From Stieleria magnilauensis (GTDB taxonomy: Bacteria; Planctomycetota; Planctomycetia; Pirellulales; Pirellulaceae), in assembly GCA_007753675.1 (NCBI GenBank), contig CP036432.1, positions 1,028,394 to 1,092,393 on the forward strand: DNA of 64,000 bases, in the 5' to 3' direction. A program made the translations under genes and the position numbers. The notes beneath the pieces are model-generated. The model made no database searches. It saw nothing but the letters and a program-made list of their open reading frames with translations, and was not told where the DNA came from. The stretch's first letter is position 1, and each line of letters begins with the position of its first letter. Of this stretch, positions 1 through 64,000 are shown piece after piece.

Positions 1-1330
1 TGCTGCTTGCCTCGTCTTTTGGCTTCACGTTCTTGCGACAACGCCCAGCCAGCGTGCAGCCCTCGCATTCAAAACAGGTGTAAACCTTTCGCTGCACCGG
101 AGAGCCGTCGCCATGCGTCGTGTTCTCGGTCGTCCGATGTGAAAGCACTTTGCCTGCCGGGCAGTAATAGCAGTCGTTCGCTTCGTCGTACACAAACGCT
201 GCTTTGTCAAATCGTTTGGTTTGTGGATTAACCGGCAACTGATCAATCTGATCGGCGGCAACGGGCTCAGTCAAATCCGAACGCTCGGCAGGGTTGTTCT
301 CGCGATTGGTTTCGGCAAGCGGGCCAATCAGTTCGATCTGTTTTTCCTCAGCCGCAGTGAGGTTTTTGCCCGTCGTGTAAGCCGAGTCAGCCATGACTCG
401 CTTAATGTCAATTCCAAAGTCGTTGGCCACACAGTCGACGATGGTGGCAAATTCGTGGTGTTCGACGTTGCCGATCAAGACGTCCGCCGCAACGATCAGG
501 CCGCTCTGCGTTTCGGTCGTCGCCATCGGAGTAAAGTTGGCTGCGTAACCACCCTCCTTATTGGGAAGAATGCGACTGTCCGTGTCAGTCTTGGGTAACT
601 GGGCGGGGCCCTTCGTCCCATTTTTCCTGCGGACTTCGTCCATCGCATTGACCGTCTCCAGATGAGCGGCCAGTTGTGAGCGGCGTGACTTCAAGTTGGC
701 GACGGCGGCGGGGAGGCGGTCCGCCGAAACGTCCTGGCCGATGAGATCTTCGTCGCATGCGTCGTTGACTTCGAAGGTTTCCAGGGCCTCATCAATTTGC
801 GCGTCAAGTTCTTCGAGTGCTTTGGCTAATCGTTTGGCCGTCCAAGTCTTGTATTTGTTGGCGTCAGCCAGGATGCGTGTGCCGTCGATGCACAGTTCCG
901 AGAGATTGGCGATCCCCAGGTTGATCGCCAGCTTGACCATTTGTTTGAAGATGCCTTTGACTGCATCACTATTGTTTCGGCGGAAGTCGCTGATCGTGCT
1001 GTGATCGATGCGGCGACCGCTGCTAAGCCAGATAAAATCGATCGAATGCTTGAGTTCGTATTCAATGTTCCGGCTGGATCGGATTCGCCGAATCATGGCA
1101 AACAGCAGGATCTTTGCCATTACGCTGGGATGGATCGGCGGCTGACCGAATCCGCCGTTGTAGGCCGCCTCCCAATCAGTCCAGTCCATCTGATCGAGAA
1201 TCTCGTCGACCAAGCGAACGGGATGATCCTGAGGGATGAGTTCCTCCAGGGCGGTGGGAATGAGGACCAGTTGCCCGCGTGGTGTAGGAGCTTCCTGCCA
1301 ATAGCTGGTCTTGGGTTGTCTCTGGCTCAC
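1..1330 (-). CDS. IS1182-family transposase, copy 1, cut by the window edge
   Basis: This is the N-terminal part of a transposase whose 3' end lies to the left of the window. It matches the complete copy at 1700-3409 base for base at an offset of 2079, with only a few substitutions, for example near 1199 and 1417. The family is IS1182 (IS5-like DDE fold with a DUF772-type N-terminal domain), which moves the element by cut-and-paste. The start is placed at a GTG preceded by a GGGAGG ribosome-binding site, by analogy with copy 2. The large plus-strand reading frames across this stretch are shadows of the transposase. Confidence 0.85.
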   Translation of the reverse strand, partial: MSQRQPKTSYWQEAPTPRGQLVLIPTALEELIPQDHPVRLVDEILDQMDWTDWEAAYNGGFGQPPIHPSVMAKILLFAMIRRIRSSRNIEYELKHSIDFIWLSSGRRIDHSTISDFRRNNSDAVKGIFKQMVKLAINLGIANLSELCIDGTRILADANKYKTWTAKRLAKALEELDAQIDEALETFEVNDACDEDLIGQDVSADRLPAAVANLKSRRSQLAAHLETVNAMDEVRRKNGTKGPAQLPKTDTDSRILPNKEGGYAANFTPMATTETQSGLIVAADVLIGNVEHHEFATIVDCVANDFGIDIKRVMADSAYTTGKNLTAAEEKQIELIGPLAETNRENNPAERSDLTEPVAADQIDQLPVNPQTKRFDKAAFVYDEANDCYYCPAGKVLSHRTTENTTHGDGSPVQRKVYTCFECEGCTLAGRCRKNVKPKDEASS

Positions 1331-1699
1331 TGGGCAAGCCTCCCTGCGTGAGAAGTGAATCGCGACGACGATCCGCCAAGAATAGCAAACATCGTGACGA
1401 TGCCTACTAAGCCACCTCCCCTCGTTTTGTGGATACACTAAACCGACAGGCCGCGAGCCGTCCGGTATCAGCTTGAAAGGCCGGAGGGCTCGCGTCCTTC
1501 CGCTTACAAGCCCTGACGGTGGTAGCGGAACGGCGCGAGCGGCCTGTCGATTTAGTTCCTGGGGACGGTTGATTCGATTTTGGTTCCGGACGAGGCTTTT
1601 ATGGTGCTATGCGGGGCATCCAGAGTCGTTGGTAAGCGTGTTGACGGGATCGTGGCGTTCGCTTGTGGCGGATTTCGTTCGAAATGCCCCCTATCTCCC
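1331..1699. repeat. Inter-IS spacer with a palindromic REP-like element
   Basis: No gene is visible between the two IS1182 copies. Positions 1439-1454 (TAAACCGACAGGCCGC) and 1539-1554 are inverted repeats with one mismatch. They enclose an inner inverted pair built on GAGCCGTCCGG and CCGGAGGGCTCGCG, so about 115 nt can fold as a cruciform. The left half of the same element recurs at 3518-3594 beside copy 2 and then stops abruptly. A related palindrome lies at 18890-18955. This is a dispersed REP/BIME-like family, not part of the transposase gene. Confidence 0.7.
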
Positions 1700-3515
1700 C
1701 TAGTTTGCTGTTCCGAGCGATTGTGTCGCCGCGGCGGCGCGCAGCTTCGCCAAGTAACTCATGATTTTCTTCAGATTGAATCCGGTCGCCGCCCAGCGCC
1801 ATTCTTGATTCACACCTGCGATACCTCGAAGCAGGAATCGCCGCATATCAAGCGTGCTCTTGATCACGGCGAAAGGCGTTTCACCGAAATGCTGACGACG
1901 AGAGTAAGCCTCTTTGGCTGCAGGCGTTTCCATTCGCGCACGCTGCCGACGTCGCGCTCCTTCATGCTCATCATGCATCGTCTCGCGACCACGTGGCGGG
2001 CCAGGCTTGCGACCACGTCGCTTGCCCGCTCGCTTGTCCGACGAGGTCGCTTCGCTGGACTCCTGGGACGATGCCTCGCTGCTGCTTGCCTCGTCTTTTG
2101 GCTTCACGTTCTTGCGACAACGCCCAGCCAGCGTGCAGCCCTCGCATTCAAAACAGGTGTAAACCTTTCGCTGCACCGGAGAGCCGTCGCCATGCGTCGT
2201 GTTCTCGGTCGTCCGATGTGAAAGCACTTTGCCTGCCGGGCAGTAATAGCAGTCGTTCGCTTCGTCGTACACAAACGCTGCTTTGTCAAATCGTTTGGTT
2301 TGTGGATTAACCGGCAACTGATCAATCTGATCGGCGGCAACGGGCTCAGTCAAATCCGAACGCTCGGCAGGGTTGTTCTCGCGATTGGTTTCGGCAAGCG
2401 GGCCAATCAGTTCGATCTGTTTTTCCTCAGCCGCAGTGAGGTTTTTGCCCGTCGTGTAAGCCGAGTCAGCCATGACTCGCTTAATGTCAATTCCAAAGTC
2501 GTTGGCCACACAGTCGACGATGGTGGCAAATTCGTGGTGTTCGACGTTGCCGATCAAGACGTCCGCCGCAACGATCAGGCCGCTCTGCGTTTCGGTCGTC
2601 GCCATCGGAGTAAAGTTGGCTGCGTAACCACCCTCCTTATTGGGAAGAATGCGACTGTCCGTGTCAGTCTTGGGTAACTGGGCGGGGCCCTTCGTCCCAT
2701 TTTTCCTGCGGACTTCGTCCATCGCATTGACCGTCTCCAGATGAGCGGCCAGTTGTGAGCGGCGTGACTTCAAGTTGGCGACGGCGGCGGGGAGGCGGTC
2801 CGCCGAAACGTCCTGGCCGATGAGATCTTCGTCGCATGCGTCGTTGACTTCGAAGGTTTCCAGGGCCTCATCAATTTGCGCGTCAAGTTCTTCGAGTGCT
2901 TTGGCTAATCGTTTGGCCGTCCAAGTCTTGTATTTGTTGGCGTCAGCCAGGATGCGTGTGCCGTCGATGCACAGTTCCGAGAGATTGGCGATCCCCAGGT
3001 TGATCGCCAGCTTGACCATTTGTTTGAAGATGCCTTTGACTGCATCACTATTGTTTCGGCGGAAGTCGCTGATCGTGCTGTGATCGATGCGGCGACCGCT
3101 GCTAAGCCAGATAAAATCGATCGAATGCTTGAGTTCGTATTCAATGTTCCGGCTGGATCGGATTCGCCGAATCATGGCAAACAGCAGGATCTTTGCCATT
3201 ACGCTGGGATGGATCGGCGGCTGACCGAATCCGCCGTTGTAGGCCGCCTCCCAATCAGTCCAGTCCATCTGATCGAGGATCTCGTCGACCAAGCGAACGG
3301 GATGATCCTGAGGGATGAGTTCCTCCAGGGCGGTGGGAATGAGGACCAGTTGCCCGCGTGGTGTAGGAGCTTCCTGCCAATAGCTGGTCTTGGGTTGTCT
3401 CTGGCTCACTGGGCAAGCCTCCCTGCGTGAGAAGTGAATCGCGACGACGATCCGCCAAGAATAGCAAACATCGTGACGATGCCTACTAAGCCACGTCCCC
3501 TCGTTTTGTGGATAC
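1690..3515 (-). mobile_element. IS1182-family insertion sequence, copy 2 (approximate ends)
   Basis: This is the complete IS copy around the transposase at 1700-3409. It is a direct repeat of the partial copy at the window start, and sequence identity between the two flanks continues through part of a REP-like palindrome to about 3594/1515. I could not identify the terminal inverted repeats with confidence, so both ends are approximate. Confidence 0.7.
1700..3409 (-). CDS. IS1182-family transposase, copy 2, complete
   Basis: The protein is about 569 aa from the GTG start (SQRQPKTSYWQE...), chosen because GGGAGG lies 8 nt upstream. A longer reading to 3517 exists but lacks that signal. The N-terminal DUF772-like domain holds the HPVRLVDEILDQMDWTDWE region. 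The DDE core includes CIDGTRILADANKYK and VMADSAYTTGKN. There is a four-cysteine patch (YYCPAGK...CFECEGCTLAGRC), a low-complexity Ser/Lys linker and a C-terminal conserved segment with FGETPFAVIKSTLDMRRFLLRG, all as in full-length IS1182 transposases. No frameshift is seen, so it is potentially active. It is nearly identical to copy 1. Confidence 0.9.
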   Translation of the reverse strand: MSQRQPKTSYWQEAPTPRGQLVLIPTALEELIPQDHPVRLVDEILDQMDWTDWEAAYNGGFGQPPIHPSVMAKILLFAMIRRIRSSRNIEYELKHSIDFIWLSSGRRIDHSTISDFRRNNSDAVKGIFKQMVKLAINLGIANLSELCIDGTRILADANKYKTWTAKRLAKALEELDAQIDEALETFEVNDACDEDLIGQDVSADRLPAAVANLKSRRSQLAAHLETVNAMDEVRRKNGTKGPAQLPKTDTDSRILPNKEGGYAANFTPMATTETQSGLIVAADVLIGNVEHHEFATIVDCVANDFGIDIKRVMADSAYTTGKNLTAAEEKQIELIGPLAETNRENNPAERSDLTEPVAADQIDQLPVNPQTKRFDKAAFVYDEANDCYYCPAGKVLSHRTTENTTHGDGSPVQRKVYTCFECEGCTLAGRCRKNVKPKDEASSSEASSQESSEATSSDKRAGKRRGRKPGPPRGRETMHDEHEGARRRQRARMETPAAKEAYSRRQHFGETPFAVIKSTLDMRRFLLRGIAGVNQEWRWAATGFNLKKIMSYLAKLRAAAATQSLGTAN

Positions 3516-3600
3516 ACTAAACCGACAGGCCGCGAGCCGTCCGGTATCAGCTTGAAAGACCGGAGGGCTCGCGCCCTGCCGCTAACAAGCCCTCCCGTTT
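3516..3600. repeat. Truncated REP-like palindrome next to IS1182 copy 2
   Basis: This repeats the left half of the palindrome at 1439-1554 (ACCGACAGGCCGCGAGCCG, then CCGGAGGGCTCGCG) and loses similarity at about 3595. The downstream sequence leads directly into the psd gene. The break suggests a deletion or insertion boundary close to the psd start. Confidence 0.6.
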
Positions 3601-3663
3601 GTTGTCAAAGTGGATGGCACGCCCCACGCCCACATCCCCCTCCTCGTCTCCCACACTCCGTCC

Positions 3664-4557
3664 ATGGATGAAATCGTCTATCACGACCGTTACCGCGACG
3701 AGTCATGCGTCGAAAAAGTCTACGGCGACAAGGCGCTTCGTTGGACGTATGGGACGTGGGGCGGAAAACTCGCCCTGGCCGCGATGGTGAAACGGGCTTG
3801 GTTTTCCCGCTGGTACGGCTGGCGGATGGACCAACCGACAACCCGCGAGAAAATCAAACCCTTCATCGCGGAGTTTGGACTCGACGCGAGTGAGTTTGCC
3901 CGCAACCCGGACGAATTCGCCAACTTCAACGAGTTCTTCTTTCGCAAGCTGAACCCGTCGGCCAGACCGATCGATCCCGATCCCTCGACCCTCGTCTTCC
4001 CCGCCGACGGACGACACCTCTGCGTGCCCGATCTGTCACGTTGCGAGGGGTTGTTCGTCAAGGGCCAGATGTTCGATTTGGCGACGCTGCTGCGTGATCC
4101 CGAACTGACGCGTCGGTATTCCCAGGGAAGCTTGCTGCTGTCTCGGCTATGCCCGGTCGACTATCACCGTTTTCACTTTCCCGCCGCCGGACGCCCCGGA
4201 CTGGCACGCTTGATCAACGGACCGCTCTACTCGGTCAATCCGATCGCGTTGTGTCAAAACATTCACATCCTGGCGACCAACAAACGTGAGATCACGATTC
4301 TAGAAACCGAAACGCTCGGTAACGTCTTGCTGTTGGAGATCGGTGCTACCTGCGTCGGCGGAATCTGCCAGACCTATCGCCCGGGCGACCCGGTTTCCAA
4401 AGGGGATGAAAAGGGCTATTTCCGATTCGGCGGTTCATCGACGATCGTCATTTTCGAGCCCGGTCGCATCATGTTTGATGACGATTTACAGCAACACTCC
4501 GCCGACCAGCGTGAGCTGTACGCCCGAATGGGTGATTCGATGGGCAAAATCGTCTGA
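3664..4557 (+). CDS. psd: Phosphatidylserine decarboxylase
   Basis: The 297-aa protein would form the pyruvoyl-dependent enzyme that converts phosphatidylserine to phosphatidylethanolamine at the inner membrane. Near the C terminus FGGSST corresponds to the GST/LGST self-cleavage site, where the serine becomes the pyruvoyl group and alpha and beta chains separate. YHRFHFPAAG and NPIALCQNIHIL are conserved family segments. I start at the ATG of MDEIVYHDRY because homologous proteins begin like this. An in-frame ATG at 3610 would add 18 residues with no family character and sits close to the repeat/IS junction. There is no Shine-Dalgarno site at either. Confidence 0.9.
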   Translation: MDEIVYHDRYRDESCVEKVYGDKALRWTYGTWGGKLALAAMVKRAWFSRWYGWRMDQPTTREKIKPFIAEFGLDASEFARNPDEFANFNEFFFRKLNPSARPIDPDPSTLVFPADGRHLCVPDLSRCEGLFVKGQMFDLATLLRDPELTRRYSQGSLLLSRLCPVDYHRFHFPAAGRPGLARLINGPLYSVNPIALCQNIHILATNKREITILETETLGNVLLLEIGATCVGGICQTYRPGDPVSKGDEKGYFRFGGSSTIVIFEPGRIMFDDDLQQHSADQRELYARMGDSMGKIV

Positions 4558-4828
4558 CGCCTCGAAAGGAATACCCACCGATGGCAGCGCGAACCCACGG
4601 ATGACAGCGCGCTCCAATCCGTGGGTTCGCGCTACTATCTGTGGGTTCGCGCTGCTATCCGTGGGCTCAATGGTCATTGCAACACTCTACAAGTGGCAGG
4701 CGGTCCCTCTTCCGCTCGCCAAAATCCAACCCGAAGATTCAACGCTGACACAGCGCAAGGTCAGCGTTGGCGGGAACTTGACGCGCGACAAAGGAGTTAC
4801 AATACCGGACCGCAAGGAGGTCCCTGCT
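4558..4828. repeat. Intergenic repeat cluster with GCGCGAACCCACGGAT hairpins
   Basis: Between psd and the hydrolase, 4574-4670 holds alternating copies of GCGCGAACCCACGGAT and its complement (ATCCGTGGGTTCGCGC-like) that can fold as one long hairpin or several short ones. The same motif reappears at 7112-7172. The stretch is probably a dispersed palindromic element. Any promoter for the next gene must lie between here and 4829. Confidence 0.7.
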
Positions 4829-6046
4829 GTGAGTTCTTCCCCACCTGCCAAGAGTCTTTCAATGATTCGCCTGCTATCGTCCTGTTGCATTGCCCTGATT
4901 CTGACCGTTGCGACCACGGCATCTGGCCAGGAAGCAACGGCACCGAAAAAAACGGCCCCCACGCCGCCGCCCGTGATCGACCCGATCAATGCGGCCATGC
5001 AAACCTTCGTCGAGCAAGGGAAAATCTCCGGCGCGGTGACCTTGGTCGGCCACCGCGGCAAGATCGTGCATTTGGGTGCGGTCGGGTTGGCCGACATCGA
5101 AATACAAAAGGAGATGCGTCCGTTCACGATGTTTTCGATCGCTTCGATGACCAAGCCGATCACCGCGACCGCAATCATGATCTTGCAGGACGAAGGCAAG
5201 CTCAGTGTGGACGACAAGGTCAGCAAGTACATCCCGGCCTACAAGGATCTGAAGCTGAAAGACGGGTCGGCACCGAGCCGTGAGATCACGATCCGCGACG
5301 CCATCACGCACACCTCGGGACTGGCCGGTGATCAACTGTTCGATGGATCACTCGCAGAGGCGGTCGACCAACTGGCCGAGCGACCGCTGGCGTTTGAGCC
5401 CGGCACGAAGTGGCAGTACAGTCCGGGGTTGAACGTCGCCGGACGGATCGTTGAAATCGTCTCGGGTCAGTCGTTTCAAGCATTCCTGCAAGAGCGAATC
5501 TTTGAACCCGGCACGATGACGTCCACCACGTTCTTTCCTGACGAGAAACAACAGCGTCGCATCGCAACGTTGTATGGCCCGGGTGAAGAGGGACAGTCGC
5601 TGCAGGCGGTTGCCAATCGCATTTCGAATCCGGCCGAGGTGAAAGCGCCCAATCCGTCGGGCGGTCTGTTTGCAACTGCTCGCGACATGTTCCGGTTCTA
5701 TCAAATGGTGTTGAACCAAGGGAAATTCCGCAAGCAGCAGGTCGTCTCCGAAGACGCGGTGACGCAGATGACGTCACCGCAGACCGGCGATTTGGAAACC
5801 GGGTTCACGCCCGGCAATTGCTGGGGGTTGGGCTGGTGCATCGTCCGCGAACCACAAGGCGTGACCGAAATGTTGTCTCCGGGAACGTTCGGACATGGCG
5901 GGGCATTTGGAACCCAAGGCTGGGTCGATCCCAAGACACAAACCATTTACGTGTTGATGATTCAGCGGACCAAAATGGGCAACAGCGATGGGTCGGACAT
6001 TCGCAAGGCGTTCCAACAGGCGGCCAGCGAATCGCTGGGGCTGTAG
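4829..6046 (+). CDS. Exported serine hydrolase of the beta-lactamase/DD-peptidase family
   Basis: This 405-aa protein belongs to the class C beta-lactamase-like family (EstB / D-aminopeptidase group). The SxxK nucleophile motif is SMTK, the second motif is YSP followed by GLN (YxN-like), and the third is HGG in FGHGGAFGTQG. An N-terminal signal peptide (MIRLLSSCCIALILTVATTASG) follows a short basic lead. The GTG start at 4829 is chosen because AGGAGG lies 8 nt upstream; ATG 4862 is the alternative. Substrate is unknown: such proteins may be esterases, peptidases or transpeptidase relatives. It ends before a strong bidirectional terminator. Confidence 0.88.
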   Translation: MSSSPPAKSLSMIRLLSSCCIALILTVATTASGQEATAPKKTAPTPPPVIDPINAAMQTFVEQGKISGAVTLVGHRGKIVHLGAVGLADIEIQKEMRPFTMFSIASMTKPITATAIMILQDEGKLSVDDKVSKYIPAYKDLKLKDGSAPSREITIRDAITHTSGLAGDQLFDGSLAEAVDQLAERPLAFEPGTKWQYSPGLNVAGRIVEIVSGQSFQAFLQERIFEPGTMTSTTFFPDEKQQRRIATLYGPGEEGQSLQAVANRISNPAEVKAPNPSGGLFATARDMFRFYQMVLNQGKFRKQQVVSEDAVTQMTSPQTGDLETGFTPGNCWGLGWCIVREPQGVTEMLSPGTFGHGGAFGTQGWVDPKTQTIYVLMIQRTKMGNSDGSDIRKAFQQAASESLGL

Positions 6047-6066
6047 GTCCGCGGTGATTCGGCATT

Positions 6067-6110
6067 AAAAAAAGGCGGCTCTGCGTGGATCACGCAAAGC
6101 CGCCTTTTTA
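6067..6110. terminator. Bidirectional rho-independent terminator
   Basis: The stem AAAGGCGGCTCTGCGTG / CACGCAAAGCCGCCTTT, with one mismatch, is flanked by an A-run on the left and a T-run on the right. It therefore works on both strands and separates the convergent hydrolase (plus) and lipoprotein (minus) genes. Confidence 0.9.
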
Positions 6111-6139
6111 GTGGTGAAGCGGAACGCTTGTTAACGCGG

Positions 6140-6793
6140 CTAGAGCGCCGGAGTGGTGTAGGGTTCGACGTCGCCAACCATGTGGAAGTGGTTGTGGTCG
6201 ATGTAGACGACTTCGACGGCTTCTTGATCGTGCAGCGTGTGCGGCACGGGGTAGCCGATCGTGGTCTTCTCTTCGAAGTAGATCGTGCACTTGTAGTGTG
6301 CGTGGTGCAGTTGGGCGGGGCCGATCAGCGGATAGAATCGAGGCGGATCGACGTAATCGGCGATCTTCTCTTTGATGATCCGCACGTCGTTGCGTTGCTT
6401 TTCATACAGCAACGGAATGCCGCCTTGGACGGGACGTGCACTTTCGAGTGCATGCATCACTTCGTCGTCACTGGGGGGATCGAGTGCGACCGGGGCGCCA
6501 CCAGAGGTGGTCGGGCCGAGGATCGGCACCTTGTCGTAACGCTCTTTCTTCCAGAAATCCTCTTCCGCCTTATGTTGATAATAAGGACTCACCGGGATCG
6601 GAAATCCCAAGAATCCGAGGTTGTAGTTCGTGCCGACGCCCCAGCAACCCGTCGTCCCGACGGCGACACACGCCATCGTAACCAGGGTGACTTTGCGTGC
6701 GAGAGACGAAAGGGCATGGCTGCCTTTCGTGGCCGATTCCAGACGGTCTGCCTGGGCGGCGTGTTTTGTTTGACTGTTCGTCGTGTTGGTCAT
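6140..6793 (-). CDS. Probable lipoprotein, planctomycete-specific
   Basis: This 217-aa protein has a long polar, basic lead (to about residue 33), then a hydrophobic stretch ending VAVGTTGC, which resembles a lipobox. After that there is no transmembrane helix. The mature part contains ILGPTTSGGAPVALDPPSDDEV and a C-terminal block rich in His and Tyr (HAHYKCTIYFEEK, IDHNHFHMVGDVEPY). I do not recognise a defined family. It is the last gene before the shared terminator at 6067-6110 and has its own upstream region. Confidence 0.75.
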   Translation of the reverse strand: MTNTTNSQTKHAAQADRLESATKGSHALSSLARKVTLVTMACVAVGTTGCWGVGTNYNLGFLGFPIPVSPYYQHKAEEDFWKKERYDKVPILGPTTSGGAPVALDPPSDDEVMHALESARPVQGGIPLLYEKQRNDVRIIKEKIADYVDPPRFYPLIGPAQLHHAHYKCTIYFEEKTTIGYPVPHTLHDQEAVEVVYIDHNHFHMVGDVEPYTTPAL

Positions 6794-7318
6794 CCGAGCA
6801 ACCTTCCCTGGTGTTCGATAACAAGACCGCGCGTCGGAGCACGGTTAGGTTCCGCTTGTACAGACAGTTATCGTGTGAACTTATACGGATCTTGCGGGTA
6901 ATTCAGGAGTTTTAGCGAATCGCCGAGCTGCCGGCTGTTTCACGACAGCGGATGTTCCACACCAAGCCGCTCGTGCTTTGTCAGATGGAAAAGCGACCTG
7001 CCCAAAAATGGCTCGCTTCTCTCCCCGATCTGTTGGAGTTGCGTTGGCCGAGCGGATCAGAGGGCAGGCTGTCACTTGCGGAACGAAGAAACGATGACTG
7101 GGCCCAGCGATCGCAGCGCGAACCCACGGATTTCTCGCACCCTGTCATCGGTGGGTTCGCGCTGCCATCGGTGGGTATTGTTTTCGATTGTTACCCCGGG
7201 TGAACGTGCTGGAGTGCTTTGTCACGATTGAATCGGAGGGTTGACGCCGCAGCGGAAGCCGCCAACGCTGTCTGCGGATCGCCATCGGAGCCATCGTGTT
7301 TTCTGTTCGCGTTTCAAT
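6794..7318. other. Intergenic region with one hairpin repeat
   Basis: No supported gene is present. Positions 7112-7172 contain AGCGCGAACCCACGGAT followed by two inverted partners (GGTGGGTTCGCGCT), the same family as 4574-4670. The rest, upstream of the lipoprotein, presumably contains its promoter; I could not pick out reliable -35/-10 boxes. Confidence 0.5.
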
Positions 7319-7355
7319 AAAAAAAGCCGCGAGGGACAAATGAGTCCCTCGCGGC
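7319..7355 (-). terminator. Rho-independent terminator of the BON-domain gene
   Basis: GCCGCGAGGGAC and GTCCCTCGCGGC form a perfect 12-bp stem with a short loop. Read on the minus strand it is followed by a T-run (the plus-strand AAAAAA at 7319-7324). It lies just downstream of the minus-strand gene ending at 7406. Confidence 0.88.
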
Positions 7356-7405
7356 AGCGATTTCCAGAACTGTGGCTGGAGTCACCTTCGCCTACCGAGT
7401 TCGCC

Positions 7406-8587
7406 TTAGCGATCGGTGAAGTCCAGGAACCACCATCCGTCATCCCATTCCAGTGACACCTTACGCCATCCCATCGGGACTTGAGGGTAAGGATAGAAGG
7501 GACCGATGTAGGGCCACGCCGAGGGGCTGTACTGCTGAGGGTAAGTCAGGGCAGCATAGTTCGGGTAGGATGCGTAACCTGGCCAAGCGTAGTTGGGCAG
7601 ATTGGGAGCGTCGTAGCGTGGGGCTCCGACGCCGGCACCATGATTCATCGCAACAGGAGTGCCTTGCATCGGCATCCCCATCGCGGGGGAACCCATGACC
7701 GGAGTCGCGGCTTGGGCGACCGGAACGGGCTGATTCATGTGGTAGGGCGACGCCATCGCGGGCACTTGGTCCACGTTGACTGGCGCCATCCGATTGCTTG
7801 CCAGTTGAGCTGGCACGCCGGTGGGGCGGCTGAGTGCCGGTGCGGGCTGACCGATCACGGTGATCGCTTGGTCGATCCCTTGAACACCGGGTGCGGATTC
7901 AGCAATGCTGATGATCCGTTGGCGTTGCTCGACCGATCCGGCTCGGCCTTCGATCGAGACGATTCCATCAAGGCATTTGACATCGACGCCAAATCCCTTC
8001 AATCGTCCGTCTTTTTGGGCGGCACTGAGAGCCTGGACGACGCCGGCAACGACTTGTTGGTCGCTCAATCCGGCGGGTGCAGCCAGCTCGACCGCGGCCG
8101 TGGTTTGAACTTGTCCGGGGGCGATTTCCAAAGCAGCAACGCTTTGGGGTGCGTCCGCGATGATCGGCTCAAACGCCACTTCAGGTTTGGTTTCGGCGGG
8201 TTGCTGCAGACCGGCCGTCAGCATGTTGCGGAGCGACTGATCGCTCGTTGCAGCTGCCGGCTCAACCGGTTGCGGCTCCGTCGCCTTCTCTGCTGCTTTC
8301 GCAGCCTTGACGGCGACTTCGTCGACGACCTTTTCGATCCCTTCAACGCCTTCGGCCGCTGACAGGACGAGCTGCTTTTGTTCGCTCTCGCTGACACTGC
8401 CGCGGAACAGGACGACGCCCTGGTCTACTTTCATGTCAAGCGTAAAGTCTTTGAGGGCACCGGAGTCACGGCTGCCCTTCAAACGGGTCATGATTTCTTC
8501 GGCAATCTCTCTGTCGCCGCCAAAGGCCGAAGCGGGGCCCAACGCGGTGATCGCAGCGATCGCCAATCCTAGATACTTTCGTCGCAT
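7406..8587 (-). CDS. Exported protein with two BON domains
   Basis: The 393-aa protein starts with a signal peptide (MRRKYLGLAIAAITALGPASAFG). AGGAGG lies 9 nt upstream of the ATG. BON domains, about 65-residue lipid/ligand-binding folds of OsmY type, lie around residues 25-95 and 175-245, each with the conserved G.V.L.G.V pattern (GVVLFRGSV; GIVSIEGRAG). They are linked by an Ala/Pro/Glu-rich spacer. The C-terminal third is rich in Pro, Met, Tyr and Trp (YPNYAALTYPQQYSPSAWPY) and likely disordered or surface exposed. OsmY-like proteins act in envelope stress; the role here is inferred. A terminator follows directly. Confidence 0.85.
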   Translation of the reverse strand: MRRKYLGLAIAAITALGPASAFGGDREIAEEIMTRLKGSRDSGALKDFTLDMKVDQGVVLFRGSVSESEQKQLVLSAAEGVEGIEKVVDEVAVKAAKAAEKATEPQPVEPAAATSDQSLRNMLTAGLQQPAETKPEVAFEPIIADAPQSVAALEIAPGQVQTTAAVELAAPAGLSDQQVVAGVVQALSAAQKDGRLKGFGVDVKCLDGIVSIEGRAGSVEQRQRIISIAESAPGVQGIDQAITVIGQPAPALSRPTGVPAQLASNRMAPVNVDQVPAMASPYHMNQPVPVAQAATPVMGSPAMGMPMQGTPVAMNHGAGVGAPRYDAPNLPNYAWPGYASYPNYAALTYPQQYSPSAWPYIGPFYPYPQVPMGWRKVSLEWDDGWWFLDFTDR

Positions 8588-8802
8588 GGGAAATGCCTCC
8601 TACAGTTCCAAATCGCTCCGGCCGGTGACGTTGCAAGAGCCGCCCGCGACGTTCGCGGGACTCTTTATCACGGGTGGCACAACGCCTACGGAAAATCCGT
8701 GTGGGACCGGTGTTGCTGTAGATTTCGGCGGTTCCGCCTGCTATCAGGTAGGTTTTTTCGGATTTTGCCGTCGAATCAAGCGTGCGAAGCCGTAAAGATT
8801 AC
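8588..8802. other. Intergenic region between trpA and the BON gene
   Basis: Contains the upstream region and ribosome-binding site of the BON-domain gene. Apart from that AGGAGG near 8598 I see no recognisable element. Confidence 0.4.
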
Positions 8803-9618
8803 CTAGCTTGCCGCAGAGGTCACCGAATCAATCGCCGATCGCAGCTCGGCAACAAATTTGGCGACCGCATCGCGTGCCTCGGCGGCGTCGGCATGCTCTG
8901 CAATCCGTCGGACAATCGCCGAACCGACGATCAGCCCATCGGCGACCGGAGCCAGCTTGGCCGCGATTTCCGTGCCGCTGATCCCGAATCCGATGCAAAT
9001 CGGCAGCTCCGTCTGGCCCCGCAACCAGCTCACGCTCTCCAATAGATCCGCCGGAAGCTCATTTCGCTCGCCCGTGATTCCGGTCACCGACACATAGTAC
9101 AGAAAGCCGGACGAGGAATTCGCGATTTCAATCTGACGCTGCCGCGGCGTCGTCGGCGTGACCAGTTGAATCAGACTGAAATCTTCGTCACGACAGATCT
9201 GTGACAGTTCGCCGGCCTCCTCGACCAACAGATCCGGCACGATGGCGCCGGCGTACCCCGCCGCTTTGGCCCGTTGGACGTATTCCCGCAGCCCCACCCG
9301 AAAAATAATCGCGTAGCTGACCATCGTCACCAGCGGCATGCCCAGCCCGGTGGCCTTGTCCTTGCCCAATTGAAAGGCGTCCTGCAACCGGAATTTGTGA
9401 TCGAGCGCCCGCTGATAGGAGGCTTGGATCACCGGGCCGTCGGCAATCGGATCGCTGTACGGAATCCCGATCTCGCATAAATCCGCACCCGCGGCGGCCA
9501 AACCGTCCAAAATGGTCCCGGTCGCCTCGATGCTCGGATCACCCGCCGTGATAAATGGCATCAATGCCTTTCGTTGTTCGGATTTCAAACGGCTAAAGAG
9601 GTCGTCGATGGCGGACAT
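8803..9618 (-). CDS. trpA: Tryptophan synthase alpha chain
   Basis: The 271-aa protein has the usual length and order of TrpA. It cleaves indole-3-glycerol phosphate to indole and glyceraldehyde-3-phosphate and channels indole to TrpB. The catalytic Glu is in CEIGIPYSDP, and the Asp of ADGPVIQ follows. The phosphate-binding loops are visible as GFGISG and GLIVGSAIV near the C terminus. trpB is not adjacent, so the gene is apparently isolated from the rest of the trp pathway. No terminator was noted downstream. Confidence 0.95.
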   Translation of the reverse strand: MSAIDDLFSRLKSEQRKALMPFITAGDPSIEATGTILDGLAAAGADLCEIGIPYSDPIADGPVIQASYQRALDHKFRLQDAFQLGKDKATGLGMPLVTMVSYAIIFRVGLREYVQRAKAAGYAGAIVPDLLVEEAGELSQICRDEDFSLIQLVTPTTPRQRQIEIANSSSGFLYYVSVTGITGERNELPADLLESVSWLRGQTELPICIGFGISGTEIAAKLAPVADGLIVGSAIVRRIAEHADAAEARDAVAKFVAELRSAIDSVTSAAS

Positions 9619-9696
9619 TTCGAGGCGTCAACGGGATGGATAGGAAAATGGAATGGCAGAGAGTGTGGAAAGGGTACTCAAAACAACGGGCGCGGT

Positions 9697-11040
9697 TTAG
9701 ACCCCCGAGCCAATCTGACCGGCCGCCACTTCGGATTCGATCGCCGCAGCCAACATCAACATCTGCAGCAATTGGCCCAGAGAATGGGTGTCGATCACCG
9801 GCAGGCGGATCAGATTCTGCCGTACACCTAACGTCTCAAGCTGTCGCCGGATCACGGGCAGCTCATCGCGGTGCAACTGCGGCAGGGCCGACGAATCATC
9901 CAAACCGGTGACCGAACCGGCCGGCGCGATGGGAAGCGGATCGGTACGAATGGCGTCGACGACGACATGGTTGCAAACGATCGAATCACCCGTCCGATGC
10001 CCGTGTTCGAGTTGCCCCAGCAAGTCGCTCCGGGCAAAATCCGTTGCCAAATCAATGGGCTCTCGGTCCCCCCGAGGTTCGCACCGGTGCAACGTTTGTC
10101 GCCACCGGTCCAGCCCAGCGAGACTGCGTGCCCACCAGGCAAACACCCGTGACGGCTCGATCGATGACGTCAAACCGTCCGGTCCGACCAGGCCGTTAGC
10201 GGCCAAAAAACGCAAGACGAGATTCGTCTCGAATGGGTCGCTGCGAAAGTTCGCGTTGACCGCCGCGGCCCCGACGAGCAGTTGGATGCAATCGAGTCCC
10301 AGAAACGCCGATGGCAGCAATCCCAACGGAGCGAACACACCCAACCCGCCGGTTAGGTTGCTCGACACTTGCAGCCGTTCGCCGCAGCCGGGGGAACACT
10401 TTAAAATCTCGGCGGCAAATCCGGCGTCTCCGATCGGCGTGACCAGACGCGACCTCAGCGCCGAATCAAGCTCCTCGCCGGCGATCCTGTTTCGGTGCAG
10501 CAGATGCTGAAGCACTGGACGATCATGGACCGGTTCCGCGTTACCGGCGGCGATCAACGCCCACCTAGTTTCCGCGGCGCTGTCGCCGTATCCGCCGACG
10601 GCCAACCGGTTGAGCAGCGATTGCAGCTGATCATTATCCAGCTCGTCGTCGACAAAGTAGATCCGCGGTTTGCTGCCGCGGGCCGCTCGATCGAGTTCAT
10701 TGTGATATGGATCGCAGCACGCCTGGAACAACGCTTCGCCGCCGGCAACATCGCCGAAGGATCCGACGACGACCAATGCGTCAATGAAATCGTGCGTCTG
10801 GTTGGCAATTCGAAAGACATGCCCCAGTTCACTCGCCTCGCGATACTTCTCATACGCCAACAACTGTTGTTCCGGCAACGAAAAGAACGTCTGCGTTTCG
10901 GGCAATCGCGGTGTCAGCGCTTCGGCGTCATCGAAATCGATGGCCTGCGAGTCGACAAACGTGTCGCGGACGCGTTGCAGTGCGGCGATCAACGGCCCAG
11001 ATGGCGTTTCTTGGTCGGTTTCGAATCGCAGCAGCGGCAT
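9697..11040 (-). CDS. Divergent glucose-6-phosphate isomerase family protein
   Basis: At 447 aa it is shorter than the E. coli-type enzyme but keeps the outline of the phosphoglucose isomerase SIS fold. A first SIS-like strand-loop is VVVGSFGDVAGGEALFQACC. A later segment (GGLGVFAPLGLLPSAFLGLD) matches the GG.FS...GLLP.A..G.D signature, and the C-terminal helix is LGQLLQMLMLAAAIESEVAA. The normal IGGS and (K/R)T.TT phosphate loops are altered, so catalysis is not certain. The likely role is fructose-6-P/glucose-6-P interconversion; a sugar-phosphate-binding SIS protein is the alternative. Confidence 0.65.
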   Translation of the reverse strand: MPLLRFETDQETPSGPLIAALQRVRDTFVDSQAIDFDDAEALTPRLPETQTFFSLPEQQLLAYEKYREASELGHVFRIANQTHDFIDALVVVGSFGDVAGGEALFQACCDPYHNELDRAARGSKPRIYFVDDELDNDQLQSLLNRLAVGGYGDSAAETRWALIAAGNAEPVHDRPVLQHLLHRNRIAGEELDSALRSRLVTPIGDAGFAAEILKCSPGCGERLQVSSNLTGGLGVFAPLGLLPSAFLGLDCIQLLVGAAAVNANFRSDPFETNLVLRFLAANGLVGPDGLTSSIEPSRVFAWWARSLAGLDRWRQTLHRCEPRGDREPIDLATDFARSDLLGQLEHGHRTGDSIVCNHVVVDAIRTDPLPIAPAGSVTGLDDSSALPQLHRDELPVIRRQLETLGVRQNLIRLPVIDTHSLGQLLQMLMLAAAIESEVAAGQIGSGV

Positions 11041-11064
11041 TGGCGGGAGGGTTTACAAAAGCAA

Positions 11065-11110
11065 CAACAAAAAGAAAACGCCATCGAAGGTAAAGGCCTC
11101 CGATGGCGTG
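11065..11110 (-). terminator. Terminator of the large surface-protein gene
   Basis: On the minus strand an ACGCCATCGGAGG stem pairs with CCTTCGATGGCGT (one bulge) and is followed by TTTTCTTTTTG. It sits just after the minus-strand gene ending at 11151. Confidence 0.85.
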
Positions 11111-11150
11111 AATGTCGTTCTTTTGCACGATCAATGCAATGAGCGATCGA

Positions 11151-13922
11151 TCAGAATTGCGCCAGCAACTCGTCGAGTGCACGCAATGACTCTTCGTCGT
11201 CGCTATCCGAACCCGAATCGGACGACGTGCCGTTCAGGGCGGAAGCGGCTCGAAGCTGGTCAGCGGCGAGCAGATCCAAATCCGACGTCGCCGGTCGTGC
11301 CGCGGCGGAACTGGACGCTGCGATGTTTGCCGAGGACTCAGCCGAAGCGGCAAGTGTGGCGCCGTCCCAATCGCCCGTCAAAGGCGTCCATCCGGCATCA
11401 CCAGCGGGACCGAATGCGAACAGGTAGTCGGACGCACCGGACCGGAACGTGTCGATCAAGTGGAAGATCGAATCGTCGGGCTGATACAGACCGATTGTGT
11501 CGATCTTGTCGCCGTTCCAGTCACCCACCAAGGGCGTCCAACCCACGTTGCCCGAGGCGCCGAAGGCCACATAGATATCCGATGCACCGCCGGCGAACGA
11601 GTTGGACAGGTGGAAGAGCGACAAGTCGGGCTGATACAAACCGATCGTATCGGTTCCATCTCCGTTCCAGTCACCGGCCAGCGGTGTCCAGCCGGCGTCA
11701 CCGGACGGTCCGAAGAAGGCGTAGATGTCGGACGAACCCGATCCGAAGGAATTCTTCAGGTGGAACAGAGAGATGTCGGGTTGATAAAGCCCGATCGTGT
11801 CAACGCCGTCCCCGTCCCAGTCGCCAGCCAGCGGGATCCATCCGGCATTCCCGGACGGGCCAAAGGCGAACAGTTGATCCGACGTACCTTGGCCCAGCGA
11901 GTTGACCAGGTGGAACATCGAGGTGGAGGGTTGATACAGACCCACGGTGTCGGTTCCATCGCCGTCCCAGTCGCCGGCCAGTGGAATCCACCCGGCGTCA
12001 TTGTCCGGTCCGAAGAGGGTGTAGTCGACCGAAGCGCCCGTGGCCAATTCACTGTTCAGATGGAACAGTGAAATGTCGCCCTGGTACAAGCCGACCGTGT
12101 CCATCTTGACCAGATCGTTCGCCGAAACGATGACGCCCGCGTCGATGTTGATCAGGTTGGTTTCGCTGCTAAAGTCCAGCACTGCCGTGGCACCCGTATT
12201 CGGGTCGATGTCGCTATCGATCGAAACGTCGCCGCCGACCATCAAGGGGGAGAATTGGTCGAGGGAATCCAGCCCGTCGATGCGTACCCGGTAATCACCG
12301 CCGCTCAGGTTGTAGAAGGAGTAATGCCCATTGGCATCAACTTCCATCGACGCGACTTCGGTGTCACCATCGAGCAGCACAGCCGTTACGCCGGTCAGTG
12401 CGACATCGCCGTCTTCACGCACCCCATCGCCATCGACATCGACGAACACGCGGCCGGAGACACTTTGCTGGCTCGGATCAGGGAAGTCCGCCGAAACAAC
12501 GTTGGTTTGGGTGAAGGAGGTTTGGAACGACTCATCAAACGCACTGCCCGAGACGTTACCGCTGACGTCCACCGACAACGTGCCGCTCAATTCGCCGCTG
12601 GCGAAGTCCAACGCGGAGTTCAAAATCGCGTTGAATTCTGCGTTCGTCACCGTAATGCCGCCCACGGTTGCCGAGAACGTTCCATTGATGTGATTGGGCG
12701 AGATGCTGTTGATCTGCAGCGTCATCGGGTTCGAATCGGACACGACTTCGATGTCGCCCGATTCCGCCGACGCTTCGAAGGTGCCGTCAACGTTTTGGCC
12801 ATTGACCTGTCCATCCAAGCCACCGTTGCTGGTGATGGTGACGTTGGTCAGGCTGATGTCGCTGGCGTCATCCAGTTTCGGATCCAGAATGGTGACATCG
12901 AATCGCAGCACCACGTCACCGTCGACTTCCAGTCCGTTGGAAAGGTCCGAGAATGGGATCGTGACATCGATAGGGATCAATCCGCTGCGGGCGTTATAGT
13001 CCACCGCGGCACGAACGCCGGCATCGATATTGAGCAGGTTGGTGTTGCTGGAAAAGTCCAGCGATGCGGTCGTCCCGGTCGTGGGATCGATGTTGCTATC
13101 CAGCGTGCCGTCGGCGCCGACCATCACCGGCGAAAATTCTTGCTCGGCTCCCAAGCCGTCGATGCGGATTTTGAAATCACCGCTGCCGAGGTTGTAGAAC
13201 GAATAGAATCCGTCGGCGTCGACGTTGACCGAGTCGATTTCCGTGTTACCGTCGAGCAACACCGCCGTCACATCGTCGACGGCGAGGTCGGTTTCGCTGC
13301 GGACTCCATCACCGTCGGCATCCAGGAAGACACGGCCCGAAACACTCTTCAAACTCGGGTCGGGGAAATCCGCCGTCACGACGTTGGACTGTGAAATCGT
13401 GACTTCAAAGCTCTCGTCGATCGCACTGCCGGACACGTTACCGGAAAGGTTGATGTCCAAGGTGCCGTTGAGCCCACCGCTGCTCAGGTCCAGATCCGAA
13501 TCTAAAATCGCCTGGATGATACCGGCCTGCCAAGCTTCGCTTCCGATCGTCGCGTCGATGGAACCACCGAGATGGTCAGGAGCCACGCTGTTGACTTGCA
13601 GAATCGAGGCGCCGCCACTGGCAAGGATTTCCAAGGCGTCGTTGTTGGCCGAGGCGGAGTAACTTCCTGAAACGTTTTCGTTGTTGACTTGCCCGCTCAG
13701 CTGAGCGTTGCTGGTCACTTCGAAGTTCGTCAGATTCACATCATCTGGAGAATCCAGATGCGGATCAAGCACGACGGCGTTGAATTTGATCACCGCGTCG
13801 CCATCGATGTTCAGCCCGTTGGAGCTATCCTGGATCGGGATCGTGGCGTTGACCGGGATCAAGCCCGCCGCCAACAGGTTTCGCTTTTCAAGACTTTCTA
13901 TCCGGTTGAATCTACGTTTCAT
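11151..13922 (-). CDS. Large secreted planctomycete surface protein with duplicated domains and six aspartate-rich repeats
   Basis: The 923-aa protein begins MKRRFNRIESLEKRNLLAAG, the planctomycete extracellular N-terminal motif. Residues of about 18-310 and 315-600 are a tandem duplication. Each half has a beta-rich module starting GLIP..(V/D).TIP and an SdrD/Cna-B-like module (SVSGRVF.D.DGDGVR...A.LLDG.TE). From about 605, six repeats of roughly 45 residues carry GDW(D/N)GDG.DT(V/I)GLYQP and a SxFHL segment. They resemble calcium-binding FG-GAP/VCBS-type blades, suggesting a beta-propeller-like end. The Ser/Asp-rich tail ends LDELLAQF. GAGGAA precedes the ATG by about 9 nt. It likely acts as a surface adhesin or matrix protein. 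Confidence 0.85.
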   Translation of the reverse strand: MKRRFNRIESLEKRNLLAAGLIPVNATIPIQDSSNGLNIDGDAVIKFNAVVLDPHLDSPDDVNLTNFEVTSNAQLSGQVNNENVSGSYSASANNDALEILASGGASILQVNSVAPDHLGGSIDATIGSEAWQAGIIQAILDSDLDLSSGGLNGTLDINLSGNVSGSAIDESFEVTISQSNVVTADFPDPSLKSVSGRVFLDADGDGVRSETDLAVDDVTAVLLDGNTEIDSVNVDADGFYSFYNLGSGDFKIRIDGLGAEQEFSPVMVGADGTLDSNIDPTTGTTASLDFSSNTNLLNIDAGVRAAVDYNARSGLIPIDVTIPFSDLSNGLEVDGDVVLRFDVTILDPKLDDASDISLTNVTITSNGGLDGQVNGQNVDGTFEASAESGDIEVVSDSNPMTLQINSISPNHINGTFSATVGGITVTNAEFNAILNSALDFASGELSGTLSVDVSGNVSGSAFDESFQTSFTQTNVVSADFPDPSQQSVSGRVFVDVDGDGVREDGDVALTGVTAVLLDGDTEVASMEVDANGHYSFYNLSGGDYRVRIDGLDSLDQFSPLMVGGDVSIDSDIDPNTGATAVLDFSSETNLINIDAGVIVSANDLVKMDTVGLYQGDISLFHLNSELATGASVDYTLFGPDNDAGWIPLAGDWDGDGTDTVGLYQPSTSMFHLVNSLGQGTSDQLFAFGPSGNAGWIPLAGDWDGDGVDTIGLYQPDISLFHLKNSFGSGSSDIYAFFGPSGDAGWTPLAGDWNGDGTDTIGLYQPDLSLFHLSNSFAGGASDIYVAFGASGNVGWTPLVGDWNGDKIDTIGLYQPDDSIFHLIDTFRSGASDYLFAFGPAGDAGWTPLTGDWDGATLAASAESSANIAASSSAAARPATSDLDLLAADQLRAASALNGTSSDSGSDSDDEESLRALDELLAQF

Positions 13923-14537
13923 TTTTGGGTTCCTCGGTGCTTTTCATCGTGGGGGGAGGTGGCGATCGGAGAGCGACGCGGAAAGACGGAGTCAGTCGCC
14001 GTGCGCTGGTCGATTGCCGACAGTCGCCGACTCCATCAACGGAGCCGGTCTTGAAGGATTTGGATGATTCAGCAATTGGCTGCTTCAGCCGACCGAGGCC
14101 CGAACGCAAGTGATGTGCCAGAAGAGGGACTTGAGCTTTGCGTCCGCCGCGGAACACCCGCGGGGTGCCGTCCGCGGATGTCCGGAATATCACGGTAAAA
14201 CCAGCTGTGCCGGCAACGTTTTCGGTTCTCTGAAAATTCTTCCGGTCAGAAAATTCCATGGTCAGAAAAATCATTCATGCGACTGACCCGATCCCCGACG
14301 GAAGTGTTGCGATGGCCGATTCTGGATCAACGTGTTTCGTCGCTGACCGCCCTGAAGCCGTTCCAGCCGGGAATCGAATTCCCTCTCGAAGAAGCGATCG
14401 ACAGGGCATGGATTGATGCCTGGCCCACTTTGGAGGACGCCCCGTCTGGGCTAACATTCTCCTTATTCGCTGCCGAGAATCGCCGGCAGGTTGGCAACCC
14501 AGCCCCTTTAGATCCACGCCTTATCGACTCCAGAACC
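13923..14537. other. Divergent intergenic region between the surface protein and gpmI
   Basis: About 615 nt carry the upstream regions of two divergent genes. A reading frame continues upstream of the gpmI start on the plus strand, but it has no family similarity and homologous proteins start at 14538. I see no riboswitch or strong hairpin. Confidence 0.4.
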
Positions 14538-16148
14538 ATGACCGAAGTCCGCCGAAAACCCGTCGTTTTGATTGTTCGTGATGGATGGGGCGAGAACCCG
14601 TACCCCGAGTGGGACAAAGCCAATGCCGTCGTTCAGGGTAAAATTCCTGTCTCCGACTCGCTGATGGAAACCTATCCCAACGTGTTGATCAAGACATCCG
14701 GCGAAGACGTCGGGCTGCCCGCCGGCGTGATGGGCAACAGCGAAGTCGGCCACCAAAACATCGGTGCCGGACGGATCGTGGATCAAGAAGTGATGCGAAT
14801 CACCCGTTCGATCCGCGAAGGCGAATTCTTCAAGAACGACGTGCTGCTGGGGACGCTCGAGCACATCCGCAAGACCGGCGGCGAACTGCACATTTTGGGG
14901 CTGATGTCCGACGGTCGCGTCCACAGCGATTTGGATCACGCACTGGCCGTCGTCGACATGTACAAAGACAGCGGGCTGCCGGCGGATCGGTTGGTCGTGC
15001 ATGCGATCACCGACGGTCGCGACACCTCGCCCAACGGTGGCTTGGGCTACGTGCAAAAAGTCCAAGACAAACTCGATGCCGCCGGTGTGGGCCGTGTCGG
15101 AACCGTCGTCGGCCGCTTCTATGCAATGGACCGCGACCTGCGATGGGATCGCGTCCAAAAAGCCTACGATGCCTTGACCAAGGGGGCTCAGCGCACCGCC
15201 ACGTCGGCCCAAGAGGCGATCCAGGCGTACTACGACAACCCCACCGAATCGAGTCGCAGCGGGGATGAGTTCATCGAAGCGACGTCGATCGTGCCCGATG
15301 GCGGTTCGGCCGCCACCATCGGCGACGGAGACGCGGTGGTGTTCATCAACTATCGCGGTGACCGAACCCGCGAAATCACCAAAGCGTTTGTGTACGACGA
15401 CCAACAATGGGCGGACATTCCCGGCGGTGGTTTTGATCGCGGTGCCAAGATCAACGATCTGTACTACGCCACCATGACGGGGTACGAAACCGGATTGCCC
15501 GTCGAAGTCATTTTCGAAAAGCCTCCCAAGATGCCCAACATCCTTGGCCAGTACGTCAGCGAGAAAGGGCTCAATCAGTTCCGCTGTGCCGAGACGGAAA
15601 AGTACCCCCACGTCACGTTCTTCTTCAACGATTACCGCGACACCCCGTTCCCCGGCCAAAACCAGGAAATGGCTCAATCGCCTCGCGACGTCTCGACCTA
15701 TGACCAGAAACCCGAGATGTCGGCGGCGGAGGTCACCCAATACGTACTCGATGAAATCAAGTCCGGCCGCAGTGAACTGATCATCGTCAATTTTGCCAAC
15801 GGTGACATGGTCGGTCACACCGGAGTCTTAGCCGCGGCGGTCAAAGCCGTGGAAACGGTCGACGCGTGTGTCGGAAAGCTCGTCGATGCGACCTTGGACG
15901 CCGGCGGATCGCTGGTGATCACCGCCGACCACGGTAACTGCGAACAGATGATCAACCCGGAAACCGGCGGACCGCACACGGCGCACACCACCTACGATGT
16001 TCCGCTGATCGTCGTCGAGCCTGGGTTGGAAGGAAAAACATTGCGGCAGGGCGGCCGACTGGCCGACATCGCGCCGACGGTCCTGGCCTTGATGGGGCTG
16101 GAAAAGCCGGCCGAAATGACGGGCGAAAGCCTGATCGACCTGTCGTGA
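14538..16148 (+). CDS. gpmI: 2,3-bisphosphoglycerate-independent phosphoglycerate mutase
   Basis: The 536-aa protein is the Mn2+-dependent alkaline-phosphatase-superfamily enzyme that interconverts 3- and 2-phosphoglycerate in glycolysis. The N terminus VVLIVRDGWG carries the first metal ligand, and the phosphoserine is in VMGNSEVGHQNIGAGR. HAITDGRDTSP, RFYAMDRDLRWDR and the metal-binding ADHGNCEQM and HTAHT segments are all present. The start is ATG 14538 (MTEVRRKP) because the family begins here. It is followed after 128 nt by isocitrate dehydrogenase on the same strand. Confidence 0.95.
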   Translation: MTEVRRKPVVLIVRDGWGENPYPEWDKANAVVQGKIPVSDSLMETYPNVLIKTSGEDVGLPAGVMGNSEVGHQNIGAGRIVDQEVMRITRSIREGEFFKNDVLLGTLEHIRKTGGELHILGLMSDGRVHSDLDHALAVVDMYKDSGLPADRLVVHAITDGRDTSPNGGLGYVQKVQDKLDAAGVGRVGTVVGRFYAMDRDLRWDRVQKAYDALTKGAQRTATSAQEAIQAYYDNPTESSRSGDEFIEATSIVPDGGSAATIGDGDAVVFINYRGDRTREITKAFVYDDQQWADIPGGGFDRGAKINDLYYATMTGYETGLPVEVIFEKPPKMPNILGQYVSEKGLNQFRCAETEKYPHVTFFFNDYRDTPFPGQNQEMAQSPRDVSTYDQKPEMSAAEVTQYVLDEIKSGRSELIIVNFANGDMVGHTGVLAAAVKAVETVDACVGKLVDATLDAGGSLVITADHGNCEQMINPETGGPHTAHTTYDVPLIVVEPGLEGKTLRQGGRLADIAPTVLALMGLEKPAEMTGESLIDLS

Positions 16149-16210
16149 TCTCGATTCGGAATCCGCAGGGGCGGCGCGCCACCGGTGACAATTTCGCTCG
16201 CCCCTGCTAA

Positions 16211-18508
<2,298 letters not shown>

Positions 18509-18983
18509 GCCGTTTGATCTCCCGCGCACCGTCAGCCGTTTGGCGTGAGCCTACGGGCGCGCCGAGCGCGTGACCTTGCACGATGCCCGAACGCTAGCGC
18601 GAATCGGCTGATACCCCGCGCACCATCAGCCGATCGGCGCGAGCCTACGGGCGCTCTTTGGTCGCTGGGATGACCCCGGCGGGGTCAAAGCGAGTAGCCG
18701 GAGGTGAGCGGAGCGACACCTCCGGACGTCCCGCCCCGCGCCTGACGCGACCCCGAAGGGCGTCGGTGGGAATTCCGCGACGGCCTTCCCGGAGGTGTCG
18801 CTGCGCTGACCTCCGGCTACTGGCTGGAATCCCTCCGGGATACCGGATTCGCTGGCGCGAATCGGTTGGCGTAAAACGCGGTCGTACTGTTAGCGGTTGG
18901 GCGCGAGCCTTCCGGTCTGCCAACGCTGACACCGGACGGCTCGCGCCGTTCCGCTGACACACGCGGCTATTCGTCGCGATCCC
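18509..18983. repeat. Cluster of dispersed palindromic repeats
   Basis: No gene. Repeated blocks of GGCGTGAGCCTACGGGCGC lie at 18541-18660. Positions 18693-18728 and 18790-18821 form a long inverted pair (AGTAGCCGGAGGT... / ...ACCTCCGGCTACT). Positions 18898-18950 form another palindrome (GGCGCGAGCCTTCCGGTCTG / CACCGGACGGCTCGCGCC), related to the elements at 1439-1554 and 61500-61560. These look like REP/BIME elements common to this genome. Confidence 0.7.
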
Positions 18984-20924
18984 TCACTGCTCGCGAACTT
19001 CCGCCGCTGACAAAAAAAGATCGTCGTCTCGATCCAGCTCGCGGAACGACTCGATCGGACCGAGGAATTCGTTTTCCGACACATCGCCGTCTCGATTGGC
19101 GTCCATGTGAATCGCCCAACTCGGCCGTTCGTCGGACTCCTCGGTAACGCGGCGGCTGAACTGAAATCGTGCGTCGTCTTGATCCGGTTCGCCACGGCAG
19201 AACTGGATCATCAGGGTATCGGGGATGTCGCTGGCCGAGAGCGCGACGTTTTCCGTGGCCAAGGCTCTCAATCGCGCAGATGCCGATTGAATTTCGCGCG
19301 TGGAGAGGAATTGATCATGATCCAGATCCAACCAGGCAAAGACACCGTCGGGATGTTCGGCCGCCCTGCCGCGGACTTGAAAATTCCAGATCGATTGTTT
19401 TTGCTGCAACGCCTGATTGATCTCCAGAAAACTCAGCTTGCCGTCGCCGTTCTGGTCCAATGATTCCAGCGGAAATTGATCCTTTGCACCGTCGGGGATT
19501 TCACTTTCATCAATCGCGCCGTCCTTGTTGGCATCGAGCTGAACGAACACTTGGCGTGGAATTCGGTTCTGTGTCGTCGGCATGTCCAGTGCAACGGCAC
19601 CCACTTGGAACGCCTGTCCCGCGATCCAACAGAAACCCGGGTGATGTTCGATCCGGACGTCGTCGCCAACCGCTGCGTGCGCCTGTGTCTCCACGGTCGA
19701 TGCCGACGGATCGGAGCTGTCGAACCGGACGGCGAGCGTCAATGCCGGGGCAAGTGTCAGGATTGACTCCGCCTCCGCCTCCGAGATCCAATGGTCCCGA
19801 TCGGCGTCAATTGATTTCACCGGGTTGGATGGATGCAGAACGGGATCCTCTTTCAGCATCCCGCCCATGGTGTAAGACAGATTCGACCAATTGACGTAAC
19901 CGGAGAGATCCATTGCGACATCGCCTTGACGGTTGGATCGATGACGCCGCCAGGCATCGGTTTCGTTTTCACGCAGTCGCGTCAACTCGGCAAAGTCGAT
20001 GCAGTGATCAGAATTGAGATCGATCTCCCGCAGTAACGATTCGCTGGCCTGTTGGATCTCGGTCGGATCGAGTTTTCGGTCTTGGTTTCGGTCGATGGCT
20101 GCATACAGCGGCGAAGCCGAACGGTTGGCCCATCGAAATGCGTCGGTCCCGAACAGGCGAAACGCTTGCGAAACATTGGAATCACGAAAGAGGAACCGAA
20201 CCAACTCTTGCTCGTCGACCCGTTTGTCTTTGTTGCGGTCGTAGCGTTTGATGAGTGCTTGTTGTTGAGACTCGACGCGTGAGGCGGTTTGCCCGAAGGT
20301 AGCGGGGTCGCCCGCGACGTGTTCCAGTAGCTGATCCCAGCCAATCGCATCCTCATCGGACTTTTTCAACGTCGCCCGCACGGAAGCAAGTTTCTCCGCA
20401 AACGCGTCGTCAAGCGGTTGGTCGTCGACCCACACGTCCAAGTCGACCAACAAGGGGCCTTTCGACGTCGGCAGCCATAGACGGTAGGCGGCTCGAGGTT
20501 CTTCGGTTGAATCGGGCTTGTCAGCTGAATCGGATGCCACTTCAACAGCCGAACCTTCGCCCATCGCGGCATCGAGCTGTTTTACAACGTCCGCACTGAT
20601 GTCTGCGCCGGCGTCTGCTCCGGCAACTGCCTCGTTTTCCGCTGGAGCAGGATCCGCGGCGACGGGATTAGACTTGACCGCGTCGTCGTCTTGCTCGCGT
20701 TCGGTTTCGGACGTTAGCGACGCATCAGGGGACGGGACGATGGCAGGCTCAACGGTTTCTTCCACCGTCCCATCGGGCGTGGTGATCGTCTGGGACGGCG
20801 ATCGTTTTGGCCCACGATCGCATCCGGCCAGTGCGATCGCCGCTGTCATTGCGGTCGGGATCAGAAACGATCGACGCATCAGCGTTGCGAGACCGCTCCG
20901 GCGTTGTCCTGTTCGTGGGATCAC
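18984..20924 (-). CDS. EF-hand lipoprotein
   Basis: The 646-aa protein carries a lipobox (AAIALAGC) after a short hydrophobic helix, so it should be anchored in a membrane. The linker is acidic and Ala/Pro-rich to about residue 140. At least six EF-hand-like calcium loops follow: DRNKDKRVDEQEL, DRNQDRKLDPTEI, DLNSDHCIDFAEL, DANKDGAIDESEI, DQNGDGKLSFLEI and DANRDGDVSENEF. The GTG start at 20924 overlaps the stop of the upstream DUF1501 gene (GTGA), implying translational coupling. ATG 20879 (MRRSFLIP) is an alternative. EF-hand proteins often accompany DUF1501/DUF1549 genes in planctomycetes; the function is unknown. Confidence 0.85.
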   Translation of the reverse strand: MIPRTGQRRSGLATLMRRSFLIPTAMTAAIALAGCDRGPKRSPSQTITTPDGTVEETVEPAIVPSPDASLTSETEREQDDDAVKSNPVAADPAPAENEAVAGADAGADISADVVKQLDAAMGEGSAVEVASDSADKPDSTEEPRAAYRLWLPTSKGPLLVDLDVWVDDQPLDDAFAEKLASVRATLKKSDEDAIGWDQLLEHVAGDPATFGQTASRVESQQQALIKRYDRNKDKRVDEQELVRFLFRDSNVSQAFRLFGTDAFRWANRSASPLYAAIDRNQDRKLDPTEIQQASESLLREIDLNSDHCIDFAELTRLRENETDAWRRHRSNRQGDVAMDLSGYVNWSNLSYTMGGMLKEDPVLHPSNPVKSIDADRDHWISEAEAESILTLAPALTLAVRFDSSDPSASTVETQAHAAVGDDVRIEHHPGFCWIAGQAFQVGAVALDMPTTQNRIPRQVFVQLDANKDGAIDESEIPDGAKDQFPLESLDQNGDGKLSFLEINQALQQKQSIWNFQVRGRAAEHPDGVFAWLDLDHDQFLSTREIQSASARLRALATENVALSASDIPDTLMIQFCRGEPDQDDARFQFSRRVTEESDERPSWAIHMDANRDGDVSENEFLGPIESFRELDRDDDLFLSAAEVREQ

Positions 20925-22234
20925 AACAACACCTGATCGATCGGGTTGCCTTCGGCGATCGCGATCGGTCGGCCGCCTTCGGCAATGTTTTCGCTTTTCG
21001 GGTCCACACCCAACGCTTTGCAGAGCGTCGCAAGCAGGTCTTGCTGATCGATCTTTCCGTCAATCACTTCCATACCGTCAGCGCTGGTGGCGCCGAAGGC
21101 CTGTCCGCCGGCGACGCCTCCGCCGGCCAGCACGCAGGAGAACGCTTGGGGGAAATGGTCTCGTCCGCCGTTGGAATTGATCACGGGCGTGCGTCCGAAC
21201 TCGCCCGCCCACAGGATCGTCGTTTTTTCAAGCAACCCGCGATCGGAAAGTTCCGTCATCAACGTCGCCCAGCCAGCGTCCAGCTGTTCACTCAGCCGTT
21301 GAACCTGTTCAAAATTGTTCGCATGCGTGTCCCAGCCCAGCCCATCGCCCAACGTGACTTCGACCAGCGGAACACCGCGTTCAATCAACCGCCTGGCCAT
21401 CAAACAGCCTTGCCCAAACGTGCCACGTCCGTAGGCTTCGCGCACCGTGTCCGATTCGGCAGACAGATCGAAGGCGTCTTTGGCGTCGCTGCCCAACATG
21501 TCGATCGCCGACCGATACACCGTGTCTTGGGCGATGATGTTGGGGGCGTTTCGCGTCTTCAAGTACGACGCCTGCATCGACTCCCAAAGCGTCAACCGGC
21601 GTTCAAAACGTTCCGAGTCGACGAATCCATGTGGCTGTAAATGATCGACACGAAACTGGGCGAAGTTGTTCGCCGCCGGTGGCCCTGAAACACTAACAGA
21701 GGTTGCGGCGAATTTGGGACCCAAAAAACCGGGACTCTGCGAGCCGCGGGCGAAGGGTCCCGGCGCGACCGTGACGTAGTGGGGCAGCTTGGAATCGGGG
21801 TTCCTCAATGATTTCGAAAGCGAGCAGCCGATCGCCGCGTAGCGGACCGGGCCACCGGCGATGTGACCGGTGCGCATCACCGTGGTGCCGCGCTGGTGGT
21901 CGCCTTCCTTGGTCGCCATGCCACGCAGGATCGCCAGTTGATCGGCCTGTTTGGCCAGTTGGGGAAGGTGTTCGCTGAACCGCAGTCCCGGTACGGCCGT
22001 CGCGATCTCTTTGAAGGAGCCGCCGTTCTTGTGCTTCGGCTTCATGTCGAACGTGTCGAGCTGGCTGGGACCGCCCGACATCCAAAGCAACACGCAGTGG
22101 CGCTGATCGTTTTCCGTCGCCTCACTGGCGACCGCGGCGATCGATTGCAGTAGCTGACTCATCCCGATCGTCCCGCCGATGGAAACGGCGCCGGCGATCG
22201 TCTGACGGCGATTGAATGCGGGGGATTGGAACAT
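20921..22234 (-). CDS. DUF1501 family exported protein
   Basis: The 437-aa protein has the family signatures LLWMSGGPSQLDTFDMKP, LAILRGMATKEGDH, LGDGLGWDTHANNF and WAGEFGRTP. The fold belongs to the alkaline-phosphatase-like superfamily. A twin-arginine-like N terminus (NRRQTIAGAVSIGG) indicates export. The family is expanded in planctomycetes and usually sits next to DUF1549/DUF1553 proteins, as here. The biochemical activity is not established; a sulfatase-like or structural role in polysaccharide utilisation is only conjecture. The stop overlaps the next gene start by 4 nt. Confidence 0.9.
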   Translation of the reverse strand: MFQSPAFNRRQTIAGAVSIGGTIGMSQLLQSIAAVASEATENDQRHCVLLWMSGGPSQLDTFDMKPKHKNGGSFKEIATAVPGLRFSEHLPQLAKQADQLAILRGMATKEGDHQRGTTVMRTGHIAGGPVRYAAIGCSLSKSLRNPDSKLPHYVTVAPGPFARGSQSPGFLGPKFAATSVSVSGPPAANNFAQFRVDHLQPHGFVDSERFERRLTLWESMQASYLKTRNAPNIIAQDTVYRSAIDMLGSDAKDAFDLSAESDTVREAYGRGTFGQGCLMARRLIERGVPLVEVTLGDGLGWDTHANNFEQVQRLSEQLDAGWATLMTELSDRGLLEKTTILWAGEFGRTPVINSNGGRDHFPQAFSCVLAGGGVAGGQAFGATSADGMEVIDGKIDQQDLLATLCKALGVDPKSENIAEGGRPIAIAEGNPIDQVLL

Positions 22235-22315
22235 TTCGATCTCGATGTCGGGTGTGCGGTCTCGTTCCCAAGCGGAACCCGCGAATCAGGGGAACATTGC
22301 CCCGCGCTGCCTCTC

Positions 22316-23908
22316 CTACGGACAAACAAAACACTCGGCGGTGTTGAGCAAGATCCAAGTCAGATCACTCAGCCGCGCCGAGGAAGACGGGGAGGATGGT
22401 TCGGCGGACGCTTCGTTTAGGTAAGCCAGAAACTGTTGCAGTTCGGTCTCGCTGGGCGGTCGAGACAGACAGGCCAGGAATAGGGTTTCAATTCGATCGG
22501 AATCCGAAAAGAACGGTGCTTCCATCGACGCGATCAGACCGCTTTGTTCTTTCGCGGTCGCGACCAGCATCTCCGGGCCGTTCATCATGCCCAGCACCTG
22601 AACGACGCCGTGCGGATAGTCACTCGGCGCAGCCTCGGGGGCTTTCATGCGGCGAAGGAATTCGTCACGAACCGCTTGTTCGGCTTGCGGCGAATCCACC
22701 GCTGCATTGAACCGCCCAAGCAACACGTTTTGATGAAGACTGTCGAAGTACTGGGACGCCGAAAGGGTTTTGACATTCATCGCGGCGAAAGCATCCGCCC
22801 TTGGTTGCTGGCCTTCGCTGATCGCGCTGGTCCGATGATAGACCTTCGTGCGGGTCAGCATGCGATAAAGCTCACGCAAGTCAAAGCGGTGTTCCACCAA
22901 GTAGTCGGCCAGGTACTGCAGCAATTCGGGATGGCTGGGCGGATTGCTGGAATCCATCGCGTCGACCGGATCGACAAGCCCACGTCCGAACAGATGCGCC
23001 CAAACGCGGTTGGCCGCGGCGCGTGCGAAGTAGGGGTTGTTGCGCGAGGCCAGCCAGATGGTCAGTTGACGCCGTCGAAAGTCTGTCGGATCGGCTTCCG
23101 GTGGCGAAGTCGCGCCCGGATACCGCGGCGCCATGACTCGATCGGAATCGGGGAACATCACTTCCGCACCCGATCGATCTTCGATCGCTTGGCCGCCACC
23201 GCGCAGATTCGTCTCGCTCAATTGCAGCTGCGCAAAGAACGCGGCGAACGACCAAAAATCATCTTGCGTCCATCGGGCAAAGGGGTGGTCGTGGCACTGG
23301 GCGCATTCCAGTTGAACGCCCATGAACAATCTGGATGTCGCCGCAGCCAGTTTCACCGGTTCCAAGTTCCGCGACGTGTAAAAAATCGCCGGCCCCTGAT
23401 CACTCTTCCCGCCGGCGGTCAAGAATCCGCCGACCAGATGATCATACGGCGTGTTGTTGAGGAACTGTTTTCGTAACCAAGCGTGCAGGGCCGCCGCATC
23501 AACCTGGCGGTCGTCAGACGTTTCCGCCGGAAGCAAAAATTCATTCCAGCGATGGGCCATGTGGGTCGCAAACCGAGACGAGCTCAGCAGCGATTCGATC
23601 AACTGTTCCCGTTTGTCGATCGACGGGTCCGCCAGAAAACGTCGCAGTTGCCAAACCGGCGGGGCGACGCCGGCAAGGTCCAGCCAGGCACGTCGACAGA
23701 ACTCGGCATCGCCGCTTCGCGGGCTAGGGCGTGTCGCCGTTTCCTGCCAAGATTCGCTCAGGTACTGATCCACACGATCCGATGGCGACGCAAATCGATC
23801 TCCCGTCGTTTCGCCACAACGGGCGACGCTTCCGATGGAAACGATGAGGGCGAGAACGCAGTGAATGCAAACAATTCGCATCATGAGGCCAATGGAGAAG
23901 TGAGGCAT
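22316..23908 (-). CDS. DUF1549/DUF1553 domain exported protein
   Basis: About 530 aa with a signal peptide (MRIVCIHCVLALIVSIGSVA). The DUF1549 part covers roughly residues 40-240 and includes the cytochrome-c-like CAQCHDHPF motif. The DUF1553 part follows to the C terminus (RRQLTIWLASRNNPYFARAAANRVW; FLACLSRPPSETEL). The start is uncertain: MPHFSIGLMMRIV at 23908 or the ATGs at 23884/23881. It is the first gene of a minus-strand unit with the DUF1501 and EF-hand genes, a typical planctomycete trio. Confidence 0.88.
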   Translation of the reverse strand: MPHFSIGLMMRIVCIHCVLALIVSIGSVARCGETTGDRFASPSDRVDQYLSESWQETATRPSPRSGDAEFCRRAWLDLAGVAPPVWQLRRFLADPSIDKREQLIESLLSSSRFATHMAHRWNEFLLPAETSDDRQVDAAALHAWLRKQFLNNTPYDHLVGGFLTAGGKSDQGPAIFYTSRNLEPVKLAAATSRLFMGVQLECAQCHDHPFARWTQDDFWSFAAFFAQLQLSETNLRGGGQAIEDRSGAEVMFPDSDRVMAPRYPGATSPPEADPTDFRRRQLTIWLASRNNPYFARAAANRVWAHLFGRGLVDPVDAMDSSNPPSHPELLQYLADYLVEHRFDLRELYRMLTRTKVYHRTSAISEGQQPRADAFAAMNVKTLSASQYFDSLHQNVLLGRFNAAVDSPQAEQAVRDEFLRRMKAPEAAPSDYPHGVVQVLGMMNGPEMLVATAKEQSGLIASMEAPFFSDSDRIETLFLACLSRPPSETELQQFLAYLNEASAEPSSPSSSARLSDLTWILLNTAECFVCP

Positions 23909-24103
23909 TGCTATTGTGTTATACCACTTGTCATGGCGCCACGCACGGAGATTCAGACTCAGCAGAATCAGGCTCAGGGATCCAGGCACCTCAATCAGAA
24001 CGAAAGAATTCGGGCGGTTTGACGCCGCTGACTCGTAGCCGGGGCGCCGAGACGTTAACATTGGCGTGACGCGGAACAAACTTTTGAGATTGAGCAGTAG
24101 CGG
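23909..24103. other. Divergent promoter region
   Basis: About 195 nt separate the minus-strand DUF1549 unit from the plus-strand transporter unit and must contain both promoters. I could not assign specific boxes. Confidence 0.35.
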
Positions 24104-26737
24104 ATGATCCCAACGACCCTGAGTGCGGCCAGAATTAAACAGGTGGTCGGCGTTCTTGTGATGTGCGGTTTGATGGCCTTGCCTCCGGTTTTCTCGACCG
24201 GTGTGCTGGCCCAGGAGGATGTGTCCGAAAGCACAGTCGGGTCGCCCGCAAGCGACCCCCAAGCGAAGGAGCCTGCGGGTGTTGCCGTCACGGTCATGCC
24301 GTCTGGCGTCCAGCGGTTTGCCAGCGGCGGATGGGCGTCACTAGCTGTCGTGGGAGTCAATCACACCGATCAGGATGTCGAAGAGGTCGTATCGGTCTTT
24401 GTGGGAGATGATCCCAACCTTCAATTTTCGACTCGGTTTTGGCTCCCCGCGCGAAGTAAACGCCAATCCTGGTTGCCGCTTGCGATTCCGCCGAGCGAGC
24501 GGATCGACGGCAATCGTGTCGACCTGTCGATGATTCGCATTGCCGAGTCGGAGGGAGAAGAGTCGTTTACCGAGAACGTGAATCAGATGCCCGTGTCGGT
24601 GCGGTCGTTGATGTTGGCCGACAACGAGATCAACACGGGGCTGTTTGCCGGTCCACTTGATCTTGAAGGGGAGACGCGACGTGAAGCTACTCGGGAGCGA
24701 TTGAACGCTGTCCTGAACGCGGGGCGTGATTCGGTCACCATGAATCCGAGTGATCTGCCGATCGTCAGTTTCTTGTCCAATTTTTTGCCACCGACCTATG
24801 GTGCATTGGACGAACTGGATCAAGTTGTGATCGCCGGCGACCAATTGCAGTACGATTCCGATGGAGTCGTCGCGATCCGGCGTTGGATCCGCCGCGGTGG
24901 TAGGGCTTGGATCATGTTGGATCTGACCAGCCAGTCTCTCGTCAACGATCTTCTTGGTGACGACGCGGACTTTACCGTGATCGATCGCACCGAATTGAAC
25001 GAGTTTGAATTGCAGACCACCGATCCGGTCAGGGGAACGGCCGGTTCGACCGAAAGTTGGTCGTCGGAAACTCCAGTCGCAATGCTGCGGGTGTTGACAC
25101 AGGCCGACGACGTCATCTGCCGGATCGACGGCTGGCCGGTCGCGTTTCGCAAACGTGTCGGTGATGGCGACGTCCTGTTCACAGCGTTGGGCGCCGATGG
25201 CTGGATTCATTCCGACCAAAAAGTGATGGCCGGCTTGAACCAACTGGCGCGAGAATTTTTTGAACCCAAGAACCAACCGCAGGATCTGGTCGCCGCGATG
25301 AAACCGATCGTCGATGACCAGATCGGCTATCAGATTCCCAGCCGTTCAACGGCCGCCTTCGTGCTGGGCGTCAACGCGTTGGTGATCTTGATCGGCGGAG
25401 TCTGGTGGGCCCGCCAACGACGACTCGAACGCATGGCGTTTCTAGTTCCCGTCTCGGCTATCGTGACCACGCTGATCATGTTGGCGATCGGTTCCTCACA
25501 TGCCACCGCAATCCCCTCGACGGTCGCCACCAGCCAAGTCGTCCAGGTTCAGCCGGCCACCGGCGAAGCCGATGTGTCCACGATCCGCGCCGTCTACAGC
25601 CAACAAAGCGGTGACTTGGGGTTGGTGTCCAATCACCAGGTGATGACGATGCCGCTGGAGAACACGGGGGCGTCGCAAACACACCGAGTCAGTTTAGAAG
25701 ACGACGGCACCAGCCGCTGGCTCGGTCCAGGGCAACCGCCTGGCGTCGTCCGACATCTAGTGTCCGATTCATCCACCACGCTCCAACAGCCGATCCGCGT
25801 GCGTGGCACGTTTGATGGCCAGGGTTTTCGAGGAACACTCTCCGGGCTCGACCCCCAAACCTGTCAGGATGGACTGATCGTCGCGTCGCCGGGGCCGATC
25901 ACCGCGGTGACGATCGACGCGGATGCTTCCGCGGGGCAAGTCATCGCGGCAGCCTCCGATCGGCTTCCGCCCGGTCAGTTCATCCCCGGTTCCATTTTGA
26001 CCGACCAGCAGCGGATGCGTCAGGACTTCTATGACGCGGTGCTCACCTCCTCCGAAGGTCATTCGCTCGGCCAGGGACCGTCGCTGTTGGTATGGACCGA
26101 TCCTTTCGAACTCGGCGTCCAGTTCGACAACCGTTTCGATCAACGCGGGGCGGCGTTGGTGTCCATTCCCATTCAATTAGAACGACCCGCTGGCGGCGTC
26201 GAATTTCGAATCCCGTCCAGTTTCATCCGAACCGACGCTTTCTGGGGAGCCCAAGGGCGAACGACGCTGTTTAGTCCGCGCACCGGAATGTGGCTTGCCG
26301 AGATGACGAAGGCGGCCGAGGCGCAGTTGCTGTTTCGTTTCCCCGATGTCGTCGCACCGATGACGCTGCAACAAGTCAATGTGACGATGAAGATCAACGC
26401 GCCGTCGCGCACGTTTTTCGTCAACGCACTTGTCGATGATCAGCCCACCCGAGTCTTTCAGCTGGACAACGCCACCGGGGTGATAACGTTCACAATCGAC
26501 CGTAGGGATGCGCTGCGTTTGCATGCCGACGGCGGGCTGTATTTGGCGTTCGGCGTCACCGAATCGTTCGAGGCGACGGAGCGAAAGGCCAACGCGTCGG
26601 ACTCGGGCGAAGCGGGCGATCAAGTGGTCGACAACGCGACTTGGCAAATCGACTACGTTCATCTCGATGCAGTGGCGCAGATCAACACCAGCGACCTTCC
26701 CCCTCTTGACGAAGCTTCCGACACAGGCAAACCGTGA
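24104..26737 (+). CDS. Membrane protein with GATase-like domain, partner of an ABC transporter
   Basis: This 877-aa protein has a signal peptide (VVGVLVMCGLMALPPVFSTGVLAQ) and a beta-rich extracytoplasmic part. A class I glutamine-amidotransferase-like / DUF4350-like segment lies around residues 215-290 (ALDELDQVVIAGDQLQYDSDGV, IRRWIRRGGRAWIML). Two transmembrane helices lie near 425-450 and 460-480, followed by a large C-terminal beta domain. The architecture recalls GldG-type auxiliary subunits of ABC-2 exporters. Its stop overlaps the start of the ABC ATPase (GTGA), supporting one operon. Confidence 0.7.
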   Translation: MIPTTLSAARIKQVVGVLVMCGLMALPPVFSTGVLAQEDVSESTVGSPASDPQAKEPAGVAVTVMPSGVQRFASGGWASLAVVGVNHTDQDVEEVVSVFVGDDPNLQFSTRFWLPARSKRQSWLPLAIPPSERIDGNRVDLSMIRIAESEGEESFTENVNQMPVSVRSLMLADNEINTGLFAGPLDLEGETRREATRERLNAVLNAGRDSVTMNPSDLPIVSFLSNFLPPTYGALDELDQVVIAGDQLQYDSDGVVAIRRWIRRGGRAWIMLDLTSQSLVNDLLGDDADFTVIDRTELNEFELQTTDPVRGTAGSTESWSSETPVAMLRVLTQADDVICRIDGWPVAFRKRVGDGDVLFTALGADGWIHSDQKVMAGLNQLAREFFEPKNQPQDLVAAMKPIVDDQIGYQIPSRSTAAFVLGVNALVILIGGVWWARQRRLERMAFLVPVSAIVTTLIMLAIGSSHATAIPSTVATSQVVQVQPATGEADVSTIRAVYSQQSGDLGLVSNHQVMTMPLENTGASQTHRVSLEDDGTSRWLGPGQPPGVVRHLVSDSSTTLQQPIRVRGTFDGQGFRGTLSGLDPQTCQDGLIVASPGPITAVTIDADASAGQVIAAASDRLPPGQFIPGSILTDQQRMRQDFYDAVLTSSEGHSLGQGPSLLVWTDPFELGVQFDNRFDQRGAALVSIPIQLERPAGGVEFRIPSSFIRTDAFWGAQGRTTLFSPRTGMWLAEMTKAAEAQLLFRFPDVVAPMTLQQVNVTMKINAPSRTFFVNALVDDQPTRVFQLDNATGVITFTIDRRDALRLHADGGLYLAFGVTESFEATERKANASDSGEAGDQVVDNATWQIDYVHLDAVAQINTSDLPPLDEASDTGKP

Positions 26738-27747
26738 GCGATCAACAACCCATCATTGAAACCGTGGATCTGACCAAGCGGTATGATGAATTCACCGCCT
26801 TGGATTCCCTCTCGATCACCGTCCACAGCGGCCAGATCTTGGGGTTCATTGGACCCAACGGTGCCGGCAAAACGACCACCATCCGAATCCTGGTCGGGCT
26901 GCTCAAGCCGACCAGTGGCACGGCCCGAATTGCCGGTGCGGACTGTCTGACCGAATCGCGAAAGATCAAACGGCTGGTCGGCTACATGCCCGATGATTTC
27001 GGCAAGTACAGCAACATGCGGGTCGGTGAGTATTTGGATTTCTTCGGCGCCGCCTACGGGATCGGACGACGCAAGCGGATCGTACGCATTGATGAAGTGC
27101 TGGAGATCGCCGGCGCGACATACATGAAAGACCTGTTCGTCGATGCACTCAGTCGCGGGATGCAGCAACGCGTGGCAATCGCCCGAACCTTGATGCACGA
27201 TCCCCAAGTGATGATCTTGGACGAACCGGCCAACGGGCTTGATCCACAAGCACGGATCGACATGCGAACGATGTTGTTGCGGCTGGCGGACATGGGAAAA
27301 ACATTGATCGTCACCAGCCACATCCTGCCCGAGCTGGCGCGGGTGTGTGACATCGTGGCGATGATCACCAAAGGGCGGCTGCGGGCGTTCGGGACGCTGG
27401 ACGAAATCATGCGTGATATCCAGCAACGACGCACCTTCGAAATTCAATTGGTCGACCACGACCAAGTCGATCGTGTGGTCGCGTTGGTCGAGTCGTGGTC
27501 CCGCGAGATGAACCACGAATCCGAGGTGACCGGGGCGACGACCGAGACGATGGTTCGTTTTACCACCGGATTGAACGACCGGGAAATCACGCCGTTGTTG
27601 ACCCATCTGGTGGGGTCTGGCGAAGCGATCGCCCAGTTTCGCGAAGTGCCGACCGATCTGGAGGATGCCTTTTTGTCGGTCGCCAGCGGAAGTCACGGCG
27701 GCGATGCCCCGCAGACTCAGCCGGCAACGCAAGAGGCGGCTTCATGA
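26734..27747 (+). CDS. ABC transporter ATP-binding protein
   Basis: The 337-aa ATPase has Walker A GPNGAGKTT (about residues 40-48), the signature LSRGMQQRVAIAR, Walker B VMILDEPANGLDPQ and the H-loop TSHIL. An extra C-terminal region of about 100 residues resembles the accessory domain of ABC-2 exporter ATPases (CcmA/NatA type). The GTG start overlaps the upstream stop by 4 nt, and its own stop overlaps the permease start (ATGA). It energises the membrane complex encoded by its neighbours; the substrate is unknown. Confidence 0.93.
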   Translation: MSDQQPIIETVDLTKRYDEFTALDSLSITVHSGQILGFIGPNGAGKTTTIRILVGLLKPTSGTARIAGADCLTESRKIKRLVGYMPDDFGKYSNMRVGEYLDFFGAAYGIGRRKRIVRIDEVLEIAGATYMKDLFVDALSRGMQQRVAIARTLMHDPQVMILDEPANGLDPQARIDMRTMLLRLADMGKTLIVTSHILPELARVCDIVAMITKGRLRAFGTLDEIMRDIQQRRTFEIQLVDHDQVDRVVALVESWSREMNHESEVTGATTETMVRFTTGLNDREITPLLTHLVGSGEAIAQFREVPTDLEDAFLSVASGSHGGDAPQTQPATQEAAS

Positions 27748-29408
27748 GTTCGGCATTCAATCCCGTCGTGCAACGCGAGTTTTTCGGAATCGTCCGCTCG
27801 CCCAAAGCATTCGCAACGCTGTTGGCGCTGACAATCACGTTTTCGATTGCCGTGCTGATGCGCTGGCCGACTGATGCCACCGTCGACTTGAGCGGTGTGC
27901 AGTCGATCCAGGTGTTTCGTGTGTTCGGTTACGGCTTGTTGGCAGGCGTCGTTTTTTTGGTGCCCGCGTTTCCGGCGACCTCGATCGTCAATGAAAAGAA
28001 CGCCGGCACGTTGGCCCTGTTGTTGAATTCGCCGCTCAGCCCGCTGTCGATCTATTTCGGCAAGCTCGCCGGCGTGTTGTTGTTCGCCCTGCTGGTCTTG
28101 CTGGCCAGTTTGCCGGGCGCTGCGGCCTGCTACGCGATGGGAGGCATCGACCTGAAGAGCGGGCTGGGGCTGTTTTACTTCGTGCTGTTGTTGTTGGTGT
28201 TTCAATACGCTACGTTGGGGATGTTGATCAGCAGCTATGTGCAATCGACCGACGCCGGAGTAAGGCTGACTTATTCGGTCATCTTCGCGCTGTTCTTTCT
28301 GACGCTGATCCCGAATGCGTTTTTTCCCGGCGGATCCGGAGTGATGGGAACCGTCGCCCAGTGGGTGCGCTACCTTTCCCCCGTGCCGGTGGTGATGCAG
28401 ATCATGGGACAGGGCGGATTGGGTTCCAAGGGACTGATCACCTCACCCGGCAACATGCAGTTCATTCTGTTCACGCTGGTCAGCAGCCTGGTCTTTGCCG
28501 CGGTCACGATTTCCAGATTGAACTATCGGATTTTCGACCAGTCACGGGCACAAGGCGTGATCACCGATGACCGTGGATTGGTCGCCCGCTTGCTTCGACG
28601 TTTCCTGTTTATTGTCGACCCCCAACGACGCAAGCCTGGCATCCCGTGGTACCTGAACCCGGTCATGGTCAAGGAGTTTCGTTGCCGTCGCTTCGGCCGA
28701 TCTCAATGGCTGTTTCGATTGGTCGCGCTCTGTGCCGTCGTCTCCATGGTGCTGACCTTTGCCGCTGCCACGAGTGTGACGAGTTGGGGCACCGAAACCA
28801 TCGGCGGGTTGATGGTGATTTTGCAAGTCATCCTGATCGTCGTGATGACTCCCAGCCTGACCTCGGGGCTGATCAGCGGCGAACGTGACGGCGGTGGTTG
28901 GGAATTGCTGCGTCTGACACCCCTGTCGTCGCTAAAAATCGTCCGCGGAAAATTGCTCAGCGTGCTCTGGACGCTGTTGTTGGTGTTGATGGCGACGCTG
29001 CCGGGGTACTTGGTGATGATCTACATTCAGCCCCAGATGTGGTACCAGGTGAACTTGGTGCTGGTCTGTCTGGCATGGACGGTGGTGTACACGGTGGCGG
29101 TCAGCGCCGCGGTCGGCAGTCTGTTTCGAACCACGGCCGTCGCGACCACCGTCACCTACGTCGTCGTGATGTCTCTGTTCGTGATTCCGCTGTTGGTCTG
29201 GCTCGGACGCGGCGCCCCGTTCGGATTCGAAATGGTGCAACGCGTGTTGCTGATCAACCCGGTTGGCGCGGCACTCAGCGTGATCGAAACGCCCGGTTTT
29301 GAGCATTACAACCTGCTGCCCGCCGCGTGGTACGTCGCCGGTGGCTTTTCGGCCCTCATGTTCTTGGTCTTTGGTTTAAAAGTATGGCGTCTCACTCGTC
29401 CCGTCTAA
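27744..29408 (+). CDS. ABC-2 type permease, two fused halves
   Basis: The 554-aa protein has about 12 hydrophobic helices in two six-helix lobes. The first lobe starts NPVVQREFFGIVRSPKAFA, the second NPVMVKEFRCRRFGRSQWL. Both begin with the amphipathic N-P-V...(R/K)EF motif of ABC-2 permeases, so one chain can form the whole channel. It contains SIVNEKNAGTLALLLNSPLS and the matching GERDGGGWELLRLTPLS coupling segments. The start is ATG 27744, overlapping the ATPase stop. It is cotranscribed with the upstream ATPase and the downstream HEAT protein. Confidence 0.9.
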   Translation: MSSAFNPVVQREFFGIVRSPKAFATLLALTITFSIAVLMRWPTDATVDLSGVQSIQVFRVFGYGLLAGVVFLVPAFPATSIVNEKNAGTLALLLNSPLSPLSIYFGKLAGVLLFALLVLLASLPGAAACYAMGGIDLKSGLGLFYFVLLLLVFQYATLGMLISSYVQSTDAGVRLTYSVIFALFFLTLIPNAFFPGGSGVMGTVAQWVRYLSPVPVVMQIMGQGGLGSKGLITSPGNMQFILFTLVSSLVFAAVTISRLNYRIFDQSRAQGVITDDRGLVARLLRRFLFIVDPQRRKPGIPWYLNPVMVKEFRCRRFGRSQWLFRLVALCAVVSMVLTFAAATSVTSWGTETIGGLMVILQVILIVVMTPSLTSGLISGERDGGGWELLRLTPLSSLKIVRGKLLSVLWTLLLVLMATLPGYLVMIYIQPQMWYQVNLVLVCLAWTVVYTVAVSAAVGSLFRTTAVATTVTYVVVMSLFVIPLLVWLGRGAPFGFEMVQRVLLINPVGAALSVIETPGFEHYNLLPAAWYVAGGFSALMFLVFGLKVWRLTRPV

Positions 29409-31195
29409 TGGTTGCGGTTTGGATTGCCGTTGCCCTCGCGTCGCTTCCCGTGTGCGGCATCCCCTCAGGGGCTGCCGATCCGGCGGCCGCCGCGTCATCA
29501 ATCCTGGACGTCGATGACGTGATGGAGACGGACCCTGCGTTTGCCTATCGGGAATCGCTGCTGGTAATCTCCAACGATGCGATACCGCTTTGGTTGGAAG
29601 CGCTGTCCCGGCCCAACGCCCAATTGCAACGTGTCACGATCGACACGATTGCTATCGCACACCGCCGTGGAATGGAAGGCATTGACGTCGCTTTGCCGGC
29701 ACTGGTCGAATTGGCCGGGCAGAGCGAACTGGACGCCTCGGTCAGACGAGCGGCGGTTCGTGCATTGATCGCAATGGACGCCCGCGATCAGTCGCCGCTG
29801 TTGGCGATGTTGGCTGAGAAATACGGGATCGCCATTTCCTCGCTCGTCGAACCCGCGTTGGTGAAATGGAAGTCGCCCGAAATGTCTCAGCAGTGGCTGA
29901 CGCGGCTCAGCGGCAGCGGGGCGCGGCGGCAATCCCTGTTGATTGCGATCCAAGGCGTGGGCGCCCTGGAACTGCACGACGCATCCAAACCGCTTCGTCG
30001 CTATCTCCGAGATGTGTCCTTGCCCGGTGGAATCCGATTGGCCGCGGCGCGGTCGCTCGGACAACTGTCCGCCTCGGGGCTTGAGCCGCTGGCTGCCGAG
30101 TTGATCGATGGCGCGCAGGATGACGGCGATGTCGTCGCGGACCTGTTGGCCATTGCACTGTTGAGCCGACACACCGACCCGGCGACGATCCAGTTGCTGC
30201 AATCGCTGATGGGCCGCAGCAGTACCGCGGTCCAATCCGAAGCGTTACAACGGCTTTATGAAATCGATCCCAAGCTCGTGCTCGATTTCACCGAGCAGGC
30301 GATCACCAGTCCAGACGTCAATGTCCGTTGCACGATTGCGCTGGCGCTGATCGACAGCAAACAGGTGCCTCACATCGCGTCCCTCGCCACGCTGCTCGAT
30401 GATGTCAATCCAAGTCTACGCCGGCAAGTGGCAGCGGCGTTGTTTGAACTGGCCCAGCTTCCGCCGCTTCGCGATGAAGTCATCTCGCAAGCGTCTGGGA
30501 TTCTCGATCAAGACTCCTGGCGTGGCTGCCAGCAAGCGGCCCGCGTGCTGGTCAGTTTGGACTACAAGCCCGCCGGGGATCGACTCGTTGATCTATTGCG
30601 ACATCCACGCGGCGAAGTGATGGTGACGGCCGGTTGGGGGCTCCGTCGATTAGGGCAAAAACAACACCTGCCGGCAATGCTGGGACGCGCCACCGAAATC
30701 CATCAGCAGTTTCGACAGGGAAAACTCAATGCGGGCTCACCCGGCGCGGTCGATCTGATGTCCCAGCTCTTCCAGGCCTTTGGACAGATGCAATACCGCG
30801 AAGCCGACGGGCTGGTCCGAGCCTACGTGCCGCGCAGTTTTTCACTCGGCGAGCGGGCGCGGACCGCCGCATCGTGGAGCGTCGGGTTTCTGTACCCCGA
30901 CGAGGCCCCCGACGATCTGGTCAACATGCTGCTCTCGCGACTCAATGATGTCGAATCGCTGGAACCGGAGTACGGGACCGTGCGAGCGATGTGTGCGCAA
31001 AGTCTGGGGCGGATGAAGGCGAAAGCTGCCGTGCCGGATTTGCGACGGTTCGCCACCGACTTTGGCAGCCAAGTCAGTTTCTCCTGTCACTGGGCGATCG
31101 AGCAGATCACCGGACAGTCCTCGCCGCCGACCGTCTCACCGATCATCAACGACTACGAAGACTGGTTCCTGAAACCGGTGTCCGCCGACGAGTGA
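29384..31195 (+). CDS. Exported HEAT-repeat protein
   Basis: About 603 aa with a signal peptide (RLMVAVWIAVALASLPVCG), then alpha-helical HEAT/PBS-lyase-like repeats for most of the length, such as RAAVRALIAMDARDQSPLL and RLAAARSLGQLSASGLEPLA. The start overlaps the permease by 25 nt; ATG 29408, in a TAATG overlap, is an alternative without the positive charge. Its place at the end of a four-gene overlapping unit suggests a scaffold for the exporter, but the partner is unknown. Confidence 0.8.
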   Translation: MASHSSRLMVAVWIAVALASLPVCGIPSGAADPAAAASSILDVDDVMETDPAFAYRESLLVISNDAIPLWLEALSRPNAQLQRVTIDTIAIAHRRGMEGIDVALPALVELAGQSELDASVRRAAVRALIAMDARDQSPLLAMLAEKYGIAISSLVEPALVKWKSPEMSQQWLTRLSGSGARRQSLLIAIQGVGALELHDASKPLRRYLRDVSLPGGIRLAAARSLGQLSASGLEPLAAELIDGAQDDGDVVADLLAIALLSRHTDPATIQLLQSLMGRSSTAVQSEALQRLYEIDPKLVLDFTEQAITSPDVNVRCTIALALIDSKQVPHIASLATLLDDVNPSLRRQVAAALFELAQLPPLRDEVISQASGILDQDSWRGCQQAARVLVSLDYKPAGDRLVDLLRHPRGEVMVTAGWGLRRLGQKQHLPAMLGRATEIHQQFRQGKLNAGSPGAVDLMSQLFQAFGQMQYREADGLVRAYVPRSFSLGERARTAASWSVGFLYPDEAPDDLVNMLLSRLNDVESLEPEYGTVRAMCAQSLGRMKAKAAVPDLRRFATDFGSQVSFSCHWAIEQITGQSSPPTVSPIINDYEDWFLKPVSADE

Positions 31196-31475
31196 AACGG
31201 TGCAAAACGGGGCAAAACGATGACGGGCAAAACGATGGGGGAGGCAGAATGATGGGGGAGGCAGAATGATGGGGGAGGCAGAATGATGGGGGCATAGGCA
31301 CCAAGTTAAGAATTAACCCGCCCTGGTAGGGAGGTGCGAGCGCAGCGAGGGGCATGCGCATCAATTTAGGAAGTCGCCCTCCCGTGTGAAGGTCGCGCAG
31401 TTTTTAAAGGCGCTGATCATAAAGGGCTTTCGTCACTCTCCCCCTGGGAGGGTCGAGCGAAGCGAGACATCTGAG
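31196..31475. repeat. Intergenic region with a 17-bp tandem repeat
   Basis: From 31233 to 31292 the unit GATGGGGGAGGCAGAAT is repeated three to four times. The following sequence contains the common block GGGAGGGTCGAGCGAAGCGAG, found beside the IS110 element. No gene is seen. Confidence 0.7.
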
Positions 31476-32871
31476 CTCTGAGCAAGTGGCTTGTTTTCGG
31501 ATTTCAGGAATTTTCGAGGTAGGGGACGATACCGGGTAATCGGCGTTTGAGAGTTTCAATGTATCGACCACAGTCGAACGGGATGCGGGTCTGCCAGACG
31601 CGGTAGAGAATCCGGATCCAACTACGTGCGAGCTTGCGTAGCACCGCGTGGTGTTTCATTCCTTGGGCTCGTAACATTTGGTAGCGAGCTTTGGTCCACG
31701 GACACCATGTCCGGGCTGCGGCTGCAAACTCATGAAAGGTTTGGCGAAGGTATTTCGGGCAGGCATAGCGCCGTTGAACATGACGCTGCTTTCCGCTTTG
31801 ACGCGTGATGGGTGCGATTCCGCTAAAGGAAGCCAGTTCATCGGCATCGGACCAGCGATCACGCTGCGAACCGAACGCACACAGAAGTCGAGGCGCAAGT
31901 GCTGGGCCGGCTCCTCGGAGCGAGGAGAACAGGTGGGCATCGCCGTGAGCCTTGAACGACTCGCTAATCTGTTGGTCGAACTGCTCAATCGTTTTGATGG
32001 ATCCTTCGATTTGCTGAGCCAAATGCTTAACCGTCATGGACATGGGAGTGATCAGGGCAGAGTCATCGCAGAGCAACGGCGAGCTACGAATGGCATCGAG
32101 GGCTTCTTTTTGCCGCTCCTCATTTCGGACTCCGTGTTCTCGCAGAACCCGAACAATCAACCGACGATCAGCACGACGGAGTTGCCTGGGATCAGGCCAC
32201 CGCTTGAGTACAGCCAGTAGCAAATCCAGCTGGTGGGATTTGCCGAACAGCTCCAAAACTACAGGAAAATACTGTTTAAGTACGCTGATAAGCTGCTGAC
32301 GCAGTTTTGTTTGGCTGCCTACGATGAAGCGTCTTTGCTCGCAAAGCCGGTTCAGCAATCGCGTCTGCTCATCATCAGGCAGCCATGCCTTAAGGGTCTC
32401 GATTCGTTCGCGAAGAAGCCTGGCCAGATACATCGCGTCGGTAGGATCACTTTTGCCATCGCCACCCGGATAGCTTTCTCGATAGCGAGAGAGTTGTTTA
32501 GGGTTAATCGGGTAGAGAACGATGTTCTGACGGAACATCAAGGCATGGATCAGGGGGCCCTTGGACTGTTCGAGCATGATCGCGATTTTCCCGCCCTTGG
32601 CTTTCTCAGTCATCTTGGCGATCCATTGGTTGATCGCTTCGGGGGTGTGGGGCAGTTCCATCGCCGATTCTCTGCCTTGAGAATCAATGATGTGGCAGTC
32701 ATGTTTCTGATCAGCCCAATCGATTCCAACAAAAAGCGCGATGGATTGGTTGAGTGTGGGTGAATTGTCGTTCATGCTGTAGTCTCACCGAGTTGAAAGG
32801 CTTGTGTGATTGGTAGTCCAGCCTCACCCACTTCGGAAACCTTATAGAGAGCCCGCTAAGCTACATCTGAG
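31476..32871 (-). mobile_element. IS110-family element outside the integron
   Basis: The transposase gene is enclosed by direct 9-bp repeats ACATCTGAG at 31467-31475 and 32863-32871, which I take as the probable limits (length about 1.4 kb). IS110 elements usually leave no true target duplication, so this could be a core/target repeat. About 95 nt of non-coding sequence precede the transposase start. Confidence 0.6.
31504..32775 (-). CDS. IS110-family transposase
   Basis: The 423-aa protein has the DEDD RuvC-like N-terminal domain (FVGIDWADQKHDCHII; IMLEQSKG; GGDGKSDPTDAMYLA) and the C-terminal Tnp20 domain (FSSLRGAGPALAPRLLCAFG; LASFSGIAPITRQSGKQ, with the catalytic serine). It is full length with no frameshift. 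These transposases are programmed by a bridge RNA from a non-coding end. It is not closely similar to the two IS110-family elements in the integron. Confidence 0.92.
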   Translation of the reverse strand: MNDNSPTLNQSIALFVGIDWADQKHDCHIIDSQGRESAMELPHTPEAINQWIAKMTEKAKGGKIAIMLEQSKGPLIHALMFRQNIVLYPINPKQLSRYRESYPGGDGKSDPTDAMYLARLLRERIETLKAWLPDDEQTRLLNRLCEQRRFIVGSQTKLRQQLISVLKQYFPVVLELFGKSHQLDLLLAVLKRWPDPRQLRRADRRLIVRVLREHGVRNEERQKEALDAIRSSPLLCDDSALITPMSMTVKHLAQQIEGSIKTIEQFDQQISESFKAHGDAHLFSSLRGAGPALAPRLLCAFGSQRDRWSDADELASFSGIAPITRQSGKQRHVQRRYACPKYLRQTFHEFAAAARTWCPWTKARYQMLRAQGMKHHAVLRKLARSWIRILYRVWQTRIPFDCGRYIETLKRRLPGIVPYLENS

Positions 32872-33438
32872 TGATCCGTTTTGGGATGAAGCGAGCGGTG
32901 TGCTCGGAAGTCTCGCTAAGCCGTCATGCGGCTGGGGAGGGGATCCGTAGCACTCCGCTGGCTACCGCTTCAAATAATAATCAGCGCGGCGTTGAGAATC
33001 CGCCATGCCAAAGCTGCGCTGCGGAAAGGGCTGCGCGATGGCAAGGACGCTCAACGCCGAACACTGAGGAGATGCTATAAGGGGAGGGTTGCGCGGCCGG
33101 GCACCCACCAATGCCACCAATGACGCAAAACCTCCCTCCCAGTGTCGTCGCACACTCCTCCGCGACCCTCCCTGGAAGGGCATTGGTATCTACACATTTG
33201 TGCGTGTCAGATCTGTTCTGAGTGGATGGTTTCGGCCAACGGCCGTTCACATCCAAAGCCTTGGGCATCGCCCAAGGTCCGCAAACGAGAACGAGAGTGA
33301 TTGGCCAACGGCCATACACAAAGGCCTCGTCAAACGCGAAGGTTGTGCATGGCCGTTGGCCAAATCTAAACTCATTGCGATCAGGTTCCTGGGGCAACGC
33401 CTGCCTACCTCGTTGAGCTGTGTCACCGTGAAAGTTCG
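32872..33438. repeat. Intergenic region with TTGGCCAACGGCC repeats
   Basis: No convincing gene. GGCCAACGGCC-type palindromes occur at 33231-33245 and 33301-33312, with the inverted form GGCCGTTGGCCAA at 33351-33363. The first 200 nt look like an older mobile-element flank, but I could not identify it. Confidence 0.5.
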
Positions 33439-34815
33439 TCAAACCAGTGCGAGTCGGCTTGCACCCTTGGCCAGGTCCAGACAAATGATCAGCTTGCCAT
33501 CGGCACGGGCAAAGGTGCCGCTTTTTAACCGTGAAACCGAGGCAACTTCTGTCAACAAGATCGGCTTGCCCGCGTGCGTCAGCGCGGGAGCCTGGGTGAT
33601 TGACGTGGCGTCCACCGAGATCGTGAAATCTTTGCACGCCAGCGGGGCTTCGATAGCGATCGTGCCAGCGTCGTGTCGTGTCAGCACCGTCAGTTTCTTT
33701 GCCGCCCAATAACGCGCAATTTCACTGACCTTCATCCATAACGTCTCGTTGCCGAATCGTGACGCCAGCGATTCGACCACGCGTTTGAACGCCTCAAATC
33801 CCGTCTTGGTCCCGTTGCAATACATGCCCGGCCAATGGCACAGCATCACGGCCGGCTGGCCGCGCTCGATCAAGTCCACCATCCGCCCCGACGTGGCATC
33901 GGCGCTGCAGTACAGATCCGGCTGCGACACCTTGCTGCCTTCCCAGCTGCCGAACCAGTCACCCGTCCCCGCCGGCACGTTCATCGTCAGGTTGGAAAGA
34001 ACCTTGTCGCCGTCAAATTCCAGCTGGGGTTCGGTCGATTCATCACCGGTTTTGACGTACTTGAAATAGTGCGGCAACTCGCTGCCGTAAACATCACGGA
34101 CCGCTTGGCCGGCCGCGACGGACAGCTTGTCTTTCACGCGGTTTCCAAATCCACCCGGTGTGGTGATGCCGTCGCAGTGCAAGCCGCAATTCTTCAAGAT
34201 GCGAAGCGCATAAGCCAGGTATTCGGTCAAGTGATCGGTGCTGATGTCGGTTTGTGGATAGCTATTCTCCATCGTCCCCGCGTTGACTTCGGCCATCGGT
34301 CGGCCGGTCTTCAGATCGATCACCCGAGTGTGGGTGATCATCTCGGGATGGATGTCCCAGTTGGGCATCATCAGATCACGTACGAGCGCCAAGCTCTGGT
34401 CCAAGTCCTGTCGCGACCATCCAGGCAGCGTCCGGTCCAGCCAGCCGACACAGGCGGGATAGGGAACGATGCTGTATTTTCCTTTGACATCGTGCTGAGC
34501 GCACCATTCGCCAAACTCGCGGACAAACTGGTCGGGAATTTCACGCGGCCAGTCACGCCACGGCTGTTTGTAGACGTCGCGTTCAGGCCACGCATGGGCG
34601 AATTGCGGCATGCAAAAATGGCCCATGTTCACCAGGCAAGTCGAATCATCAATGATGAAGGACAGCGGCACCCGTGCCCGCGGATGGAGCACCTCGATGG
34701 TTGCCGAGTTCGGTGACGTGTCCTCAGCGACGGATACGCCAGACGAAGACAACGCGGCCATGCCGCCAAGGGATGCGGCCGTCAATCGGATCGCATCACG
34801 TCGGTTGATGATCAT
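33439..34815 (-). CDS. Tat-exported polysaccharide-deacetylase-like protein
   Basis: The 458-aa protein begins with a twin-arginine signal (INRRDAIRLTAASLGG). Then PLSFIIDDSTCLVNMGHF resembles the first metal-binding motif of the NodB/polysaccharide-deacetylase beta/alpha fold, and MITHTRVID could supply histidines. CHWPGMYCNGTKTGFEAF lies near the C-terminal end of the barrel, followed by a small beta domain. Assignment to this superfamily is by motif only and the substrate is unknown. It stands alone. Confidence 0.55.
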   Translation of the reverse strand: MIINRRDAIRLTAASLGGMAALSSSGVSVAEDTSPNSATIEVLHPRARVPLSFIIDDSTCLVNMGHFCMPQFAHAWPERDVYKQPWRDWPREIPDQFVREFGEWCAQHDVKGKYSIVPYPACVGWLDRTLPGWSRQDLDQSLALVRDLMMPNWDIHPEMITHTRVIDLKTGRPMAEVNAGTMENSYPQTDISTDHLTEYLAYALRILKNCGLHCDGITTPGGFGNRVKDKLSVAAGQAVRDVYGSELPHYFKYVKTGDESTEPQLEFDGDKVLSNLTMNVPAGTGDWFGSWEGSKVSQPDLYCSADATSGRMVDLIERGQPAVMLCHWPGMYCNGTKTGFEAFKRVVESLASRFGNETLWMKVSEIARYWAAKKLTVLTRHDAGTIAIEAPLACKDFTISVDATSITQAPALTHAGKPILLTEVASVSRLKSGTFARADGKLIICLDLAKGASRLALV

Positions 34816-35124
34816 CGGCTAGCCTTTAAGCCTCGTGTGTGTCGGTCAGAGCACTAGAAACGGCGTCAGTATAGCGTGCGGCGCGCCGGCGAGGGAAAAC
34901 CCTTGCTCGCGCCGCATCGGGTTGCACCTGTTGTGCGGAACACGCTTCTTCCCCCGTGTTTCTTCATGATTTCCAGCATCCTGCCGAGAGCGTTTGCATC
35001 GTTTGCTCGAACGGCAATCCGCTCAATCACAGTTTGACCTGTAGGACGATGATTCCACCATCCGACAACAGAAATGCGTCTAGAGAGACTCATCCCAGCT
35101 GTTCCATTGGCCTGCGTATCGCGA
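34816..35124. other. Intergenic region, divergent
   Basis: About 310 nt between the deacetylase-like gene and the aminotransferase. It must contain both promoters. No repeat or RNA element recognised. Confidence 0.35.
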
Positions 35125-36279
35125 ATGTCAGTCACAAAGACCACGCATCGGATCGATCGAAAGGTCGTCCAAGATGACGTGCTGCACGTCGGGGCGCCGA
35201 ATGTAGGTGACCGCGCCTACTTCAATCAACTCGTCGACCAGATGTTCGAGCGGCGATGGTTTACCAACGACGGTTGCGTGGTCAAAGAGTTGGAAGCGAA
35301 ATTGCGTTCCTATTTGGGCGTTAAACACTGTTTCGCCGTTTGCAACGCGACCAACGGTCTGCAGTTGGCCTATCGCGCGCTGAATCTGACCGGCGAAGTC
35401 ATTGTGCCATCGTTCACCTTCGTCGCGACAGCCCATGCGGCACAGTGGTGCGGGCTGACACCCGTCTTCGCAGACGTCGATCGCGACCATCATACGATTT
35501 GTCCGCACAGCATCGAGTCGTTGATCACTGAGGAAACCAGTGCGATCGTCGGCGTGCATCTATGGGGAAACCCCTGCGACACCCAGGCGATCGAGGACTT
35601 GGCTCGCAAGCACGGTTTAGCGGTCGTCTACGATGCGGCGCATGCGTTTGCCTGTTCGAAAGACGATCAGATGGTTGGCAACTTTGGTGACTGCGAAGTG
35701 TTCAGCTTCCACGCCACCAAGTTCTTCAACACGTTCGAAGGCGGAGCGATCACGACCAACAGCGACGCGCTGGCGGAGCGACTGGCGTTGATCAAAAATT
35801 TCGGGTTTGCCGGAATGGACACCGTCGTCGACTTGGGCACGAATGCAAAAATGCCCGAAATTTGCGCCGCCATGGGATTGTCGCTGTTGCCGTGCCTGGA
35901 TCAGCTTCTGGAAAGGAACCGACACAATCACCAGCTCTACCGTGCGCACTTGGACGGGATTCCCGGGTTGCGGCTGTTGACGTACGACCACCTTCAACAG
36001 AGCAATTGGCAATATGTGGTCATCGAAATCGACGAGAGTCGCTTTCGCGCCAGCAGAGACGGATTGGTGGCTCAGTTGCACGCGCAACAGATCCGCGCCC
36101 GTCGATACTTTTATCCCGGCTGCCATCGGATGGAGCCCTATCGGTCGATGGCTCGCAATCAAAACTTGACGCTACCCCACACCGAGACGCTTTGCAATCG
36201 CGTGGTCTGTCTGCCGACCGGTTCGGCAATTGACGAATCAGACATCGAACGAGTCTGTCGGGTGATCCGCGGATATTAA
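35125..36279 (+). CDS. DegT/DnrJ/EryC1/StrS family aminotransferase
   Basis: The 384-aa PLP-dependent enzyme resembles those that transaminate nucleotide-linked keto-sugars. The catalytic lysine is about K199 in FHATKFFNTFEGG. The PLP-binding regions CNATNGLQLAYRAL and VVYDAAHAFAC are clear, as is the C-terminal QIRARRYFYPGCH. Its pairing with a GT41-type glycosyltransferase 45 nt downstream suggests a role in making or attaching an amino sugar. The start is ATG 35125. Confidence 0.9.
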   Translation: MSVTKTTHRIDRKVVQDDVLHVGAPNVGDRAYFNQLVDQMFERRWFTNDGCVVKELEAKLRSYLGVKHCFAVCNATNGLQLAYRALNLTGEVIVPSFTFVATAHAAQWCGLTPVFADVDRDHHTICPHSIESLITEETSAIVGVHLWGNPCDTQAIEDLARKHGLAVVYDAAHAFACSKDDQMVGNFGDCEVFSFHATKFFNTFEGGAITTNSDALAERLALIKNFGFAGMDTVVDLGTNAKMPEICAAMGLSLLPCLDQLLERNRHNHQLYRAHLDGIPGLRLLTYDHLQQSNWQYVVIEIDESRFRASRDGLVAQLHAQQIRARRYFYPGCHRMEPYRSMARNQNLTLPHTETLCNRVVCLPTGSAIDESDIERVCRVIRGY

Positions 36280-36323
36280 GGTCCAGCCTTCTCGCACCCC
36301 TCTTCATTTGGAATTAGGTCACG

Positions 36324-38633
36324 ATGGCACGCAGCAAACCCAAAAGCCCGAAACGACGAAGGCCGCGACCGCGCCCGCCGCAGCGTCCCGTTACCGACAC
36401 GCAAGCACTCGCGGCGAAAATTGACACCGCGTTAACGCTGCAGAAAGCGGGGAATCTGGAACAGGCCAAGCAATTGTATTGCGAAGTGCTGAGCGTGGAT
36501 CCAAACCACTCCGATGCCTGGCATCTGCTCGGCATGACGCTCTACTCCGCAGCGGCCTATCCGAGTGCGCTGGAGTGTTTGGAAAAGGCGCATGGGCTGC
36601 TGGGGGATAACCCGGAACTGATGGGCCATCTGGCGCTGGTGTATCACGCGCTCGGAGACCTCCAGCGGGCTCGGCAAATGCTCAGCCAGCTCGTGTCAGT
36701 TGATCCAAACAATGCCGACACACGCAACAACTTCGGAGTCTTCTTGCTGGAGCTCGGGCAATTGGAACAAGCCGAGGAGCAGTTTCAGCATGCACTTCGG
36801 ATCAATCCGGGTTCCGAACAGGCCTCGATGAATCTGGCAAACTGTTGGGTCCGGCAGAATCGTCTTCACGACGCCGAACAGATCTATGATGACCTGGTGC
36901 GACGCAACGGAGACAACCTCGACGTCCTGGGCAATCTCGGTGAATGCTACCGCCGCCAGTGTAAATGGGAGCAGTCACTGGAGTTGCTTCAGCGTGTGGT
37001 GCGGGCCCGTCCCGGTGACGTGGTTTCCAAATTGACGCTCGCGCGGACGCTGGTGAATCTGGGGCGGCTTGACGAGGCGGCCGAGCGTTTGGAACAGCTC
37101 ATTGCGGAGTTTCCCCACTATCCCAAGGCGCACCATTATTTGGGGACTGTGTCGCTCACTTTGGGCGACGTCGCGAAAGCGGAGTCGGAGATTCAGTTGG
37201 CCTTGCAGCTCGACCCGGCGGACGCGCACGCACTCTGCTCGCTGGGGTTCGTCTATATCGAAACCGACCGGCGTCGTGAAGCGGCCGAATGCTTCGCCGA
37301 AGCTGTCAAGCTCGATGCCCGCATGAGTGGCGCGCATGGCTGTTTGCTGTATTTGATGAGCGGCGATCCCGACATCGACCCAAAGCAACTGTTCGAAGAA
37401 CACGTCCGCTGGGGCGAGGTGCATGGAAACGTCCAGCCGCTTCAGCGACACCTCAACGTGCGTGATCCGAACCGCAAGCTGAGGATCGGTTACGCGTCGG
37501 CAGACTTTCGCGAGCACGCCGTCACGGCGTTCTTCGAGCCGCTGTTGAGTCTTCGCGACCGATCAAAGTTCGAAGTCTATTGTTATTACGAGTCCGGTGT
37601 GGAAGACCACGTGACCGGGCAATTGAAGTCGCTCTCGGATCATTGGCGCGTAACACTCGGTTACTCGGACCAGCAGGTGGCGCAGCAGATTCTGGATGAT
37701 CAGATCGATATCATGGTGGATCTGGCCGGACACACGTCGGGGAATCGGTTGCCGGCGCTGGCCTATAAACCGGCGCCGATCCAGATCTCCTGGCTCGGTT
37801 ATCCCAACACCACGGGATTGAAGGCGATCGACTATTGCCTGACCTGTGACGTGCAAAATCCCGTCGGCGAGCCCACGTTGCACACCGAGGAACTGATTCG
37901 GATTCCCGGTGGGTCGTTTTGTTTTGCACCGCCCCAAAACGCTCCCGAATTGTCATCCTTGCCTGCCCGCCGCAACGGCTATGTGACGTTCGGATCGCTG
38001 CACCGACCGTTCAAGATTTCCTCCTCGACGCACGATTTGTGGGCGGCTGCCTTGAAGGCCTGTCCCGATGTAAGGTTACTCGCGTTCAACACGCGGTTCA
38101 ACGACTCGTTGAAGCGGGAATTGATCAGCGCGTTGGTTCAACGTGGTATCGATGAAAGTCGAATCGAAGTCCGCAGCACCTATCGCGGCGAGTCGTATTT
38201 AGAAACGTATCACGAGATCGATCTCGGGCTCGACACGACTCCGTGGGCAGGCGGGACGACGACGATGGAGGCCTTGTGGATGGGGATCCCGGTCGTCGGC
38301 TTTTATGGTGCCAACCGACCCTCGCGGGGCACCGCGGGGATCGTTCACCACCTCGGCAAGCCGGAGTGGATTGCCAAGTCGATCGACGATTATGCGTCCT
38401 CCGTTGGCCGACTCGCCGGCGACCTCGACGAGCTGGAACGTCTGCGAGGTACGCTGCGCGAGACGACGCGGCGCACGATCGCAGACCAACAGCGTTTCGT
38501 CACCGAGCTTGAGAAAGCGTATCGCCAAGCCTGGAAACGCTGGTGCGACCAACAGCTCGCACCCGCAATCACGTCGGCCATCCCCACCATCGAAACGGCC
38601 GCACCCAACGTCTCTGGCGATGTCTGCTCCTAA
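36324..38633 (+). CDS. TPR protein with GT41 O-GlcNAc-transferase-like domain
   Basis: The 769-aa protein starts with a basic, Pro-rich tail (KPKSPKRRRPRPRPPQRP). About nine TPR units follow (residues roughly 35-340, e.g. ADAHALCSLGFVYIETDRRREAAECFAEAVKLD). A SPINDLY/OGT-type catalytic region runs from about residue 385 (RIGYASADFREHAV; PIQISWLGYPNTTGLKAIDY; FNTRFNDSLKRELI; DTTPWAGGTTTMEALWMGIPVV). Family members transfer GlcNAc or other sugars to Ser/Thr of proteins. The upstream aminotransferase, 45 nt away, could supply the sugar. Confidence 0.88.
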   Translation: MARSKPKSPKRRRPRPRPPQRPVTDTQALAAKIDTALTLQKAGNLEQAKQLYCEVLSVDPNHSDAWHLLGMTLYSAAAYPSALECLEKAHGLLGDNPELMGHLALVYHALGDLQRARQMLSQLVSVDPNNADTRNNFGVFLLELGQLEQAEEQFQHALRINPGSEQASMNLANCWVRQNRLHDAEQIYDDLVRRNGDNLDVLGNLGECYRRQCKWEQSLELLQRVVRARPGDVVSKLTLARTLVNLGRLDEAAERLEQLIAEFPHYPKAHHYLGTVSLTLGDVAKAESEIQLALQLDPADAHALCSLGFVYIETDRRREAAECFAEAVKLDARMSGAHGCLLYLMSGDPDIDPKQLFEEHVRWGEVHGNVQPLQRHLNVRDPNRKLRIGYASADFREHAVTAFFEPLLSLRDRSKFEVYCYYESGVEDHVTGQLKSLSDHWRVTLGYSDQQVAQQILDDQIDIMVDLAGHTSGNRLPALAYKPAPIQISWLGYPNTTGLKAIDYCLTCDVQNPVGEPTLHTEELIRIPGGSFCFAPPQNAPELSSLPARRNGYVTFGSLHRPFKISSSTHDLWAAALKACPDVRLLAFNTRFNDSLKRELISALVQRGIDESRIEVRSTYRGESYLETYHEIDLGLDTTPWAGGTTTMEALWMGIPVVGFYGANRPSRGTAGIVHHLGKPEWIAKSIDDYASSVGRLAGDLDELERLRGTLRETTRRTIADQQRFVTELEKAYRQAWKRWCDQQLAPAITSAIPTIETAAPNVSGDVCS

Positions 38634-38932
38634 CACCTCAGCGTTACGTTAATGGCAACTTAACGATCATTCCCCGGGGACCGACCCCGCTCCAGACCAA
38701 TCGCAATCCTCCTACCCCAAAATCTTCCTACCTCTAATCATCCTACCCCTAATCTTCCTACCCCTAATCTTTCTGCCCCTAATCTTTCTGCCCCTAATCT
38801 TTCTGCCCCTAATCTTTCTGCCCCTCTTCAAGTAGGTCACGCTGTGCGTGACAATACTCTAAAATCATTCTGCCCCGAAATATTCTGCCATCCAGCTCGC
38901 CATCTTCATCCCCGCCGACGCGACCGTCCGCA
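38634..38932. repeat. 15-bp tandem repeat downstream of intI
   Basis: Positions 38708-38826 contain about eight units of CCCCTAATCTTTCTG and variants (CCCCTAATCTTCCTA). Degenerate units continue near 38866-38890 (ATTCTGCCCCGAAAT). The reverse complement (CAGAAAGATTAGGGG) is similar in style to the GGCAGAATGATGGGG repeat at 31233-31292. There are no spacers, so it is not a CRISPR. It lies between the GT41 gene and the end of intI. Confidence 0.8.
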
Positions 38933-40292
38933 CTACTGATGGATCAAACGTCTGAAGAACCCCTGACCGCGAGGCCGGCGCAGCATGGCAATCACGGACG
39001 CCCTGATCCTGTTGAGCACTCCGTCTGCACCACTGGGAATGGCGGTTGTGCACTCACCGGAGAACGATTCGTCAGGGGAAAGGGGTGGGACGTCGATCTC
39101 CGCCTGACCGCGGAGACCAGTCTCATCACTCGCCAATGGTTCCGTTTGCGGAGCGTGTAAATCACCACCCTGGGCAGGCCCTGCGAGCTGGGGGCCGCCC
39201 CCTTCCGACGCTGCGTTTGTCTTTTCCGCGTTCCGCAACTCCTGCAAACGATCGAGTGGACTGACGACGTCCTTCTCGGCGTCGTTCAAACAATGCAGAT
39301 AGATCATGGTTGTCTTGACGTCCTTGTGCCCCAGCAGTTCCTGGACTTGGCGGATGTCCGTATTGTCCTGCAACAAATGCGTTGCGAAACTGTGGCGGAA
39401 CGCATGCGATGTGATTCGCTTCAGAATCCCGGCACGCTCGACCGCTGGCTTCAATCGAGACGGAAAGGTGCCCTCATGCATGTGATGACGGTGCATTCGA
39501 CCGCTACGCGGGTTCTTGGATCGTTGACGAGAGGCGAACAGAAATTGCCATCGCAGCTCCTTGTGCGCGTTGGGATACTTGCGATCGATCGCGCGAGGCA
39601 AGTACACCGAAGCGGCACCCTCATCGAGGTCGCGCTCGTGCAGCGATTTTCGCCAAGCCAATTGCCGGCGTAATCCATCCACCGCAGTGTCCGGCAGCGG
39701 CACCCGCCGATCTTTCTTGCCCTTGGAATCGCAGACGATGATCAACTTCTGGTCGAAATCCAAATCCTTCACACGCAAGCTCAAGCATTCACTCAGCCGT
39801 AACCCGGCACCGTACATCAGCTGCGCCATCAGCAAATAGACTCCGTCAAGTTGCTCCAACAACACTGCAACTTCTCGGTGGCTCATCACCACCGGTGTTC
39901 AGACGCATTGTGCGACGCATCTGCTGAATCACCGGGGGCTCCGTGGCGTCGATCTGCCCGACAATTTCGTTCATTTCGGGGCCCGATAGCTCTGCCTGAC
40001 GCTCCGAACTCGCCTTGTAACGCAATTGCGCCACGATCCGGTCCAGTCGCTCACCGCCATCCCGGTGAAAACGTTTCTGATAGTCCCAGAGCGCCTCAGC
40101 GATTTTCAATCTCTTCCAAGCCGGCGTGCCATTCTTCTTGCGGTCTATTAGGAATTCGATCACATCGGATTGACGAAATTGCCAACCCGCATTGGCTCCC
40201 GCACCATGAAACTTGGCAAGCTTTTTGTGCCAAATCAACGCCCAGTCGGGCTTGCCAGACTGCTGCATCCCACCGCCATTCTGCGTCGCCAT
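38933..40292 (-). pseudogene. intI: Integron integrase with internal deletion and frameshift
   Basis: This is a tyrosine recombinase of the IntI class. The 3' part (39892-38933) has all catalytic residues: Arg in GAGLRLSE, Lys in KKDRR, HAFRHS, LGHKD and Tyr in TTMIYLH. It also has the IntI-specific segment (RKYPNAHKELRWQFLFAS...PRSGRMHRHHMHEGTF). The 5' part (40292-39849) encodes an extra N-terminal region ending VIQQMRRTMRLN, where the family continues into the core-binding domain. Instead the frame shifts and stops, and the other frame resumes at VVMSHREVAVLL. About 80 residues of core-binding domain are missing, so the product is almost certainly inactive. The gene points away from the cassette array, as in complete integrons. 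Confidence 0.9.
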
Positions 40293-40338
40293 CGGCCCAT
40301 TCCCCCTCTGCGAAACCGGTTGGTAAGCCCGCTGTAGA

Positions 40339-40400
40339 CAGTTTTTCGCTACGGAGGGGGTGGGTCAACCCTATCGGGTTGCAATTCTGACGAAAAACTG
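40339..40400. promoter_or_regulatory. Inverted repeat upstream of intI, candidate operator
   Basis: CAGTTTTTCG (40339-40348) and CGAAAAACTG (40391-40400) form a perfect 10-bp dyad just upstream of the minus-strand intI start. It may be an operator or a hairpin in the 5' leader; no known repressor site is recognised. Confidence 0.4.
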
Positions 40401-40415
40401 GATAATTCTGTGACA

Positions 40416-40516
40416 ACTTATCGCCGACCCGCGGATAAGGCCGTCAAAAACTTATCCACCCGAGGATAAGGCGGCAGATAAGCCCCCCACCGCGGGCGAC
40501 CAGGTAATAAACAAGT
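40416..40516 (+). other. Candidate attI recombination site
   Basis: The first cassette boundary is fixed by sequence: the copy at 47844 and this copy become alike exactly at G^TTCCTCGT (G40515/T40516). To the left lie two dyads CTTATC...GATAAG (40417-40439 and 40451-40470) and one further GATAAG half at 40477-40482. They are spaced like integrase-binding direct repeats in known attI sites. The position between intI and the array is as expected. Confidence 0.7.
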
Positions 40517-41047
40517 TCCTCGTCAGTAGCGAGACAACTCCAGACGTCGATCTGATTTGACGGATTTACTGGGCTGATTGCATGAGTGTCACGCTCTTTC
40601 GCCCAACGGAATATGCGTTGAGCTTTGGGCATCGGACGGTTTCGGTCGATTGATCGATGCCGCACGTTTGGATCGATTGCTTTGGATCGTCACGGCCTCT
40701 CGGCTGATGCAAATCGGAGACTTGGTCCGCGCCGCGAAGGACCTGCGTGCAGTTCCGATGAAACGCACATCAGCCTCTCCACGTGCCACCATGCCTGTTC
40801 TCTTTTCGTGTCATTTGTGTTTTTCGTGGTGAACCACCGCTAAATTGGTCCGCCAAATTCACGCCGCTCGTTTCGCAGACAAAGATTTGCGTCGTCTGTT
40901 TCGCCGCGGTATCCTCTTGCATCGGTCGCATCCAACGCTGCCGCCGAGCAATCGACGAGATCCGAGGAACAAAGCCGTGCACCTGAGCACTCGATCGCGT
41001 CTGTTTTGAGCTCAAATTTGTCCGCTCGTGCCAGGTGACGGCGGCCG
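40516..41047 (+). other. Integron cassette 1, no convincing gene (duplicate of 47844-48376)
   Basis: This is a 532-nt cassette in first position. A second copy of 533 nt lies at 47844-48376. Both begin at G^TT and end in the same attC. Small reading frames on either strand differ mainly by amino-acid changes between copies or need starts outside the cassette, so I see no supported protein. A TTTTCGTGTCATTTGTGTTT block at 40802-40821 belongs to a repeat type seen in other cassettes. Confidence 0.75.
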
Positions 41048-41052
41048 TTCTG
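40964..41052 (+). repeat. attC of cassette 1
   Basis: The left arm GGAACAAAGCCGTGCACCTG pairs with the right arm CAGGTGACGGCGGCCGTTC around a central TTTTGAGCTCAAATTT palindrome, leaving one extrahelical base (the G of GTGCACC). Crossover is at G41047^TT. Confidence 0.85.
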
Positions 41053-41068
41053 CCTATTAGTTCACCCA

Positions 41069-41608
41069 ATGGGATCAACATTCCTTTACATCGCTGATGA
41101 CGCAATGTATCCCTGCGGCGGAACCGAATGCCACCATTGTGAACGCCAAAACGTACCGATATTCACGTATTTCGGTCACATTGTGGACGCAAAACTCGCG
41201 AAGAATCCGCAACTCGCAGAAGACGAACCTGACATCGACGAACTTTGCGCGGATTGCATCTTGTCGGGCAACGTTCGCAAACATCTGATCGATGAGATCA
41301 CAGCGACAATCAACCGTTTCGCCTACGACAAAACCGCCGCAACCGAGGCCTACCATAGATTCCCCGATATCCCGCTGTTTATGCAGTATCGAGACTGGCC
41401 GATCTGCTGCGGCGATTGGTGCGAATTCATGGGTTGTCCGTCAGCCTACGAAGAATCAAAGAGGATTCCGAACATACATGCTTACTGGGAGCGTGGCCCA
41501 GTCGCATGGAAATCTGAATTCGACCTAATGCCGGAGTCTTTACGGGAGGTTAGCTTGTTCAGGTGTCAGGAATGTTGGAGAATGTGGTTCACATGGCAGT
41601 TCACGTGA
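41069..41608 (+). CDS. Cassette gene: CbrC/UPF0167-like cysteine-rich protein
   Basis: The 179-aa protein begins 21 nt after the cassette boundary. Its cysteine pairs (CGGTECHHCER; LCADCILSG; ICCGDWCEFMGC; FRCQECWRMW) suggest metal binding. The order of a CxxC zinc-ribbon-like start, LCxxCI and a later W.CCGD.C.F.G block resembles the CbrC (UPF0167) family, implicated in colicin E2 tolerance in E. coli. The match is by motif and not certain. It is cytoplasmic, with no signal peptide. Confidence 0.6.
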   Translation: MGSTFLYIADDAMYPCGGTECHHCERQNVPIFTYFGHIVDAKLAKNPQLAEDEPDIDELCADCILSGNVRKHLIDEITATINRFAYDKTAATEAYHRFPDIPLFMQYRDWPICCGDWCEFMGCPSAYEESKRIPNIHAYWERGPVAWKSEFDLMPESLREVSLFRCQECWRMWFTWQFT

Positions 41609-41610
41609 GG

Positions 41611-41697
41611 CAGAACCAAGCAATGCACCCGAGTCGCGAAGTCGGGCGTTTGGCAATTGAGAATTGCTCGTCGCGACCGGGTGATTGCGGACGTTCA
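41611..41697 (+). repeat. attC of the CbrC-like cassette
   Basis: The left arm CAGAACCAAGCAATGCACCC pairs with the right arm GGGTGATTGCGGACGTTC; the inner stem is GAGTCGCGA / TCGCGAC. Crossover is at G41693^TT, just after the cassette gene stop. Confidence 0.88.
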
Positions 41698-42160
41698 CGC
41701 TGCTAACCGACGCCTGACAGCAACGGCCCACCTCTTCTCTGTGTCCCTTCGTAGCCTCGGTGGTTGTTCATTCTCCACGGCTTGACTGGTGCGTTCAAAG
41801 GACGCCCACCGGAGTTGATCAGACGTCCATTTCCTAAGATTCGCATTTGATGTCATCGTTCGATAGGTACGCTGACGTACTTGCTGGAAGGACCTCACGC
41901 AAAGTCGCCAAGCCGCAAAGATCTGAACCCACTCCTTCGCGGCTTAGCGTCTTTGTGTGATTCTTGACTCTCTTGATGCGCGCTCGACTCGGTTGAACGA
42001 GACAAACCGACGCCTGTCGATTCCAACGCTGACAACCCACGCCTGACGTGCCGGCCGCAAAATGGGATTTTCGATTTCCCACTGCGTTTCAAATTGAGTA
42101 CATTGGCAAAGAGCGGCGATGGCGAGGGCCGTCGTCGTGGCCGGTCGCGTGAACCATGTG
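41694..42160 (+). other. Gene-less recurrent cassette, copy 1 (interrupted)
   Basis: Starting TTCACGCTGCT, this cassette recurs at 56426, 58797 and 60504. Shared landmarks are three CCGACGCCTG(A/T)CG motifs, a block CACGCAAAGTCGCCAAGCCG with its inverted partner TGCGGCTT.GCGTCTTTG, and a conserved end GAGTACATTGGC...GTCGTCGTGGCCGG before attC. No reading frame is shared. The attC is split by an IS110-family element and resumes at 43937, giving an ancestral length near 540 nt. Confidence 0.75.
42147..42160 (+). repeat. attC left-arm fragment, cut by an insertion
   Basis: GCGTGAACCATGTG is the left end of an attC whose remainder (GGTGCACCGCAGTCGGCGAG...) is at 43937-44013. Intact versions at 57088 and 59284 read GTGAACCAAGTGGTGCACCG. 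Confidence 0.85.
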
Positions 42161-43937
42161 TTCCTGAAAGAGTTTAGGCCTTTCGATTGATTTTCCATGC
42201 TTTTTCAACTTGATCGTGAGTGCGGATTCACGATAGGGGCGACAGCACCATCTTGGTGCCTTCGTTGTGGTTCGACTGACAGATGTTGTTGACGCTTTGA
42301 ACGTCGATGGTTGGATCTGATTTCGGGCAGTTGCGGGTCGTTCTTTTCAGAGCCCTCAGCGTTGAAGACCCAGCGACCGCACCCCATACATTCCTTCGTG
42401 GGTCCCATCAATGCGTTTGCAATGATGCCTTGGCACGATCGGCCAAGCACAGATTTTTCGATGCGATCCGCCCACCGCAATCCAAGGCTCCTAATCAGTG
42501 CAACGTTCGACTATCAGGCTGTGAAGTGAATCACAACGAGGTCGGATCTACACATGGTTCCGGGCGAATTGGATAGGGTGAGCAACTCGGGTCCACAAGA
42601 CTTGTCACGGTTGTGTCAAGCAGCAGAGGCCGAGCCGATGCCATCTCTGTTTCAAAGCTTCATGAGGCAAATTCGTGAGGGTGATGTATGAGTTGGGTTG
42701 TGAATTAGATTTAAGCTGCACGCTTGTTTCTTGTCTTCAATTGACTTTTACGGCGAGCGATCATGGCGTCGCGGCATTCGGTGTAGGATTGTTTCTCAAC
42801 GAGCATGTTCCGGATGATCACCGACATCCGTCGCATTACCGCGGTCCGTGCGATACGACTTCCACGACGTGCACGAATCGGCTTGTACCACTGCTTCATG
42901 ACAGGGTCGCGACGCAACACGTGTTGCGTGACTTGAGCGAGCAACCAACGCGCCATCGTGCTCCCCGTCTTGGTGATATGTCCGCGTCGCCCTTTGGCGT
43001 CCCCGCTGTCGCGAACACCGGGAGTCAATCCCCAGTAGTTTGCAAGGCTCTTGCCACGTGGGAAGCGTTTTGCATCACCGATACGACTGGCCAATGCCAG
43101 CGCGGAGTAGTATCCACATCCGGGGATGGTGCGAAGCAATTCGACTTCTTCGATTCCCTGACCACGAGATACAATGGTTTCTTCGAGTGACTTCATTCGC
43201 GTCGTTAAGCGTTCGAATTCCCCGAGGTGATAGTCCATTTCAGTTCGATCCCACGAAGGTAGTTTGACCGTTTTTAGCCAGGCGATGGCCTTCAACGTCG
43301 GGAAGGTTTTGGTCGGCATAGACCACTGCAGGTTGTGACGTCTGAGGATGTGTTTGATTTGATTGGTCGCACGGGTTCGCTGCCTCCCGGCTTGTTGCCG
43401 CAGTAAAGTGATGCGTTGGTTCTCGGCATCAATTGGAGAGGCGGCAATGACCTGTCGAACACCTCGAATCGGAATCCGATTGGCGATGCGCTCGCGATTG
43501 ATCCACAGCAGTTCGCTGAGTGCGTGAGCGTCGCGGCGGTCTGTTTTTACTTTGGGCTTCTTCTCTGGTTGGATCAGAATGACTTCGGTGCATCCGAAGT
43601 TTGGCAGGGCCAGGAGCAGCCAATCGTTGAATCCACAGACTTCGACAATCGCGAAATATCCATCTGCTTCGGCCCTGGATTTCAGTCCGTTAAAGAACTC
43701 CTCGAATCGTTTGGGCTCCGTGCTGACTTGGCGATTGAGGATGACGTTTCCGTCGGATCCACGAAGTGAAAGAGTGAGTTGCTTTGCGTGTTGATCGATT
43801 CCGAGGTACAACATGGGTTCGGTTCTCCGAGAGGGACTTTGTATCAATTTGGGCTCGTGGGCTTAGCTCCCGATCACCCGACTCCCAGCATCTCGGAGAG
43901 CCGTTTTTTTGAACACCCAACTCTTTCATCGAAATCG
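42161..43937 (-). mobile_element. IS1111-like IS110-family element inserted in attC
   Basis: The element is about 1777 nt, delimited by comparison with uninterrupted attC copies. Subterminal inverted repeats CTGAAAGAGTT (42164-42174) and AACTCTTTCAT (43919-43929) match at 10 of 11 positions, as in the IS1111 branch. The transposase (minus strand) occupies 43814-42711. The 550-nt non-coding side is 3' of it, again IS1111-like, and is where a bridge RNA would be expected. It has a GCACCA/TGGTGC hairpin at about 42246-42260. At the 5' side a dyad (43821-43831 / 43892-43902) precedes the start. Confidence 0.82.
42711..43814 (-). CDS. IS110/IS1111-family transposase
   Basis: This 367-aa protein starts MLYLGIDQHAKQLTLSLRG. 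A 12-residue upstream extension reads through a dyad and is probably not translated. DEDD motifs are LGIDQHAKQ, IVEVCGFND and KVKTDRRDAHALSELL. The Tnp20 part is LLRTIPGCGYYSALALASRIG and FPRGKSLANYWGLTPG, with the catalytic serine in GKSLANY. It is intact and potentially active. The basic C-terminal tail (RRKSQLKTRNKRAA) may bind RNA. The element sits inside an attC. Confidence 0.93.
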   Translation of the reverse strand: MLYLGIDQHAKQLTLSLRGSDGNVILNRQVSTEPKRFEEFFNGLKSRAEADGYFAIVEVCGFNDWLLLALPNFGCTEVILIQPEKKPKVKTDRRDAHALSELLWINRERIANRIPIRGVRQVIAASPIDAENQRITLLRQQAGRQRTRATNQIKHILRRHNLQWSMPTKTFPTLKAIAWLKTVKLPSWDRTEMDYHLGEFERLTTRMKSLEETIVSRGQGIEEVELLRTIPGCGYYSALALASRIGDAKRFPRGKSLANYWGLTPGVRDSGDAKGRRGHITKTGSTMARWLLAQVTQHVLRRDPVMKQWYKPIRARRGSRIARTAVMRRMSVIIRNMLVEKQSYTECRDAMIARRKSQLKTRNKRAA

Positions 43938-44013
43938 GTGCACCGCAGTCGGCGAGTCAAGTTTGTTTTTGAGTTCCGGTCGATCGCGCCGACGCGGTGA
44001 CCACCGCCGTTAT
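43937..44013 (+). repeat. attC right part after the IS insertion
   Basis: GGTGCACCGCAGTCGGCGAG...CGCCGACGCGGTGACCACC continues the attC begun at 42147. Crossover is at G44009^TTATG. Confidence 0.85.
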
Positions 44014-44077
44014 GTCGCTTCAGTGTTCGCGTGAGCACGATTTGCGAATTTACAACTACGATCAAAAGGAGTTCCCG

Positions 44078-44350
44078 ATGGGGAATCGACAATTTACATC
44101 GGAAGAAGCAAAAACGATCGGCGACCAACTTGGCGTCGATTGGAACAAGATCCCAATCGACGAGTTTCGCATGGGTTTATCCGTCGAACTGGAGCATGGT
44201 GCAAATGCCGCTGAAACGAATCTTACCGATGATGATTTGATCGCAACCGGAAAGATCGCGTTAGCACACCTCAAAGAATTCGCAGATTACTATACGCGCC
44301 TCGGAAAAATGGAAGCGGAGGCCGACGACTACTGGTCCAAGAAAAAGTAA
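44078..44350 (+). CDS. Cassette gene: DUF5661 family protein
   Basis: The 90-aa protein begins MGNRQFTSEEAKTIGDQLG. AGGAG precedes the ATG by 8 nt, which fixes the start; an upstream extension would run into attC. The segments DWNKIPIDEFRMGLSVELEHG and ATGKIALAHLKEFADYYTRLG are typical of DUF5661, whose function is unknown. It is soluble and acidic. It shares a cassette with the VIT-family transporter 84 nt downstream. Confidence 0.85.
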   Translation: MGNRQFTSEEAKTIGDQLGVDWNKIPIDEFRMGLSVELEHGANAAETNLTDDDLIATGKIALAHLKEFADYYTRLGKMEAEADDYWSKKK

Positions 44351-44434
44351 TTCCAAACCAACAGACTGCAAAAACCCAAATGTCTCCCCCTGGTCGTGCT
44401 GGACGTCATGTCCAGGCCAACCTGAAAGAACGCA

Positions 44435-45127
44435 TTGTCTCCCCACAAAGAACTTCATCGCACCGATCGCATCGGCTGGCTACGCGCCGCCGTATTGGGC
44501 GCTAACGACGGCATCGTTTCAACGGCCAGCTTGGTTGTTGGCGTTGCTGCGGCTGACGCGACACACAACAACATCATGATCGCTGGCGTTGCTGGTCTGG
44601 TCGCTGGTGCCATGTCGATGGCCGCAGGTGAATATGTTTCCGTTAGTTCTCAAGCTGACACGGAAAACGCCGACCTTGCCCGTGAGCGAAACGAACTTGC
44701 CACCGATGGCGATGCGGAGCTTATTGAACTTACCGCAATCTATGTCCAACGCGGATTGGACGAATCGCTTGCGATTCAGGTTGCCGAACAGCTCACGAAA
44801 CATGATGCAATCGGCGCACACGCACGCGATGAATTGGGCATCTCCGAGACAATGAGCGCACGTCCCGTTCAGGCGGCGTTTGCATCCGCCGCCATGTTCT
44901 CTGTTGGCGCGGCGCTTCCGCTTGCCACCGCGTTTTTACTTCCTGAAAAACGTATCCCGATCATTGTTTCCGTTACTTCACTGTTCTTTCTTGCGTTGCT
45001 TGGCGGCGTTTCCGCTCGCGCGGGCGGTGCTCCGATTGCAAAGGCTGTTGCACGCGTGACATTTTGGGGCGCACTGGCAATGGCAGCAACGGCCGGGATT
45101 GGTGCTATTTTCGGGGTTGCAGCATGA
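44435..45127 (+). CDS. Cassette gene: VIT1/CCC1-family Fe2+/Mn2+ transporter
   Basis: The 230-aa protein starts at TTG (SPHKELHRTDRIGWLRAAVL). The family core GANDGIVSTASLVVGVAAA and AGAMSMAAGEYVSVSSQADTE matches the vacuolar iron transporter family. Five membrane helices are expected: two before and three after the cytoplasmic metal-binding loop with ERNELATDGDAELIEL. It would move ferrous iron or manganese across the membrane. Transporter genes are uncommon as integron cassettes. No attC separates it from the DUF5661 gene. Confidence 0.9.
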   Translation: MSPHKELHRTDRIGWLRAAVLGANDGIVSTASLVVGVAAADATHNNIMIAGVAGLVAGAMSMAAGEYVSVSSQADTENADLARERNELATDGDAELIELTAIYVQRGLDESLAIQVAEQLTKHDAIGAHARDELGISETMSARPVQAAFASAAMFSVGAALPLATAFLLPEKRIPIIVSVTSLFFLALLGGVSARAGGAPIAKAVARVTFWGALAMAATAGIGAIFGVAA

Positions 45128-45158
45128 TGGATACACCAACGACAATCACAGTCGCGAC

Positions 45159-45216
45159 ATAACCAGTAAGGATTTGACTTCGCGAGCTTGCGAGCCGAAG
45201 TTCAAGTCCTCTGTTC
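45159..45216 (+). repeat. Short atypical attC candidate after the VIT gene
   Basis: ATAACCAGTAAGGATTTGACTTCG pairs with CGAAGTTCAAGTCCTCTGTTC (one bulged base) around a CTCGC-type loop stem. It is 58 nt versus about 86 for the others, so it could also be a plain hairpin. The crossover would be G45213^TT. Confidence 0.5.
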
Positions 45217-45493
45217 AAGAAGCCCGATAACGCTCGCTCGGCCGCCTAAATCTCTCTTGGATTTTGCTTCGATGGCCCGGGCTCGTTCAAGACGTATCTG
45301 CCAGGTGCGATGCTCTTCGGCGGTTGCCATGCTGGTCTCGATACGGTGAGCCGGCGGCAGCGGATGTGCGTTTTGCCTGCCAAGGTGCGCTTCGGCACCA
45401 CGTCTGCGCGAATTTGAACGCGATCAGCGCAGAGCGTCTCTGTTCGCCTCCCCGATGACGTTTGATTTTGTGTCTCCGATTTCCGTTGAACGT

Positions 45494-46651
45494 TCAATTG
45501 GCTCTCCTTTGAAACGCCGCCGGTGGAGGTCCACGAGGAAGTGGCATCGGGTCGAAGCTGACCGTCACCACACGCAGGTCACCACCACAGTGGGCACAGC
45601 GAGGCTCGCTGACGAGACGTTCCGGTTGTGGAGCATGCCCGCTGGCCAACCAGTACACCCAGCCCAGATGCATCCACACAAGGAGTTGCAGTTCATCCAG
45701 GCGGATCGCCGAATTGCTGCTCATCCAGCCATAGTGCCGCACTTTCTGGAATCCGCTGGGGAGAATGTGCTGCGCGAATCCCTCGACGAACTTGACACCT
45801 TTAACGTTCCGCTCGATCGTCCGCTTGGCCTTTGTGGGCGTGACGGTGTACGAGACCGAACTGTCGGTGACCGAGACGATCCGTTTGTCGCTGATCGCGA
45901 CTCGATGGATGTAGGGCGCGAGGTAACGCAATGAGCCCCACGCATTTCCGACCGCTTCGATGTCCACCACGAAGTTCTTCTTCCACGCTTCGCGCGGCAC
46001 CGAATCGTAAAGTCCACAGCGGCGAAGCTCGTCAGCCAACTTCGCTTTGTAGACCCGAACCAGGGTGCCGTGGCGAAACAGGAAGCCTTGCGGTGTGCTC
46101 TGCCAGCCGATCGCCGCGCCCTCCTCATCGACCTTCACTCCACCGCCGGGGATGATGTAGTGAATGTGCGGATGATAGACGAGCGGATCTCGCCCCCAAG
46201 TGTGCAGAACGCCGAAGTAACCGAGCTTGCATCCTTTCAGTGCTTTGGTTGCGGCACCGACGTCCCGAATGCTCTGTGCCGAAGCATCAAAGAGCGAACG
46301 ATAGCCTTCACGTTGGTTCGCGCGCAGCACCAAGCCGACTTCACGGGGAACCGTGAAGGTGACGAAGAAGTGATGAACCGGTAGCAACCGCTTCTGATGC
46401 TTCTCGATCCAACGTTGCGACTTCTCGTGACCACAGGTGGCGCAGTGACGATTTCCGCAGCTCCGTCCCGTCCAATGCGTTTGGCCGCAGCCGTCGCATC
46501 GATACAGGACTCCGCCAAGGGCACCGGTTCGGCAAAACGGCAACAACGAGATCACGCGTGCAACCTGATACAGTGACTCGGGGAGCGGGTCGGGAAGCTT
46601 GGCGAGGTATGCCGGTCCATGCTTGGCGATGGCTTCGGCCAGCGTGGACAC
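45494..46651 (-). CDS. IS91-family transposase
   Basis: The 385-aa rolling-circle transposase has an N-terminal zinc-binding region (CDGCGQTHWTGRSCGNRHCATCG), FFVTFTVPREVGLVLRAN and the metal-coordinating HPHIHYIIPGGGV. Later segments are KNFVVDIEAVGNAWGSLRYLAPYIHRVAISDKRI and a C-terminal zinc finger (CAHCGGDL). It is complete, with no stop or frameshift. It lies 15 nt downstream of the recombinase gene on the same strand. Confidence 0.9.
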   Translation of the reverse strand: MSTLAEAIAKHGPAYLAKLPDPLPESLYQVARVISLLPFCRTGALGGVLYRCDGCGQTHWTGRSCGNRHCATCGHEKSQRWIEKHQKRLLPVHHFFVTFTVPREVGLVLRANQREGYRSLFDASAQSIRDVGAATKALKGCKLGYFGVLHTWGRDPLVYHPHIHYIIPGGGVKVDEEGAAIGWQSTPQGFLFRHGTLVRVYKAKLADELRRCGLYDSVPREAWKKNFVVDIEAVGNAWGSLRYLAPYIHRVAISDKRIVSVTDSSVSYTVTPTKAKRTIERNVKGVKFVEGFAQHILPSGFQKVRHYGWMSSNSAIRLDELQLLVWMHLGWVYWLASGHAPQPERLVSEPRCAHCGGDLRVVTVSFDPMPLPRGPPPAAFQRRAN

Positions 46652-46666
46652 GTTTCGGCGACCGGT

Positions 46667-47658
46667 TTACTTCAGTCGTGCGGGACAGCCGAGCGCATCG
46701 GGATCATCGTCGTCCCCCGGCAACTTTCCGAACAGTCCGTCGATCGCTCCCCGCGCATTGGCCTCCGCATCTTCGGTCAGATGTAGATAAACGAGGGTCG
46801 TCTGCAGCGAGGAGTGCCCCATGTATTTCTGGATGACCTTCAGCCCAACTCCGGCTTCGAGCAGATGCGTTGCGTAAGCATGTCGCAACGTGTGGATCGT
46901 GATTTTCTTGCCGAAGTTGAGCTTCTTGGCGATCTGCTTCATCGCACCTTGGACGGTGGTTTCCGACATCGGACGCTCGGCCTTGCTCTTGCCATGGATG
47001 TCGAAGCAGTACCCGGGCGAAACGGCGGGGAAGATCCACGTGTCGTGATGATGGGTCAGCCAATAGGCACGCAGCAACTTCAGAGTTGATTCTGGCAGCG
47101 GGACGTAACGATCCTTTGCCCCTTTGCCGCGGTGGATGTGGGCAAAGCCGCGTTGGCTTTGCAGATCCGTCGTCTGCAGATGAAGCGCTTCGTTCAGCCT
47201 TAAGCCCATCGAATAAGCGGTCCAGAAATACGCGTAAATCCGCAAGGTGTTCGCCTGACCGATCAACTCGTGGGTTTGGCTGATGGTCAGGACTTCCGGC
47301 AGTGCGGTGATGTTTTGCAGTTTGAGCATGGAAAAGATGTCCCAGTCTCGCTTGCAGGTGCGGGTAAAAAAGAACTTCACTCCCGAGAGGGCACACGCAG
47401 TGAACCGTAGGCGAAACCTCGGTCGTTCTTGAGGTGCAAGAAGAATTGGCGAACATGGTTCTCAGTGACTTGGTCGGGGGAGCACTTGGCGAAATCGGAG
47501 AGTTGCCGGATGGCACGGATGTATCCGTCGTGTGTCCGCTTGGCCATCCCGGAGAGTTGCAGGTCTTCGCTGAGTTTTTGACGAAGATCCTCGGGAAAGT
47601 AGGCCCCCAGAGCAGCAGACTTTTGCGAATTGCGGCGACGATTGTTAGACTTGGACAT
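46667..47658 (-). pseudogene. Tyrosine recombinase accompanying IS91, frameshifted
   Basis: The N-terminal core-binding part (MSKSNNRRRNSQKSAALG to GFAYGSLRV) is read in one frame. It then shifts near 47402, and the catalytic part continues as LSGVKFFFTRTCKRDW. Adding one G in GTGCCC would restore the expected YGSLRVALSGVKFFF. Catalytic motifs are GLRLNE, GKGAKDR, HTLRHAYATHL, MGHSS and Tyr in TTLVYLH. A GTG at 47380 could express the catalytic half alone. It is unlikely to work as a complete recombinase unless the shift is programmed. Confidence 0.85.
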
Positions 47659-47760
47659 CGAAAGTTCCTTGTGGAAGGAGTGTGTGAAGCGGTTCACCGT
47701 GAACCGCTCCTTCCATCAAGGTCTCATACCCACCAAAATCCCGCCGCGAAGCGGCTTACT

Positions 47761-47847
47761 TGAACAATCGGATGCACGACGAGTCGCCGAGTAGTGGTTT
47801 TTGAAGTGGAGGATCGCTCGCGGCGACCGCGTGATCCGTTACGTTCC
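47761..47847 (+). repeat. attC next to the IS91 element
   Basis: The left arm TGAACAATCGGATGCACGACG pairs with CGTGATCCGTTACGTTC; the inner stem is GAGTCGCCG / CGGCGAC. Crossover is at G47843^TT. Confidence 0.85.
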
Positions 47848-48376
47848 TCGTAGGAAGCGAGACAACTCCAAACGTCGATCAGTGGTGATGGATTTACTGG
47901 GCCGATTGATCGAGTGTCGTGCATTTTCGGTCAACGCAATCCGCGTTGAGCTTTCGATGTCGGACCGTTTCGATCGATTGATCGATGCCGCACGCTTGGG
48001 CCGAATGGCTTTGGATCGTCACGGCTCATTGGCTGACGCGAATGGGAGACTTGGTGCGCGCCGCGAAGGACCCGTGTGCGGTTCCGGTGGAACGCACATC
48101 AAACTCTCCACGTGCCACCATGCCCGTTCTCTTTTCGTGTCATTTGTGTTTTTCGTGGTGAACCACCGCTAAATTGGTCCGCCAAATTCACGCCGCTCGT
48201 TTCGCAGACAAAGATTTGCGTCGACTGTTTCACCGCGGTATCCTCTTGCATCGGTCGCATCCAACGCTGCCGCCGAGTAATCGACGAGATCCGAGGAACC
48301 AAGCCGTGCACCTGAGCACTCGATCGAATCTGTTTTGAGTTCAAATTTGTCCGCTCGTGCCAGGTGACGGCGGACG
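47844..48376 (+). other. Gene-less cassette, second copy of cassette 1
   Basis: This 533-nt cassette is homologous end to end with 40516-41047; similarity begins and stops at G^TT on both sides. Divergence is greatest in the first 250 nt, while about 250 nt before and including attC are nearly identical. No shared coding signal is evident. Confidence 0.75.
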
Positions 48377-48380
48377 TTCT
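48294..48380 (+). repeat. attC of the duplicated cassette
   Basis: GGAACCAAGCCGTGCACCTG pairs with CAGGTGACGGCGGACGTTC; the loop palindrome TTTTGAGTTCAAATTT is like that at 40964. Crossover is at G48376^TT. Confidence 0.87.
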
Positions 48381-48421
48381 GTCGTCACTTACTGCGACGT
48401 CATTTCCGAGGGTTTTGTTTT

Positions 48422-48799
48422 TTGCCAAGTGTCAAGTTTAGCCTTCGAACGCTGCTCATCCTTGTCGCGGTGCTCGCTGTTGCAACGCAAATTTGGATGA
48501 ATCTGGAGTACAATAAACGTTGGCAGAGGACTCGAGCAGACCTTCGAGTTTGGGCCACCAACGTGGGTGTTGGTGAAAAACGACGTTCATCGCATTTCAC
48601 TTGTAGATTTGCCACTCAGTCAACACCATCGGCAACTTTCTCCGTTTCGACTTTTAGGTTACGGAAAGCGAAGGATGGTAGTTGGATACAAAGTACGGGG
48701 CCAACTCACCCTACTCGAATTTTTGTTGTTCCACCAGGAAAATGGGTCGATAGCGTAGAGGACGTCATCGAGACATGGGACCAGTTCCGATCGCACTAA
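48422..48799 (+). CDS. Cassette gene: small membrane-anchored protein, possibly frameshifted
   Basis: 125 aa from a TTG start, beginning PSVKFSLRTLLILVAVLAVATQIW, a typical planctomycete N-terminal membrane anchor. The remainder is not recognised. In the middle (48567-48758) another frame reads more protein-like (WVLVKNDVHRISLVDLPLSQ), whereas the end of this frame (WVDSVEDVIETWDQF) looks genuine, so paired frameshifts are possible. It lies between two attC sites. Confidence 0.55.
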   Translation: MPSVKFSLRTLLILVAVLAVATQIWMNLEYNKRWQRTRADLRVWATNVGVGEKRRSSHFTCRFATQSTPSATFSVSTFRLRKAKDGSWIQSTGPTHPTRIFVVPPGKWVDSVEDVIETWDQFRSH

Positions 48800-48832
48800 C
48801 TCGTCCTGAACACGTCAACAGCAAAACACTGA

Positions 48833-48922
48833 CAGAACCATGAAATGCACGGCAGGACGGGAGTCGCGATTCTTGGACTGCTTGCAAGTCTTTCGCCCGT
48901 CCACCGTGATTTCTACCGTTCT
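48833..48922 (+). repeat. attC
   Basis: CAGAACCATGAAATGCACGG pairs with CCGTGATTTCTACCGTTCTG; the inner stem is GGACGGG / CCCGTCC. Crossover is at G48918^TT. Confidence 0.88.
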
Positions 48923-48971
48923 GACACAAACAAACACTGTTTCGATTTTTAACTCTTTGGAGGGATTCGTA

Positions 48972-49427
48972 ATGTATCGCTTTATTGCTTGTTCAATCGT
49001 TTTTCTATTGGCAGTTTCGTCAAACGCCGCCGAACCACCGAGTCGCCACCAGGACGAGCTTTGCGAGATCAAACACCTGCTGTCCGATCTCACCCGTCGT
49101 GTTGCCAATCTTGAAAATTCGATTTTGAATCAACAGACGAGTGCGGACGTTTCGATTCACTTCGATCTACTCCGTATTCCGTACAGTTCTGATGACGAAC
49201 GCGAACTAGCACGAACCCAAATTTCGGCCAAGGGGCGCGACACTTACTTCGCGGGACATTTCTCGACAGATGCTGGATGGCGCAATATTTTGGTTGATGA
49301 TTCTTGCGACATCGAATCAGGTGTGGTTCGAACTGCAGCCCTCTCGCTAAAGACCGGGTTAATGAGTGAGATTCTTGACGACGGCAAGGCGTTGTACATC
49401 GTGCATGTGACCAATCGGACTCACTAG
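48972..49427 (+). CDS. Cassette gene: secreted protein of unknown function
   Basis: The 151-aa protein starts MYRFIACSIVFLLAVSSNAAEPP, a clear signal peptide with a cleavage site after the SNA/AA region. GGAGG lies 8 nt upstream of the ATG, which sets the start; a longer frame would begin inside attC. A short helical, coiled-coil-like segment (EIKHLLSDLTRRVANLENSI) precedes a beta-rich part. I do not recognise the family. Confidence 0.75.
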   Translation: MYRFIACSIVFLLAVSSNAAEPPSRHQDELCEIKHLLSDLTRRVANLENSILNQQTSADVSIHFDLLRIPYSSDDERELARTQISAKGRDTYFAGHFSTDAGWRNILVDDSCDIESGVVRTAALSLKTGLMSEILDDGKALYIVHVTNRTH

Positions 49428-49434
49428 GGACGGT

Positions 49435-49521
49435 CAGAACCAGCGGATGCACGTGAGCCGCCGAATTGACTTTATTGAAGTGGTCAGTCGATCGCGGCGG
49501 CCACGTGATCCGTATCGTTAC
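49435..49521 (+). repeat. attC
   Basis: CAGAACCAGCGGATGCACGTG pairs with CACGTGATCCGTATCGTTACG; the inner stem is GCCGCC / GGCGGC. Crossover is at G49517^TTACG. Confidence 0.88.
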
Positions 49522-49938
49522 GTGAAAGAATTGGAATATCGACCGATTCAACGAAGCATAGACAAGTTCCCGAGACGCAAGCCGTCACGCCCACTGAAGT
49601 TCTCAATCGCTCGTTTGCTATTCGCTACTGCAGGCGTCGCGATGGTGATTGCAACGATGCGGACCGTAGTCGCTCGCACGGGCTTGGACGCCCCATACGC
49701 GAGCATTGTTGGTTTCGCATTCGCCGGCGCATTTCTACTGGCATCGCTACGAGGCGACTGGGATCAACTAGGTGCTGCCTGTATACTCTTGTTTCCGACA
49801 TTGCTCGCAGCCGCGTTTGTCCCGGTCGCGATCCCGTTCATCTTGGTTTCCGTCTTCGAGTTTGGGTTCGTAGGTGCATTCATCGAGAATCGTAGACGCA
49901 AAAAATCACCCGGCGCAAAGAAGACGAGAATCACGTAA
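49522..49938 (+). CDS. Cassette gene: small integral membrane protein
   Basis: 138 aa from a GTG start at 49522, the first start codon inside the cassette. After a basic lead (FPRRKPSRPLKFSIARLL), three to four hydrophobic helices follow: LLFATAGVAMVIA, IVGFAFAGAFLLA, AACILLFPTLLAAAF and VAIPFILVSVFEFGFVGAFI. It ends with a Lys/Arg-rich tail (ENRRRKKSPGAKKTRIT). No family is recognised. Confidence 0.65.
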   Translation: MKELEYRPIQRSIDKFPRRKPSRPLKFSIARLLFATAGVAMVIATMRTVVARTGLDAPYASIVGFAFAGAFLLASLRGDWDQLGAACILLFPTLLAAAFVPVAIPFILVSVFEFGFVGAFIENRRRKKSPGAKKTRIT

Positions 49939-50020
49939 CCATGCCGTGCACCGAAGGACGGCTTGCGCGGTTTTTGGAGTGGAAAATCAATCGTCCGTCC
50001 TCGGTGACGGCTGCCGTTCT
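49935..50020 (+). repeat. attC
   Basis: GTAACCATGCCGTGCACCGA pairs with TCGGTGACGGCTGCCGTTC; the inner stem is GGACGG / CCGTCC. It overlaps the stop codon of the preceding gene. Crossover is at G50016^TT. Confidence 0.9.
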
Positions 50021-50034
50021 GCCATTGAAGATGC

Positions 50035-50529
50035 ATGAAACTGTTCGCTGATTTGACAGCTGACGACATTCGCAACCACCCCGTGTGGGAATTCTGCAAT
50101 GACGTTGAATCCAAATTCGGCGACGCAACTGTCATCCGACCGGTGAATGACGTACCGGTTTCCGACCTTGGCAATCGCGTGGTTGGGACGACACTGCAAT
50201 TTGCAAATGGTGACTCCGTTGTTGGCATACTGAGTAACATCGACCTTAACGATCACACGCAAACAGAGCATTTCGTTGCACTGACCTTGTACCGTGATGA
50301 CGGCAAGCTGTTCCATTTGGCCCGGTACCATGACTTCAACATCGACACTCACGGCCCAAACGAATGCGCTGCTTTCTTCGGCCTCGGCATCGCGGACGTC
50401 TTTCCAATCACCTACGATATCGGCTCTGTAGCGATCGGTGTTCCGGCTTCAATTCGTCGCGAGATACACGCTCAGCCGAAGCGACGTCTCGATGACGACG
50501 AGTTGATGCGGATGGCTGTTTCTGGCTGA
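50035..50529 (+). CDS. Cassette gene: soluble protein of unknown function
   Basis: The 164-aa acidic protein starts 18 nt inside the cassette (MKLFADLTADDIRNHPVWEF). It has no signal peptide or membrane helix. The size, acidity and isolated cassette setting resemble immunity-type proteins, but I can name no family. Confidence 0.7.
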   Translation: MKLFADLTADDIRNHPVWEFCNDVESKFGDATVIRPVNDVPVSDLGNRVVGTTLQFANGDSVVGILSNIDLNDHTQTEHFVALTLYRDDGKLFHLARYHDFNIDTHGPNECAAFFGLGIADVFPITYDIGSVAIGVPASIRREIHAQPKRRLDDDELMRMAVSG

Positions 50530-50544
50530 TGCGACCGAAGAAGG

Positions 50545-50627
50545 CAGAACCATCCGATGCAACCGAGCGGCGAAGTCGGACGTTTTAAAGTGGATGATCA
50601 ACCGTCGCCGCCGGCTGATCGGTAACG
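50545..50627 (+). repeat. attC whose crossover end meets an IS110-family element
   Basis: CAGAACCATCCGATGCAACCG pairs with CGGCTGATCGGTAACG; the inner stem is GCGGCG / CGCCGC. Instead of G^TT, the sequence after G50627 is ACTATGAAG, the start of an IS. Confidence 0.82.
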
Positions 50628-52790
50628 ACTATGAAGTCCGACATATGCAAGTGGCGGGTGCCACAATTTTTGGATTTTTAATTCGACATGGTCAGTGGTT
50701 CCTTGGGAGTGTCTTCGTTGGTGAGCGTTGAGGGAGTGGCCGCCTCGCGGTGATTCGTCGTGACGTTTCGACAAGGATGTTGATTAAACGACTATTCGAG
50801 GTGTGAACGCAATTGAACTTCTCGTAGATCCGCACTCGGCGGACTGCGTTCCCTCAGTGGTCCTTACACGGTTCAACCATCATTGATCGGTGGTGTGATT
50901 CCGCGCTGGATGCAGCTTGCCTGGAGGCTTCTTTGACTGGAGGCGTCATTGAGCAGCAAGCTACCTTCCGTCGGTGTGGCACATTCTTTAGGGCGACGTG
51001 TCTGAACCCTCTGCCGATTCGCTGCAGCGAATGGCTCCTATTGCGAAGGTCCAGTGTCAGCTTGTCTCGGTACTCACACACTCGGGTAGGTCTTCTCCTT
51101 GATCGATCGTCTCGGCGAGTCTCGCGGGGGCTCCCCGTCGGCTCGTGATTGGTCTTTGTGGTTGTTGGTGGAACGGGACGTGGTGGGTTTGAAAGCGAGG
51201 AGGTCCGATTCGTTACGCCGGCATCAAGTTGCCAGTCAGCCGGTACTGGTTGTCCTCGTCGCTCGGTGATTGATAAAGCGAGCAGGGCTGATTCGTTACG
51301 CCGATGTCAAACGCATCAGTCACGCGATACTAGCTTTCCTGCTCGCCGTGGCTTGGAACGCGACTTCGTCGCTGACTTGACGGGAGTGGACTTTTTCTTC
51401 GGTTTGGTCGCTTGTGGCGTCGCCTTTTCAGTTCGGCTTGAAGGGTTCGATGACGGACGCGTCTTCTTGTTCGTTGGCTTGGCCTTAGAGGTTTGTTTCG
51501 CATCTTTGGCTTGACGGGCCTCACGGCGCAGTCGGGCTTTACGTTGGTCGCTGTTCTCCTTGGGTTTCATGTTGAGCAGGGACTCCTTCAGCTTGTCTGG
51601 CATTTCGCCATACGACTCGGTGACCTCGACCATCCGTTTCGGTTCCCAGTCCTTTTCGTCACGCAGCATCGCCCAAGCGATCACGGCGATCTTGCGTGCC
51701 AGTGCGATTCCGGCCTTCTTTTTGCGGGTCTTTTGTTTGCCGCAGATTCGTTCGTAGATGCCTTTGGCCCATGGATTGTATCGCAGCGATGCCCACGCAC
51801 ACTCGACAAGGATGGTTCTTGCCAGCGGGTTGCCGCGTTTGGTGATCCGGCCGTTGCGATCGGTCTCGCCGGATTGATACTGACGTGGCACGAGCCCGAA
51901 GTAGGCGGACACTTGGCGTCCATTTTTGAATCGATGGGGGGCGTCGATACAGGCGACGAGGATCTCTGCGGTCCGCGGTCCGACACCTGGAATCGTGCGC
52001 AGGCGCTTGATGCGTTCATCGTTCTTGCCGAGTTCTTCGAGCCTCTTGACGATCGTGTCGAGTTGCTCGGTCAGTGAGTCGAGGATGGTCAACTCGATGT
52101 CGAGCTGGCCTTTCCAGAGTTCATCGGGAGTGCAGTCTTGGATCCCTTTGCGGAACGAATCGATGCGTTTTCGTCCGGTGTGCCAGGCCTTGTCTCCTTT
52201 GTCGATTTCGATCCCATGGTTGACGAACCACGCGCGAATGGTGTTCTTGGTTTTGTTGATTCGGCCGTCGAGCGTCTTTCGATACTTGACCAGTGATCGG
52301 AATTCTCGGTGCTCGGGCGAAGGCATGTGGACGGACTTGAGTTCCCCCATGGCAGCCATACGGGCCAGCTTCAAGGCGTCGTCCTTGTCGGTCTTTCGTT
52401 TGACGTTTGCCCAACGCCAGGCTTCTTCATTGGTCGAACAGACGAGTGTGTTTCGCTCGAAGGACTGCGCCAGATCGTTGATCCATCCGGAAGGCCCGCA
52501 AGATTCCATGACGACCAGATCGGCCAGCCGGCCTTCGTTTTGGAAGACACTCTGCAGGTGTTCGCGTTTGGTAGGCGTCGTGAGGAACGTTTTCTTTCGA
52601 GTTTTTGAATCGTAAACGCAACAAACAGAGTTGAATTTGCCGAGATCAAGGGCGAGAATTTTCATGGTTACTGTGTCCTTGGTTTTGGTGGGTGGAGCGA
52701 ATGTGACTGGCAGTCGCAAGCTGCCAGAATCACGGGTCCGAGTCGCCAGTTTACAAACAAATGACTCCCGCCCACCAAGCCTCGGACTTA
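50628..52790 (-). mobile_element. Second IS110-family element, at an attC crossover point
   Basis: About 2.16 kb with short subterminal inverted repeats AAGTCCGA (50634-50641) and TCGGACTT (52782-52789). The transposase is on the minus strand. About 690 nt of non-coding DNA lie 3' of it (50628-51315) and about 125 nt 5' of it, with a TTGGTGGG/CCCACCAA dyad (52685 / 52771). The 3' long end again fits the IS1111 layout. It contains a direct repeat of about 70-80 nt around 51195-51340 (GATTCGTTACGCCG and surrounding sequence). Confidence 0.72.
51316..52665 (-). CDS. IS110-family transposase with long basic tail
   Basis: The 449-aa protein begins MKILALDLGKFNSVCCVYD. DEDD motifs are LALDLGKFN, VVMESCGPSGW and KRKTDKDDALKLARM. 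The Tnp20 domain has LRTIPGVGPRTAEILVACI and GRQVSAYFGLVPRQYQSG. Family members usually end near residue 370. Here about 80 residues of Lys/Arg/Ser/Pro-rich tail follow (KARLRREARQAKDAKQTSK onwards), possibly RNA-binding or a translational extension into the IS end. Confidence 0.92.
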   Translation of the reverse strand: MKILALDLGKFNSVCCVYDSKTRKKTFLTTPTKREHLQSVFQNEGRLADLVVMESCGPSGWINDLAQSFERNTLVCSTNEEAWRWANVKRKTDKDDALKLARMAAMGELKSVHMPSPEHREFRSLVKYRKTLDGRINKTKNTIRAWFVNHGIEIDKGDKAWHTGRKRIDSFRKGIQDCTPDELWKGQLDIELTILDSLTEQLDTIVKRLEELGKNDERIKRLRTIPGVGPRTAEILVACIDAPHRFKNGRQVSAYFGLVPRQYQSGETDRNGRITKRGNPLARTILVECAWASLRYNPWAKGIYERICGKQKTRKKKAGIALARKIAVIAWAMLRDEKDWEPKRMVEVTESYGEMPDKLKESLLNMKPKENSDQRKARLRREARQAKDAKQTSKAKPTNKKTRPSSNPSSRTEKATPQATKPKKKSTPVKSATKSRSKPRRAGKLVSRD

Positions 52791-52840
52791 CATGGATTCT
52801 TTCGCCGAATGGAATTGCTTGGCCGAATCCGCTTCATCGC

Positions 52841-53122
52841 ATGCCGCACAACGAAGAACTCGTCGCCTTTTCGATCTATATTGTTTTTAGCGGGTTGGCC
52901 GTTCCGCTGGTCGCAAAACTGAACGTTGCGTATCCCAATGCTTCAGCGATACTTCTCGTCTTAATCGCCACGCCAATGCCTTTCTGGGTTGCAGCAATCC
53001 GATACAACATTCACGAGAGGTTGTTTTCCGCGTTGAGATGGCACTTGATGGCATTGGTCGCCGGAGTGCTGATCGCGATCCTCGGCATTGCATTACTGGC
53101 ACTTTGCAACCACGTGGTCTAA
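52841..53122 (+). CDS. Cassette gene: three-helix membrane protein
   Basis: The 93-aa protein begins MPHNEELVAFSIYIVFSG. Three hydrophobic helices (FSIYIVFSGLAVPLV; ASAILLVLIATPMPFWVAA; LMALVAGVLIAILGIALLAL) fill most of it. The longer frame upstream runs through the IS end and is rejected. No family recognised. I see no canonical attC between this and the next gene. Confidence 0.65.
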   Translation: MPHNEELVAFSIYIVFSGLAVPLVAKLNVAYPNASAILLVLIATPMPFWVAAIRYNIHERLFSALRWHLMALVAGVLIAILGIALLALCNHVV

Positions 53123-53243
53123 ACACTGCGTCCGTGATCAACCAGTTCTTGATTGCATGCGACGGCATGAATTAAGATTGATGTCATCGGGTGGACTGAT
53201 CGACACGACAAGTCTCGGCGAACCAAGGGGTACCACTGAAATC

Positions 53244-53777
53244 ATGACTCCGCTCGACGTCTCAACGATACTTGGCAACAAAACTCGTCCGTGGTTTCAC
53301 GTTTGCCAATTGAGCATTGGCCGACAGGCCGCAGCAGAATTCTTCGATGTCGATGCCGTTGCTGCAGACGAACCCGGATTAGGTGATGGCGACTATTGGG
53401 CCGTCAAATTTGACTGCGGACTCAAACTTGCATTCGAGTTTTTTCACTGGAGCAAAGGTGGATCGGTGTTTGCGGACCTTCCCTGCTCCCAGCATGCTCG
53501 CCGCCATTTACGTCACTGGGACTCTGAACTCGTTGACGTACCTCGTGACATGCAAGAGCCTGATCGTGGCGCGATGATCGAGCGGTTCGCCGGCGAAATG
53601 CCAGAGCTGCTTGAACTTGATGCCTTTCAAGTTTGGCGACAGGGTGACGATGGCAATCAGGTGAAGATTGGTATGCCGACAACCAAGCGCGACGCAGATT
53701 GTTGGGTCGCGGAATTTGAATCACACCACCACAAACAGATATACTGGGCATCCCGGTGCGTCAGCGCTTCAACGTGA
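53244..53777 (+). CDS. Cassette gene: soluble protein of unknown function
   Basis: 177 aa from MTPLDVSTILGNKTRPWFHV. The segment GDYWAVKFDCGLKLAFEFFHW and later ADLPCSQHARRHLRHW are distinctive, but I can name no family; the size and style are immunity-like. The start is the ATG after a weak GAAATC. It lacks a detectable attC in front, perhaps because of rearrangement with the upstream IS. Confidence 0.65.
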   Translation: MTPLDVSTILGNKTRPWFHVCQLSIGRQAAAEFFDVDAVAADEPGLGDGDYWAVKFDCGLKLAFEFFHWSKGGSVFADLPCSQHARRHLRHWDSELVDVPRDMQEPDRGAMIERFAGEMPELLELDAFQVWRQGDDGNQVKIGMPTTKRDADCWVAEFESHHHKQIYWASRCVSAST

Positions 53778-53789
53778 CGCATAAGAGGG

Positions 53790-53878
53790 CAGAACAATGC
53801 CGTGCCCACGGAGCACGGCTTGCAAGGTTTCGCAAATGGAAAGTGGTCTCTCCATGCCCGGTGACGGCTGCCGTTCTG
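53790..53878 (+). repeat. attC
   Basis: CAGAACAATGCCGTGCCCACGG pairs with CCCGGTGACGGCTGCCGTTCTG. Crossover is at G53873^TT. Confidence 0.88.
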
Positions 53879-53883
53879 GCAAG

Positions 53884-54603
53884 ATGAGTGCTGCACTGAA
53901 TCCCTACGCTCCGCCACAAACCTTGAGCACCGACCTCCGGTCGTTTGGCTCACGGTATCGCGTCGATAATTCCAGAACTACGATTCGTGAGTTCCAGAAC
54001 TTATCCGGCAGACCAATCATAGGAGCAATCGTCTGGTTAGCAGCGCGAGCCGGATTGACAGAGCTCAATGGACAGATAATTGACGGCCCCAAGGCATTAG
54101 CTGAGGACCAATGCGAAGTTGATGATCTCCACGATCCTGTTCGCAGTCACCTGCTATCAGTCTGCGATTCTGCCCGGACGCTTGGTTTTCATTCGCCCGT
54201 TTACTCAGTGTCAAACTCAACGGGTGTTGAGGTTCACGGCGGAGCCATACGGATGTTGCATGACACCGGACGATCGTTTCTTCAGATACTCGCTTCCGCC
54301 TCGGGCACATTAATGCAAGGCTACGAGATAATCGTGTCTGCAAAATCAACACCTGCATCCGTGTTTTCGACTACAAACGGCCCACCGAACTACAATTTGT
54401 CTGATGGGGTAACAGCGCGCCGGCATCTGGGGGCAACGCTGAATGAGTTGCTCGACTACCACAACGAAATGACCGACCAAATCAACGACCTGATGATGTT
54501 TCGGTCATTTGTGGACGCTGGGGCAGTCATGGACCACCTTTCGACGTTATACTATCGTGACAAAATCGCCCGTGGGATATTCGTGGAAGAGCCAGAACCA
54601 TGA
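53884..54603 (+). CDS. Cassette gene: protein of unknown function
   Basis: The 239-aa protein begins MSAALNPYAPPQTLSTDLRS; N-terminal NPYAPP is common in planctomycete proteins. A hydrophobic stretch (GRPIIGAIVWLAARAGL) lies near residues 45-60. The rest is mixed alpha/beta with GATLNELLDYHNEMTDQIND near the end. No family recognised. The stop codon lies inside the following attC arm. Confidence 0.7.
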   Translation: MSAALNPYAPPQTLSTDLRSFGSRYRVDNSRTTIREFQNLSGRPIIGAIVWLAARAGLTELNGQIIDGPKALAEDQCEVDDLHDPVRSHLLSVCDSARTLGFHSPVYSVSNSTGVEVHGGAIRMLHDTGRSFLQILASASGTLMQGYEIIVSAKSTPASVFSTTNGPPNYNLSDGVTARRHLGATLNELLDYHNEMTDQINDLMMFRSFVDAGAVMDHLSTLYYRDKIARGIFVEEPEP

Positions 54604-54605
54604 CA
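54593..54605 (+). repeat. attC left-arm fragment, cut by a group II intron
   Basis: CAGAACCATGACA is the left end of an attC that resumes at 55362 with TGCACCGGAG. Joined, they read CAGAACCATGACATGCACCG, a canonical arm like CAGAACCATGAAATGCACGG at 48833. Confidence 0.85.
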
Positions 54606-55361
54606 ATCGGGATAGGGGTCCGGATCGCTCCGGAACCCCTCCCACACCACCGGACATGCGGGTCCGCATCCGGCGGTTGAGCACGAGTTTCAAATCTTCG
54701 CGTTGCCGCGAAGACTTGGGGCCATTGAATCACGACCAGCGCCGCAACTGGTTGACCGCCATACGGCGATTTGTCTCCGAAGAGACAACAGCACGAGCTA
54801 CCCACGATACGTACTTGCTCGTTCCCTTCGGGACTTCGCCGGCCACAAGGGTCCGCTACGATGCCCTCTGCTGACTTCCAGTCGGCACCGAGTCACTTTC
54901 GAATGCACGGCCCTGGCTTTCGGGCAAGCCCTACTCCCAGGTACGCCAACTGGATCTCCCCAGATAAGAACGCGATCTGTCCCTGCCCAAGCTCCCCATT
55001 TACCTACGCCCAGAGCTTTTTCAAGGCATCCGCCTGGCTTCCGGTTCGGCTTCGCGGTCAGCAGCCAGCTGGAACGCTTTGGGTCGCTCTGCGACGGGCC
55101 TGGAGTCGTCGGCCTCGTATGAGGTTTCTGTTCGTAACAACCGCAGGTCTTGGCGAGCATGTGGTCAACGGCGTGATTCAGGTTGACACTTACGCACACA
55201 TTCCTAGGCTTCCTCTCCACGGTCTGTTGCTTCGCCGCAGTTGCCCTCGCCTCGTACTGTCTTTCGTTAGAGATTCATTTGGTATACTGACTCCAAGAAA
55301 GTAACCGGAACTAAGTACAGGGGACTTGCACCCCACAAGATCACGCTCATGCTGGACGTAC
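54606..55361 (-). mobile_element. ORF-less group II intron inserted antisense in attC
   Basis: On the minus strand this 756-nt unit begins GTACGTCCAGCATGAGCGTG (consensus GTGCG...), followed by GGGGTGCAAGTCCCC typical of domain I. It contains GAAGTCAGCAGAGGGCAT and CCGAAGGGAACGAGC of the domain II/III region. It ends with a domain V hairpin (CCGCCGGATGCGGACCCGCA then TGTCCGGTGG), the linker GTGGGAGGG, a domain VI hairpin (GGTTCCGGAGCGATCCGGACC) and a terminal CTATCCCGAT. No reverse transcriptase is encoded; domain IV is a short hairpin region. Deleting it restores a canonical attC arm. It would need a maturase in trans. Confidence 0.82.
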
Positions 55362-55434
55362 TGCACCGGAGAACGCGAGCTGGGCGGATTGAAGTTGAGA
55401 ATCTTTCGCGCGTTCCCGGTGACGCGTGCCGTTA
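55362..55434 (+). repeat. attC right part after the intron
   Basis: TGCACCGGAGAACGCGAG pairs with CGCGCGTTCCCGGTGACG and ends GTGCCGTTATT. Crossover is at G55431^TT. Confidence 0.87.
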
Positions 55435-55435
55435 T

Positions 55436-55819
55436 TTGGCAGAGAAACGATTGGACCACACATTGCCGCAATCTGATTGGGAGGCCGACATTCGGGCAGA
55501 GTTCCCAGATTGGCAAACAGATGCTGCCGTTGAACGGTGGCCTGCTATCAAGGAATCACTCCACGTAGGACAATCCGTGACTGGCAACGTCATATCACGC
55601 GCACCATTCGGTGTATGGCTCGACATTTCCGTCAAACAACCGGCGCTTCTGCTGGTCGTGAATGTGGACGGTGCAAACAAGAAAGGTATATCATTTGCCG
55701 ACTATCCGCAGATCGGAATTGAACTGACGGCACGGATCAATGCTCTTGGTGACAAGGGCGAAATTGGACTCACTCAACAAAATCCAGACAGGATGATCGA
55801 GGGCGAGGAAGCCAAATAA
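55436..55819 (+). CDS. Cassette gene: S1-like RNA-binding domain protein
   Basis: 127 aa from a TTG at the cassette start (AEKRLDHTLPQSDWEAD). The second half has an OB/S1-like pattern: HVGQSVTGNVISRAPFGVWL, then VDGANKKGISFADYPQIG and GEIGLTQQN. This suggests a single S1 domain that may bind RNA or the ribosome. The longer upstream frame comes from attC and the intron and is rejected. Confidence 0.6.
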   Translation: MAEKRLDHTLPQSDWEADIRAEFPDWQTDAAVERWPAIKESLHVGQSVTGNVISRAPFGVWLDISVKQPALLLVVNVDGANKKGISFADYPQIGIELTARINALGDKGEIGLTQQNPDRMIEGEEAK

Positions 55820-55902
55820 CCAAGCCGTGAACTGGCGCACTCATTCACGCGGCAACTGAATTCAAAGCCTTCCGTTCGTGCCCGGTTACGGCAGGCGTTC
55901 GT
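55813..55902 (+). repeat. attC
   Basis: AAATAACCAAGCCGTGAACTGG pairs with CCCGGTTACGGCAGGCGTTC. Crossover is at G55897^TT. It contains the stop codon of the upstream gene. Confidence 0.82.
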
Positions 55903-55923
55903 CCGCTCAAGTGCCTACATTGA

Positions 55924-56385
55924 ATGACCGTCGAATCGAATTTCCGTCAATACTTGACTGATGCGGGGGTGCGATGGTCCCTACTCGATTCCGCTGCTGC
56001 GATCGACGCCGAGCGGAGGTGGCGAGACGTTTATGGTCAGACGTTTGTTGAGCGTTCGCGTGTGAAGACCGGGGCGAAGGCGGACAATGAATATCGGATG
56101 GAACTAAGTGCCGCGTACCTAATCGTGCCCTTCACGTCCGGTGTCAACGGACTTCCCGTTCATGTGCTGCATCGCCGCCTCAGCGCGTACGAATGCAACG
56201 GCCCACTTGTCGACTTTTCCAGTTTCCACGATGTAGAACTGTTTGTATCGCCTTTCGACTACGAATGGACGATGGTGTACACTCACGAGGATCACGCATG
56301 CGGCGGCCCTTACTTCCATCGCCGAGAATGGATCAACGCGGACGAACCAGGCGATGCACCCAAGTCGCGGAGTCGGCGTTTTTGA
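55924..56385 (+). CDS. Cassette gene: DUF4275 family protein, C terminus encoded by attC
   Basis: The 153-aa protein begins MTVESNFRQYLTDAGVRWSL. The C-terminal core FVSPFDYEWTMVYTHEDHACGGPYF is characteristic of DUF4275, small immunity-like proteins of unknown function. The last 13-14 residues (PGDAPKSRSRRF) are encoded by the attC left arm, so cassette exchange would not change them, but they are unlikely to be functional. Confidence 0.78.
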   Translation: MTVESNFRQYLTDAGVRWSLLDSAAAIDAERRWRDVYGQTFVERSRVKTGAKADNEYRMELSAAYLIVPFTSGVNGLPVHVLHRRLSAYECNGPLVDFSSFHDVELFVSPFDYEWTMVYTHEDHACGGPYFHRREWINADEPGDAPKSRSRRF

Positions 56386-56429
56386 CAGTTGAAAATCTTT
56401 CGCCGCGACTGGGTGATCGCGGTCGTTCA
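56341..56429 (+). repeat. attC
   Basis: CGAACCAGGCGATGCACCCAAG pairs with CTGGGTGATCGCGGTCGTTC; the inner stem is GTCGCGG / CCGCGAC. Crossover is at G56425^TT. Confidence 0.88.
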
Positions 56430-57171
56430 CGCCGCTGACCGACGCCTGACGGCAGTGCCGATTTCTCTTTCGTGTGTTTGGCGTGTTTCGTGGTTCCCTC
56501 TTCTGCGATGTTCTCAGCATCGTCCAAAACCTGAAATTCAGGCAGCGACTGGTGCGCTCGAAGTGCGCGCAACGGATTTCATCAGACCTCCGTTTCCTGG
56601 GATTCGCTTCTGATGTCATCGTTCGACAGGTACGCGGTCGACTGGGCCGAACGAAAAGAACCGATGGCTGAAATGGTGACCTCTCAGTGTTTGCCGAGTC
56701 CAACGGAATCGATGGATCGTCTTTGGTTGGTTGGGCGATGTGTCTTAGGCCCGGAGGGCCGATAGAGTATTTGCCGGTGGTGTCAGCCACCGGGGATGGA
56801 TTCCATACAACGCTCAAGGCCCAGCGGGCCGACACAGTAATCGGGGTTTGAGCGTTCCCGGGCGGCTAAGAGAACAATTGTGTCGGCCCTTCAGGCCTTT
56901 GTACTTCATTGCCCTAAAAACCGGTGGCTGACACCACCGGCAAACACTGTGCCAGCCCTCCGGGCTTCATCGTACCTGTCCAGCGAAAACAAGTCTGAGC
57001 CAGACACCTCGAATTTCCATCGGCGATTCCAATCGAGTACATTGGCCCCCAGCGATGATGGTTCAAACTGTCGTCGTGGCCGGACGCGTGAACCAAGTGG
57101 TGCACCGCAGTCGGCGAGTCAAGTTTGTTTTGAGTTCCGGTCCATCGCGCCGACGCGGTGACCACAGGACG
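56426..57171 (+). other. Gene-less recurrent cassette, copy 2, with REP insertion
   Basis: This starts TTCACGCCGCTGACCGACGCC and ends like copies 1 and 3. A foreign block at about 56640-57000 carries a perfect 23-nt inverted pair (56771-56793 and 56921-56943, built on TTGCCGGTGGTGTCAGCC) and GGCCCGGAGGGCC / GCCCTTCAGGCC motifs, a REP-like family. It replaces the CACGCAAAGTCGCC block seen in the other copies. Length is 746 nt. No supported gene. Confidence 0.72.
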
Positions 57172-57175
57172 TTCC
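57088..57175 (+). repeat. attC of recurrent cassette copy 2
   Basis: GTGAACCAAGTGGTGCACCG pairs with CGCGGTGACCACAGGACGTTC; the inner stem is GTCGGCG / CGCCGAC. Crossover is at G57171^TT. Confidence 0.88.
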
Positions 57176-57205
57176 CCGACCGAATGGCAGTATTGAATAC
57201 GCTTC

Positions 57206-57787
57206 ATGCTTTGGCCCATTGTCCTACCGTTTCAAATAACGGGCGTTGCTTTCCTGCTTGCGGTCGTACTTCTGACTGCCACGCGAACGCCACGGAAATG
57301 GACTCGCATCAACACACTGCTGATTTCGTCCATCGCGGCGATCGTTCTTTTCATACCCTCGTGTACTGGTGTCATGTTCGTCGCGGACTCCATCCGCTTC
57401 GGGCACTTCCATTACGACTCGTTTGACGCAATCCCCGACTTTCGATCGCAACGCTACTTGCCTCGCGCCGCATCGAACATTGAGATGCACAAGCACGCCA
57501 ATGGCTACAGAGCACGGTACGACATATCCGCCACCGACTTTAAGGCCTATCTCGACGGATTGTGGACGCAATACGGTGAGCATTCCGCCGTCGAGCGTGG
57601 TGGTTTCATGGAGGAGGGGCAAACGGTGTCACCTGAGCTATTCAACCATGCATTTGACGGACTAAACTGGTCGTGTCCCGCGACTGCTATCGTCTATTAC
57701 AGTCCATCCGAGGGTGATGGCGGTGGCGCAACGTACTACTTCGATGCTGACGCTGGCCTAATGTTTCAACGAACGGGGTTCTGGTGA
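57206..57787 (+). CDS. Cassette gene: two-helix membrane protein
   Basis: The 193-aa protein has two N-terminal membrane helices (IVLPFQITGVAFLLAVVLL; INTLLISSIAAIVLFIP). A soluble domain with YDISATDFKAYLDGLWTQYG and a C-terminal AIVYYSPSEGDGGGATYYF follows. The soluble part is probably extracytoplasmic. No family recognised. Confidence 0.72.
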   Translation: MLWPIVLPFQITGVAFLLAVVLLTATRTPRKWTRINTLLISSIAAIVLFIPSCTGVMFVADSIRFGHFHYDSFDAIPDFRSQRYLPRAASNIEMHKHANGYRARYDISATDFKAYLDGLWTQYGEHSAVERGGFMEEGQTVSPELFNHAFDGLNWSCPATAIVYYSPSEGDGGGATYYFDADAGLMFQRTGFW

Positions 57788-57802
57788 TCTGCATGGAGAG
57801 GC

Positions 57803-57892
57803 GGGGAACCACCCCGTGCACCGGAGCCGGGCTTGCGGGCGTTTTGGCAATGGTTGACTTTACACTCCCGGCCCCGTGACGGGCACCGTTCT
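57803..57892 (+). repeat. attC
   Basis: GGGGAACCACCCCGTGCACCG pairs with CCCCGTGACGGGCACCGTTC; the inner stem is GCCGGG / CCCGGC. Crossover is at G57888^TT. Confidence 0.87.
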
Positions 57893-57927
57893 GTGGAAAC
57901 AACATCGAAGTTTAAGAGGCGAGTTGA

Positions 57928-58512
57928 TTGTCTGACGTGCCGCATTTATTGATCGTCGGTGGACCGAACGGATCCGGCAAGACAACGGTCGCGATGCGAT
58001 ACTCAGCGTTTCTGTCTGTGCCCTACATTGGAGCCGATGCAATCGCGGTGTCGATCTGTCCCGCGGACCCCGCATCTGCAAGGATTGCTGCAGGACGACA
58101 GTTCAGTCGAAGTGTAGGAGAATTCCTTGCAAGTGGAACATCCTTTGTTGCTGAATCGACATTATCAGGACGATCCCTTCGCAGGAATCTGATCAAGGCA
58201 GGGCAACGCGGCTTTGAGATCACGATCGCATTTGTTTTTGTCGACTCGGAAGACGTTTGCGTCGCCCGAGTGGCGGAGCGAGTTCGCAAAGGCGGACACG
58301 ATGTTCCGGAAAATGATATTCGACGCCGTTTTGGTCGAAGTATCAATAACTTCTGGACAGTCTATCGAGGATTGGCTGACAATTGGGTTGTATTGTACAA
58401 TGGAGGTGGTCGCATTCAGGATGTTTCAGCAGGGTCACGTTCCCATCTGACGATTCGCGACTCAACGCTCCACTCCCTTTTTATGACCTCGGTGCAATCG
58501 CAAGATGATTAG
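57928..58512 (+). CDS. Cassette gene: zeta-toxin family P-loop kinase
   Basis: 194 aa from a TTG start (SDVPHLLIVGGPNGSGKTTV). Walker A is GGPNGSGKTT. FVAESTLSGRSLRRNLIKAG and the Arg-rich RVAERVRKGGHDVPENDIRRRFGRSINNF match the zeta/PezT-like group. PezT-type toxins phosphorylate UDP-N-acetylglucosamine and poison cell-wall synthesis; distant members may act on other substrates. The stop overlaps the next gene by 8 nt, indicating a two-gene module in one cassette. Confidence 0.85.
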   Translation: MSDVPHLLIVGGPNGSGKTTVAMRYSAFLSVPYIGADAIAVSICPADPASARIAAGRQFSRSVGEFLASGTSFVAESTLSGRSLRRNLIKAGQRGFEITIAFVFVDSEDVCVARVAERVRKGGHDVPENDIRRRFGRSINNFWTVYRGLADNWVVLYNGGGRIQDVSAGSRSHLTIRDSTLHSLFMTSVQSQDD

Positions 58513-58747
58513 ACGGGCCAAGCTAACTGCCAAGACATACGCTACCGTTGACGAGCTCATCCGACTCGGAGGAATTGCCGTCGAGGACGCCCAGGATGAA
58601 AGCAGACGTTTAGGCGTACCCAACGTCTACTCGATCAACGGTCGACTGTACTACGAAACGCCATCTGGTGAACTGTCGTCGGAAGACCCGTACAGGGAGA
58701 AACAGTCAGCCACAGAACCAAGGGATGCAACTGAGCGGCGGAGTTAA
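58505..58747 (+). CDS. Cassette gene: small partner (likely antitoxin) of the zeta-like toxin
   Basis: The 80-aa protein begins MIRRAKLTAKTYATVDELIR. The core ESRRLGVPNVYSINGRLYYETPSGEL recurs in small genes next to zeta-like kinases, so an antitoxin role is inferred. The ATG overlaps the toxin stop. The last ten or so residues (TEPRDATERRS) are encoded by attC. Here the toxin comes first, unlike epsilon-zeta and PezAT. Confidence 0.68.
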   Translation: MIRRAKLTAKTYATVDELIRLGGIAVEDAQDESRRLGVPNVYSINGRLYYETPSGELSSEDPYREKQSATEPRDATERRS

Positions 58748-58800
58748 GGTTCTTTGTGAGATGATGTCACCCGCCGCCGCCAGTTGATCCCGGTCGTTCA
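58713..58800 (+). repeat. attC
   Basis: CAGAACCAAGGGATGCAACTG pairs with CAGTTGATCCCGGTCGTTC; the inner stem is GCGGCGG / CCGCCGC. Crossover is at G58796^TT. Confidence 0.88.
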
Positions 58801-59367
58801 CGCTGCTGACCGACGCCTGACGGCAGTGCCGATTTCTCTTTCGTGTGTTCAGCGTGTTTCGTGGTTCCCTCTCCTGCGATGTTCTCAGCATCGTCCAAAA
58901 CCGGAAATTCAGGCTGCGATTGGTGCGCTCGAAGTGCGCCCCTCGGATTTAGTTCGACCTCTGTTTCCTAGGGTTCGCTCCTGATGTCACGGTTCGATAG
59001 GAGCGCTGGCGCGCTTGCTGGAAGAGCCTCACGCAAAGTCGCCAAGCCGCAAAGATTTGAACCCGCTACTTTGCGGCTTCGCGTCTTTGCGTGATTCTTA
59101 TCTTTCTTGGTGCACGGTCGTCTCGGCCGAACGAGGCAAACCGACGCCTGTCGATACCAACGCTGACAACCGACGCCTGACGCATTGGCTGCTGATTGGG
59201 AGACGCGATTTCCCTCGGTGATTTCAATCGTGTACATTGGCAACCAGCGATGACGGCTCAAGCTGTCGTGGTGGCCGATCCGCGTGAACCAAGTGGTGCA
59301 CCGCAGTCGGCGAGTCGAGTTTGTATTTGAGTTCCGGTCCATCGCGCCGACGCGGTGACCACCGCCG
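58797..59367 (+). other. Gene-less recurrent cassette, copy 3 (most complete)
   Basis: 571 nt with all shared landmarks in order: CCGACGCCTGACG, the TTTCGTGTGTT...GTTTCGTGGTT block, GGTGCGCTCGAA, ACGCAAAGTCGCCAAGCCG with its inverted partner, two further CCGACGCCTG motifs, GTGTACATTGGC and the attC. No open frame is common to the four copies. Confidence 0.75.
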
Positions 59368-59372
59368 TTCGC
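59284..59372 (+). repeat. attC of recurrent cassette copy 3
   Basis: GTGAACCAAGTGGTGCACCG pairs with CGCGGTGACCACCGCCGTTC; nearly identical to 57088-57175 and to the split site at 42147/43937. Crossover is at G59367^TT. Confidence 0.9.
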
Positions 59373-59383
59373 CCGTCTATCGA

Positions 59384-59767
59384 ATGAAAGCATTCACACC
59401 GAAGTCAACGGCTTACCTGAGAGCAGGGCAATACTGGAGCCTTCCGCTAAAACGCGGCCTCTATGGTTGTGGTGTTGTGCTTTCACGTGTTGAACGCGAA
59501 GGAAAACCAGACACTAGAATGTTCCTAGCCGGACTGCTTGAGTGGATCAGCGATTCGCAACCGACAGACGAAGCAATTGTGAATAGGCCAATCGCCTCAA
59601 GACACTTTGCGCACATCAAGATGATTCAAATGACGGGTGGCCAACTTATTGGCGAGCTTACTCCTTGGTGGGAAATCGATAATCTTGGTTCATTTAGCGA
59701 CGACATACCGACGGCGGGATACAATGTTTTTACCATCCTTGCCCAAAAGCAAGCCGATGCGAAGTAA
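59384..59767 (+). CDS. Cassette gene: Imm26-like immunity family protein
   Basis: The 127-aa protein starts MKAFTPKSTAYLRAGQYWSL, 17 nt into the cassette. The N-terminal pattern G.YW.LPL..GLYG.GVVL and the later MIQMTGGQLIGELTPWW resemble the Imm26 family of polymorphic-toxin immunity proteins. No toxin gene is adjacent, so it may be an orphan. Confidence 0.6.
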   Translation: MKAFTPKSTAYLRAGQYWSLPLKRGLYGCGVVLSRVEREGKPDTRMFLAGLLEWISDSQPTDEAIVNRPIASRHFAHIKMIQMTGGQLIGELTPWWEIDNLGSFSDDIPTAGYNVFTILAQKQADAK

Positions 59768-59776
59768 TGCTTAGGG

Positions 59777-59864
59777 GCGAACCATGCGATGAACCGAAGT
59801 CACGGAGTCGTCGTTTTTGACAATGGAAAATCTTTCGCCGCGACTGGGTGATCGCGGTCGTTCG
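59777..59864 (+). repeat. attC
   Basis: GCGAACCATGCGATGAACCG with CTGGGTGATCGCGGTCGTTC; the right arm and loop are almost identical to the attC at 56341. Crossover is at G59860^TT. Confidence 0.85.
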
Positions 59865-59876
59865 TCCAAACTAGCT

Positions 59877-60326
59877 TCACGGAGCCTGGAGTCGCAGTGT
59901 TGCCCGACGCTCATCAAGATACTTCTCGATTGCGTTGTGACCGCGTTGCGTTTGATTGACTACAAGTGACAGATTTTGCGGGTATGGCGCGATCTCTGCG
60001 GGTCCGCCATTTGTGTCCCAGGAGTTTTGTTCAACAGATTGCTGGATGCTTTGAATCAGCTTCCCAAAGTCTGCAATCGATTCTGGTCCGTCTGCCAACA
60101 CCAAATCGGAAACGCGATAGTGCCGCTTGACCAGCTTGGCGTTCTGTGATTCCGCCCAACCATTGTCGTATCCTTTCGCGTAGCCTTCACTGCCGCCCCG
60201 TTCTTTTCCCAATTTGAATGCACCAAATCCGACTGCGAGCAAAAGTATCGCGAAGAGCATAGCTTTCAACCCAAATTTCGCTCTGGGATGAATTGGGACC
60301 TTGATGTGAAACTCAAACGCATCCAT
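59877..60326 (-). CDS. Reverse-oriented cassette gene: membrane-anchored planctomycete protein
   Basis: About 149 aa from MDAFEFHIKVPIHPRAKFGL. One membrane helix (MLFAILLLAVGFGAFKLG) is followed by a soluble domain containing YRVSDLVLADGPESI. The block SWDTNGGPAEIAPYPQNLSL then VVNQTQRGHNAIEKYLDERR is the common planctomycete SWxxxGGxxxI...L.V.QT...H..I module. It is the only convincing minus-strand gene in a cassette, so it cannot be read from an array promoter and should carry its own. Confidence 0.72.
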   Translation of the reverse strand: MDAFEFHIKVPIHPRAKFGLKAMLFAILLLAVGFGAFKLGKERGGSEGYAKGYDNGWAESQNAKLVKRHYRVSDLVLADGPESIADFGKLIQSIQQSVEQNSWDTNGGPAEIAPYPQNLSLVVNQTQRGHNAIEKYLDERRATLRLQAP

Positions 60327-60418
60327 CTTAATGCACCCTGTGTTTTCGATCTCAACTTGCAACCTGCACATCCTATGGCATCATCCGCTCAGTGGACAAC
60401 AGGCTGTCTGAGTGGACG

Positions 60419-60508
60419 GACGAACCAGCGAATGCACATGAGCGACGGAATCAGCTTTGTCCTTGAGTTTAGAACGTATGCCGTCACCATGTGATTCGTA
60501 TCGTTCAC
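60419..60508 (+). repeat. attC
   Basis: GACGAACCAGCGAATGCACATG pairs with CATGTGATTCGTATCGTTC; the inner stem is GCGACGG / CCGTCAC, imperfect. Crossover is at G60503^TT. It follows the reverse-oriented cassette. Confidence 0.85.
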
Positions 60509-60990
60509 GCTGCTAGGCGACGCCTGACACGCTAGTCACTACGATTCGTGTCATTCGAGTGATTCGTGGACAAATCTCTTCTCCGCCGATTTCGTGAATG
60601 TCCAACGCCTGACATCCCGACTGCGATTGGTGCGCTCGAATTACGCCCACCAGATTGCATCAGACCTCTGTTTCCTGTGATTCGCTCATGACGTCACGGT
60701 TTGAAGTGTACGCCGATGTAGCTGCTGGAAAGACCTCACGCAAAGTCGCCAAGCCGCAAAGATTTGAACCCGCTCCTTTGCGGCTTCGCGACTTTGCGTG
60801 ATTCTTATAACTCTTGGTGCGCGGTCGCCTCGGCCGAACGAGGCAAACCGACGCCTGTCGATCCCCACGCTGACGACCGACGCCTGACATCCCGACCGGA
60901 AAATGGGGGCCTCGATTTCCCGTGGCGTTTCGGATTGAGTACATTGACAAAGTCCGCCGATGGCTGTGCTGTCGTCGTGGCCGGACGCGC
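60504..60990 (+). other. Gene-less recurrent cassette, copy 4, truncated; end of the array
   Basis: This has the landmarks of copies 1 and 3 up to GTCGTCGTGGCCGGACGCG, but then reads CAAGCCATCC instead of TGAACCAAG, so its attC is missing. No attC is seen further right. This marks the distal end of the array. Confidence 0.72.
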
Positions 60991-61812
60991 AAGCCATCCG
61001 CTCGCACACGCCGTCACAAAGTTGGCGTCAATTGAAGACACATGCTCGCTCGCGGTGCCTCGCTAAACGGTGGACGTTGAAATCAATCGCATTGCTTTCC
61101 GCTTTGACGGTTGGCGTGCGGTCACGGTGGGGCGGCGTTGCGTGGGACTCCGGGTCGGAAGGCTGACGCCAGCTTCTTGAATCCTCTGGCCGCAGGTCGT
61201 CAGCGTTTTGGTGCGGTCGCCGTCTTGATCTCTTCTGGACCGTTGAGTGATTCGCAGGCGTATGGCTCCCCCGTCACTCGCGTCGTGTGGTCCGCGGTGT
61301 TTGTCTTTTAGTGAAAGACCAAACCGACCGAACGCACGACGCGATGATCCTTGGGAGTCGAGCGGCATTGGAGGTTGGAGGTGCACCTGTTAGATCCGAA
61401 CGTACTGTGTCGGCCTTCCAGGCCTGCGCGGAAGTTGCATCGGGGACCGGGCCCTGACGGGCCCGGCAGTCACTCTGTCAGCCCGCTGGGCTTTTTTATC
61501 GTAGGGTGACGCTGCGCTGACCTCCGGCTACTCGCTGTGATCCCTCCGGGATGTCGATTTGCTTGCTCTGGCAAGTGAATAAGAAAACGCGGCGGTGCGG
61601 GAGGCGGAGCCGGTTCCGCCTCCCGCCACCCAACTCGATTTTGCCTGGGACAAAAACGCTGGCACGCATTGGCAGGATCCGTTCTAATCGAGTCCGATCA
61701 CGGGCCCAAGGGAAGGCCGACAAAGTTATGGCGTCGATCTATCCCTGTTCCTTCGCATGCGTGGATAGATCGCAAACGTTCTGTCTACAACTGGCACATC
61801 GTGAGGTCCAAA
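60991..61812. other. Region between the integron and the next gene, with a REP-like repeat
   Basis: From 60991 to about 61395 nothing recognisable is found. From 61400 to 61565 there are dispersed-repeat motifs (TGTCGGCC / GGCCTG, GGGCCCTGACGGGCCC, and GCTGCGCTGACCTCCGGCTAC shared with 18800-18820). No gene supported. Confidence 0.5.
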
Positions 61813-62388
61813 ATGATGCGTCCCGGTTTCGTTTGTTTGCTGGCCTTCACCATGGCCGCGGCCATTGCTACCGAGTTACCCGCTCAGGTCCCCACACCGG
61901 AGTCGAGCGCGCGTGAACAGTTCAACCAAGTGTTCGTCAAAGTCATCGTGCCCATCACCCCTCACACTCCTAAGCAGGACGGCCCCGTCGTTGAGTCTTG
62001 GGTTGCAGAGCAGCTCAAACAACTGGGCGAGTCCGAATACTTTGCTGTCACGAACTGGGTGCCTGTTTGTGACGGGCTACTTGCGGACGATCTCGTAGAC
62101 AATCGCGTTCGTCTTCACGGCAAACTCCCCTTTTGCCCTGTTGGCGGAGACATTCCTGAACGGGAAAACGGTCGCTTGTTGGTTCGCGTTGGAGGCTTTA
62201 CGCCAGGCGGTGGCGAAGCGAACATCAGGCTACCGGATGAACCAGGTAGTCGAGCCGTTGGGCCCGTGCGGTTGCTTGTTGGGAAAGAAGGAAAGCGGAT
62301 GAAGATCGAAGAAGGGCTCCCATATGTGGCAGTCATCATTGCGCCGCCACCTCTGGAGAGAGTCACGTTACGCGGCGATGCCAAATAG
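61813..62388 (+). CDS. Secreted protein of unknown function
   Basis: The 191-aa protein starts MMRPGFVCLLAFTMAAAIAT, a signal peptide. The rest is a beta-rich soluble domain (RLLVRVGGFTPGGGEANIRL; GKEGKRMKIEEGLPYVAVII). Longer upstream starts exist, including GTG 61801, but the signal peptide supports 61813. No family recognised. Confidence 0.75.
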   Translation: MMRPGFVCLLAFTMAAAIATELPAQVPTPESSAREQFNQVFVKVIVPITPHTPKQDGPVVESWVAEQLKQLGESEYFAVTNWVPVCDGLLADDLVDNRVRLHGKLPFCPVGGDIPERENGRLLVRVGGFTPGGGEANIRLPDEPGSRAVGPVRLLVGKEGKRMKIEEGLPYVAVIIAPPPLERVTLRGDAK

Positions 62389-62499
62389 GCAGATCAAGGT
62401 GATAAACCGGAGCCGCCGATCACGCGAATTCTGAAATCATCGTTGTTTGGCGGCGGCCCGATTACCGCCGGTGTCTCTGCGACTCAATCGATTGTTGTC

Positions 62500-63282
62500 A
62501 TGAATGTGGATCAGCTTGCAGCCGAGCAACTTAAAGACTTTGACCGGCAACGTCCCGGTAGTTCTTTCGCGAATCCCGAAGTTTTCCTTTCTGTTGAACA
62601 GTCTTACGCGTTGCAGTTCCAGGTAGCAGGGCTTCGCGAGCAGCGCGGTGAACAAGTGGCTGGCTACAAGATCGGCTGCATCAGTCGCACGATGCAAAAC
62701 CAACTCGGTCTCGACAGTCCGGTTTTCGGTCACGTTTGGCAGTCAGAACTGCACGCGTCTGGTGGCACGCTCCACGCGACGAGGTTTGATGGGTTAGCGA
62801 TCGAAGGTGAGTTCGCAGTCCGATTGGCCGACGACGTGCCGTCTGCTCAATGGTTGCGGCGGAATGCCGAGGTCCTCGCGGCAGGCTTCGTTGTCATCGA
62901 GCTTCACAACTATGTCTTCCGTGGATTACCCGATCGACGTGCGGCCGAATTGATTGCCAACAATGCGATTCACGCTGGAGTTGTGCTTCCCGTCGAGGAG
63001 ACGCCGCTTGAGAACGCCGAAGCTCTCTCCTCTGCAACCGTTCGAGTCTTGCGTAACGGCGAGCTTCTCGGAGAGGCTGCGGGAAGTGAGCTTGAGGGCG
63101 GCCCGCTGGCCAGTGTGGTCAGCCTGGCAGAACACCTCGAGAAATACGGCCGCCGATTGCGTCGCGGCCAAGTCGTCCTGACCGGCTCCCCATTGCCACT
63201 TTGGCGCGTGGCGGTCGGGGACGTTATCGAAGTACAATGTGACCCGTTTGGCAAGACGGCGAGGGTGCGCGTTGACGATTAG
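62500..63282 (+). CDS. 2-keto-4-pentenoate hydratase / FAH-like protein
   Basis: The 260-aa protein starts MNVDQLAAEQLKDFDRQRPG. The MhpD-like core AGYKIGCISRTMQNQLGL, FDGLAIEGEFAVRLADDV and GFVVIELHNYVF matches the family. Its members hydrate 2-hydroxypentadienoate or decarboxylate oxalocrotonate in aromatic meta-cleavage. The metal-binding acidic residues are probably in EGEFA and IELHN. No other catabolic gene is adjacent, so the substrate is unknown. Confidence 0.82.
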   Translation: MNVDQLAAEQLKDFDRQRPGSSFANPEVFLSVEQSYALQFQVAGLREQRGEQVAGYKIGCISRTMQNQLGLDSPVFGHVWQSELHASGGTLHATRFDGLAIEGEFAVRLADDVPSAQWLRRNAEVLAAGFVVIELHNYVFRGLPDRRAAELIANNAIHAGVVLPVEETPLENAEALSSATVRVLRNGELLGEAAGSELEGGPLASVVSLAEHLEKYGRRLRRGQVVLTGSPLPLWRVAVGDVIEVQCDPFGKTARVRVDD

Positions 63283-63399
63283 AAACGCTGAGCCATTGCG
63301 TGAACAGTAGCGGCGAAGGCGTCGCGTACGCGTATTTGCCGGGAGGATTGCCGCAAAAGTTGTCGTCTGTTTCGTTTCAACCATGAACCAGGAGTTGTA

Positions 63400-63909
63400 G
63401 TGCGGGAACTGAAACGAAGGGTGATTGGGCTATGCCTTGTCCCCGTCCTATTGGCTGTGCTCGATGGATCCGTGACACTGATTGGTCAGCCGGTGGGTTA
63501 CTGGGGCGGAGATTATTCACAAGCTCTCGAAGGTACCCCAGCATTTCGGATTCTTCTTAGACAAGGCCCTGCAGTGTTCATGGCAGGGTTAGCAATCTAT
63601 ATGTCAGCATTTGTTGGCATGATTGTGATGCTGCCGCGAACACTAGCCCTCGCTATTTGCCTTCAATTCACCCTCGGTCACACGATTGGCGCGTTTTCGT
63701 GGATCAACCGCTTTCCGCACACTCGAATGTTGCCCTTCGTCATCAACTCGGTCGCTGCACTCAGTCTAGCGTTAGGCATTCATTGGGTGTGGACGTCCCC
63801 ACTGCAGGAAGACACCTTGTTGGTTTCAAGTTTGCCAACGGTCACTCGCTGGGCACTCGTTGCGACGCTGTGTTTCATCACGATTCTGTTCATGCTTCCG
63901 TGGGAGTGA
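63400..63909 (+). CDS. Small integral membrane protein
   Basis: 169 aa from a GTG start with GGAG 6 nt upstream (RELKRRVIGLCLVPVLLAVL). About five hydrophobic helices are predicted: VIGLCLVPVLLAVL, AVFMAGLAIYMSAFVGMIVML, LALAICLQFTLGHTIGAF, LPFVINSVAALSLALGI and WALVATLCFITILFML. No family recognised. Confidence 0.7.
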   Translation: MRELKRRVIGLCLVPVLLAVLDGSVTLIGQPVGYWGGDYSQALEGTPAFRILLRQGPAVFMAGLAIYMSAFVGMIVMLPRTLALAICLQFTLGHTIGAFSWINRFPHTRMLPFVINSVAALSLALGIHWVWTSPLQEDTLLVSSLPTVTRWALVATLCFITILFMLPWE

Positions 63910-64000
63910 GTCGACCTGAGGCCCAGGTGCTAGCTGCACCGCACTTTTGATCCGCCGTAGAACGATGTGTTGCACACGGAGCGGCGGGGGGCGGCGCTAC

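Follow-up and report, generated by a model that had tools for sequence, protein, structure and literature searches.

The window analysed here, a stretch of 64,000 nt, corresponds to C1:1028394-1092393 of the single-contig genome (10,769,056 bases) of Stieleria magnilauensis. An integron integrase gene on its minus strand is followed by a cassette array on the plus strand, and one attC of this array is interrupted by a group II intron. The features referred to below are as follows, in window positions.

38933..39892, minus strand: integron integrase IntI (TIGR02249, 309.8 bits; cut-off 265)
40965..62483, plus strand: cassette array, with 20 attC matches at E ≤ 9e-7 (model R1)
54606..55361, minus strand: ORF-less group IIC intron of 756 nt, 5' GTACG ... 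CCCGAT 3' (RF00029 and RF02001; end-to-end copies elsewhere)
55362..55441, minus strand: attC part with R', L', loop and L'', on the 5' exon side (R1 match 55352-55441)
54592..54605, minus strand: attC part with the spacer and R'' core (GTT at 54598-54596), cut off by the intron
55362..55365, minus strand: IBS1 TGCA, the last four nt of the 5' exon and the end of the attC L''
55060..55063, minus strand: EBS1 TGCT, of which TGC pairs with GCA of the 5' exon; best column of the pairing scan
54646..54677, minus strand: domain V hairpin, within the RF00029 match (bounds by eye)
54675-54673, minus strand: catalytic triad CGC of domain V (by eye, from the G-U wobble position)
54606..54643, minus strand: domain VI, within the RF00029 match (bounds by eye)
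54613, minus strand: likely branch-point A of domain VI (by eye)

The attC sites were searched with a covariance model, R1, trained on 15 attCs of the window array. Within the window, R1 returned the 15 training attCs and five new ones, the interrupted attC being among the five. A total of at least 137 attCs were found genome-wide at E ≤ 0.001, with 150 of 5985 first-look candidates scored, and together these make up about 0.1% of the genome. An ad hoc attC finder, which gave 19 candidates including several false ones, was superseded by R1. A second integrase above the TIGR02249 cut-off is located elsewhere in the genome (C1:8809994-8810932). The split recombinase frames at 46667-47697 were considered as IntI and rejected, the IntI of this array being the gene at 38933-39892. 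These two overlapping Xer-like frames adjoin an IS91-like Y2 transposase within the cassette array (45494-47697 in all), and several more recombinases of the same kind exist elsewhere in the genome. The array also includes two IS110-type transposases (42711-43847 and 51316-52719). Insertion of an IS110 element into attC, which we take to be the IS1111-attC type, was looked for, and R1 detected no attC at E ≤ 1 between 50637 and 53790.

The minus strand of 54606-55361 matched the Rfam model for domains V and VI (RF00029, 41.8 bits, E 7.7e-5, 54606-54678) and a model for domains I-IV (RF02001, 33.2 bits, E 0.0053, 54969-55199), both scores lying barely over gathering (40 and 32, respectively). 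The MFE of the 756 nt was 4.6 SD under that of dinucleotide shuffles, and an equally good fold was reached in none of 20 shuffles. The CGC triad of domain V is that of group IIC as given in PMC7923331. When the genome was searched for RVT_1 in all six frames, no match fell within the intron. The junctions read TGCA/GTACG at the 5' side, the slash marking the insertion point, and CCCGAT/ at the 3' end; both ends are fixed because sibling copies in the same genome match positions 1-756 end to end with differing flanks. By comparison with the siblings, the window copy carries substitutions in one stem of domain I, as judged by eye, and therefore may be decaying. Judged from sequence, a group II intron without a reverse transcriptase (RT) gene, lying antisense within an attC, was thus confirmed at this locus. 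This is the identity proposed in the first-pass annotation, which had also held that the element encodes no RT and that both of its ends could be set exactly, and all three proposals stand, a domain V match having been obtained.

The interrupted attC was outside the training set of R1, yet was found at 55352-55441 on the minus strand with 48.0 bits (E 1e-10). When the two flanks of the intron were joined, the attC profile score of the site rose from 38.3 bits as found to 52.5 bits, and the joined strand folded into a 13-bp L stem with one bulged T. The same annotation had placed the intron inside an attC, antisense to the cassettes, and had predicted that joining of the flanks would restore the site; the R1 match and the gain in score bear out both. 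The bottom strands of native attCs likewise fold into a long L stem with bulges; TGCA is located at the foot of this stem, and 14 of the 15 native attCs that were aligned contain it. Class C introns enter directly behind a hairpin, as stated in PMC4424553 and PMC7923331. Since TGCA stands at the foot of the L stem, the window intron also enters directly behind a hairpin.

Besides fragments, the genome was found to contain seven copies that have both ends, each in an attC of its own. Apart from the window copy, these are four full-length ORF-less copies (96, 90, 90, and 89% identical to the window copy over 1-756), one internally deleted copy, and one ORF-bearing copy. The 5' exon ends with TGCA and the intron starts with GTACG in all seven, and the 3' end is CCCGAT in six, the internally deleted copy ending with CCCGG. 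Because the flanks differ, the copies represent separate insertions. All eight recognisable 5' junctions (the seven copies and a 5' fragment) overlap an R1 attC, with scores of 48.0, 41.0, 27.4, 25.4, 48.3, 57.3, 33.0, and 52.0 bits, of which the 27.4- and 25.4-bit matches are weak and absent from the whole-genome set of 137. The 5' fragment, at 8414633, is inserted in the R'' core register described below. As a separate observation, all 11 intron matches in the genome lie on the minus strand, spread over four array regions, unlike the 137 attC matches, about half of which lie on the plus strand by hand count.

The ORF-bearing copy (10587961-10589699) encodes 360 amino acids in one open frame and, by eye against its relative L122, is devoid of the stretch between 'VDM' and 'ERYLTGTLKL' that includes the RT active site. 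An intact RT of 467 amino acids with YADD is present in L122, from a genome of the same genus. A relative with a maturase gene, which the first-pass annotation had suggested seeking, thus exists in both forms, without the catalytic RT part in this genome and intact in L122. The remaining PF00078 matches of the genome belong to two other loci: L031 (C1:8455001-8465000) is a different group II intron (RF02005, 107.6 bits) with its RT in two frames, and L033 (C1:347211-347732) is a stand-alone RT with a VVDD motif that does not look intron-like by eye. With no RT active site in the sole ORF-bearing copy that was found, the genome copies are probably stranded at present, and mobilisation in trans would be either a past event or reliant on other cells.

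This state of the ORF-bearing copy, together with the internal deletion in one copy and the existence of fragments, might suggest that the elements are a dead relic, old fragments carried about by cassette shuffling or segmental duplication and not by retrotransposition of an ORF-less intron. We regard this as unlikely: four further full-length copies of 89-96% identity occupy one other attC each, and their flanks are unlike, an arrangement that duplication does not give, and the short copies found in other genera are also located at attC junctions. Loss of the ORF was followed on a DNA tree of 52 two-ended introns, classed by length alone into 25 short (640-900 nt), 18 full (at least 1900 nt), and nine between; the starred branches of this tree force at least six changes, gains or losses, of the short state.

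Matches to the window intron DNA, many of them partial, were found in 108 of 241 genomes of the host family, belonging to 35 of 68 genera. The RT of the intact relative gave matches in 143 of the 241 genomes, a search that also collects other introns. Intron loci were taken from the match lists, best first and from part of the lists only, and yielded 98 distinct 5' junctions from 97 loci (overlapping stretches included), of which 60 could be paired with a 3' end. With tandem junctions excluded, 57 pairs were left, and 53 of them had a higher attC profile score once the flanks were joined; the other four were ties (L046, L133, and L178 at 0 both ways; L159 at 4.3 both ways). The median scores were 29.4 for joined flanks, 21.6 as found, 23.2 for flanks joined out of register, and 0 for shuffled ones; against the out-of-register control the true join was better in 52 of 57, tied in four, and worse in one (L177). 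In L122, L129, and L196, introns stand head to tail (CCCGAT/GTACG), as if one had entered the 3' end of another. The possibility that the element serves the host as a regulatory or structural part, for instance as a selected promoter or attC silencer, and is not a parasite, appears very unlikely, since both the fragments and the patchy occurrence of the intron, in 108 of 241 genomes, have the look of a parasite.

The target TTGT/T in R'' is that of a majority of class C-attC introns and is not universal, according to PMC7923331. Neither the window intron nor the other introns of the same register follow it; they enter behind TGCA, about 8 nt upstream of the R'' core and near the foot of the L stem (spacer register). 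Of the 98 junctions, 42 have TGCA immediately before the insertion point, 12 have it at a distance of 1-4 nt upstream and 10 at 8-9 nt; the remaining 34 have none in the last 18 nt, and some of these are core-register or atypical (e.g. L057, L176). These shares are biased, the loci having been selected for similarity to the window intron. A count by distance to GTT mislabels a few rows (e.g. L053, L028, L039) and gives the overall picture only.

The exon-binding sequence was located by a scan of 92 aligned 5' regions, 88 of them from planctomycete loci and four from plasmids, in which each column was scored for complementarity to the final 4 or 5 nt of the 5' exon. A single column stood out (z 12.7 with 4 nt and 90 rows; next 6.5), with the letters TGC(T) in the window intron, ACAA in the classic class C-attC introns, and ATG, CGTG, GGTG, CAAA, or ACCA in others. 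Pairs were counted in the 59 of 92 rows that passed a shape filter, the 33 excluded rows including misaligned ones as well as well-pairing ones (e.g. L129). The 59 rows formed on average 3.0 of 4 pairs, compared with 1.49 in shuffles (highest value among 2000 shuffles, 1.95), and 47 of them formed 3-4 bp. Kinship among the sequences inflates such shuffle statistics, an inflation lessened by counting distinct combinations; the 22 distinct IBS/EBS combinations gave 2.73 pairs against 1.16 in shuffles, a value reached in none of 5000. Pairing was poor (2 or fewer of 4) in 12 of 59 rows and nine of 22 combinations, among them, IBS1 with EBS1, TGCG with TGCT (three rows), ACCG with CGAG (two rows, +3 register), TGCA with TACT, TACA with TGCT, CGTA with TGCT, ATTG with CCAG, GCCT with ATGT, CGAC with CGGG, and, at a tandem junction, CGAT with TGCT. 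As this column pairs with the end of the 5' exon, the shift of register follows EBS1, poorly so in some rows, and in our reading EBS1 is the main determinant of the register, with the +3 variants explained least well.

The class of the intron was examined through its relatives. When compared with PDB entries, the RT of L122 scored 430 bits with the GsI-IIC RT, 321 with 7uim (which we take to be a IIC RNP), 140 with LtrA, and 116 with 6me0 (presumably a IIB maturase); the evidence for a class C IEP thus comes from this one intact relative, the window copy itself having no IEP. At least 5000 plasmid records matched the same RT, with 44-54% identity among the 40 matches listed. Three of five plasmid loci examined (L142, L143, L146) are in class 1 integron settings with the intron antisense to the cassettes, intI1 being annotated in L142 and L146, and int, sul1, and qacEdelta1 in L143. 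The intron of L145 (Shewanella) has small ORFs next to it on one side, to which it is antisense; L144 is a class C-like intron outside integrons. The introns of L142, L143, and L146 match RF02001, RF01998, and RF00029; the window copy matches RF02001 and RF00029, and its sibling copies match RF01998. At E ≤ 0.01, RF00029 was seen in L135 and was not seen in L122 and L130. Because L144 matches RF02001 too, this family is a marker of class and not of a taste for attC. The 5' ends of L142, L143, L145, and L146 match a profile of our own (E 2e-11 to 4e-13), and that of L144 gave no match to the same profile.

In a tree of 60 RTs, made after 14 of 74 rows were dropped as unrelated, long, partial, or near-duplicate, 39 attC-associated rows (16 classic and 23 planctomycete) were separated from 21 others with support of 100/98, and within them a classic clade (100/96) and a planctomycete clade (100/99) were sisters, the membership being that of ORF-bearing relatives and not of the window copy itself. 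The labels of attC clades are our own, and include classic L203, L204, and L215 and planctomycete L183, L196, and three unlabelled rows without a seen attC junction, as well as L133 and L186, whose junctions are atypical. The PDB ranking places IIC over LtrA and 6me0, the RT tree being without the CL1 and class E references of PMC7923331. As a side observation, the planctomycete attC clade also includes the RT of L191 (64% identity), which comes from a MAG with the title Rubricoccaceae; mis-binning or transfer would account for this.

From domains I and III, which seemed to it unlike class C, the first-pass annotation had suggested that the intron may be an independent solution, that is, a group II lineage outside class C that converged on attC. 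Several observations could be read in this way: the insertion register differs, the match of the window copy in domains I-IV is modest (33.2 bits), RF02001 scores only 64-74 bits (partial) in the planctomycete relatives versus 122-138 in the plasmid introns, and in the 74-row RT tree the planctomycete and classic clades stand on an unsupported fork. An independent origin is nevertheless barely credible, given that the IEP of the intact relative is of class C with GsI-IIC as its best match, that the Rfam families and the 5' end are common with the class 1 integron introns, that the RTs form one clade with those of classic class C-attC introns (100/98), and that insertion in the classic core register is found in a sister branch. 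The suggestion did not hold.

The relationship to known systems can be summarised accordingly. The class C-attC introns of class 1 integrons (L142 of P. putida, L143 of Klebsiella, L146 of Raoultella plasmids) have a class C-type IEP as in the relatives of the window intron, share with the planctomycete introns the 5' sequence GTACGCCC and the Rfam families, are antisense to the cassettes as is the window intron, and carry their EBS1-IBS1 pair (ACAA with TTGT) at the same alignment column. They differ in entering TTGT/T in R'', whereas the window intron enters at TGCA/ before the spacer, and the L122 RT is only 45-49% identical to those of L142, L143, and L146, the window copy being without ORF. 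The planctomycete core-register introns (L129, L130, L131, L132) belong to the same host family and a sister clade, and are likewise inserted in the attC bottom strand; they differ in their entry points, which are TTGT/, TTGG/, TTTG/, or ATGG/ of the R'' core, and in most cases EBS1 matches. Because the classic and the planctomycete core branches share the R'' register, the spacer register would most simply be the derived one. The terminator-like-hairpin class C introns (Streptomyces, Geodermatophilus, Nocardiopsis, and others; L214-L265) have likewise a class C-type IEP and, where the 5' end was seen, a GC-rich hairpin-like repeat upstream, but the hairpins are not attC-like, the introns fall outside the attC clade, and 'terminator' is a reading of the flanks. 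The halophile group IIB introns (UHB.I2, H.ha.F1/F2) are likewise group II introns tied to cassette arrays, but have CL1 and class E IEPs, and UHB.I2 lies after an attC in sense orientation, the others being truncated, as described in PMC7923331.

Taken together, we estimate at roughly 85% the probability that the element belongs to a planctomycete branch of the class C-attC introns, as a group IIC intron that is non-autonomous, mobilised in trans and aimed at attC by the hairpin and by EBS1-IBS1 pairing. The intron RNA would reverse-splice into the single-stranded bottom strand of attC, with the IEP of an ORF-bearing relative acting in trans on the IEP-less intron. The attC hairpin just upstream would direct the choice of target, and 3-4 bp of EBS1-IBS1 pairing would fix the exact nucleotide. 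Because TGC of EBS1 is complementary to GCA within the TGCA that ends L'', insertion takes place about 8 nt before the R'' core. As R'' is thereby split from L'', the attC should be disabled, with two cassettes fused into one.

We also lean, with less confidence, towards a wider reading: an attC-specialised retroelement may have been re-aimed to at least two registers, the R'' core and the L''/spacer edge with its +1 and about +3 variants, by a swap of 3-4 nt in EBS1, and may have shed its protein gene repeatedly, giving rise to trans-mobilised attC-breakers that lock cassettes across Pirellulaceae-like genomes. Among the full-text literature matches listed, no title concerned group II introns of planctomycete integrons or ORF-less attC introns. 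The shifted register is regarded as new only provisionally, since an earlier description may exist in the primary literature on target sites of class C-attC introns, which lies outside the literature covered.

Class C introns find their targets by a hairpin and a very short pairing, not by a long homing site. In the introns described here, nature has supplied a set of variants whose site of entry moves along a single defined DNA hairpin with the letters of EBS1; ready-made pairs are therefore at hand for testing whether the hairpin or base pairing is decisive. For the planctomycetes, class C parasitism of attC is common in the cassette arrays, and may freeze cassettes in place.
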